A stretch of DNA of 34,630 bases from Levilactobacillus yonginensis (GTDB lineage Bacteria; Bacillota; Bacilli; Lactobacillales; Lactobacillaceae). The notes beneath the pieces were generated by a model. It had not been told where the DNA came from, did no database searches, and saw nothing but the letters and a program-made list of their open reading frames with translations. Below, piece after piece: positions 1-34,630 of the stretch (position 1 is the first letter of the stretch; the number at the start of each line of letters is the position of its first letter). The translations under genes were made by a program, and so were the position numbers. The stretch is from contig NZ_RHNO01000025.1 of the NCBI RefSeq assembly GCF_003946265.1, forward strand, positions 1-34,630. The letters run 5' to 3'.

Positions 1-9
1 TAGGCATAG

Positions 10-68
10 AAAAATCCCCTTAAAGTTAACAGATGAATTATAGTTTTTCATCTGTCAACCTTAAGGGG
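10..68 (-). terminator. Intrinsic terminator for a leftward gene outside the window
   Basis: A 22-base arm at 16-37 pairs with 47-68 around a 9-base loop, with only two mismatches. Read on the minus strand the hairpin ends in GGGG followed by a T run (complement of 10-14). It would end a leftward transcript coming from about 70 onward; no minus-strand gene is visible just to the right, so it may instead act as a barrier or belong to a short antisense RNA. Confidence 0.6.
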
Positions 69-97
69 ACTATAGCAGTGATCATCGCGTTTTTTTG

Positions 98-152
98 TGG
101 CATGTTAGTTGGCTAGTGTTAGCTTGACATGCCATGATATTTAGTATATGCT
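98..152 (+). promoter_or_regulatory. marR promoter with inverted-repeat operator candidate
   Basis: A -35 TTGACA at 124-129 and a -10 TATGCT at 147-152 are 17 bases apart. An 8-base inverted repeat, TGGCATGT at 98-105 and ACATGCCA at 127-134, straddles the -35. MarR proteins usually bind palindromes in their own promoter, so this is a reasonable autoregulatory operator; that role is inferred. Confidence 0.6.
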
Positions 153-185
153 TGCGCACGTATTTTTCAGGGAGGGGACGGTACT

Positions 186-644
186 TTGGTTACCAGGAAT
201 AACGATTCGGACATCTTAAAATGGATTTCAATTATGACTCGCTATACGCGAATCGCCTTAGATAGGCGCTTGCAGCCGTACCGCTTGAATGCTAGCATGT
301 ACTACTACATTCTGCGGATTCACGAGCAGCCAAAGATGACCCAAGATAAGCTGATCAGTTTGACGTACCTTAATCCGAGTAACGTGACGCGGGCGGTCAA
401 CCAGCTAGTTAATTTGGGGTACGTGCGCAAGCGCCAGTCTAAATTGGATAAGCGGGTCTATGAGCTGTCGTTGACGAAGAAGGGAGAAGCGCTTTATCCT
501 AAGATTGCGACGCTGCGCCAAGAGGTCGCGGATAATTTGCTGACGGACATTGCACCGGAACATCATGACGAACTGGTCGCTGAGATTCGTCAGCTAGCCT
601 TGCGAGCCGTACATAATGAAATGCCAGGAATTGATAACGAGTGA
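186..644 (+). CDS. MarR-family transcriptional regulator
   Basis: A 152-residue protein of normal MarR length. A central winged helix-turn-helix is visible at about residues 33-105: the recognition helix region reads NPSNVTRAVNQLVNLGYV and is followed by the wing RKRQSKLDKRVYELSLTKKG. The flanking N- and C-terminal helices would form the dimer interface. The start is TTG at 186, chosen because GGAGGGG at 172-178 lies seven bases upstream and no better start exists. It is transcribed alone from its own promoter and ends at a terminator. No effector or target gene is adjacent, so the ligand (often a phenolic compound, oxidant or drug in this family) cannot be predicted. The family call is secure; the regulon is unknown. 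Confidence 0.9.
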   Translation: MVTRNNDSDILKWISIMTRYTRIALDRRLQPYRLNASMYYYILRIHEQPKMTQDKLISLTYLNPSNVTRAVNQLVNLGYVRKRQSKLDKRVYELSLTKKGEALYPKIATLRQEVADNLLTDIAPEHHDELVAEIRQLALRAVHNEMPGIDNE

Positions 645-650
645 GGATGA

Positions 651-680
651 GGGACTGGGCCGTTGGGCTGGTCTCTTTTT
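651..680 (+). terminator. Terminator after marR
   Basis: An imperfect GC-rich stem (GGGACTGGGC against GGCTGGTCTC, with G-U pairs) is followed by TTTTT at 676-680. It starts seven bases after the marR stop codon. Confidence 0.7.
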
Positions 681-719
681 AATTGGTCGTCCGTAGATGG
701 GCGCTAGTTGATAAGCTAG

Positions 720-748
720 TTGACTTATTGGTTAGCCCGCTTTACTAT
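720..748 (+). promoter_or_regulatory. tetR promoter
   Basis: A -35 TTGACT at 720-725 and a -10 TACTAT at 743-748 are separated by exactly 17 bases. The start point would fall near 755, giving a 5' leader of about 150 bases before the tetR start codon. Confidence 0.7.
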
Positions 749-758
749 AGGAAGAAAG

Positions 759-770
759 GTGAGCGTTCAC
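759..770 (+). promoter_or_regulatory. TetR-type operator candidate
   Basis: GTGAGCGTTCAC is a 12-base near-perfect palindrome (one mismatch per half) located just downstream of the -10 box. The halves resemble the TGA-CG-TCA operators of many TetR proteins. Placement over the transcription start suits autorepression; this is inferred from position and symmetry. Confidence 0.5.
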
Positions 771-808
771 TCACTAAAAGGGCGTTTTTTAAAAGTAAAC
801 ATAGCGGG

Positions 809-882
809 GATAATCATTGGCGGTGCTGGTAAAAGTCCAGTTGACCGAGAGTAAGTGCTCTCACGTCGATAGGATGGTCATC
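809..882 (+). ncRNA. Structured 5' leader of tetR with a three-way junction
   Basis: Between the promoter and the ribosome binding site the RNA can form a closed three-way junction. P1 pairs 809-818 with 873-882 (one mismatch). P2 is CTGG 826-829 with CCAG 837-840. P3 is TTGAC 841-845 with GTCGA 865-869, extended by GAGAG 847-851 with CTCTC 858-862. P2 and P3 are contiguous and could stack. The tetR ribosome binding site (893-898) lies 11 bases beyond P1. This is a riboswitch-like shape, but it does not match the conserved cores of the riboswitch classes considered (TPP, FMN, purine, SAM, guanidine, fluoride, Mn), and no alternative terminator is visible. It may be a new element or a chance fold. 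Confidence 0.4.
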
Positions 883-907
883 ATGAATTAGCGGAGGGTA
901 TTGGCAA

Positions 908-1552
908 ATGGTAAAGGAAACAAATATTCAGACGGCGTTTCAGGAAGTGATGGCGGCCAGCGGAAATATTCCGCCTAAGCAGAAGCAGGTGTTGGCGGCT
1001 AGTCTATCGTTGTTTGCTGAAAAAGGTTTTGCCAGCACGACGACGAAAGAGATAGCGGAACGTGCTGGTGTAGCCGAGGGAACAGTTTACCGGCGTTATC
1101 GAACCAAGGATGAACTGCTGGCTGGTGTGTTGGCGCCGTTTATGACGGATGTCTTGCCCAAACTAGTTTCGGAATTTGCCGAAAAGGTGGTGGGACAAAC
1201 TTATTCATCTCGTCATGATCTAGTAGCGACGGTCGTGAATGATCGGATGCAATTTGTGGTGGCAAACCAGTCAGTTTTACGGATAATGGTTACGGAGATT
1301 TTGGTAAGAAACGACTTACGAGACCAAACGATTTCCCGGATGGTGCCGTTGTTGAAACAAAATTTGTATCCAGTTTTAGACCACTTAAAAGCTATTGGTG
1401 AGCTGGTTGACTGGCCTAATGACCGAATCGCGCAGTTCATGATTGGGACCATGTTGACGCAGTTAGTGCGGAGTACTTTAACGAATGAAGATGTAACGAG
1501 TGCCGCAACCCTCATAATTAAATTTTTAGAAAAAGGTTTGGCACCGGAATAA
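908..1552 (+). CDS. TetR/AcrR-family transcriptional regulator
   Basis: A 214-residue protein with a TetR N-terminal DNA-binding domain at about residues 26-72. The helix-turn-helix reads TTTKEIAERAGVAEGTVYRRY and is followed by the family's usual KDEL segment. The remaining C-terminal 140 residues are helical and would hold the ligand pocket and dimer interface. ATG at 908 is preceded by GGAGGG at 893-898, nine bases away. The gene stands alone between two terminators; no efflux or enzyme gene is next to it, so it either controls itself or acts at a distance. The operator-like palindrome at 759-770 and the folded leader at 809-882 suggest control at both transcription and RNA level. The family is certain; the regulated function is unknown. 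Confidence 0.92.
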   Translation: MVKETNIQTAFQEVMAASGNIPPKQKQVLAASLSLFAEKGFASTTTKEIAERAGVAEGTVYRRYRTKDELLAGVLAPFMTDVLPKLVSEFAEKVVGQTYSSRHDLVATVVNDRMQFVVANQSVLRIMVTEILVRNDLRDQTISRMVPLLKQNLYPVLDHLKAIGELVDWPNDRIAQFMIGTMLTQLVRSTLTNEDVTSAATLIIKFLEKGLAPE

Positions 1553-1567
1553 CTGATGCTGGCTACG

Positions 1568-1597
1568 AGGAACTGGGTTAAGCCGGTTCCTTTTTTT
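1568..1597 (+). terminator. Terminator after tetR
   Basis: AGGAACTGG (1568-1576) pairs with CCGGTTCCT (1583-1591), and seven T's follow. A clear rho-independent terminator. Confidence 0.85.
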
Positions 1598-1611
1598 ATT
1601 CTCAAGATTAA

Positions 1612-1640
1612 TTGCGTTGCGGGCGGGGGAGCGCTAGAAT
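1612..1640 (+). promoter_or_regulatory. pepC promoter
   Basis: A -35 TTGCGT at 1612-1617 and a -10 TAGAAT at 1635-1640 are separated by 17 bases, about 65 bases upstream of the pepC start. Confidence 0.6.
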
Positions 1641-1706
1641 GAATCTATGGTTATTATGAGATTTCCATGAGAAAGTTTATGGACGTCCTACAGAGAGGAG
1701 CTTTTT

Positions 1707-3041
1707 ATGCCAAAAGATAGTCAACAGGCACACGTCTTAAGTCCCGCAGAGACGGCAGACTTACATGCTGATTTACAGCAACAACCCGCACACGATGTCA
1801 TTAGTCGAGCAGTTATTAAGAATGGGGTATTAGCAGCAGCTGAGGACCCGCAAGCAACGGTCCGCCTAGACCGAACATTTTCCGTGGAATTAGATACCGG
1901 CAAAGTTTCTAATCAGAAGCATTCTGGCCGGTGCTGGTTATTTTCAACACTGAATACAATTCGTCATCAATTTGCTGCGAAGTATGGGGTTAAAGATTTT
2001 GAGTTATCTCAGAGTTATTTATTTTTCTGGGACCGGATCGAACGAGCCAATATGTTTTACAACAATATTCTACGAACCGCGGATAAACCATTGGATGACC
2101 GGGAAGTCGCATTTTTCCTGCAACGACCTGACGATGACGGTGGTCAGTGGGCCATGGGTGCCGCGTTAGTTCAAAAATATGGGGTCGTTCCGGCAAGTGT
2201 TATGCCAGAATCCTTTAACACGACTGACACGACGGGTATCGGGTCTGCCTTAAATCTGAAGTTGCGGAAGGATGCGCTCACGCTCCGAAAGTTGGTGGCA
2301 GACGGCGCCAGTGAAGAACAGATTGCTGCTACCCGAGCTGCTGCCTTGAAGGAAGTTTATCGCATGGCCGCCTACGCCTTCGGTGAACCACCAACCACAT
2401 TTGACTTGGAATATAAGGATGATAAGCACCACTATCATCGGGATGCCGGCCTGACACCACAGGACTTTTTTGACAAGTACTTCGACATTGATTTGGACGA
2501 TTACGTGGTTCTGTCGAACTCACCGGATAAGCCATTTGACCGCTTATACAGTTTGCCTAGTCAGGATAACATCGTTGGTGGGAAGCACATCACGATGCTC
2601 AATGAACCAATGGCAGACTTGAAGCAAGCCGCCATTGCCCAACTGCAAGATGGTGATACGGTGTGGTTTGGGAATGATGTCCTCCAACAGATGAGTCGCG
2701 AACGGGGGTTCCTCGACAGCCATCTTTATCAGATCAGTGACCTGTTTGGTGTCGACCTGGGCCTGACGAAAGCGCAACGTTTGGCAACTGGTGAGGCGGA
2801 GGTCTCACATGCGATGACGTTGACCGGTGTCGATTTGGTTGCGGACGAACCTACCCGCTGGAAGGTTGAAAACAGTTGGGGTGAAAAGAATGGTGACAAG
2901 GGTTACTTTGTCATGACGGACGATTGGATGGACGATTTCGTTTATGAGGTCGTCGTTCACAAGCGTTATTTGACAGCTGGCCAACAAGCACTGCTAACGA
3001 CGGAACCAGAACCATTACCTGCATGGGATTCACTACAATAA
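1707..3041 (+). CDS. pepC: Aminopeptidase C (bleomycin hydrolase family, C1 peptidase)
   Basis: A cytoplasmic cysteine aminopeptidase that removes N-terminal residues from peptides and feeds amino acids from imported oligopeptides. The protein is 444 residues, the usual lactobacillus PepC length. The papain-like catalytic triad is visible: Cys76 in SGRCWLFSTLN, His368 in SHAMTLTGVD and Asn389 in VENSWGEKNGDKGYF. No signal peptide is present, as expected for the hexameric cytosolic enzyme. ATG 1707 is preceded by AGAGGAG at a suitable distance. The gene has its own promoter and appears monocistronic, followed by a structured segment and a strong terminator. No truncation or missing catalytic residue is seen. 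Confidence 0.97.
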   Translation: MPKDSQQAHVLSPAETADLHADLQQQPAHDVISRAVIKNGVLAAAEDPQATVRLDRTFSVELDTGKVSNQKHSGRCWLFSTLNTIRHQFAAKYGVKDFELSQSYLFFWDRIERANMFYNNILRTADKPLDDREVAFFLQRPDDDGGQWAMGAALVQKYGVVPASVMPESFNTTDTTGIGSALNLKLRKDALTLRKLVADGASEEQIAATRAAALKEVYRMAAYAFGEPPTTFDLEYKDDKHHYHRDAGLTPQDFFDKYFDIDLDDYVVLSNSPDKPFDRLYSLPSQDNIVGGKHITMLNEPMADLKQAAIAQLQDGDTVWFGNDVLQQMSRERGFLDSHLYQISDLFGVDLGLTKAQRLATGEAEVSHAMTLTGVDLVADEPTRWKVENSWGEKNGDKGYFVMTDDWMDDFVYEVVVHKRYLTAGQQALLTTEPEPLPAWDSLQ

Positions 3042-3051
3042 TCAAAACAGA

Positions 3052-3153
3052 GTGCGATAAAAAGGCAGTTAGTCAATGAGCATTAACGTCGATAGACGGT
3101 CTTGGATTGTTAGTCAATCGGGGTTAAGCGGAGTTGACTGCCTTTTGTTGCAC
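3052..3153 (+). ncRNA. Long imperfect inverted repeat downstream of pepC
   Basis: A 102-base segment can close on itself: GTGC (3052-3055) with GCAC (3150-3153), and AAAAGGCAG (3060-3068) with CTGCCTTTT (3138-3146). Inside are small hairpins CGTC-GATA-GACG and GATTG-TTAGT-CAATC, and a direct repeat of GTTAGTCAAT. It may be the processed 3' end of pepC mRNA, a weak terminator or a small RNA. No known family is recognised. Confidence 0.3.
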
Positions 3154-3182
3154 GTTTCGACCATAATACGTTCGGTGCACAG

Positions 3183-3217
3183 AAAGGGTCTGAGACTTTT
3201 GTTCTCAGACCCTTTTG
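3183..3217 (+). terminator. Strong terminator downstream of pepC
   Basis: A perfect 13-base stem (3183-3195 with 3203-3215) around a 7-base loop, ending in TTTT. It most likely ends the pepC transcript together with the structured segment before it; the A run on the left arm means it could also work leftward. Confidence 0.8.
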
Positions 3218-3281
3218 AGTTGGCCACGAATTAGGTTGAACGACCGGTTGGTGAGGCGAAGGTGGACTGGCTAACTGGCAT

Positions 3282-3297
3282 TGTTTCATGTGAAACA
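3282..3297. other. parS-like ParB binding site 1
   Basis: TGTTTCATGTGAAACA differs at one position from the ParB/Spo0J consensus TGTTTCACGTGAAACA and is otherwise fully palindromic. It lies in the pepC-HAD intergenic space. Family knowledge: such sites cluster around oriC in Firmicutes and load the ParB clamp and SMC. Confidence 0.75.
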
Positions 3298-3404
3298 CCT
3301 ACTGATAATTTAGGATAAAACGACTTGTGACTGGTATTTCACACAAGGTTACGGGTAAACTAAGGAAGAGGTACAGATAGCTAAATTTGATGAGGTGATT
3401 CGGA

Positions 3405-4043
3405 ATGCACAACTTTTTCTTTGACTTTGACAGTACACTGGCAGATACCCGTAATGTCGCCGTGATTGCGACTCAACGAGCTTTTGCAGCTAGAGGATTA
3501 ACCCAACCCAGTCGAGCTGCGGTGGTCAGCTATATGGGGGTGCCAATTGAGGTATCCTTTGCTAAAATGGCTGACCACGCGTTAACGGCTGCGGAATTGG
3601 AGTCGTTATATACAACGTTTAGAGAGCAGTATCAGCAGGCTGAGCAGTTGGGGATTTCCCTGTTTACGGGGATGGCAGACACCTTGTCTGAACTGAAAGC
3701 ACGCGGTGAGCGGCTTTACGTGGTTTCTAGTAAGCATTCCGTCCCCCTACAACGCAATCTTGATCAGGTCGGCTTGGGCACGACATTTGCGGCCATTAGT
3801 GGATCCGATACCGTTGCCAACTATAAGCCAGCCCCGGATGGCATTCTAAATCTGGTGGACCGCTTTGATCTGGTTGCTGCTGAGAGTGTTATGATCGGTG
3901 ATGCCAAGTATGATATGCAGATGGGCCATAACGCTGGTGTGGCCACCGCCGCAGCGTTGTGGGGTGCGGCAGATCCGGAGTCAGTTAGGGCTGAAGAGCC
4001 GACTTATTTGTTACGGACACCGATGGAATTATTAACAATTTAG
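3405..4043 (+). CDS. HAD-family hydrolase (phosphoglycolate phosphatase-like)
   Basis: A 212-residue haloacid-dehalogenase phosphatase. All four HAD motifs are visible: motif I DFDSTL with nucleophile Asp7 and acid/base Asp9; motif II Ser at 108-109 in VVSSK; motif III Lys141 in YKPAPDG; motif IV GDAKYD (Asp166, Asp170). The helical cap between residues 14 and 85 resembles the PGP/PpaX/Gph subgroup, which dephosphorylates small phosphoesters; the real substrate cannot be read from the sequence. ATG 3405 follows GAGGTG at 3392-3397. It is a single-gene unit ending at a terminator at 4053. No obvious promoter box could be chosen with confidence between parS-1 and the gene. Confidence 0.88.
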   Translation: MHNFFFDFDSTLADTRNVAVIATQRAFAARGLTQPSRAAVVSYMGVPIEVSFAKMADHALTAAELESLYTTFREQYQQAEQLGISLFTGMADTLSELKARGERLYVVSSKHSVPLQRNLDQVGLGTTFAAISGSDTVANYKPAPDGILNLVDRFDLVAAESVMIGDAKYDMQMGHNAGVATAAALWGAADPESVRAEEPTYLLRTPMELLTI

Positions 4044-4052
4044 CTAAGTGTT

Positions 4053-4078
4053 GACCAGTCCTCTGTGGCTGGTTTTTT
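4053..4078 (+). terminator. Terminator after the HAD gene
   Basis: ACCAG (4054-4058) pairs with CTGGT (4069-4073), followed by TTTTT. It is the first of two adjacent, opposite-facing terminators. Confidence 0.65.
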
Positions 4079-4080
4079 GA

Positions 4081-4114
4081 TAAAAAAAAGACCGTCCCTG
4101 GTTAGAGGACGGTC
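4081..4114 (-). terminator. Leftward terminator
   Basis: GACCGTCC (4090-4097) and GGACGGTC (4107-4114) form a perfect 8-base stem; eight A's at 4082-4089 become the T tract on the minus strand. It faces leftward transcription entering from the AT-rich gap to its right, although no leftward gene is seen there, which hints at an unannotated RNA or at read-through protection of the HAD gene. Confidence 0.65.
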
Positions 4115-4480
4115 AGAACCGCTTACTTGGTTAGGGCAAGGGGCTTCATTTTATTTGGTGAATAAAATGAAAAAAGGTTGGTTAATAGGTTTATATTGGT
4201 ATGCTTGTATCGTAACGGGTAAATGTGAAGAAATTGTGAACTTTCCTTACGCATAGGCAATGATATTTATAAAAACAATCTAATGAGTAGGTGAAAACCC
4301 ATTAATTCAGGTCTAACCGGGGGTTGGATTACTTTTTTCTAATTGTTAAAGGCAGATTAATCAACAAAATGCGTAGGGCAGACAGTCAAAACTAAACAAA
4401 TTCAAGATATTCGTATGTATTACATAACTTTTTTATTATGTTACATTTCGTTAAAAATTCTATTAGAAATTGCAGCTAAT
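4115..4480. other. AT-rich intergenic gap without a convincing gene
   Basis: This stretch is clearly richer in A+T than its neighbours. It holds a perfect 11-base inverted repeat (TTCATTTTATT at 4145-4155 with AATAAAATGAA at 4161-4171, loop TGGTG). A 29-codon open frame starting at ATG 4168 is discussed in the findings but lacks a good ribosome binding site. No RNA family, mobile element or strong promoter was recognised. It may be a decayed gene or a regulatory RNA locus. Confidence 0.4.
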
Positions 4481-4507
4481 TAAAAACCGACTCACGCAGA
4501 GTCGGTT
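4481..4507 (-). terminator. Terminator of the small membrane protein gene at 4516
   Basis: AACCGACTC (4485-4493) and GAGTCGGTT (4499-4507) form a perfect stem with a 5-base loop; the A run at 4482-4486 gives the minus-strand T tract. It begins nine bases after the stop codon of the leftward gene. Confidence 0.85.
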
Positions 4508-4515
4508 ACGTTGTT

Positions 4516-4812
4516 TTAGTGTTGATTGTGATGAAGACGATCGGCAAGTGGGCGGGGCTTGCCACTGGGCCGGCAGCCGGAATGACGTTCTAACTGAAAC
4601 TGTTTTGTACGTTCTTTTTCAATTTGAACCTGCTTTTTGAGTTGCCGATTTTTCCAAAACCCATGAATCATCAGGGAAACGGGGATGATCTCTAACGAAA
4701 TAGTTGCGGGAATCAGCCAGGGATTCTCGCTAACCAGCTTGGTGAAATATTCCTTATGTTCCTGCAGGACTTCTGGGTCAGTATCCACGATAAACTTGTG
4801 TTTAATCATCAT
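4516..4812 (-). CDS. Small single-span membrane protein, unknown function
   Basis: About 98 residues. One hydrophobic span (PWLIPATISLEIIPVSLMI, about residues 32-50) is followed by a charged, probably coiled-coil stretch rich in Lys, Gln, Glu and Arg (FWKNRQLKKQVQIEKERTKQF) and a basic, His-containing tail. The 5' end has four possible starts in a row: GTG 4818 and ATG 4815, 4812 and 4809. AAAGGAG at 4826-4820 is seven bases from ATG 4812, so that start is preferred. It lies downstream of another small membrane protein and a lipoprotein, all leftward. No family is recognised. Confidence 0.6.
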   Translation of the reverse strand: MMIKHKFIVDTDPEVLQEHKEYFTKLVSENPWLIPATISLEIIPVSLMIHGFWKNRQLKKQVQIEKERTKQFQLERHSGCRPSGKPRPLADRLHHNQH

Positions 4813-4885
4813 CATCACACTCCTTTGGCACCATCATAACCCAAAGTGAGAGCGCTGTCAGCCGGTCCGTTTTACCGGTGCCAAG

Positions 4886-5056
4886 TTAGTGATGGTCACG
4901 CCAAAAGCGAATGAGATGCAGAACGCCCAAAACAGCGGCGATACCTAGGATGGCAGTTTCCAGCAGGACAATGCCACTCAGATGGCGGTAGCGTTGATAG
5001 AGGACGATGCCACCGACGAAGAGTATGCCCAGGGTAAGGGGTAGGTATTTTTTCAT
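4886..5056 (-). CDS. Small two-span membrane protein, unknown function
   Basis: A 56-residue protein made almost entirely of two membrane spans: residues 4-20 (YLPLTLGILFVGGIVLY) and about 28-48 (SGIVLLETAILGIAAVLGVLH), joined by a basic loop (QRYRHL) and ending RFWRDHH. A longer open frame runs upstream to 5125, but it would cross the terminator hairpin; ATG 5056 has GGAGGA at 5068-5063 six bases away and is clearly the start. The ribosome binding site sits directly behind the terminator of the lipoprotein gene, so expression probably relies on read-through. Function unknown. Confidence 0.6.
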   Translation of the reverse strand: MKKYLPLTLGILFVGGIVLYQRYRHLSGIVLLETAILGIAAVLGVLHLIRFWRDHH

Positions 5057-5070
5057 GTCAATTCCTCCAC

Positions 5071-5101
5071 AAAAAAACGGCACTGCAGGTGCAGCACCGT
5101 T
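5071..5101 (-). terminator. Terminator/attenuator between lipoprotein and small membrane protein genes
   Basis: The arms 5076-5087 and 5090-5101 pair over 12 bases (two G-U pairs on the minus strand) and end in seven T's. It follows the lipoprotein stop codon by about 13 bases, and its T tract is two bases from the ribosome binding site of the next gene, so partial read-through would set the level of that gene. Confidence 0.8.
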
Positions 5102-5114
5102 TAGCATTAGGTTC

Positions 5115-5657
5115 TTATTCGGCAACCTTAACCATCACAGCCTTGGTAACATCTTGGTCGACGTCACGTGAAATGTGATAACCGGCAACTTTTAACTTAC
5201 TATCTTTGTTTTTGCCAGTAAGTGTGTCTTTAACCGTGAACTTTTGCGTCATTGGGATGTCAGATAACTTCCCCTTGAAGTTGATTACGGTGTCGTCACC
5301 CTTAGTCTTGAACGTGGTATTAAGGGTACCTTCCTTGTTCAAAGCGTTGGCCTTTTTAGCGGCGCTGTAAGACTTGTAGAGTTTGTTGACGTTGTAGACG
5401 GTCACCTTACCATCCTTGTTGAAACGGTAAGCCTCAAGACCTGAGTTGCTCTTGGCATTCACGGCACCAGTTACGTACCAGAGTTTGGTCGAACTGGTTA
5501 ACGTTGACTTAACGTCAGACTTCTTAGTCGTTTTGTTTTTGAAGCTAGCTTGTTGGTTGTTCCCCGACTTGCTACTACTGTTACTGCAGCCAGCAAGACC
5601 GATAGCAAATACTGCTAACAGTCCCATGGCGGCGGCAAAAATTCGGGATTTCTTCAT
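5115..5657 (-). CDS. Secreted lipoprotein, unknown function
   Basis: A 180-residue protein with a lipoprotein signal peptide: basic KKSR, a hydrophobic core to residue 20 and the lipobox LAGC with Cys24 as the lipidated residue. A low-complexity Ser/Asn/Lys linker follows (residues 25-55), then a domain of about 120 residues starting at LWYVTGAVNAKSNSGLEAYRF. That domain looks beta-rich and lysine-rich, contains no catalytic motif I recognise, and has no cysteine. ATG 5657 is preceded by GAGGTG. A minus-strand -10 TATACT lies at 5737-5732 with only a weak -35. It heads a small leftward cluster with two membrane proteins. Confidence 0.8.
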   Translation of the reverse strand: MKKSRIFAAAMGLLAVFAIGLAGCSNSSSKSGNNQQASFKNKTTKKSDVKSTLTSSTKLWYVTGAVNAKSNSGLEAYRFNKDGKVTVYNVNKLYKSYSAAKKANALNKEGTLNTTFKTKGDDTVINFKGKLSDIPMTQKFTVKDTLTGKNKDSKLKVAGYHISRDVDQDVTKAVMVKVAE

Positions 5658-5731
5658 ATCTCAATCACCTCATCGAAAATGATAACAGTTTTGTGCGCGA
5701 CACACAAACCCATCTACTTCTATCCACCCAC

Positions 5732-5737
5732 AGTATA
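5732..5737 (-). promoter_or_regulatory. Probable -10 box of the lipoprotein gene
   Basis: TATACT on the minus strand, 75 bases before the start codon. The -35 region is weak (CTATTT at 17-base spacing). A short inverted repeat, TTTGTG/CACAAA, lies just downstream near 5690-5708 and could be an operator. Confidence 0.35.
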
Positions 5738-5800
5738 GCATGGTCGTCCGGGGTAAATAGTTACGGGGCAATTAAAAAAGTGTTAAGTTACGTGCGGTGT

Positions 5801-5865
5801 CGTTTGTTATTTATTATTAATTTTCGACTATTTAATTATTAATAATAAATTAGCAGAGACAAACG
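5801..5865. repeat. Large AT-rich inverted repeat upstream of the nuclease gene
   Basis: Outer arms CGTTTGT (5801-5807) and ACAAACG (5859-5865) flank perfect 13-base inner arms (5809-5821 and 5838-5850) made only of A and T. The loop is 16 bases. It lies about 65 bases before the nuclease start, over the likely promoter region. It is not a terminator, since no T tract follows. It could be a binding site or a cruciform-forming element. Confidence 0.6.
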
Positions 5866-5928
5866 TATGTTCTTCTGGTAAAATTAAAGCCGTTAGTTTT
5901 GCGAAGAGAGAAAGGGGACCAGTAAGTT

Positions 5929-6747
5929 ATGAGTAAACGTCGTCGGGGGCGTCGCCGAAGTACGGTTTCAATTTATGCGGCAATATTAGTGATTGCGATT
6001 GGGGCAATTGGTGGGTTGAGCAGCCAAGGAAATCCCACGGCTAAAAAAGTGATTAATGTGGCCTCAAGTTTGGTTGGCGGTGCGACCAAGGATAGTAGCA
6101 GTAGCTCGGCAACGTCAGCCCCGAAACAATCAGTTGCCACCAAGGCACTTGCTGATCAAAAGTATGCGGGCACTCAGATTGTTGCGGTGAATCACAACAA
6201 GCCAACGTTCACATCGGCTGAACTGTCGACGAAAAAGGGCGCCTGGGCAACCTATGGTGCGCTGGACGACCTTAATCGGGTAACCACGGCGAATGCACTC
6301 CTGAGTAAGAGCACCATGCCAACGGCCAAACGAGAACCACTCTACGTTAGTCCAACGGGATGGAAAAACAAGGCCTATACGGTTAATGGTAAGAAGGGGT
6401 ATTTGTATAACCGAAGTCACTTGATTGGGTACCAGCTGACGGGTCAGAATAATAATTTAAAGAACCTGATGACTGGAACGCGGTCACTGAATGACCCAGG
6501 GATGACCGCTTACGAGAATCCAGTGGCAAGTTACTTGAAGAGTCATCCTACTGATTATGTTCGCTATCAAGTTCAGCCAGTGTTCCGTGGGAGCGAATTG
6601 GTAGCCCGAGGTGTGCACATGCAGGCCAAATCGGTCAAAAATTCGGGGATTTCATATAATGTTTATATTTTTAACATCCAAGCAGGCGTTAAAATTGATT
6701 ATGCTACCGGGACCAGTCAATACGGTGATCCCGCAGCCAGTTTTTAG
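5929..6747 (+). CDS. Membrane-anchored DNA/RNA non-specific endonuclease
   Basis: A 272-residue protein: a very basic N-terminus (KRRRGRRR), one membrane span at about residues 12-29, a Ser/Thr/Ala-rich linker (50-72), then a beta-beta-alpha metal nuclease domain. The catalytic segment reads YNRSHLIGYQL, with His164 as the general base, followed by the Asn-rich NNNLKNLMTGTRSLND that supplies the metal ligand. This variant (NRSH in place of DRGH) is typical of streptococcal DNase-like and EndA-like nucleases. The enzyme would sit outside the cell, tethered to the membrane, where it could degrade DNA for nutrition or process DNA at uptake; no competence gene is adjacent, so the role is inferred. 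ATG 5929 follows AAAGGGG. A terminator follows. Confidence 0.88.
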   Translation: MSKRRRGRRRSTVSIYAAILVIAIGAIGGLSSQGNPTAKKVINVASSLVGGATKDSSSSSATSAPKQSVATKALADQKYAGTQIVAVNHNKPTFTSAELSTKKGAWATYGALDDLNRVTTANALLSKSTMPTAKREPLYVSPTGWKNKAYTVNGKKGYLYNRSHLIGYQLTGQNNNLKNLMTGTRSLNDPGMTAYENPVASYLKSHPTDYVRYQVQPVFRGSELVARGVHMQAKSVKNSGISYNVYIFNIQAGVKIDYATGTSQYGDPAASF

Positions 6748-6806
6748 GGTGTAACGGGGATTACGGCATGGTCATCAGAGACACACTTAATTAGTTCTAA
6801 TAAAGC

Positions 6807-6836
6807 AAGAGACCGGAGAAATTGCCGGTCTCTTTT
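6807..6836 (+). terminator. Terminator after the nuclease gene
   Basis: GAGACCGG (6809-6816) pairs with CCGGTCTC (6825-6832), then TTTT. Confidence 0.85.
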
Positions 6837-6903
6837 CTGTCTTCAGACAAGCAAATTTATCATGATGCGTATTACTGGCGATGAAAGTAGCGGTGATCGA
6901 TTT

Positions 6904-7059
6904 TTAATGGCGATTCATGTACCGGTAAATTGCATAGAGGATGATGCCAGCTAGTACGATGATACCAACCGTGGGATTGTCACGGAAGAGCCACCGAACG
7001 ATTCGAAAAGAATTGGTGCCGTGCAAGCCACCGAGCAGGGTGGTGAAGTGAGTAAACAT
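6904..7059 (-). CDS. Small single-span membrane protein, unknown function
   Basis: A 51-residue protein beginning MFTHFTTLLGG, with a basic amphipathic stretch (FRIVRWLFRDN) and one membrane span (PTVGIIVLAGIILYAIYRYM) at the C-terminus. ATG 7059 is selected because a full AAGGAGGT lies nine bases upstream; the open frame extends further upstream to 7125 but without a ribosome binding site. It sits alone and leftward between the nuclease and cardiolipin synthase genes. Its size and layout resemble small stress-related or toxin-like membrane peptides, but no family is recognised. Confidence 0.55.
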   Translation of the reverse strand: MFTHFTTLLGGLHGTNSFRIVRWLFRDNPTVGIIVLAGIILYAIYRYMNRH

Positions 7060-7177
7060 GGTCGCAGGACCTCCTTGAATTTTGGGAATTAAAATATCAA
7101 AAAAGTTAAAGAAAAGTAAAGACATTTGAATGATTTAGCGTATCATGAAATCACAGAGAATAGAGGAGGGTTTACAC

Positions 7178-8635
7178 GTGAACGTGAATTACATGCTCAT
7201 CCTGGAAATCATCGTATTGATTAACACGACACTGGCCCTGGTAACTGTTTTTCGAGAAAAACGCGATATCGCAGCGACGTGGGCTTGGATGCTGGTGTTG
7301 GTATTATTGCCAGTGGTTGGCTTTATTGCCTACGCCTTTATTGGCCGAAAGCTACCGAAGGGGCGCATGTTTCGTCTGCAAAGACAGGTAGCCGTTCAAC
7401 TTGAGGAACGGTTATCTCAACAGCGTGAAGAGATTGGCAATCAAGTTATGCCAGCAGATGAAATTAGCCATTCAGTTATCAATATGGTAAACATGTTTAT
7501 GGAAACGGATCATGCATTTCTAGCCCGTAAAAATCGGGTGCGGGTGATTACAGATGGTCATAACCTGTTTCATTTAATGATGGAAGACATTGAACGCGCG
7601 CACTCAAGTATTCATATTGAATTTTACACCTTTTACAATGATCAGATTGGTAATGACATCTTGGACTTATTGGTCAAGAAGGCCAAGATGGGGGTGGAAG
7701 TGCGGGTCATTTACGATCCTTGGGGGTCCATGGGAACCTGGAAACGATTCTTTAAACCTTTGATGGCGGCGGGCGGCCACGTGGAGCCCTTCTTGGGCAC
7801 CCGGTCAGCCGTTATTGACTTTCGGCTGAACTTCCGTGACCATAGAAAAATTGTGACGATTGACGGACAGATTGGGTATGTCGGTGGGTTTAACATTGGC
7901 GATCAATACCTTGGCCGCAAAGAAAAATTTGGTTATTGGCGTGACACGCATCTGCGGTTAGTTGGTTCAGGGGTCTTCTCCCTTCAAGCGCGGTTCATGT
8001 TGGATTGGAATGCGACGGATCGTGATCACCCGTTCAAGGATGACCGCATTGAACACAAGTATTTTCCATTGACGAAGGTCAAAGGGGAAACGAGCTTACA
8101 AATTGTTTCCAGCGGTCCAGATTCGGACTTACAGCAAATCAAGATGGGGTACATGCGATTGATTCAAACTGCTGAGAAGCGGTTGTGGATTCAGACCCCC
8201 TATCTAATTCCGGATGACAGTGTCTTGGACTCGTTGCGGATTGCTGCAATGGCGGGGATCGATGTTCGAATCATGATTCCAGACAAGCCGGATCACGCAT
8301 TCGTCTACCGAGCAACGCAGTATTACGCACGGCAACTCGCCGATGATGGTGTGAAAATCTATTATTATCATAATGGGTTCATTCATGCGAAGACGATGGT
8401 TGTTGATGGCCGGATTGCTTCCGTTGGCTCAGCCAATATGGATTACCGTAGTTTTAAACTGAATTTCGAAATTAATGCCTTTATATATGATCCACAGGTG
8501 GCAACTCAGTTAGAGGAAATCTATGAAGCCGATATGCGGCACAGCGAGTTGATTACACCAGAAATGTTTGACGAACAGTCGTTGTACTTGAAGTTTAAGC
8601 AGACGGCGTCTCGGTTACTATCTCCAATTTTGTAG
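7178..8635 (+). CDS. cls: Cardiolipin synthase
   Basis: A membrane phosphatidyltransferase that joins two phosphatidylglycerols into cardiolipin. The 485-residue protein has two N-terminal membrane spans (about 5-23 and 33-55) and two phospholipase-D HKD motifs: HRKIVTID (His222, Lys224, Asp229) and HAKTMVVD (His403, Lys405, Asp410), each followed by the usual GS/GG and N residues (VGGFNIGDQY; VGSANMDYRS). Length and order match the bacterial Cls family. GTG 7178 is the likely start, seven bases after GAGGAGGG at 7163-7170; an ATG 33 bases upstream lacks a ribosome binding site. The gene is monocistronic; no intrinsic terminator directly follows the stop codon, and the next is at 8824-8850. 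Confidence 0.96.
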   Translation: MNVNYMLILEIIVLINTTLALVTVFREKRDIAATWAWMLVLVLLPVVGFIAYAFIGRKLPKGRMFRLQRQVAVQLEERLSQQREEIGNQVMPADEISHSVINMVNMFMETDHAFLARKNRVRVITDGHNLFHLMMEDIERAHSSIHIEFYTFYNDQIGNDILDLLVKKAKMGVEVRVIYDPWGSMGTWKRFFKPLMAAGGHVEPFLGTRSAVIDFRLNFRDHRKIVTIDGQIGYVGGFNIGDQYLGRKEKFGYWRDTHLRLVGSGVFSLQARFMLDWNATDRDHPFKDDRIEHKYFPLTKVKGETSLQIVSSGPDSDLQQIKMGYMRLIQTAEKRLWIQTPYLIPDDSVLDSLRIAAMAGIDVRIMIPDKPDHAFVYRATQYYARQLADDGVKIYYYHNGFIHAKTMVVDGRIASVGSANMDYRSFKLNFEINAFIYDPQVATQLEEIYEADMRHSELITPEMFDEQSLYLKFKQTASRLLSPIL

Positions 8636-8684
8636 CCAATCTATTAGCTGTGTTGGGCAGGTAAACGTCTAATAAAATGCTAAA

Positions 8685-8850
8685 TAATTGGGTCTGATGG
8701 TATTCGGGTGTATGATGGTGGCGCTGAGATGATTAGCTTGTCTTTAGCTGGATTGAGGCCGGTGTTTCACCGGTCAGCTAAGGTGCATCGTACATCAGCA
8801 GACTAGTATGTATGTGTGAGAAAGTCCGTGAGTGATCACGGGCTTTTTTT
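8685..8850 (+). ncRNA. Candidate structured small RNA ending in a terminator
   Basis: A strongly folded segment lies between cls and yfhO. Nested helices are: GTCTG (8692-8696) with CAGAC (8799-8803); GTATGATG (8710-8717) with CATCGTAC (8786-8793); TTAGCTG (8744-8750) with CAGCTAA (8775-8781); and CCGGTG (8759-8764) with CACCGG (8768-8773). It ends with an intrinsic terminator at 8824-8850, and a possible -10 TAAAAT lies near 8672-8677. No open frame is present. An elongated hairpin with internal bubbles recalls 6S RNA in outline, but no family was identified. It could instead be the 3' UTR of cls. Confidence 0.4.
8824..8850 (+). terminator. Terminator downstream of cls / small RNA candidate
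   Basis: GTCCGTGA (8824-8831) pairs with TCACGGGC (8836-8843) around GTGA, followed by seven T's. It lies about 190 bases beyond the cls stop codon. Confidence 0.85.
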
Positions 8851-9160
8851 CGTGGTTTGTTAACAGTACTTGAGGACGTACCCGATAGCAATGAAAAGTT
8901 AAAACAACCAAGTTACAGGGTAATTGACAGACCGACTATTCATCTTAATGGTTGGGTACGAAGAGCGGAGATAATGACTGACATTGGTCATGGCTTCCGG
9001 TATAGTTGAACAACTGCTAGCACTGGTCATTTCAAATTAGCTCGGTATCAAAGCCTGGGCGTAGGGGGCGTGGTGCGTGCTTGACCGTGCGAGATTTAGT
9101 GAGCACTGATGCAAACGTTTCACGTGAAACATTAAAATCAGGTATCTTATGTCGGGAAAG
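8851..9160. other. Gene-free interval between the small RNA candidate and yfhO
   Basis: No convincing open frame. A possible plus-strand promoter is CTGACA (8978-8983), 17 bases, TATAGT (9001-9006), followed by a small inverted repeat AGTTG-AA-CAACT near 9004. The parS-2 site is at 9116. Anything transcribed from 8978 would run through parS-2 into yfhO. Confidence 0.35.
9116..9131. other. parS-like ParB binding site 2
   Basis: CGTTTCACGTGAAACA matches the parS core GTTTCACGTGAAAC exactly and differs from the 16-base consensus only at the first base. It is intergenic, 31 bases upstream of the yfhO promoter. Confidence 0.85.
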
Positions 9161-9161
9161 A

Positions 9162-9190
9162 TTGACACGGAGTGGTTTGATTTGTAGATT
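9162..9190 (+). promoter_or_regulatory. yfhO promoter
   Basis: A consensus -35 TTGACA at 9162-9167 and a -10 TAGATT at 9185-9190 are separated by 17 bases. It is one of the best promoter matches in the window. Confidence 0.75.
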
Positions 9191-9249
9191 TAATGTAAGT
9201 CGGTTTAAAAGGACCGGGGAACTTGAGTAATTAATTGGAGGCTGTCATC

Positions 9250-12200
9250 ATGAAAATCGCACACCACCGTTGGCCATTATGGGTTTTGTATAGCCTGGCC
9301 TTTATGGTGATCGCGGCACTTAGTTTTGGGGTGTTTGGCCTAGCCAACCGAACATTGATTTGGAATATGGACGGGATCACCCAACATTATCCCGTTATTT
9401 TGGAACTGCACCAGTTGTTAGTGAAATCTGGATTTGCCGGATTGGCAGGCTGGTCGTGGACAATGGGACTGGGAGCAGATAAGCTCACGACATTGGCTTA
9501 TTACGTCCTTGGTGATCCCTTTGCCTATGGCTTAGCACTATTACCAACGCGATGGTTAGAGACTGGTTATGGCGTATTTATCGTCCTACGCCTCTATGCG
9601 ACCGGATTAGCCTTTCTAGCATTTGCCCGGCGCTATAATTTTCGCCCGGGAAGTCGCTTGATGGGGGCCATTACCTATGCCTTTACGGGGTATTCCCTAA
9701 TGGTTGGCGTCCACCATCCGTTCTTCCTATTGCCCATGATTTGGCTACCGCTGTTGTTTGTCGGGATTAACCGAATCCTACGAGGCAAAGGGTGGGGATT
9801 TCTAGGGTTAATGACGGGTGTAACTATCCTTAGTAACTTTTATTTTGCCTACATATTGGGGCTGGGTAGCTTAATCTATGCAGTTATTCGTTTCTTCAGT
9901 TTGCAAGGACAAGGGGCGTTAGCGGTTAAATGGCGGCCAGCTATTGGGCGCTTCATAGCAGCAGCGGTCACTGGTGTTTTCGTTTCGGGGATACTGCTGC
10001 TACCATCGCTACTGATGATGCTGAAGTCAACCCGGACCGGGTCAGTTTTTGCCAATGGACTATGGTTATATCCCAATGGTTATTATTTACAGTTAGGAAA
10101 TGCTATTCTAACCACCGGAAATACGCTGAGTTACTGGGCGGTATTGGGGGTCAGTGGACTGACCTTTTTGGGCGGTGTGTACGTCCTAGTCCATTGGCGG
10201 GAGCAACGCTGGCTAGCGGGAACGTTAGTGGCAGTTGTGATCGGTTTAGGGATTCCCGCGGTAGCGGCATTCTTTAATGTGCTGTCGACGCCTTCTAATC
10301 GGTGGATTTTGTTAGCTGCAATTCCTTTTGGATTGGCAACGATGACGCTGTGGGAACACTTGACGACGTTAACCCGGACGGATCGCTATTGGTTAGCTGG
10401 CAGTGCATTTGCGCTCTTGGCGGTAATTTACCTTTGTAATGGTCTGACGTTTAGCAATGCTAAGCGGGACTTGATTACCTATTGTTTATTGCTGGCCTTG
10501 GTTGCCGTGATCTGGGGTGGTGCCCAGCTAACTGCCCGGTGGCTAGTCAGCTTGGTTTGTATTTTAGTTGGTCTGAACTTGGTCAATAACGCTTGGGGAT
10601 ACTATGATCCTAATGCTGGCGTTCAGGCAACTCAACAGATACGACGGCACGATGCTACGCGGTATATTCTGGATTACTTTGATGGCGCTGATCACGGTAT
10701 AAAAAAGACGGCAGCCTTTTCGCGGGTGAACGCTACGCGGAACTTCAACCTATTCCGCACGGTTGGCAACAACATGACGATGAGTCACGGGTTGCGGGGG
10801 ACGATGTCCTATTTTTCTGTTCAGAATGGTTACGTTGGGCAATTTAGCCGTGACTTACAAAACTCGGAATATGCCATGAACGCGCCAATCGGGCAGGCGG
10901 ATAGTCGTTCTTCACTGAACCAATTGCTGGGGGTTAAGCATTTATTTGCACGGGAAGATCAGGTGACCAACCACGCTGCCTTACCATATGGGTATCATGC
11001 TCAGAAGAAAGTGTATCCAGAAAAACCGGTATATGCGCTCTCTAACGGTGTTGGCACACAAATTTTAACGACTAACCTTAACTTCCCCTTGGTATACACG
11101 CAACCGCAAGCATTGTCAGCGAACGCTTGGCGTAAGCTTAGTGGTGTTGATCGGGAACGTAGTCTGACGCAAGGCGCGGTGACTAATGAGCCATTTAAAG
11201 ACGTTACTAAAACCGCCTATACGTCACCCAAACGAACGTTGGCTTATACAGTTACACCGAACGCAATTCCGGTTATTTATAGTACCAATAAGGTTATTCA
11301 GTATCGGTTGAAGCAAGGAATCGCAGGTCAGAAGACTGGCTTAAACGATAAGCAATTGGATAATTATGGGTCATCAATTAAGACACCAGAGCTGAAGGTC
11401 GATGAGAACGGTCTGCTGACTAAGCAAGAGGTTAAGACTTATGGGCCCATGGTTGATTTGAATAACCAGCAGACAGCTTTAAATAGGGTGCTGACGCGGA
11501 ATCAACAGGTTCTTGAGACAACCACGCAGGCAAATCAAGATGGTCTTCACCAGATGACGAGTGATGCGCAAGGGCAACCAATTAGCTATACGTTAACGCT
11601 AAAACGGCCAAAGCAGGCCCAGGGGACGGAACTCTATTTGGCGTTGGATGGTATTACGTCACAAAAATTGACGACTAAGAGACAACTGCAAGACCAGGAC
11701 AATACCAGTATTCTGGGGGCAACACCACGTTCTAATTTGACTAAATTAAATGCCTGGCGGGATGCTGTTAGCGCACCAGATTTAGGAGATTATTGGGTCA
11801 AAGTTCAGACCCGTAATCAATCGAAAATGTTTTCTCAATTTGGGGTGGATAATCTTTCGGATTACGAACCAAAGCATCAGGTGTTATTGAACCTGGGGTA
11901 CTCTAAGCAACGACGGGAAACGATAACCGTTACCTTTAATGCGACACGGCAGATTAACTTTAAGTCAGCTAAATTGTTCGCAATGCCCTTTGGTAAGAGC
12001 TACGACCAGCAAGTTCATGCTGCGCAACAGCGGGGGTTGAAGCATGCCAAGGTGACGGATAATCAGGTGACTGGAGAAGTCAGTCCGCAGCGAACGAGTG
12101 TGTTAACAACGTCAATTCCGTACTCGGATGGTTGGCACTTAGCGGTCGATGGTCAGCAGGTAAAAACGCAGGTCGTCAACGATGGTTTTGTGGGCGCTCG

Positions 12201-12345
12201 ATTGTCGGCTGGAACTCATAAGATTCGGTTGACGTATCGGACCCCGGGTCTGTTAGTGGGTGCGCTAGTCACCTTATTAGGGGGACTGATTTTAATAGCT
12301 GAAAGTTGTTGGCGATGGTTTCGTGGACGTAGAAAATCTCAATGA
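9250..12345 (+). CDS. yfhO: YfhO-family polytopic membrane protein (envelope polymer glycosylation)
   Basis: A 1031-residue protein. The N-terminal 450 residues hold about a dozen membrane spans; an extracellular region of about 540 residues follows (about 455-995), and a last span (LVGALVTLLGGLILIAES) plus a basic tail ends the protein. The loop after span 1, NMDGITQHYPV (Asp41) and GLGADKLTTLAYYVLGDPF, is characteristic of YfhO proteins, which have the GT-C glycosyltransferase fold. In Bacillus the family adds sugars to lipoteichoic acid outside the membrane, and the same role is inferred here. ATG 9250 is used because GGAGG (9237-9241) lies eight bases before it; the TTG at 9235 overlaps that site. 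It has its own promoter and terminator and no glycosyltransferase partner next to it. Confidence 0.88.
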   Translation: MKIAHHRWPLWVLYSLAFMVIAALSFGVFGLANRTLIWNMDGITQHYPVILELHQLLVKSGFAGLAGWSWTMGLGADKLTTLAYYVLGDPFAYGLALLPTRWLETGYGVFIVLRLYATGLAFLAFARRYNFRPGSRLMGAITYAFTGYSLMVGVHHPFFLLPMIWLPLLFVGINRILRGKGWGFLGLMTGVTILSNFYFAYILGLGSLIYAVIRFFSLQGQGALAVKWRPAIGRFIAAAVTGVFVSGILLLPSLLMMLKSTRTGSVFANGLWLYPNGYYLQLGNAILTTGNTLSYWAVLGVSGLTFLGGVYVLVHWREQRWLAGTLVAVVIGLGIPAVAAFFNVLSTPSNRWILLAAIPFGLATMTLWEHLTTLTRTDRYWLAGSAFALLAVIYLCNGLTFSNAKRDLITYCLLLALVAVIWGGAQLTARWLVSLVCILVGLNLVNNAWGYYDPNAGVQATQQIRRHDATRYILDYFDGADHGIKKTAAFSRVNATRNFNLFRTVGNNMTMSHGLRGTMSYFSVQNGYVGQFSRDLQNSEYAMNAPIGQADSRSSLNQLLGVKHLFAREDQVTNHAALPYGYHAQKKVYPEKPVYALSNGVGTQILTTNLNFPLVYTQPQALSANAWRKLSGVDRERSLTQGAVTNEPFKDVTKTAYTSPKRTLAYTVTPNAIPVIYSTNKVIQYRLKQGIAGQKTGLNDKQLDNYGSSIKTPELKVDENGLLTKQEVKTYGPMVDLNNQQTALNRVLTRNQQVLETTTQANQDGLHQMTSDAQGQPISYTLTLKRPKQAQGTELYLALDGITSQKLTTKRQLQDQDNTSILGATPRSNLTKLNAWRDAVSAPDLGDYWVKVQTRNQSKMFSQFGVDNLSDYEPKHQVLLNLGYSKQRRETITVTFNATRQINFKSAKLFAMPFGKSYDQQVHAAQQRGLKHAKVTDNQVTGEVSPQRTSVLTTSIPYSDGWHLAVDGQQVKTQVVNDGFVGARLSAGTHKIRLTYRTPGLLVGALVTLLGGLILIAESCWRWFRGRRKSQ

Positions 12346-12356
12346 TTGCTAAGAAG

Positions 12357-12386
12357 AGCGCTTCTCGAATTTGAGAGGCGCTTTTT
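12357..12386 (+). terminator. Terminator after yfhO
   Basis: AGCGCTTCTC (12357-12366) pairs with GAGAGGCGCT (12373-12382), then T's. A possible -10 TACACT for the next gene follows at 12401-12406. Confidence 0.85.
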
Positions 12387-12440
12387 GGCGTAAAATTTGC
12401 TACACTCAATTTGTTGGGAATAGATAAAGGAGCGATGGCA

Positions 12441-13355
12441 ATGGTAAGGTGGCTCAAGTGGCCAGTATTTGTTGAATTAACGGAGATCTATACAGCACCA
12501 TTGAATGTGATGTGGTTTGTGTTAGGAGCAGCCATTGCGCAGTACAACGTTGGTGTCGTGAACTGGATAAACGTTGGTTTGTGTCTGCTGGTGGTCTTTA
12601 TTTTTGATTTGGCGGTCAACGTGGCGGACAATTATTATGACTATCAGCATGCGCATGATCGGGAAGGATACGCACAACAAACGAATCCAGTTGGGCGATT
12701 GAATTTGCCAGAGCGCGGTGTAGCTCAGCTTGCCTGGGGGTTATATTTATTGGCAGCGGTCCCTGGTGTAATTTTGGTCTTGAGAACTGGCTGGCCGGTT
12801 GCGGTATTTGGAGCAGTTGGGTACGCTATCGGCATTTTTTACACAGCTGGGCCTCGTCCAATTAATGCAACGCCATTTTCTGCGGCAGTCGTGGCCTTGG
12901 CTATTGCCTTTTTGATCCAGTTAACATGTGTCTATGTGTCCATCTACGGCCAACGGTCCTTATCCTGGACCATTGTTGGTGTGACATTTCTGCTGTGTCT
13001 GCCGCTTACACTGATCTTCTTCACACTGCAATTAGCCAATGATACGGCTGACCGTGATGAGGACATTGCCAACCGTCGGTATACGTTGGCTTACTATACC
13101 GGAAAAAGGGGTGCCGTTCGGGTGATCAAGGTGTTTTTAGTTGTTGGTAGTTTGTGGCCGCTACTCAACGTCATCTTGGGTTTAGCCCCAGCAATTACGG
13201 GCTGGGCAGCCATATTGCTTCCAGTGATGTGGCGCGGCATGACACCATTTTTTCAACGCCAAGACAAACAGCTGACATTCATGGCAACGGTGAAGAGTGC
13301 GTCACTATTTTTCCTAGCCTATCCGGTGTTGTTTGCAATCGGAACCTGGCTTTAG
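12441..13355 (+). CDS. UbiA-family prenyltransferase (MenA-like)
   Basis: A 304-residue membrane protein with about eight or nine spans. The two Asp-rich prenyl-diphosphate/Mg sites of the UbiA fold are visible: NVADNYYDYQHAHD (Asp63, Asp67) and, later, NDTADRDEDIANRRYT. The overall pattern resembles 1,4-dihydroxy-2-naphthoate polyprenyltransferase, which attaches the isoprenoid tail in menaquinone synthesis; no other menaquinone gene is in the window, so the acceptor is inferred. ATG 12441 lies eight bases after AAAGGAG (12426-12432); the ATG at 12435 is too close and the TTG at 12411 too far upstream. It is transcribed singly and ends at a bidirectional terminator shared with the convergent purine permease gene. 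Confidence 0.82.
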   Translation: MVRWLKWPVFVELTEIYTAPLNVMWFVLGAAIAQYNVGVVNWINVGLCLLVVFIFDLAVNVADNYYDYQHAHDREGYAQQTNPVGRLNLPERGVAQLAWGLYLLAAVPGVILVLRTGWPVAVFGAVGYAIGIFYTAGPRPINATPFSAAVVALAIAFLIQLTCVYVSIYGQRSLSWTIVGVTFLLCLPLTLIFFTLQLANDTADRDEDIANRRYTLAYYTGKRGAVRVIKVFLVVGSLWPLLNVILGLAPAITGWAAILLPVMWRGMTPFFQRQDKQLTFMATVKSASLFFLAYPVLFAIGTWL

Positions 13356-13461
13356 GGGAGCGTCCGATGATGGGGCATCACCGTTTAACCCGGGTTATAG
13401 TTAGTCGTTAATGCAGTCTAAAAAATAAGTGGTTCTAGCAACAGTTTTGCTGGTACCGTAT

Positions 13462-13497
13462 AAAAAAGCGTCGCCAGAATTAACTGGCGACGCTTTT
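13462..13497. terminator. Bidirectional terminator between prenyltransferase and purine permease
   Basis: A perfect stem (AAAAGCGTCGCCAG with CTGGCGACGCTTTT) with T tracts on both strands. It separates two convergent genes. Confidence 0.9.
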
Positions 13498-13510
13498 ACC
13501 TGTTCATTTG

Positions 13511-14821
13511 TTATCCGGCGTTCAAGATCCACAAGAAGAGGACGAAGACAACGGCCAGGCCGTACATCATAGGGCCAACATCCTTGCCGCGCTTAGCAGC
13601 CAACATAGTTAAAGGATATGTGATGAAGCCTAAGGCAATTCCGTCTGAAATACTGTAAGTCAGGGGCATACCCAGGACAATCAGAAAGGCGGGCGCAGCG
13701 ACTTCGAATTTTTCCCAATGGATGTTCTTCAGAGATTGGGCCATGAGTACCCCAACGATAATCAGGGCAGGGGCCGTAACTTGGTTCGTGACAACAGCCA
13801 GTAGAGGGGAGAAGAAGGCACCAAAGATGAAGAGAACACCCGTAACAATAGCGGTGAAACCAGTCCGACCACCAACAGCGATACCGGCAGAGGATTCAAC
13901 GAAGGCACCCATTGGAGAGGTTCCCAGCAGTGAGCCGACAACCATTGTGCTGGAGTCAGCCATCAAGGCTTTACCGATACGAGGAAGCTTGTTGTTCTTG
14001 ACCAGACCAGCTTGTTCAGCTAAACCAACCAATGTCCCAGTGGTGTCAAAGAAGGTAACGAGCAGGAACGTTAAAACAACGACGACTAGTTGCAGGGAGT
14101 TAATACTTCCCACGTGGGTTAACCCAACCATGAAAGTGGAACTGATACTAGGAATTGCTGAAACGATGTGATGGGGCATAGGAATCAATCCAGTTGCAAG
14201 GCCCAAGACAGAGTTAGCAACCATCCCAATAAAGATAGCACCAGGAACCCGGGCGCTCATGAGGATCATAGTGACGATCAATCCAAAGATAGTCAGCCAA
14301 GTGCTCCCGACTTGCAGAGAACCAAGAGTGACAACTGTTGATTTATCAGCGACAATCAGACCACCCTGACTCAAGCCGATAAAGGCGATGAACAACCCAA
14401 TCCCGGCACTAATGGCCATCTTTAAATCACGAGGGATTGCGTCAACCACCATTTCGCGAATCTTAAATGCGGTTAAAATCATGAAGAGAATTGAAGCCAC
14501 AAAGACACCAGCCAGTGCGGTTTCCCAAGGAACCTTCATACCAATGACAACTGAATAGGCAAAGAAGGCGTTGATTCCTAAACTGGCGGAAATTGCGATG
14601 GGGTAGTTAGCCAGTAAACCCATCAGGAAACAACCTAACGCTGAAGCGAAGGCGGTGGCTGTGAAGACGGCCCCTTGACTGATACCGGAAGCGCCTAACA
14701 CTTGGGGGTTTACAAACAAAATGTAGGCCATGGATACGAAGGTTGTGAGACCGGCTAGCATTTCGGTCCGGAAACTGGTTCCTAATTCATCAAAATGGAA
14801 AAAGTTCGCAATGCGTTGCAT
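13511..14821 (-). CDS. NCS2-family purine permease (AzgA/PbuG-like)
   Basis: A 436-residue transporter with 12-14 membrane spans that imports purine bases (hypoxanthine, guanine or adenine) with protons. Family motifs are ISASLGINAFFAY (about 77-89), FFDTTGTLVGLAEQAG (about 265-280) and TSPMGAFVESSAGIAVGGRTG (about 303-323), which set AzgA-type carriers apart from uracil/xanthine NCS2 members. Start ATG 14821 has AAGGAG upstream. Three PurBox-like sites surround its promoter, which supports a purine substrate and control by PurR. The gene is monocistronic and ends at a bidirectional terminator. Whether it prefers guanine/hypoxanthine or adenine cannot be told by eye. Confidence 0.93.
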   Translation of the reverse strand: MQRIANFFHFDELGTSFRTEMLAGLTTFVSMAYILFVNPQVLGASGISQGAVFTATAFASALGCFLMGLLANYPIAISASLGINAFFAYSVVIGMKVPWETALAGVFVASILFMILTAFKIREMVVDAIPRDLKMAISAGIGLFIAFIGLSQGGLIVADKSTVVTLGSLQVGSTWLTIFGLIVTMILMSARVPGAIFIGMVANSVLGLATGLIPMPHHIVSAIPSISSTFMVGLTHVGSINSLQLVVVVLTFLLVTFFDTTGTLVGLAEQAGLVKNNKLPRIGKALMADSSTMVVGSLLGTSPMGAFVESSAGIAVGGRTGFTAIVTGVLFIFGAFFSPLLAVVTNQVTAPALIIVGVLMAQSLKNIHWEKFEVAAPAFLIVLGMPLTYSISDGIALGFITYPLTMLAAKRGKDVGPMMYGLAVVFVLFLWILNAG

Positions 14822-14853
14822 AAATGAGGCTCCTTAAAATAATTTATTTATGA

Positions 14854-14886
14854 AAACCCGAACGTTTTAAATGAATGTTCGGATAT
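14854..14886 (-). promoter_or_regulatory. Pair of inverted PurBoxes in the permease leader
   Basis: CCGAAC (14858-14863) and GTTCGG (14877-14882) are two PurBox cores facing each other 13 bases apart. The second, ATATCCGAACATT on the minus strand, fits AWWWCCGAACWWT completely; the first has two mismatches. They lie downstream of the predicted start point, so binding here could block transcription. Confidence 0.7.
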
Positions 14887-14909
14887 AATTGCTAAATCAC
14901 TACTTAAAG

Positions 14910-14938
14910 AGCATATCATTTTTGTGAATAGAATACAA
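14910..14938 (-). promoter_or_regulatory. Purine permease promoter
   Basis: On the minus strand, TTGTAT (14938-14933), 17 bases, TATGCT (14915-14910), predicting a start near 14903. It lies between PurBox 3 and the paired PurBoxes. Confidence 0.5.
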
Positions 14939-14967
14939 TCACGAATTACAATTAAATTTATAAAATT

Positions 14968-14980
14968 ATTGTTCGGATAA
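14968..14980 (-). promoter_or_regulatory. Upstream PurBox
   Basis: TTATCCGAACAAT on the minus strand matches the PurBox consensus except the first base. It is centred about 71 bases upstream of the predicted start point, close to the position used by the activating PurR of lactococci. Confidence 0.6.
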
Positions 14981-14982
14981 AT

Positions 14983-15013
14983 TAAAAGAGCCCGAGCAAG
15001 TGCTCTGGCTCTT
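14983..15013 (-). terminator. Terminator after the aldo/keto reductase gene
   Basis: On the minus strand AAGAGCC pairs with GGCTCTT, with an inner GAGC/GCTC stem, followed by TTTTAA. It overlaps the upstream edge of the permease control region. Confidence 0.8.
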
Positions 15014-15025
15014 AGGAAGATTCAA

Positions 15026-16009
15026 TTAATCCGGGTCAGCTAGTGATTTACCACTTGTGACAGTTCGGAAACCGGCGAAGGCCTCGTCAATCGTCTGGTA
15101 TTCAGTCGTGTTCAGCGTTACATCTAAGGCGCCGGCATTGGCTTCAACTTGAGTAGCCTTTTTGGCGCCAGGGATGACGACGCCGATCAGTGGGTTTTGC
15201 ATGTACCAGGCCAGAACGGTCTGAGCTACCGTTGCTTGATGAGCTTTTGCAATTGGTCGAATTTTTTCGATAGCTGCTAAGGCTTGACTGTAGCGGGGCT
15301 CCTGAAAATCGCTGATTTGGCTACGAATATCATCAGCGGGGAAACTAACATCATGAGTATACTTACCTGTCAGCAGTCCAGAGGCGAGCGGAAAGTAGGG
15401 GACAAAGCTGATTTGATGATCCTTCAGATAAGGCAACAAGTCGGCCTCATGGTCCCGATGTAGGAGACTAAATTCATCTTCAACCACGTCTAGGTAGCCA
15501 TCAGCATTGGCTTCCTTAACTTGTTCTAGGCTAAAGTTTGAGACCCCAATTGCCCGGATCTTTCCTTGCTCACGTAATCGCTGCAGAGCACCAACAGCTT
15601 CTGCCTTAGGGGTTTTCTTATCAGGAAAATGAATGTAGTAGATATCTAGATAATCAGTGTTGAGGCGTTTTAGACTAGCTTCGACTTGCTCAGTTAAGAA
15701 CTGAGGATCATTGTTGATGATCTGTTCGCCGGATGAAAAATCTTGGGCCCCTTTGGTCGCTAGTGTGAAACTGTGACGGTCGAAGGCGTGCATTGCTTGT
15801 CCGACTAACTCTTCCGAATGGCCTAAGCCATAAACGAAGGCCGTATCTAGCAGTTTTATGCCTTGATTTAAACCAGCCTGGACTAGGTTGATACCATCTT
15901 CATCTTTGAGGCCAGGAAAGAGGTTATAACCACCGACTGCATTGGTACCAAGTCCCAAGGGCGTGGTTTGAACGTCAGTCTTGCCAATAGTTACCATATT
16001 ATGTGTCAT
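15026..16009 (-). CDS. Aldo/keto reductase (IolS-like)
   Basis: A 327-residue NADPH-dependent oxidoreductase with the TIM-barrel aldo/keto reductase fold. The catalytic tetrad is present: Asp55 and Tyr60 (LDTAFVYG), Lys86 (LATKGA) and His127 (YYIHFPD). GVSNFSLEQ and the cofactor segment VIPGAKKATQ are also as expected. The pattern GLGTNAVGGYNLFP, IHFPDKKTP and YFPLASGLLTGKYT is very close to Bacillus IolS/YxbF, an AKR11 member. There is no inositol operon nearby, so the natural substrate is unknown. ATG 16009 lies five bases after GGAGGT. A minus-strand -10 TATAAT is at 16059-16054. It is divergent from the Rossmann-fold gene at 16157, sharing a 150-base intergenic region. Confidence 0.93.
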   Translation of the reverse strand: MTHNMVTIGKTDVQTTPLGLGTNAVGGYNLFPGLKDEDGINLVQAGLNQGIKLLDTAFVYGLGHSEELVGQAMHAFDRHSFTLATKGAQDFSSGEQIINNDPQFLTEQVEASLKRLNTDYLDIYYIHFPDKKTPKAEAVGALQRLREQGKIRAIGVSNFSLEQVKEANADGYLDVVEDEFSLLHRDHEADLLPYLKDHQISFVPYFPLASGLLTGKYTHDVSFPADDIRSQISDFQEPRYSQALAAIEKIRPIAKAHQATVAQTVLAWYMQNPLIGVVIPGAKKATQVEANAGALDVTLNTTEYQTIDEAFAGFRTVTSGKSLADPD

Positions 16010-16053
16010 ATTTTACCTCCTAATAGTGATGAAACCGGATTCAATACACACTC

Positions 16054-16059
16054 ATTATA
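16054..16059 (-). promoter_or_regulatory. -10 box of the aldo/keto reductase gene
   Basis: Perfect TATAAT on the minus strand, 45 bases before the start codon; the best -35 (TTGAAA) is at a short 15-base spacing. Confidence 0.5.
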
Positions 16060-16119
16060 CCTAAATTGATTGGATTTCAAAATCACTTTATCCAGAAGTT
16101 CCTCAGGTGAGACGCTTTC

Positions 16120-16128
16120 TGGTACACT
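16120..16128 (+). promoter_or_regulatory. Extended -10 promoter of the Rossmann-fold gene
   Basis: TGGTACACT is an extended -10 (TGn plus TACACT) about 28 bases before the ATG; no good -35 is needed for such promoters. Confidence 0.5.
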
Positions 16129-16156
16129 AGAAGGCAAGGAAAAAGGAGCGGATGAT

Positions 16157-16759
16157 ATGACAACTTATTTGATTGTGGGTGCAAGTGCACTGGGCCAATC
16201 CGTGGCACGTCAATTGACCCAAGCGAAGGAGTCGACCGTGCGGGTATTACATGGGGTCGATGATACGCTGCCCCAGGATTTAGCGAAACAAGTCGTTGAG
16301 TTGACGGGTGATTTAACGAAAGAAGCGACTTACCTAGCTGCGTTACAGGATGATCCGATTATTTTTTCTGCATTGGAAGGCATGGACGTTGATTTAGCTT
16401 TTGAGGCATTATTCGATGCGCAATATCACAATCAGCTAGCATTAACGCGATTCGTAATGCTGAGTACGGCGGGGGTGGATCAGGAAGTGACTGGAGCTAT
16501 CCAATACCCTGGTATTAACGATGTTAAGGAGTATTTGAATCAGCAGCGGTACGCGGCTAAATTAGTCGATGAGGCAGAATTCCCTTACACTATTTTACGG
16601 CCAGTAACACTGTCGGATAGTCCAGCTACGGCACCTCAGATAATTCCAGAAGGGGCAGCGGTACCAGCGGGAACTGTTTCACGTGAAACAGTGGCGACAG
16701 TGGCGGTCTCGATTCTACAAGCAGGTGGCTACGACTATCAATCATTAGCAATTTGCTAA
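16157..16759 (+). CDS. NAD(P)-binding Rossmann-fold protein (NmrA/SDR-like)
   Basis: A 200-residue cytoplasmic protein. The N-terminus TTYLIVGASALGQSVARQL is a nucleotide-binding beta-alpha-beta unit (GASALGQ standing in for GxxGxxG). RFVMLSTAGVD and PYTILRPVTLSD match the atypical SDR/NmrA pattern seen in many small NAD(P)H-binding proteins of lactobacilli. The catalytic Tyr-x3-Lys of classical SDRs is not evident, so it may be a redox sensor or isomerase-like enzyme; substrate unknown. ATG 16157 follows AAAAGGAG (16141-16148) by eight bases, replacing a longer open frame from 16070. Near its 3' end, codons for TVSRETV contain an exact parS palindrome. Confidence 0.8.
   Translation: MTTYLIVGASALGQSVARQLTQAKESTVRVLHGVDDTLPQDLAKQVVELTGDLTKEATYLAALQDDPIIFSALEGMDVDLAFEALFDAQYHNQLALTRFVMLSTAGVDQEVTGAIQYPGINDVKEYLNQQRYAAKLVDEAEFPYTILRPVTLSDSPATAPQIIPEGAAVPAGTVSRETVATVAVSILQAGGYDYQSLAIC
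16675..16690. other. Exact parS ParB binding site 3, inside a coding region
   Basis: TGTTTCACGTGAAACA is identical to the 16-base parS consensus, and the palindrome extends to 20 bases (16673-16692). It lies within the Rossmann-fold gene. Confidence 0.92.
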
Positions 16760-16805
16760 CGTTTCATGAAACCTAACGAAATGTTACGTCATTATATGAA
16801 TTATT

Positions 16806-16814
16806 TGTTAAAAT
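16806..16814 (+). promoter_or_regulatory. Extended -10 promoter candidate
   Basis: TGTTAAAAT (TGn plus TAAAAT) lies 22 bases before the TTG start of the next gene, giving a very short leader. Confidence 0.4.
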
Positions 16815-16835
16815 GGCTGTAGTGGGGTGAATGCA

Positions 16836-17201
16836 TTGGCATTAAATATTGATGATGAGCAGTTACAAGCAATTCGTGAGCGAATGGGTGAAGCTAATCA
16901 GCGTGCCCACTTTGTTATTTTTCAATCTGTCGAAAAGCAAACGGGAAAGGCCCTACGATTAATTACAGATATCGAAAGCTTTCAGTCGATTGAAGAGCAA
17001 CATCAGGAAGATTCTGATATGGCCATCATCCAAGATATCGTTCCAATTACGGATGCATTGGCTCGTTGGGCGGTTGCCGAAAATATGGCAGCACAACAAG
17101 GCGATGATACTGCTGTTTTAGCTGATCTGGAATACTATACGAATGAAGTTTTGAAGGAAAACCACCAGGCGGTCAATCCACCTGATAGCGCCGACGATTA
17201 G
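16836..17201 (+). CDS. Small acidic protein, unknown function
   Basis: A 121-residue, cysteine-free, strongly acidic and probably all-helical cytoplasmic protein. No membrane span, signal peptide or known motif is seen. TTG 16836 is the preferred start because GGGGTG (16824-16829) lies six bases upstream; GTG at 16827 would be inside that site. It follows the Rossmann-fold gene by 76 bases with an extended -10 between them and ends at a strong terminator, so it can be expressed alone. I do not recognise the family. Confidence 0.7.
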   Translation: MALNIDDEQLQAIRERMGEANQRAHFVIFQSVEKQTGKALRLITDIESFQSIEEQHQEDSDMAIIQDIVPITDALARWAVAENMAAQQGDDTAVLADLEYYTNEVLKENHQAVNPPDSADD

Positions 17202-17232
17202 GTAGTCTAACATCTGTTAGGCTACTTTTTTT
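17202..17232 (+). terminator. Terminator after the small acidic protein gene
   Basis: GTAGTCTAAC pairs with GTTAGGCTAC around a 4-base loop, followed by seven T's. Confidence 0.9.
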
Positions 17233-17278
17233 ATAGGGGAATTTATAAGACGTTTTGTAGGGCTTGTTACTGGACAAC

Positions 17279-17287
17279 TGGTAAACT
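17279..17287 (+). promoter_or_regulatory. Extended -10 promoter of the deacetylase gene
   Basis: TGGTAAACT (TGn plus TAAACT), 43 bases before the start codon. Confidence 0.4.
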
Positions 17288-17329
17288 GAGGGTAGATACA
17301 GGGGAGTCATTTTTTGAGGAGGGATGAAG

Positions 17330-18346
17330 ATGAAGCGAGCAAAATGGTTGTTTGCAAGCGTTGTGGTAGCGGTCGCTGTCTTAATTGTGGGGATGAATCC
17401 GACAGGGGCACAAGCTAAGAGCACTAATCGAACCGTTACGTTCAGTCAGTTGACGAACAAGAATCCGCACCGGCTGGCTGCCATTCGGCAAGCTGCACGG
17501 CAACAGATCTTGAAACAGAAGAAGGCTAAGGGAAGTCGGGTCAAGGCAGTTTATCAAGTGAAGCTACCGAAAAACATGGCTAAAAAAGCGACGTTAACGC
17601 CTACTGGGCTTCGGATGAATCTACTGGCTAATAGTTTTAAGGTCAAGCAGATTACGATTCCTTACGCACAGCTAAAAGGCAAAATCCTGAATAAATACTT
17701 ACCTAAAGCTAATCGAACACACACGGTCAAGACGAATAAAATGGTCGCATTAACCTTCGATGATGGGCCAGATCCAACGTTAACACCGCGCCTATTGAAA
17801 ACTTTGAAAAAGTATCACGTCCATGCGACGTTCTTTGAAGTGGGGCAGAGCGTTAGTCGCTATCCAAAAATTTCACGGGCAGTTTTAGCCGATGGTAATG
17901 AATTGGGGAATCATTCTTGGAACCATCCCGATTTCGATAGCATTGGCACGTCAAAGACTTTTGATCAAATTACGCGTACGAATCGCGCCATTTACCAAGC
18001 TACCGGGACCTTACCACAGTATGTTCGGCCACCATATGGAAACATTACGGCTGCTGAGGGACGGGCCATTGAGCAACCGATTATTCGCTGGTCAGTGGAT
18101 TCTCGTGATTGGGCTTACTTGAATACACAGAAGGATATTAATGAAGTTATGCGTGATACCCGTGGTGGCGACATTGTACTGATGCATGATATTCATGCCC
18201 AGTCCGTTGCGGCCGTGCCAACGATTATTAAGCGGTTAAAGGCTAAGGGGTATCACCTGGTGACTGTCAGTCAGTTATTGAATAGCCAAGCACTACCAGG
18301 GTTACAGTACTTTGGTGCCCACGATTATCGTCGCGCTGGTAAATAA
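17330..18346 (+). CDS. Secreted polysaccharide deacetylase (NodB domain, CE4)
   Basis: A 338-residue exported enzyme that removes N-acetyl groups from an envelope polysaccharide, most likely peptidoglycan GlcNAc or MurNAc. It has a signal peptide with a basic start, hydrophobic residues 7-24 and a possible AQA cleavage site near residue 29. A Lys/Gln-rich linker of about 100 residues follows. The NodB domain (about 137-318) carries all five motifs: TFDDGPD (Asp144, Asp145), HSWNHPD (His195, His199 zinc ligands), RPPYG (233-237), DSRDW (257-261) and LMHDIH (His286). ATG 17330 is six bases after GAGGAGGG; the ATG at 17324 abuts that site. Deacetylation commonly gives lysozyme resistance; that role is inferred. 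Confidence 0.93.
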   Translation: MKRAKWLFASVVVAVAVLIVGMNPTGAQAKSTNRTVTFSQLTNKNPHRLAAIRQAARQQILKQKKAKGSRVKAVYQVKLPKNMAKKATLTPTGLRMNLLANSFKVKQITIPYAQLKGKILNKYLPKANRTHTVKTNKMVALTFDDGPDPTLTPRLLKTLKKYHVHATFFEVGQSVSRYPKISRAVLADGNELGNHSWNHPDFDSIGTSKTFDQITRTNRAIYQATGTLPQYVRPPYGNITAAEGRAIEQPIIRWSVDSRDWAYLNTQKDINEVMRDTRGGDIVLMHDIHAQSVAAVPTIIKRLKAKGYHLVTVSQLLNSQALPGLQYFGAHDYRRAGK

Positions 18347-18354
18347 AAGCAATT

Positions 18355-18400
18355 AAAAACGATGAGCTTTCCGGTCTTAACCGTAAGCTCATCTTTTTTT
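18355..18400. terminator. Bidirectional terminator between the deacetylase and M20 genes
   Basis: GATGAGCTT (18361-18369) pairs with AAGCTCATC (18385-18393), with an inner CGGT/ACCG hairpin; T tract to the right, A tract to the left. It serves two convergent genes. Confidence 0.9.
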
Positions 18401-18405
18401 TGAGA

Positions 18406-19548
18406 CTAACTTAGATATTTTTGAACAAGTTGCTGATAAACATGTTGAACGTGAATGAACAAATCGAGGTCTACGGACTCGTTAAGTGCGTGGGCATCGG
18501 ACCACTGGCCAGCACCATAAACGATAACTGGGAATTGGTTGGTCGATTTGGTGAATTCGGAGGCATCGGTGGCACCGTGGATGACTTGAAGTTTAATCGG
18601 TTGTGCAAATTCAGCGTCGGCAATTTGTTTCGTCAATTGGACGAGGGGAGAATCTTGTGCACTGATGATTGGTTTGAAGCTATAGTCGACGTGTAACTTC
18701 AGGTCTTCTTGTTTTTCTTGATTGAGGTGGTCGACGATGGCATTTAACCGTTTAATAACAGCGGCATTATCAAATTCCGGAATTGGGCGAATGTTTCCTT
18801 GAATTTCGGCTTTGGCGGGGATGCTGTTCACCTGTTCACCACCATTGAAGACGGTGACACTGTGGACCAGTGGTCCGAGCTCTGGGCTGACAGGTGCGTC
18901 ATCGAATGCGGTCGCCTCAGCCGTCACGTATTTGACCAAATTAGTGATGGCATTGATACCTTTCTCTGGCATGGAACTGTGAACGCCCAATCCATGCGAA
19001 TAAACGTGATAATTGAGGGAGCCATTATGGGCGTAGACTAGATTACCACCAGTGGGTTCACCAATAACCATTGCGCTGAGATCATCAGCGTAGCCTTGTT
19101 CGGTTAACATCCGTGACCCCATAGCACCGTTTTCTTCACCGACGGTACCAATGAAGCGTAGCCGTCCATTTAAAGAAACCTTTTGGTCGGCTAAATTAAT
19201 CATTGTGATGACCATTGCAGCTAGACCACTCTTCATATCGGCGGCACCACGGCCGTATAGTTGGTTGTCGGCAATGTGCGCTGCAAATGGATCGAATTCC
19301 CAGTCAGCTAGGTCGCCAGTTGCGACGGTGTCTAAGTGACCAGCCAGAGCGAAGACGGTCTTGCTATCGGGGTTACCGATTTCAGCTACGATGTTGTCGC
19401 GGCCATCAGCATAAGGAATAATTTTAGCAGAAATATTGTGCTTGGCTAAGAGTTGCTTGATATAGGCGGCAACTTCTCCTTCGTTGCCGTTGACGGAATT
19501 GATCTGCACAAGGTGTTGAAGAATCTGAATTTTTTCACTATCTTCCAT
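18406..19548 (-). CDS. ArgE/DapE-family M20 deacylase
   Basis: A 380-residue zinc-dependent amide hydrolase. Metal ligands and catalytic residues are in place: His71 and Asp73 (GHLDTV), bridging Asp104 (GRGAADMKSG), Glu138 base and Glu139 (GEENG), Glu164 (GEP) and His353 (DAHALNES). A dimerisation lid domain covers about residues 175-290. The pattern fits succinyl-diaminopimelate desuccinylase or acetylornithine deacetylase. No lysine- or arginine-synthesis neighbour settles the substrate, and this organism's MurE appears to be the lysine type, so a peptide or acyl-amino-acid role is as likely as DAP synthesis. An extended -10 (TGATAAACT) lies on the minus strand near 19600. It is divergent from rexB. 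Confidence 0.9.
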   Translation of the reverse strand: MEDSEKIQILQHLVQINSVNGNEGEVAAYIKQLLAKHNISAKIIPYADGRDNIVAEIGNPDSKTVFALAGHLDTVATGDLADWEFDPFAAHIADNQLYGRGAADMKSGLAAMVITMINLADQKVSLNGRLRFIGTVGEENGAMGSRMLTEQGYADDLSAMVIGEPTGGNLVYAHNGSLNYHVYSHGLGVHSSMPEKGINAITNLVKYVTAEATAFDDAPVSPELGPLVHSVTVFNGGEQVNSIPAKAEIQGNIRPIPEFDNAAVIKRLNAIVDHLNQEKQEDLKLHVDYSFKPIISAQDSPLVQLTKQIADAEFAQPIKLQVIHGATDASEFTKSTNQFPVIVYGAGQWSDAHALNESVDLDLFIHVQHVYQQLVQKYLS

Positions 19549-19651
19549 AAAATCCCAACCTGCTCTCTCATCATTTTTTAATGTTAAGTCCTAGTTTATC
19601 ACGGTTTGCGTTGCATGGCTGAAATAATTTGTAAAGTCCGTGTAAAGGAAA

Positions 19652-19665
19652 CGAACATCCGTTCG
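19652..19665 (+). promoter_or_regulatory. LexA (SOS) box upstream of rexB
   Basis: CGAACATCCGTTCG has both perfect half-sites of the Gram-positive LexA/DinR box (CGAAC-N4-GTTCG) and overlaps the predicted -35 element. It predicts DNA-damage induction of rexBA. Confidence 0.7.
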
Positions 19666-19690
19666 CTTTTGGTTAAAGATATGCTAAACT
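19662..19690 (+). promoter_or_regulatory. rexBA promoter
   Basis: TTCGCT (19662-19667), 17 bases, TAAACT (19685-19690) with an upstream TG giving an extended -10 (TGCTAAACT). The -35 shares bases with the LexA box, so the repressor and RNA polymerase would compete. Confidence 0.55.
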
Positions 19691-19724
19691 ATAATCAATA
19701 GCAAAGTGTCCAAGGAGGTTGCTG

Positions 19725-22700
19725 ATGAGTTTACAATTTATTTTAGGGAGTGCGGGACTGGATCACCGTGAGCCGATGGTGGCCACCTTGGCTCAGCAAG
19801 TAACGACGCATCCAGAAGAATCTTATTATTATTTAGTTCCTAACCATATCAAGTTTGAGACTGAAGTGGATGTTCTAACAGCTTTGAAACAGCTGATAGC
19901 GCCTGAACAACGCTTGTTTGCACAGACGCAAGTACAAGTATTTTCGTTTACCCGGTTGGCTTGGTTTTTCATGAAGAATGAACCCGTTTATCAGTTGCCA
20001 CGAATCTCCGCAGCGGGTTTGAATATGCTGATTTATCAAATTATTCAAGAGCATGCGGATGACTTAACTATTTTTCGCGGAGAAGTCGATCGACCAGGAT
20101 TCATCAGCCAACTGACTACGCAATTATCCGAATTTAAAGTTGGCCAGGTAACCGCTGCTGATTTAATGAGTGCCATTGATCAGCTTCCAACCAAGAATGC
20201 TGATTTACAGGCCAAGTTACATGATTTAATGGTGATTTACGAAGCCTTTGAAACGAAGATGATTGGCAAATATGTTGAAAATACGGATTTATTGAATCAA
20301 TTGGCGGACTATTTAGATACAAGAATTGATTTAAGTCACGCACATTTTTACTTAGAAGGATTTTCACAGTTAAGTGCGCAAGAACGTCGATTGGCCGCCG
20401 TTCTAATTCAGCGTTCAGCCAGTGTTACGGTAGCCTTGAACTTAAATAAGGGTTACCCACAGGCCTTACCAGATACGACGGATCTCTTTTTTCAATCTGC
20501 TAAGCTTTATCACCAACTGTATACAGTGGCGCAGACCAATCACGTACCGGTGTTGGTTGATGAACGTGCTAAAGCGTCGCGGGTCTCAGCTGATTTAGGT
20601 GCATTGGATGCGTACTGGCAGGCTAGTAATACCCTATCGCCGGCACCTGATAAACCCACAATCCATCCAACTAATATCCAAATCGTACAGGCAGATAATC
20701 GCTACGTTGAAGTGTCTCGAGTGGCCACGCAGATTCATCAGTTGGTCGCGACTGGGAAATATCGTTATCAAGATTTCTTAGTTCTCGCTCGGCACTTAGA
20801 TGCATATCAAACGGTGATTGATCCAGTTTTTCGAGCCCAAGAGATTCCTTACTTTGACGATGCCGATGTCCAGATGGCTGATCATCCTTTCGTGGAATTA
20901 ATTAATGCTTTGTTTGATGTTCAACGGCGTAACTATCGTTATGCGGACGTGTTTCGGGTTTTGAAATCGGAACTCCTGCTACCCAAAGATGATGCGGGTG
21001 AGCCAATGTCACTAACGGATTATCGGCAGGCATTGGCACTTACGGAAAATATGGTCTTGAAGAATGGCTATGAGGGACAACATCGATGGACGCAAGAAAA
21101 AGATTGGGTCTTTCACCGTTTTGCTAGTGGGGATGTGGGCGTTCAAACGACGCAGGATGACCGGGTAACGGTGCAAGTTAACCAGATTCGTCACTTTATA
21201 AAACAGACCTTACCGCCATTTTTTGCACGACTAAAGGCAGCGAAAACCTACACGGATGCAGCGGCAGTTTTGTATCAATTTTTGGATGGTGCGGGTGTGA
21301 GCCAACGTTTAATGGCTTGGCGGGATCAGGCGATTGCGGCGGGTGATTTGGTTCAAGCCGGTCAACCAGAGCAAGCGTGGGCAACTTTCTGTCAGATGTT
21401 AGATGAATGTCACAGTATTATTGGTGATTTGGCTTTCAGTCAAACCGATTTTCAAACCTTACTACAAGCGGGATTTGCTGGTGCTAAGTTTAGTCAAATC
21501 CCGTCAACGTTAGACCAAGTGACCATTTCAGAAAGTGGGATCGTTCAAGCCAACAACCGAAAAGTCACTTTTCTAATGGGAGCCACTGCTGATGCCATGC
21601 CCGACGACCAAGTTCCAACAACGCTGTTGGCTGATAACGATCGTCAAGACTTAAGTACACAGCTGCAGTCTGTTGATGAAACAAGTTATCTGCGAGATGA
21701 TGCAGCGACGCAGTTAGCGGGTGAGCCATATCTTAATTATCTGGCCTTTTTGAGTGGCAGTGAGCAATTAATTTTTAGTTACCCAGTAAATAGCGACGGT
21801 GATCGGAATGGGCTGGAAATTTCTCCATACGTAGCCCGTATTAGGGACTACTTCAACTTGCCGATTATCAAGGCAGCAGCAACACCTAGTGCAGATGAAA
21901 CGGCAATTTTACCGTTTGTAGGGACACGCCGAAGTACACTACGGCATTTGGTTCAAGCGAGTCGGGATAGTCAACTGCGTGAGGAACCCTTATCCAAGCC
22001 GTGGTTGTACGTGTTACGGCTACTTCGGGCGGATCGAAACTATGGTGATCTCACGACAAAATTGTTAGGTAGTTTAAGCTATCGCAATGTGCCTACACAA
22101 TTGACGCCTGATATTGTGACCCACTTATATGGGCAGAAAATTAGTACGTCAATTTCTAAGTTAGAGGAATACTATGCCAACCCATATGCTTACTTCCTTA
22201 AATATGGGCTTAAATTGCAGGAGAGAGACGTTTTTGAACTTTCACCGGCAAGTACCGGGGAATTCTTCCATGCGACCTTAGACGGGCTAATGAAGCTAGT
22301 TAAACAGCAACATTTAGACTTGGCTAGTCTGGACGCGCAACAGTTACACGAGTTAACCGATGAAGTCATCGCTCAGGTATTGGATACTTCAGAGAATCCG
22401 CAATTTGCCATTCTAGAAAGTTCCCATCGTATGGGCTATATCCGCCAGCAGCTGATTAAGACGATGCGTCAGATGGCGCGGACACTTCATGAGCAGAGCA
22501 CGCGAACCAAACTACGGCCACGACGAACGGAAGTGCAGTTCGGACTAGGGGATGAACGTGGACTAAAGCCATTATCATTTGACTTGGGCAAACGGCGTCA
22601 AGTATCAGTTCGTGGGCGGATTGACCGGTTGGATGCATTGGAAGTTAATGACAAAACGTTCTTGGGAATTGTCGATTACAAGAGTTCTGAGCACAAATTC

Positions 22701-23330
22701 AGTTATCAGGATGCTTATTATGGTCAAGCCATGCAAATGTTGACGTACCTAGACGCTGTCAAAAAGAATATGCCAGATTTATTGGATGATGATGAACAAG
22801 CGGCCGAGCTAGCGGGGGCTGTCTACTTACATTTACAAAACCCAATTCTAAAAGCTACCGATGTTTTAGGCGAGGACCCCTTAGTGGCGTTATTAAAAGA
22901 AGAACGCTATCAGGGACTATTGCTAGACGACCCCGACCTTTTGACTAACATTGATACGTTATTTAGTGAGCCAGATTACACTGGGAGTTCACTTCTATTC
23001 CAAGGATTGCGACGCAAGAAAGATGGGGGCATCACGTCATATGGCAAGATGCTAGTTAATCCGGGTGAGTTGGACCTCTTACTTGGCCATACCGAACGGT
23101 TGATTAAACGCGCTGCTAATCAGATTTTTGATGGTCACGTTGATTTAGCACCATTTCGAGAGCAGAATCGAACTGCCTTACAGTTTTCACCGTATAAGTC
23201 GATCATGCAATTTGATCCTTTGTTAAAGGAAAACAATTATCGTGAATTGACCGCTCTGAAGAAGGACGAGGTTATTGCTCGGATCAAAGAAGAACAAGAA
23301 CAGGAGGACCCAGATGAGCGCAAAATTTAA
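19725..23330 (+). CDS. rexB: ATP-dependent helicase/nuclease subunit B (AddB/RexB)
   Basis: Non-catalytic-helicase, nuclease-bearing subunit of the RexAB (AddAB) complex, which resects double-strand breaks for RecA-dependent repair. The 1201-residue length is normal. The C-terminal RecB-like nuclease is intact: RGRIDRLDAL (about 962-971), GIVDYKSS (about 980-987) and the QAMQMLTYLDA motif. The Walker A found in Bacillus AddB is degenerate here (ILGSAGLDHRE, no GKT), and the four iron-sulfur cysteines are absent: the equivalent first position reads NPYAYFLKYGLKL and the C-terminal stretch after HVDLAPFREQNR has no Cys. This is the RexB form of lactic acid bacteria. ATG 19725 follows AAGGAGGT. 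rexA overlaps its last 17 bases. Confidence 0.95.
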   Translation: MSLQFILGSAGLDHREPMVATLAQQVTTHPEESYYYLVPNHIKFETEVDVLTALKQLIAPEQRLFAQTQVQVFSFTRLAWFFMKNEPVYQLPRISAAGLNMLIYQIIQEHADDLTIFRGEVDRPGFISQLTTQLSEFKVGQVTAADLMSAIDQLPTKNADLQAKLHDLMVIYEAFETKMIGKYVENTDLLNQLADYLDTRIDLSHAHFYLEGFSQLSAQERRLAAVLIQRSASVTVALNLNKGYPQALPDTTDLFFQSAKLYHQLYTVAQTNHVPVLVDERAKASRVSADLGALDAYWQASNTLSPAPDKPTIHPTNIQIVQADNRYVEVSRVATQIHQLVATGKYRYQDFLVLARHLDAYQTVIDPVFRAQEIPYFDDADVQMADHPFVELINALFDVQRRNYRYADVFRVLKSELLLPKDDAGEPMSLTDYRQALALTENMVLKNGYEGQHRWTQEKDWVFHRFASGDVGVQTTQDDRVTVQVNQIRHFIKQTLPPFFARLKAAKTYTDAAAVLYQFLDGAGVSQRLMAWRDQAIAAGDLVQAGQPEQAWATFCQMLDECHSIIGDLAFSQTDFQTLLQAGFAGAKFSQIPSTLDQVTISESGIVQANNRKVTFLMGATADAMPDDQVPTTLLADNDRQDLSTQLQSVDETSYLRDDAATQLAGEPYLNYLAFLSGSEQLIFSYPVNSDGDRNGLEISPYVARIRDYFNLPIIKAAATPSADETAILPFVGTRRSTLRHLVQASRDSQLREEPLSKPWLYVLRLLRADRNYGDLTTKLLGSLSYRNVPTQLTPDIVTHLYGQKISTSISKLEEYYANPYAYFLKYGLKLQERDVFELSPASTGEFFHATLDGLMKLVKQQHLDLASLDAQQLHELTDEVIAQVLDTSENPQFAILESSHRMGYIRQQLIKTMRQMARTLHEQSTRTKLRPRRTEVQFGLGDERGLKPLSFDLGKRRQVSVRGRIDRLDALEVNDKTFLGIVDYKSSEHKFSYQDAYYGQAMQMLTYLDAVKKNMPDLLDDDEQAAELAGAVYLHLQNPILKATDVLGEDPLVALLKEERYQGLLLDDPDLLTNIDTLFSEPDYTGSSLLFQGLRRKKDGGITSYGKMLVNPGELDLLLGHTERLIKRAANQIFDGHVDLAPFREQNRTALQFSPYKSIMQFDPLLKENNYRELTALKKDEVIARIKEEQEQEDPDERKI

Positions 23331-26300
23331 TTTCACTCCTAGTCAGGATCAGGCAATTCACCAGACTGGGAACAACTTACTTGTATCAGCCTCTGCGGGT
23401 TCTGGTAAAACGCGGGTACTTGTTCAACGCGTTATCGAACGATTAAAGTCAGGCACGGGTATTGATGAAATTTTAATCGTGACTTTTACCAAAGCCGCAG
23501 CTGCTGAAATGCGGGATCGTATTCAGACAGCATTACGGCAAGAGTTGGCTGCTAATCAAGGGAACGCCGAACAACAGCAATTCTATTTGCGTCAGTTAAA
23601 TCAATTGCCAGTAGCGGATATTAGTACGTTGGATGCATTTTGTTTGCGAATCTTGCAGCATTATTACTATGTAATCGACCAGGATCCAGTTTTTCGGCTA
23701 TTAGCGGATGAAACGGAGAACGCGTTAATGCGGGATGAAGTTTGGTCAGATCTACGTGAACAATTATATGCGGATGACGAGACTGGACTATTTGCACGTT
23801 TAACGGAGAATTTTTCTGGAGATCGTAGTGATGATGGCCTTGCAGAACTGGTTCAACAAACCTATACGTTTGCCAATGCGACTCCTCATCCCGAAGCATG
23901 GCTGGCTAATTTGGCAACGCCATATCAGCTGGATAGTGATCAGCTAACGGGGACCACCTTTTACCGTGAACGTTTGCAGCCCCTGTTCATGGAACAGTTG
24001 AAACAGATTCAGGCAGATTTGACGAGTGCCTATCAGCTGGCTGATCAGGCTAACTTAACCAAGCAAGCGGAACACGTAACCACCATTTTAGGTAGCATGC
24101 AAGAGGTAGTCACATTAGCCAGTGATGGGAGTTGGAATGCGTTACGAGCAGCCATTCAGAATTTCCCATGGGGGCGTATTCCTAGTATTCGCAAGACGAA
24201 TGAGGATTATCCCGTTTATAACGAACTTAAGACGACTTACTATGATCCAGCCAAAAAACAATTAGAAACGTTGAAGAAGACGTATTTGATTCAGGACGAA
24301 GCACAAGCTATGTCGACTATCGCGGCTGCAGGAGAACTAGTTACTGAGCTTGGTAAGGTCGTCATGGACTTCCGGCAGGCTTATCGTCAAGAGAAACAAC
24401 GACGTCACGTTTTAGATTTTGCGGATATTGAGCATGCAGCTTTGGAAATTTTGACGCAGGATACCGCGCAATCACACCAGGTAGCGCAACAGTTACAGGA
24501 TCAATATGCTGAAATTATGGTGGATGAGTATCAAGATACCAACAGTCTGCAAGAGGCTATTTTAACGGCGATTGCTCAGCCCGCACCAACTGGTAATCTC
24601 TTTATGGTGGGCGATGTTAAACAATCTATTTATCGATTCCGGCAAGCGGATCCCACTTTATTTATGGGAAAGACGGATCGGTACCAAGCAGATAGTCAGG
24701 CTGGTGAATTGATTGTCTTGGCTGAAAACTTCCGTTCAATGAAAAACGTGGATGATTTCACCAATTTGATCTTCAAGCAATTGATGGATCGAGAGCTAGG
24801 AGAAATTGCTTATACGGGGTCTGCACAGTTGAAGTTTGGGGCGAAGTATTATCCTGAGAAAGTCGAAAGTACTGCTGAACTGTTGGTCTATCTGACTGAG
24901 GGAAATGATGATTCTCAAAGCGATGATGGAGAAGCCATGGATGCTACTTTCCAGGTAGATAATAAGCATCAGGGTGAAGTGTTACTCGTTGGTAAACAGA
25001 TTCAGCAATTAATTGCCGATAAGACACCTATTTACGATCGTGATGCCAAGCAGGTACGACCGATGGCGTACAAGGATATTACATTGCTGACACCAACGCG
25101 GACCAACAACTTGATTATTACCGATGAACTGCGACGGTTGGGTATTCCAGTAGTTGTTAACGACGCACAGAACTACTTTAAGACGACGGAAATTCAAATC
25201 ATGATGGCATTACTCCGGGTAATTGATAATCCGTATCAAGATATTCCTTTAGCTGCCGTTTTGCGGTCACCGATTGTGGGCTTGAATGAAAATGAATTGG
25301 CGTTGCTCCGAATCAATCAGCGAACTGGAGACTATTTCCAAGCTGTGCAGCATTTTCAACAGACTTTTGCGGCGGGGAGTGCCAGTGACTTCCAGCAGAC
25401 CGTGTATGATAAAGTCAGTCATTTTTTGGAGCAGTTACAAACCTTCCGTGACATTGCTCAGCAAAACGAATTGGTGACGTTGATTTGGCGAATTTATCAG
25501 GAAACTGGTTTCTTAGACTACGTTGGGGGGATGCCAGCAGGTGAACAACGACAAGCCAACTTGCACGCCTTGTATGAACGGGCACAGAGTTATGAGAAGA
25601 GTAGTTTCAAAGGTCTCTTTCAATTTGTGCGGTTTGTAGAAAAGCTACAAGAACGGGATGCTGATTTGGCTGGGGCTCCAGTTCAGTCAGCAGAAGATGC
25701 TGTGTCAGTGATGACGATTCATGGGAGTAAAGGGCTTGAATTTCCCGTGGTGTTTATCATGGATGCTTCTCGCCAGTTCAATCGGCAAGATCAACAGGGA
25801 AATTATGTGATGAGTGGGAAGTCGGGAATTGGTATCGATTATTTGAACCCAGAAAGTCGAATCAAGGCGCCCAGCTTACAAAAATTAGTCACGGCGCAAG
25901 CCATTTCACGGGCCAGCCTGGCTGAGGAAATGCGGAAACTTTACGTGGCGTTGACCCGGGCTGAATCACGGATTTATATTGTGGGTTCTCATAAGAGTGA
26001 GGCCGAGGCTATTTCAGCTTGGGAACAGGCTTATCAAAGCCCGGACTTGGTTTTAAACGCTACCTTGCGTGAAAAAAACACCTTAGCTAACTACTTAGAT
26101 TGGATCGGTATGTGTCTAGTTCGTGATCCACAATTTGATGAGACCTTACGCCAGGGCTCAACGACCTTTAGTGGCCTAGCTGGTGATCCGGCTAAGTTCA
26201 AGGTGCACTTTGCTACGGCAGCTGATGTTGAGCCGGCACAACAAGTTAATGAGGCGGCGGTTGATTGGTTGACGCAGACCGCTAAGTCAGCCGAGACAGT

Positions 26301-27084
26301 TGCTGATACAGTTGATAGCGCACAAGTTAAGCATATTATGGATTTTCAATATCCGCATCAGGCAGCCACAGTAACAACTGCGTATCAATCAGTTTCTGAA
26401 GCTAAACGGCTGTTTGAAGATCCCGATAACGCGTCAATTGGTGAATATCAACCTGATACGCACGGCCAAGCAGGAAACCGATTTGTTACGCATGATTTTG
26501 CGCGACCAGACTTTCTACAAACTGTGCGAGAACCGTTGGCAACTGAAATTGGGACGGCAACCCACTTGGTGTTACAGCAGATATCGGTATCAACGGAACC
26601 AACTGCTGATAGCATTCAGGCAGTTATCGATGGGTTGGTTACAGATGGTGTTCTGACCAGTGAAGTGGCTGAACGGATACAAGTTGCTGCAATTTTACAA
26701 TTTTTCCAAAGTAATCTGGGTCAGCAGATTTTAGCGAACCCCGAAGATTTGCAACGTGAGGTGCCATTTTCATTATTGATGCCAGCTCAGAGCCTTTTTA
26801 AGGATTTTCAGGAAGCTGATTCTCAAGTGTTAGTCCATGGGATTGTGGATGGTTACTTAAGGACGCCAGAGGGGATTGTTCTGTTTGACTACAAAACTGA
26901 TCACGTTAATTCGCGTAACTTAGCGCAGAGTGAGGCTAAATTGATTGATCGGTATGGTGGCCAGGTTAATCTGTACGCTGAGGCATTACAACAAATGACG
27001 CAACAGCCAGTTATTGCCCAGTATTTATATTTGTTGACTGCTGGCCAATTGGTTGCAGTACCTAAGCAAGAGATTCAAAAATAA
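23314..27084 (+). CDS. rexA: ATP-dependent helicase/nuclease subunit A (AddA/RexA)
   Basis: The 1256-residue UvrD-type helicase and nuclease subunit of RexAB. Seen in order: Walker A SASAGSGKT (25-33), motif Ia TFTKAAAAEMR, Walker B VDEYQDTN (about 402), VGDVKQSIYRFRQADP (about 431), motif V MTIHGSKGLEFPVVF (about 799), motif VI YVALTRAESR, and the C-terminal nuclease GIVDGYLRTPEG then LFDYKTDHVN (about 1189) and the QVNLYAEAL motif. It unwinds DNA from broken ends and cuts one strand while RexB cuts the other. ATG 23314 lies six bases after AGGAGG and overlaps the end of rexB by 17 bases, showing translational coupling. The open frame extends upstream to 23275, but that part lies within rexB. 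A bidirectional terminator follows. Confidence 0.97.
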   Translation: MSAKFNFTPSQDQAIHQTGNNLLVSASAGSGKTRVLVQRVIERLKSGTGIDEILIVTFTKAAAAEMRDRIQTALRQELAANQGNAEQQQFYLRQLNQLPVADISTLDAFCLRILQHYYYVIDQDPVFRLLADETENALMRDEVWSDLREQLYADDETGLFARLTENFSGDRSDDGLAELVQQTYTFANATPHPEAWLANLATPYQLDSDQLTGTTFYRERLQPLFMEQLKQIQADLTSAYQLADQANLTKQAEHVTTILGSMQEVVTLASDGSWNALRAAIQNFPWGRIPSIRKTNEDYPVYNELKTTYYDPAKKQLETLKKTYLIQDEAQAMSTIAAAGELVTELGKVVMDFRQAYRQEKQRRHVLDFADIEHAALEILTQDTAQSHQVAQQLQDQYAEIMVDEYQDTNSLQEAILTAIAQPAPTGNLFMVGDVKQSIYRFRQADPTLFMGKTDRYQADSQAGELIVLAENFRSMKNVDDFTNLIFKQLMDRELGEIAYTGSAQLKFGAKYYPEKVESTAELLVYLTEGNDDSQSDDGEAMDATFQVDNKHQGEVLLVGKQIQQLIADKTPIYDRDAKQVRPMAYKDITLLTPTRTNNLIITDELRRLGIPVVVNDAQNYFKTTEIQIMMALLRVIDNPYQDIPLAAVLRSPIVGLNENELALLRINQRTGDYFQAVQHFQQTFAAGSASDFQQTVYDKVSHFLEQLQTFRDIAQQNELVTLIWRIYQETGFLDYVGGMPAGEQRQANLHALYERAQSYEKSSFKGLFQFVRFVEKLQERDADLAGAPVQSAEDAVSVMTIHGSKGLEFPVVFIMDASRQFNRQDQQGNYVMSGKSGIGIDYLNPESRIKAPSLQKLVTAQAISRASLAEEMRKLYVALTRAESRIYIVGSHKSEAEAISAWEQAYQSPDLVLNATLREKNTLANYLDWIGMCLVRDPQFDETLRQGSTTFSGLAGDPAKFKVHFATAADVEPAQQVNEAAVDWLTQTAKSAETVADTVDSAQVKHIMDFQYPHQAATVTTAYQSVSEAKRLFEDPDNASIGEYQPDTHGQAGNRFVTHDFARPDFLQTVREPLATEIGTATHLVLQQISVSTEPTADSIQAVIDGLVTDGVLTSEVAERIQVAAILQFFQSNLGQQILANPEDLQREVPFSLLMPAQSLFKDFQEADSQVLVHGIVDGYLRTPEGIVLFDYKTDHVNSRNLAQSEAKLIDRYGGQVNLYAEALQQMTQQPVIAQYLYLLTAGQLVAVPKQEIQK

Positions 27085-27095
27085 TAGATGGATAC

Positions 27096-27139
27096 AAAAA
27101 TGAGGTTATACCGTTTAGAACGATACAACCTCATTTTTT
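27096..27139. terminator. Bidirectional terminator between rexA and the small membrane gene
   Basis: AAAAATGAGGTT pairs with AACCTCATTTTT, with T runs at both ends. The stop codon of the leftward gene at 27138 lies within its edge. Confidence 0.85.
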
Positions 27140-27329
27140 ATTGATGAATTAATAATAGCGATGTCAGAATGAACAGCTGAACGACTATTACACCAATTAG
27201 ACCAGAGAATCCTTGATAATAGTGATGGTTACGATGCCAGAGATAACCCAGAATAACTGCTAAAGTCACTAGGCCCACAGTAAATAAAATGATTAATTTT
27301 AGTTTTACGTCAAAATCACTGGTCAACAT
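27138..27329 (-). CDS. Small two-span membrane protein, unknown function
   Basis: A 63-residue protein with two membrane spans (about 10-29, LKLIILFTVGLVTLAVILGY; and 41-61) separated by a His/Tyr-rich loop (WHRNHHYYQ). ATG 27329 is preceded by AAAGGAG eight bases away, which supports real translation. It lies between the rexA terminator and the thiolase gene, on the strand of the latter, 67 bases downstream of it, and could be cotranscribed. No family recognised. Confidence 0.6.
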   Translation of the reverse strand: MLTSDFDVKLKLIILFTVGLVTLAVILGYLWHRNHHYYQGFSGLIGVIVVQLFILTSLLLIHQ

Positions 27330-27396
27330 GGTTTTCGCTCCTTTTATGGGTTGTGTAGTGGCTCCATTATAGCAGAGATTAAGGGGTGGTCAGAGA

Positions 27397-28563
27397 CTAG
27401 CGTTCAATAATGAGAGCAATTCCCATCCCACCGCCAATGCACATACTGGCTAGTCCCCGTTTGCTGTCACTGTGGAGTAGTTCGTACAGTAAGGTAACGG
27501 CGATTCGCGTTCCTGAAGCACCTAGCGGGTGGCCTAAGGCAATTGAACCACCATTGACGTTTAGCCGATCGGCTGGGAGGTGTAGGTCCCGGGCAATGGC
27601 GACGGATTGCGAGGCAAAGGCCTCATTGATTTCAAAACAATCAATATCAGCTAGGGTCAAATTGGCTTGCGTTAGGACTTGTTGAATAGCGGTGACGGGT
27701 GCATAACCCATGATGGCCGGATCAATGCCAACTTCTTGATAACCCGCTAACGTTGCCAAATAGGGGATGCCGGCAGCGTCTGCTGTAGATTTACGCATTA
27801 GGACCATGGCAGCGGCCCCGTCATTGAGCCCTGCTGAGTTTCCAGCAGTCACTGTGCCGTTAGGTTTGAATGAAGGCTTGAGAGCAGCTAGCTGTTCCAG
27901 GGAAGTATCAGTACGCACGGCTTCATCGGTGGTAATGAGCTTATCACCCACTGGAACCGGTGTAATTTCGTCCGCAAATCGTCCGTTAAGTTGGGCCTGG
28001 GTAGCCTTTTCCTGAGAATCTAAGGAGAAGGTGTCTTGTTCAGCTCGACTGACGTGATATTTTTCTGCGACATTTTCAGCGGTGATGCCCATGGGAACGT
28101 CGGTGAAGGCGTCCATTAGTCCGTCTTTAGCCAGACTATCTGTCAGTGTTACATCACCATATTTACTGCCCCAACGGGTCCGGGGGTTCAAGTATGGGGC
28201 GTGACTCATGCTCTCAGTCCCGCCGACTAAGACAGCGTCTGCGTCACCCATCAGGATAGCGCTTTGGCCTAAACGGATTGCTTTAAGACTTGATCCACAG
28301 ACCTGATTAATGGTCATGGCGGTACTAGTAACTGGTAAACCAGCGTTTAATTCTACCTGGCGGGCGACGTTTTGTCCTTGCCCAGCCTGCAATACTGTTC
28401 CAAAAATGGTTTGCTGAATCATGGCGGGTGCGAGGCCGCTACGTTCAATGGCGGCCTTCGCAGCGATGGTCCCCAACTGAACGGCGGATATTCCGTGGAA
28501 ATTCCGGCCAAATTTGCCGATTGGGGTCCGGGCCGCACTAACGATTACTACTTTATCTGCCAT
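27397..28563 (-). CDS. Acetyl-CoA C-acetyltransferase (thiolase)
   Basis: A 388-residue biosynthetic thiolase that condenses two acetyl-CoA into acetoacetyl-CoA, the first step of the mevalonate route to isoprenoids in lactobacilli. Catalytic residues are visible: acyl-carrying Cys89 (NQVCGSSLKA), His345 (GGSIALGHPLGASG) and proton-transfer Cys375 (SMCIGGGMG), with NEAFA at 313-317. Length fits the tetrameric type II enzyme. ATG 28563 is 12 bases from the end of AAGGAG, a rather long spacing. No other mevalonate gene is adjacent. The undecaprenyl and quinone products of the pathway would serve cell-wall synthesis and the UbiA enzyme at 12441; that link is inferred. Confidence 0.94.
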   Translation of the reverse strand: MADKVVIVSAARTPIGKFGRNFHGISAVQLGTIAAKAAIERSGLAPAMIQQTIFGTVLQAGQGQNVARQVELNAGLPVTSTAMTINQVCGSSLKAIRLGQSAILMGDADAVLVGGTESMSHAPYLNPRTRWGSKYGDVTLTDSLAKDGLMDAFTDVPMGITAENVAEKYHVSRAEQDTFSLDSQEKATQAQLNGRFADEITPVPVGDKLITTDEAVRTDTSLEQLAALKPSFKPNGTVTAGNSAGLNDGAAAMVLMRKSTADAAGIPYLATLAGYQEVGIDPAIMGYAPVTAIQQVLTQANLTLADIDCFEINEAFASQSVAIARDLHLPADRLNVNGGSIALGHPLGASGTRIAVTLLYELLHSDSKRGLASMCIGGGMGIALIIER

Positions 28564-28604
28564 GCTAATTGGTTTCTCCTTTACGAAATGGTTTCCGAAA
28601 CTCT

Positions 28605-28633
28605 AATATAACGAACTTTACCGGATTTGTCTT
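28605..28633 (-). promoter_or_regulatory. Thiolase promoter
   Basis: On the minus strand AAGACA (28633-28628), 17 bases, TATATT (28610-28605). A short palindrome, GTTTC-G-GAAAC-like, lies right at the expected start point and could be an operator. Confidence 0.5.
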
Positions 28634-28660
28634 GAATTTGGTAAGGAGTTCACGGGGGAT

Positions 28661-28690
28661 TTGCTTTTTCTTAATTATTTTTCCTATAAT
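28661..28690 (+). promoter_or_regulatory. Promoter of the basic-tail protein gene
   Basis: TTGCTT (28661-28666), 18 bases, perfect TATAAT (28685-28690), 35 bases before the ATG. Confidence 0.6.
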
Positions 28691-28725
28691 AGGGGGGTGG
28701 GCTTCAAGATAGGGGAATAGAAGTT

Positions 28726-29685
28726 ATGAAACGAACAGAGTCAACTGCCAAATCACTGACGCCAGCAGAATTTTTGACGCCAGAACGATTGGCTCAATTG
28801 TCAGCTAACCAGCAAAAGTACGCGGCTAGCATTTTGCAGGATGTTTTGCACGCTCGAGAGACCGTCAATATGGCGGGGGACACTTGGACGGCGCAGCAGG
28901 TTGCAGCAACTTTGGCAGCCTTACCAACGTTAGTTGATCAACCGCACCTTTACTTTGTCGCGGTGGTGCCTGTCCTCACGGCTTATTTCAAGGCGCAACA
29001 ACTCCCTAATTTAAAGGAATTAGAAGTGGCCTTGAAGAACGCTCGGCCCGTGTTGGTCGAGAAACACGCCGAAGCGGCTGATGAACAAGCTGCCTATGAA
29101 GACGTGGTTGCTTTGGTTGAACAGTGGGTTCAGGACATGGTGGAACAGGCTGATGTTGCCAATTTAAAGGCTGCCGACCTGCAACACTTTGTGACAATCG
29201 TTCATACGACGGCTGAATTGATGATTACGGGGAAGCACTTAGAACCTCAGGACTGGGATGTCAAAACGCTCAGCGAAATCATGTTTGGGCCATTTACGCA
29301 TTTATTAGACGAACAGGACCGGGTGCCAGAGCTATTCAACCTGGTGCCATTTGCTTTGACGACCTTATTCAGTTACTTAATGACGCAAAAGAAGCTACCA
29401 CAAGGTCAGTCACTGTTGGATTGGGTTAGTGGGCACCACGACGCATTAGTCACGATGTATGATCCTAAGCTGGAGAGTTTCTTTGAAGAACTGACTACGG
29501 CGATGCAGCGTGAGGGTATTGATGCGAATGATCACACGAAAGTGGACGCATTTACGCAGGATTACTTGCGCCGTCACCCAACCGCTAGTCAGGAACTGTT
29601 TGCTACGGATCGGCATCTAACTCACAAGAAACATATTAAACAAATCAAATATAGTCAAAAACGGCGGCGTAAGCGTCGACGGTAA
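28726..29685 (+). CDS. Protein of unknown function with an Arg/Lys-rich C-terminal tail
   Basis: A 319-residue soluble protein, predicted mostly helical, with no membrane span and no cysteine. The first 290 residues are acidic to neutral (for example EKHAEAADEQAAYEDVVALV). The last 20 residues are extremely basic, ending KYSQKRRRKRRR, which suggests nucleic-acid or ribosome contact. It has its own promoter and a shared palindromic terminator, so it is a single-gene unit. ATG 28726 is the first in frame, with only weak Shine-Dalgarno pairing (AGGGG well upstream, near 28710). I do not recognise the family. Confidence 0.75.
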   Translation: MKRTESTAKSLTPAEFLTPERLAQLSANQQKYAASILQDVLHARETVNMAGDTWTAQQVAATLAALPTLVDQPHLYFVAVVPVLTAYFKAQQLPNLKELEVALKNARPVLVEKHAEAADEQAAYEDVVALVEQWVQDMVEQADVANLKAADLQHFVTIVHTTAELMITGKHLEPQDWDVKTLSEIMFGPFTHLLDEQDRVPELFNLVPFALTTLFSYLMTQKKLPQGQSLLDWVSGHHDALVTMYDPKLESFFEELTTAMQREGIDANDHTKVDAFTQDYLRRHPTASQELFATDRHLTHKKHIKQIKYSQKRRRKRRR

Positions 29686-29687
29686 AC

Positions 29688-29721
29688 AAAAAAGAGTTTG
29701 GAAATTTCCAAACTCTTTTTT
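29688..29721. terminator. Bidirectional terminator between the basic-tail gene and murE
   Basis: A perfect 34-base palindrome (17-base arms, AAAAAAGAGTTTGGAAA and its complement) with A/T tracts on both sides. It ends both convergent transcripts. Confidence 0.92.
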
Positions 29722-29728
29722 GCTGGTC

Positions 29729-31243
29729 TTATTTTTCGTCTGCCAAGTCGTCGATAACCTCGTGGGCAACGACGGGATCGGAGGCGTAAGGGGTGTCGAC
29801 CCCATTGATTTTTTGATAAGCGTCCTGTCCCTTACCAGCTAAAACAACTAGGTCGTTATTAGTGGCGGTAGCAATGGCGTGCTGAATGGCTTCTTCACGC
29901 TGGGCGACGATGGTCACGTTCACCTTATTGTGGTCAATGTGACTATCAATTTCTTTGGCAATGGCGATGGGATCTTCGTGACCCGGATCGTCAGTGGTTA
30001 AGAAGGCAACGTCCGCGTAGTCGTTAAGGGCTTGGGCAAATCCTTCACGCCGATCCTCACCCTTATCACCCGTACTCCCAAGCACGGTGATAATCTGATG
30101 GTCAGGAAATTGGGTGTGTAGGAAACTCAGAAGGGCGTTCATACTCCCCCAATCATGGGCGTAGTCAATGTAGACTGTCCCATGGTGCTGAGTCTTGATG
30201 AACTCCATCCGACCGGGAATGGTCGTGTGGGCCAAGCCGTTTTGCATGTCAGCGACGTGAGCACCGGCTAAGTAACTAGCTAGGATAGCAGCCGTAGCAT
30301 TGCTCTGGTTAAAGTCACCAGGCACTGACACGTTGAACGTTGTTGCTAAATCAGTTAGCCGTTCGTCGTTGGCCGTTAACCCGAACTCACTATCCGTCAG
30401 AGTAGCTTCACTACTCGTGATGGACAGGCTGGCCTGTTCCTGATTGAAACCATAAGTGAAAATATGGTCCGGTTCAGTTGAGACCTTCGCTGCAGCGTAG
30501 ACTTCATCGAAGTGATCCATATCTGCGTCAATGATGCAGTTACGCGAGTTAAGCATGAGCTGCATCTTGCAGAAGAGGTAGTTAGCGAAGTTAGGATGCT
30601 CATTGACCCCGATGTGATCAGGAGAAATATTGAGGAAAATCCCAACATCAAATTTCAACCCGTACACGCGGTCCAACAAGTAAGCTTGTGACGCGACTTC
30701 CATAACCAGCACCTTTTGCCCGTTATCAACAGCCTGCCGCATCTCGTGGAAGAGGTCGAAAGATTCGGCCGTCGTAAGGTGAGCGCGGAACTGATCTTCT
30801 GGCCGTGGACCAAGAATGTGGTTGATGGTTGAGAACATGGCTACTTGTTGAGGAAAGGCGTGGTTCAAAATGTTTTTCGTAAAGTAGGTTGAGGTCGTTT
30901 TCCCTTTGGTACCAGTATACCCAATGACAAACAGGTCATTCTGTGGGAAACCGAAGTATAGTTGAGCCGCAAGCGATAACGCTTTACGAACGTCATTAAC
31001 TAGGATTACGGGTACGTCAACGTGGTAGTCTTTTTCAGCCAAGTAGGCGCTGGCACCATTTTGAATGGCGGCGTGCAGATAATCCACTGAAAAATTGAAG
31101 CCCTTGCAGACGAAGAGGCCGTTGGCGCTGGCCTTGCGAGAATCGTAGGTTAACGATGCAAAGTCGACGTCGTCTGATTTAAGCGTGGTACTGCGGAATA
31201 AGTTATGTTCCTGCAGTAACGCGATCAGCTGGTTTGCTCTCAT
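29729..31243 (-). CDS. murE: UDP-MurNAc-tripeptide synthetase, probably L-lysine adding
   Basis: A 504-residue cytoplasmic Mur ligase that adds the third amino acid to UDP-MurNAc-L-Ala-D-Glu in peptidoglycan synthesis. ATP site GYTGTKGKTTST (109-118 region), catalytic MEVASQAYLL and ISPDHIGVNEH, the carbamylated lysine Lys226 (NYLFCKMQ), and C-terminal VLGSTGDKGEDRREGF are all present. At the substrate-selecting site it reads TDDPGHEDP (418-425), not the DNPR of diaminopimelate enzymes; loss of that arginine argues for L-lysine. It starts 20 bases after the lysS stop codon with no promoter between, so it is cotranscribed with lysS. Start ATG 31243 has AGAGG at a seven-base spacing. Confidence 0.93.
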   Translation of the reverse strand: MRANQLIALLQEHNLFRSTTLKSDDVDFASLTYDSRKASANGLFVCKGFNFSVDYLHAAIQNGASAYLAEKDYHVDVPVILVNDVRKALSLAAQLYFGFPQNDLFVIGYTGTKGKTTSTYFTKNILNHAFPQQVAMFSTINHILGPRPEDQFRAHLTTAESFDLFHEMRQAVDNGQKVLVMEVASQAYLLDRVYGLKFDVGIFLNISPDHIGVNEHPNFANYLFCKMQLMLNSRNCIIDADMDHFDEVYAAAKVSTEPDHIFTYGFNQEQASLSITSSEATLTDSEFGLTANDERLTDLATTFNVSVPGDFNQSNATAAILASYLAGAHVADMQNGLAHTTIPGRMEFIKTQHHGTVYIDYAHDWGSMNALLSFLHTQFPDHQIITVLGSTGDKGEDRREGFAQALNDYADVAFLTTDDPGHEDPIAIAKEIDSHIDHNKVNVTIVAQREEAIQHAIATATNNDLVVLAGKGQDAYQKINGVDTPYASDPVVAHEVIDDLADEK

Positions 31244-31263
31244 TCAATTGCCTCTTTTCGTGG

Positions 31264-32775
31264 TTAGTCGTTAGGCCGCATGGTTGGGAAGAGCATGACA
31301 TCGCGGATGGAGGTTGAATCAGTTAACAACATCGTCATCCGGTCGATCCCAATACCCAAACCACCAGTAGGTGGCATACCGTATTCCATGGCTTCGACGT
31401 AATCGTTATCGATACCGTGGGCTTCTTCGTTACCGGCTGCCCGTTCTGCATCTTGGGCTTCAAACCGTTGACGCTGATCGACGGGGTCGTTTAATTCAGT
31501 AAAGGCGTTACCGTATTCGCTACCATCAATGTAAAGTTCGAACCGGTCGGTGAACCGTGCATCCTTAGGGTTCTTCTTAGCCAATGGTGAAATTTCAACG
31601 GGGTGACCATAGATGAAGGTTGGGTTGACCAGGTTGTCTTGAACCTTTTCTTCGAAGAAGGCGTTGATGATGTGACCAACCTTCCAGTATGGTTCACAAT
31701 GAATGCCATTTTCTTCGGCAATCTTGTGGGCGTCTTCATCAGACATTGGTTGCCAGAAGTCGATACCAGTGGCGTCCTTAACAGCGTCAACCATGTGAAC
31801 ACGCTTGAAATCACTGTCGAGGTCGATATCTTTACCTTGGTAACTGATTTGACCAGAGCCGTTAACCTTGTTAGCCACGAAGCGGAAGATGTTTTCCGTT
31901 AAGTCCATGACATCGGTGTAATCAGCATAGGCAGTATAGACTTCAACCATGTTAAATTCAGGGTTGTGACGAACGTCAGTCCCTTCGTTCCGGAAGTCTT
32001 TGCCCAATTCGTAAACCTTTTCCATACCACCAACGATTAAACGCTTGAGGTAAAGTTCAGTGGCAATCCGGAGGTACAAAGGAATGTCGAATGCGTTGGA
32101 GTGGGTCACGAATGGACGAGCTTCAGCACCACCAGCTTCAGTTTGAAGGACTGGTGTGTCGACTTCTAAGTAGCCTTCGCTGTCCAGGTATTCGCGGATA
32201 GCACGCTTGATTTGAGTGACTTTAACAAACCGGTCAAAACTGTCGCGGTTTGAAATTAAGTCAAGGTACCGTTGACGGTAGATAGTTTCAGGATTAGTCA
32301 GACCATGGTACTTATCTGGTAATGGCCGTAAAGCCTTAGATAAGAATTCAAAGTCAGTGAAACGAAGCGTGAGGGCACCAGTGTTCGTCTTGATGACGTA
32401 ACCTTTGGCACCAATAAAGTCCCCTAAGTCTAGGGTCTTGTAGAGGCTGTACTTGTCTTCACCAAGTTCGTCTTGTCGTGCATAACCTTGGATGACACCA
32501 GTTCTGTCGAGCAAGTCGATGAAGCCGGCCTTACCACTACCACGCTTACCGGTAATCCGACCCGCAACAGCAACATAATGTTTGTCTTCCATCAGCTCTT
32601 CTTTATCATACTTGTCGTATTTTTCAACGAGCGACTTACTGTCGTCAGTTCTATCGAAGCGGTGACCGAAAGGTGCGATGCCCTGTTCTTGTAGATTATT
32701 CATTTTATCCCGACGAACCTGCATTTGATCATTCAGATCAGCCGGTGTGGCATTATTATTCTTGCTGTTACCCAT
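31264..32775 (-). CDS. lysS: Lysyl-tRNA synthetase (class II)
   Basis: Charges tRNA-Lys in the cytoplasm. The 503-residue protein has the N-terminal OB-fold anticodon domain (about 65-150; [19 protein letters not shown]) and the class II core: motif 1 around [17 protein letters not shown], motif 2 [14 protein letters not shown] and motif 3 [15 protein letters not shown]. The usual Ser in motif 2 (EGxSxRHNPE) is Asp-Val shifted (GTDVRHN), a common variant. ATG 32775 lies after AGGAGGA at 32788-32782; a TTG 30 bases upstream opens the same frame but has no ribosome site. It is the first gene of an operon with murE. A promoter is found upstream. Confidence 0.97.
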
Positions 32776-32798
32776 GTTGTGTCCTCCTATAAAGTATT

Positions 32799-32861
32799 GA
32801 TTCAAAAGTTCTATGAATCCAGACCTCCCTTAAATTTAGTTGATTTTTACCGAATAAGCAA
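32799..32861 (-). promoter_or_regulatory. lysS-murE promoter and leader
   Basis: On the minus strand TTGCTT (32861-32856), 17 bases, TAAATT (32838-32833). The leader holds a 6-base hairpin, GATTCA/TGAATC, at 32799-32819. No T-box features are present, so lysine or tRNA sensing at this leader is not supported. Confidence 0.55.
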
Positions 32862-32942
32862 GTCCCAACGGTGCGTTAAGTCTATGAAGGCGTTTTCTTT
32901 GCGCGGTATTTATCAGCTTTCTGACTGGAAGGCCTTTTGGGG

Positions 32943-32987
32943 GACTCAGTAAACATGATAGACTGAGTTTAAAGAAGTCCATAATAT
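32943..32987 (+). promoter_or_regulatory. MFS gene promoter with inverted repeat
   Basis: TAGACT (32959-32964), 17 bases, TAATAT (32982-32987). ACTCAGT (32944-32950) and ACTGAGT (32962-32968) form an inverted repeat covering the -35 element, a possible repressor site. Confidence 0.5.
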
Positions 32988-33008
32988 AGAAAGAAGGGGA
33001 AAATTAAC

Positions 33009-34190
33009 GTGGCAAAAGTGATGCGAAAAATGTGGCCATTACTGGTTTTAGGATTTTTGGTGAACACGGCGTATAGCGTGATGTGGCCACTGACAACAAT
33101 CTATTTACATGGAGATTTACACCTGAACCTGGTTCAAAGTGGCCTGATATTAGCGGCGTACTCTGGCTGTAACGTGTTAGGGGGATACATAGGTGGTGTC
33201 TTAACGGATCGATACTCGGCCCGGGTTGTTGGACTAGCAATGCTAGTGGCTTTACTGGTTGATGCAGGAGTAGGATTTATTTGGAACGGTATCATTGCCT
33301 ATCCGATTGTCTTAGTCATTTTTGGCTTGCTCACCGGGGGAATGCTGACCTTGATTACAGCGATTACGGCACAACTGGGAACGGATGGCCGTTTGTTCAA
33401 TTTGCTCTATATCTTCATTAATGTTGGATTAGTGGTGGGTACCGCTAGTATTGGCGTATTATTTCACCATAGCTTACGTCCAATTTTTGCCCTGTTGATC
33501 GGTTGCTATGGGTTGGCACTTATTCTGTGGGCGAAGTGTGCGGGGAACTTTGAACAGCGATCTTTATCGTTTGATGTAAAAAATGATCAAACGGCTGTCC
33601 GTCAGCCACGAGTTAAACAGCAATTAACGAAAGTCGGCTTAGGTGTTCTGTTATTAACTTTGATTTTTATGTGGGTGACCTACGCACAGTGGATGAGTAA
33701 TGTGTCAGTGTTCATTCAAAACGAGGGACTTAGTATCAAACTGTATAGTTACCTGTGGGTCTATAATGGTGTTCTGCTAATTGTCATTCAAACGTTGATG
33801 GCCCGCGTGAACCATCCGCGGGTAGTTCCCTGGCAGATTTTGATGGGATTAGTGGCAATTGGTGGGTCGTTTCTTCTATTAAGTGGTGCGTCTAGTGTCG
33901 TTGTGTTATTTGGCGCAATGACCCTACTAACGTTTGGAGAAGCTGTATATGTTCCTGGTGTCCCGGCACTGATCAATGCCCATACGGTCGGTAATGAAGG
34001 CTTGTACCAGGGACTGGTGAACGCCTTTTCCTCTTTGGGGAAAGCATTGGGGCCAGTTCTTGGAGGCGTTGTAATTAGTTACTCGACGTCCTTTTCACTA
34101 TTGTTTTTCCTCTGTGCCATGGTTGATGGCATGATTGCTATTTGTTTTTTGGTGGGCATTTGGCCAATTATCCGCCAACGTGAAAGCTAA
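33009..34190 (+). CDS. MFS transporter
   Basis: A 393-residue major facilitator with 12 predicted spans and a central cytoplasmic loop at about 178-212 (NFEQRSLSF...RQPRVKQQLTK). Motif A is seen after span 2 as GGVLTDRYSARV (62-73), and spans 10-11 include the GxxxGPxxGG-like GKALGPVLGG. The architecture fits the DHA1 drug:proton antiporter group, but sugar or peptide exporters share it; substrate unknown. GTG 33009 is preceded by AAGGGGA. It is transcribed alone, divergent from lysS, and lies directly before the rRNA operon promoter region, separated by a terminator. Confidence 0.9.
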   Translation: MAKVMRKMWPLLVLGFLVNTAYSVMWPLTTIYLHGDLHLNLVQSGLILAAYSGCNVLGGYIGGVLTDRYSARVVGLAMLVALLVDAGVGFIWNGIIAYPIVLVIFGLLTGGMLTLITAITAQLGTDGRLFNLLYIFINVGLVVGTASIGVLFHHSLRPIFALLIGCYGLALILWAKCAGNFEQRSLSFDVKNDQTAVRQPRVKQQLTKVGLGVLLLTLIFMWVTYAQWMSNVSVFIQNEGLSIKLYSYLWVYNGVLLIVIQTLMARVNHPRVVPWQILMGLVAIGGSFLLLSGASSVVVLFGAMTLLTFGEAVYVPGVPALINAHTVGNEGLYQGLVNAFSSLGKALGPVLGGVVISYSTSFSLLFFLCAMVDGMIAICFLVGIWPIIRQRES

Positions 34191-34217
34191 GTAAAAATTG
34201 AGACGAACCATTATTGG

Positions 34218-34257
34218 GAGACGGTACGGGGAACACCCGGTTTATCCGTCTCTTTTT
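34218..34257 (+). terminator. Terminator after the MFS gene
   Basis: GAGACGG (34218-34224) pairs with CCGTCTC (34246-34252), with an inner CGGG/CCCG hairpin, followed by five T's. Confidence 0.85.
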
Positions 34258-34317
34258 AACGGCTTTCAGAGATAGTATTCGCCTTTGAAAATAATTTTCA
34301 TTTTCTACGTATTTTAG

Positions 34318-34346
34318 TTGACGGTGGGGCCTGTGGTTGGTATAGT
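34318..34346 (+). promoter_or_regulatory. rRNA operon promoter, distal
   Basis: TTGACG (34318-34323), 17 bases, TATAGT (34341-34346). It is the first of three strong promoters facing the window's right edge. Confidence 0.65.
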
Positions 34347-34405
34347 TATATACGTTGTCACGGCGATTCATCAGCTAGACCAATTCGAAAGATTGGAAAT
34401 AGTTG

Positions 34406-34435
34406 TTGACAGTTGTGTTGATAAAATGATATATT
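34406..34435 (+). promoter_or_regulatory. rRNA operon promoter, middle
   Basis: Consensus TTGACA (34406-34411), 18 bases, TATATT (34430-34435). The start region is followed by AGCTGTCT. Confidence 0.8.
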
Positions 34436-34495
34436 ATTCTAGCTGTCTCATTGAGACGGCGGTCAGTGGAAAACGTTGTTAAATCAAACTTCCTG

Positions 34496-34524
34496 TTGAC
34501 ATCATATTGATTGAATGATATGAT
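34496..34524 (+). promoter_or_regulatory. rRNA operon promoter, proximal
   Basis: Consensus TTGACA (34496-34501), 17 bases, TATGAT (34519-34524). It is followed by the same AGCTGTCT start region as the middle promoter, 90 bases apart, showing a duplicated promoter unit. Confidence 0.85.
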
Positions 34525-34630
34525 TATTAAGCTGTCTGCGAGAGCGGATAGCTGGTAGACCTTTGAAAACTGAACATTGTTTCGACAAACCAAATATGTG
34601 TAGGGCGGTTTGATACTTGGTATCAAACCC
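34525..34630 (+). other. 5' leader of an rRNA operon, cut by the window edge
   Basis: The leader contains CTTTGAAAACTGAACA (34561-34576), a segment typical of Bacilli rRNA leaders, and a hairpin GGTTTGATA/TATCAAACC near the end. The 16S rRNA gene itself is not in the window. Confidence 0.8.

What the first reader, a model, noticed from the sequence alone, without database searches (positions are those of the whole stretch)
3282..16690. Cluster of three parS sites in 13.4 kb marks an origin-proximal region
Three palindromes (3282-3297, one mismatch; 9116-9131, core exact; 16675-16690, exact) match the Firmicute ParB/Spo0J site. Chance occurrence of even one exact 16-base site in this length is very small. 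In Firmicutes such sites lie around oriC and load ParB clamps and SMC, so this window is probably a chromosome-organising centre although neither parA/parB nor dnaA is present.
Basis: partly seen in the sequence, partly recalled or inferred. Interest (0 to 1): 0.7.

Follow-up and report, generated by a model that had tools for sequence, protein, structure and literature searches.

The report
Centromere-like parS sites beside replication origin
Three short DNA palindromes in this lactic-acid-bacterium contig look like docking sites of the chromosome-segregation protein ParB and belong to a cluster round the replication origin; that is ordinary, except that the genes for ParB itself lie far from the origin in the relatives examined.

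Summary
Confirmed. The contig is Levilactobacillus. Its genome holds 14 such sites with at most one mismatch: 10 on the dnaA contig C1, 3 here, 1 on C56. The window's first bases and those of C1 map next to each other in two relatives, so the sites lie about 21, 27 and 34 kb from dnaA, where GC skew flips. In relative G032 all 13 sites lie within about 300 kb round dnaA. The genome encodes a ParB with parS-type residues and a Noc with NBS-type residues. The sites are kept in place in part of the genus, one of them inside a coding sequence. So: ordinary oriC-proximal parS sites; the mechanism is inferred from known ParABS. Less expected: the par operon lies 12.7-30.4% of the chromosome from dnaA in 5 of 5 long-contig congeners, whereas a review (passage) puts operon and parS together in the ori domain.

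The parts
3282..3297 (.). parS site 1, TGTTTCATGTGAAACA (one mismatch), intergenic between the Peptidase_C1-like gene (1707-3041) and the HAD hydrolase gene (3405-4043)
   Evidence: upstream of the HAD gene in 3 of 5 relatives that could be read there (G028, G032, G031; not G022, G027)
9116..9131 (.). parS site 2, CGTTTCACGTGAAACA (core exact), intergenic, core starting 118 bases upstream of the YfhO gene (9235-12345)
   Evidence: within 260 bases upstream of YfhO with at most 1 mismatch in 12 of 32 relatives, with 2 mismatches in 8, none in 12
16675..16690 (.). parS site 3, exact, inside the NAD(P)H-binding protein gene (16070-16759), codons GTT TCA CGT GAA AC(A)
   Evidence: in 16 of 22 orthologues; low synonymous variation
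16070..16759 (+). NAD(P)H-binding (PF13460) gene that carries site 3; true start probably at codon 30 (Met), by eye
1..77 (.). probable end of an insertion element that splits the assembly between this contig and C1 (dnaA contig)
   Evidence: window 78 and C1 76-78 map to the same spot of G028 and of G032; inverted-repeat-like ends and a 3-base direct repeat CAC (read by eye)

Best explanation
The three palindromes are genuine chromosomal parS sites on one flank of oriC in a Levilactobacillus. Shown: sequence, clustering round dnaA, a parS-type ParB gene in the genome, conservation in place in part of the genus. Inferred from known ParABS biology: ParB dimers bind the sites, are switched by CTP into clamps that slide along the flanking DNA, are moved apart with the sister origins by ParA, and load SMC-ScpAB, which aligns the arms from the origin outwards. 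The sites act in cis on chromosome layout; the genes next to them (YfhO, HAD hydrolase, NAD(P)H-binding protein) are most likely bystanders.
For: 14 sites with at most 1 mismatch in 2.69 Mb against 1 for the reversed control pattern, 13 of the 14 on C1 and this contig. dnaA at C1:17918-19243; window end and C1 end map next to each other in G028 and G032; GC skew changes sign at about C1:18-20 kb, with DnaA boxes on both sides of dnaA. G032: 13 of 13 sites within 161 kb of dnaA, including counterparts of the window's three at 20.5, 26.5 and 34.1 kb. Sites within 10% of the contig length from dnaA: 61 of 64 over G005, G019, G031, G032; in G034 all 11 that were listed of 15. ParB with Arg and Gly at the two positions that decide for parS; Noc with Gln-Lys-Lys-Arg. 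Codon-level conservation of site 3 and positional conservation of sites 1 and 2.
Against: No binding data. 7 of 33 relatives have no site with at most 1 mismatch in the fetched stretch round YfhO (some of these stretches are cut by contig ends), and 12 of 32 have nothing with up to 2 mismatches just upstream of YfhO, so no single site is indispensable. 3 of 64 sites lie far from dnaA (G005 770,666; G031 470,208 and 787,599). SMC and ScpAB were not looked for. The contig join is inferred from relatives; nothing in this draft joins C18 to C1.
Confidence: 0.94

Rival explanations
1. The palindromes are operators of a local transcription factor that regulates YfhO, the HAD hydrolase and other neighbours, and only resemble parS.
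For: Sites 1 and 2 start 122 and 118 bases upstream of start codons; site 2 keeps its place upstream of YfhO in part of the genus, close to a TTGACA-like promoter element (element by eye).
Against: Site 3 is inside a coding sequence; in G032 all 13 sites lie within about 300 kb round dnaA; relatives carry sites at other places of the same region; variants seen (GTTCCACGTGAAAC) are the core of the B. subtilis parS consensus quoted in PMC7614844 (passage).
Confidence: 0.03
2. They are Noc-binding sites (NBS), spread round the chromosome to keep the division septum off the nucleoid.
For: The genome encodes a Noc (TIGR04285 above cut-off) next to parA and parB.
Against: ATTTCCCGGGAAAT (NBS, recalled) with up to 2 mismatches is absent from the window, C5 and C56 and occurs twice on C1, once exactly. 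The sites cluster at ori instead of spreading.
Confidence: 0.01
3. Chance matches or a plasmid or integrated-element partition locus.
For: The contig is short and ends in what looks like an insertion element.
Against: Shuffle expectation 0.11 against 3 found; several window genes look like chromosomal housekeeping genes (AddB-type and UvrD-type nuclease-helicases, a class II D/K/N tRNA synthetase); gene order round the sites is the same in G028 and G032; no partition gene among the 24 ORFs scanned.
Confidence: 0.01

Closest known systems
Bacillus subtilis chromosomal ParABS (Spo0J-Soj-parS)
   Same: Same palindrome family, several sites round oriC, a Noc/ParB pair with a ParA-like gene in the order noc-parA-parB (B. 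subtilis order recalled).
   Different: In B. subtilis the Par system is proximal to oriC (abstract of PMC7614844, seen). Here rnpA-yidC-jag-mnmE-mnmG stays beside dnaA, and rsmG-noc-parA-parB-ychF lies on another contig and far from dnaA in relatives.
Lactobacillus (Limosilactobacillus) reuteri parS in Hi-C maps, PMC10197239
   Same: A lactobacillus; three parS at -180, -17 and +206 kb round the origin, with hairpin-like Hi-C signals at the outer two (passages).
   Different: Three sites there (found with up to 2 mismatches to the 16-mer); 14 here. The passages seen do not say where its par operon lies.
Noc/NBS system
   Same: Paralogous DNA-binding protein encoded in the same operon.
   Different: Different target sequence; only one exact NBS in the roughly 520 kb of this genome that was scanned.

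Membership tests
Chromosomal parS site | 16-base palindrome TGTTTCACGTGAAACA / TGTTCCACGTGAAACA or a close variant | tested here: met
   0 or 1 mismatch in each of the three
Chromosomal parS site | Clustering in the ori domain (about 20% of the chromosome round oriC) | tested here: met
   own genome by contig and join, G032 on a 2.65-Mb contig
Chromosomal parS site | Cognate ParB with parS-type specificity residues (Arg and Gly at Caulobacter 173 and 201) in the genome | tested here: met
   ORF L086:12502-13386 aligned to B. subtilis ParB 6sdk; residue rule from PMC7383237 (passages); positions placed by eye by way of the GKSR and SMG motifs, no Caulobacter alignment printed
Chromosomal parS site | Bound by ParB in the cell, spreading and SMC recruitment | not testable with these tools
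   needs ChIP-seq or Hi-C
Canonical ParABS layout | par operon within the ori domain together with parS (PMC7022226, passage) | tested here: not met
   12.7, 12.7, 30.4, 20.0 and 20.4% of the contig length from dnaA in G032, G005, G031, G034, G019 (contig taken as the circular chromosome); in the window's own draft parB is on a different contig (C5), distance not measurable
NBS (Noc-binding site) | ATTTCCCGGGAAAT | tested here: not met
   no match with up to 2 mismatches in the window

The most novel reading that the evidence does not exclude
In Levilactobacillus, and by degrees over the Lactobacillaceae, the par operon has broken away from the origin (split between mnmG and rsmG) and drifted up to a third of the chromosome away, while the parS array stays at oriC and is held there by selection strong enough to constrain codons of an unrelated gene. 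The centromere and the genes of its machinery are then under separate positional selection, and early-replicated gene dosage of parAB at the origin is not required.
Probability: 0.6. Interest if true: 0.5.

Novelty: new member of a known kind. Interest (0 to 1): 0.35.

Why it matters
It fixes where this contig sits in the chromosome and shows that lactic-acid bacteria of this genus have many parS sites round the origin. The more useful point is a natural experiment: parS remains at the origin while its trans-acting operon lies elsewhere. That separates two explanations for why they usually sit together (need for cis action of parS, against dosage or co-location of the genes), and it can be tested in non-pathogenic food bacteria.

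Tried and rejected
Noc-binding sites were sought as an alternative reading and not found in the window. Orientation bias of the asymmetric variant GTTTCATGTGAAAC was looked at by eye and not pursued. In G044 and G079 (genus g9), whose parB is far from dnaA, no site with at most 1 mismatch was found either in 80-100 kb to one side of dnaA or in 60 kb round parB, so the 'parS stays at ori' statement is not shown for that genus; only one arm was read. Literature searches on parS in lactobacilli or on the place of the par operon listed nothing to the point apart from the L. reuteri Hi-C paper (listings only, at most 15 rows each); the 2007 survey of parS sites (PMC2168934) is not held and may already list related species, so I claim no priority. 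The codon test on site carriers only (zero synonymous difference) is circular and is not used; the tests over all usable rows are (15 rows: lowest of 203 stretches; 18 rows: third lowest of 196).

Full report
Observation. In 100 dinucleotide shuffles of the window, three core matches with up to two mismatches were never reached (mean 0.11). The window is a complete contig, C18 of a 63-contig draft of 2,693,691 bases. Of 23 loci that encode a relative of its Mur-ligase-like protein, 20 are named Levilactobacillus, two Lactobacillus and one, at 35%, Anaerofustis; L. tongjiangensis is first at 99%.

Genome-wide distribution. The core with up to one mismatch occurs 14 times in the genome, against 1 for the reversed control: 10 on C1 (5,793-190,204), 3 in the window, 1 on C56. 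C1 carries dnaA at 17,918-19,243. GC skew on C1 is negative up to about 18-20 kb and positive after 20 kb, and exact DnaA boxes lie on both sides of dnaA (17,529, 17,633, 19,352, 19,391, 19,436). So oriC is most likely there.

Where the window lies. Window base 78 aligns to position 20,517, and C1 base 76 to 20,515, of the same stretch of G028 contig C43, running in opposite directions. In G032 window base 78 and C1 base 78 meet at bases 72 and 74 of one fetched stretch. The window therefore abuts C1, turned round, with base 1 facing the origin. The outer 77 and 75 bases have no counterpart there; they look like the two ends of an insertion element, with inverted-repeat-like tips and a 3-base direct repeat CAC, which would explain the contig break. 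Not counting that element, the sites lie about 21, 27 and 34 kb from the dnaA start. The positive skew of the window's + strand (0.09-0.14) fits a replichore read away from the origin. In G032, whose C1 is a 2,648,638-base contig, YfhO is 93% identical, dnaA is at 1,755,595-1,756,920, and sites at 1,777,445, 1,783,413 and 1,790,976 match the window's three in order and spacing. GC skew in 20 sampled stretches of G032 is negative in those from 530 kb to 1,740 kb and positive in those from 1,865 kb on and up to 400 kb, in keeping with an origin near dnaA.

Genus. The pattern occurs in 34 of 35 genomes of the genus, 10 to 22 times each, against 0 to 2 for the control; the exception, G008, is 72% complete and has no DnaA match over the cut-off. 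Within 10% of the contig length of dnaA lie 13 of 13 sites in G032, 20 of 21 in G005, 14 of 16 in G031 and 14 of 14 in G019; in G034 all 11 that were listed of 15. G031 has the contig length and site positions of the L. brevis CD0817 chromosome.

Conservation of the window's own sites. I fetched up to 20 kb round YfhO in 33 relatives; 26 of 33 hold at least one site with at most one mismatch, 7 hold none. Site 3 lies inside an NAD(P)H-binding gene. Of 22 relatives with a counterpart of that gene, 16 have the site in it (12 exact, 4 with one mismatch); 5 lack it and 1 is cut short. In a first test with 15 rows the four codons of the site had the lowest synonymous variation of 203 four-codon stretches; with 18 rows (window included; two close relatives, L103 and L104, and three short rows left out) they are third lowest of 196 (0.27 against a median of 0.58), the lower two lying at the probable start codon. 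Where the protein differs in carriers (VPRET, VSHET, VSRGT for VSRET), the DNA still reads a one-mismatch parS. Within 260 bases upstream of YfhO a site with at most one mismatch lies in 12 of 32 relatives, with two mismatches in 8 more, and none in 12; most stand 105-118 bases from the gene, five of them 167-246. Over 11 carriers the site ranks 6th of 247 14-base stretches for conservation (0.91 against a mean of 0.60). Site 1 is upstream of the HAD gene in G028, G032 and G031 and absent in G022 and G027 (5 relatives testable).

The cognate proteins. C5 carries rsmG, noc, a parA-like gene (ParA models match below their cut-offs), parB and ychF in a row, with a small ORF between the last two. 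The parB product aligns over 199 residues to B. subtilis ParB (6sdk) and keeps the GERR and ENLQRE stretches. At the positions that decide specificity (PMC7383237, passages) it has Arg and Gly, the parS type; the Noc has Gln, Lys, Lys, Arg, the NBS type. I placed these positions by eye from the printed alignments.

The unexpected part. No site with up to two mismatches lies on C5 (74.7 kb). In the five congeners with long contigs parB lies 336 kb (G032), 326 kb (G005), 909 kb (G031), 529 kb (G034) and 546 kb (G019) from dnaA, that is 12.7, 12.7, 30.4, 20.0 and 20.4% of the contig taken as a circle. One lone G031 site (787,599) lies about 121 kb from parB. In the window's genome rnpA, yidC, jag, mnmE and mnmG are still beside dnaA, so the block known from B. 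subtilis (order recalled) is split between mnmG and rsmG. In 40 genomes of the family with at most 4 contigs, out of 141 searched for parB, the distance is at most 10% in 26 and more in 14; only 7 are within about 50 kb (genome sizes rounded to 0.1 Mb, so fractions are approximate). In five of the displaced cases I read 80-100 kb at dnaA and 60 kb at parB: 15 sites with at most one mismatch in three of five at the origin, none in any of the five at parB (one two-mismatch match in G068); G044 and G079 had none at either place. A review calls the location of par operons and most parS within 20% of the chromosome round oriC a conserved feature (PMC7022226, passage); so most of the family fits it and this genus does not. 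B. subtilis work reports that control of ParA does not need parS near oriC (PMC7614844, abstract and passages), which concerns parS and not the operon, but shows that the parts tolerate separation. I found no paper on the place of the par operon in lactobacilli (listings), but the library is partial.

Mechanism. Most likely these are ordinary loading sites: ParB binds, takes CTP, closes into a clamp, slides into the flanking DNA, is moved by ParA and recruits SMC. All steps after the sequence are inferred from named ParABS work. Verdict: an ordinary, conserved part of a known system, with a mildly surprising gene layout.

Noticed in passing
window 1-77 and L076 1-75: Probable two ends of an insertion element (TG...CA-like tips, imperfect inverted repeat, 3-base direct repeat CAC) that splits the assembly about 18 kb from dnaA; G028 and G032 lack it.
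   Followed up: partly
window 34430-34630: The right end reads, by eye, like a tandem promoter and leader of a ribosomal RNA operon, which would explain the contig end; no Rfam family reaches its threshold in the window (sequence printed).
   Followed up: no
L086 10149-14719 (own contig C5): rsmG-noc-parA-parB-(small ORF)-ychF block, far from dnaA in five congeners.
   Followed up: yes
L185-L188 and L169-L173 (G044, G079): No parS with at most one mismatch in 80-100 kb to one side of dnaA, nor in 60 kb round parB, in two genomes of one other genus.
   Followed up: no
window 28726-29685: 319-residue ORF without any Pfam match at E 0.001.
   Followed up: no
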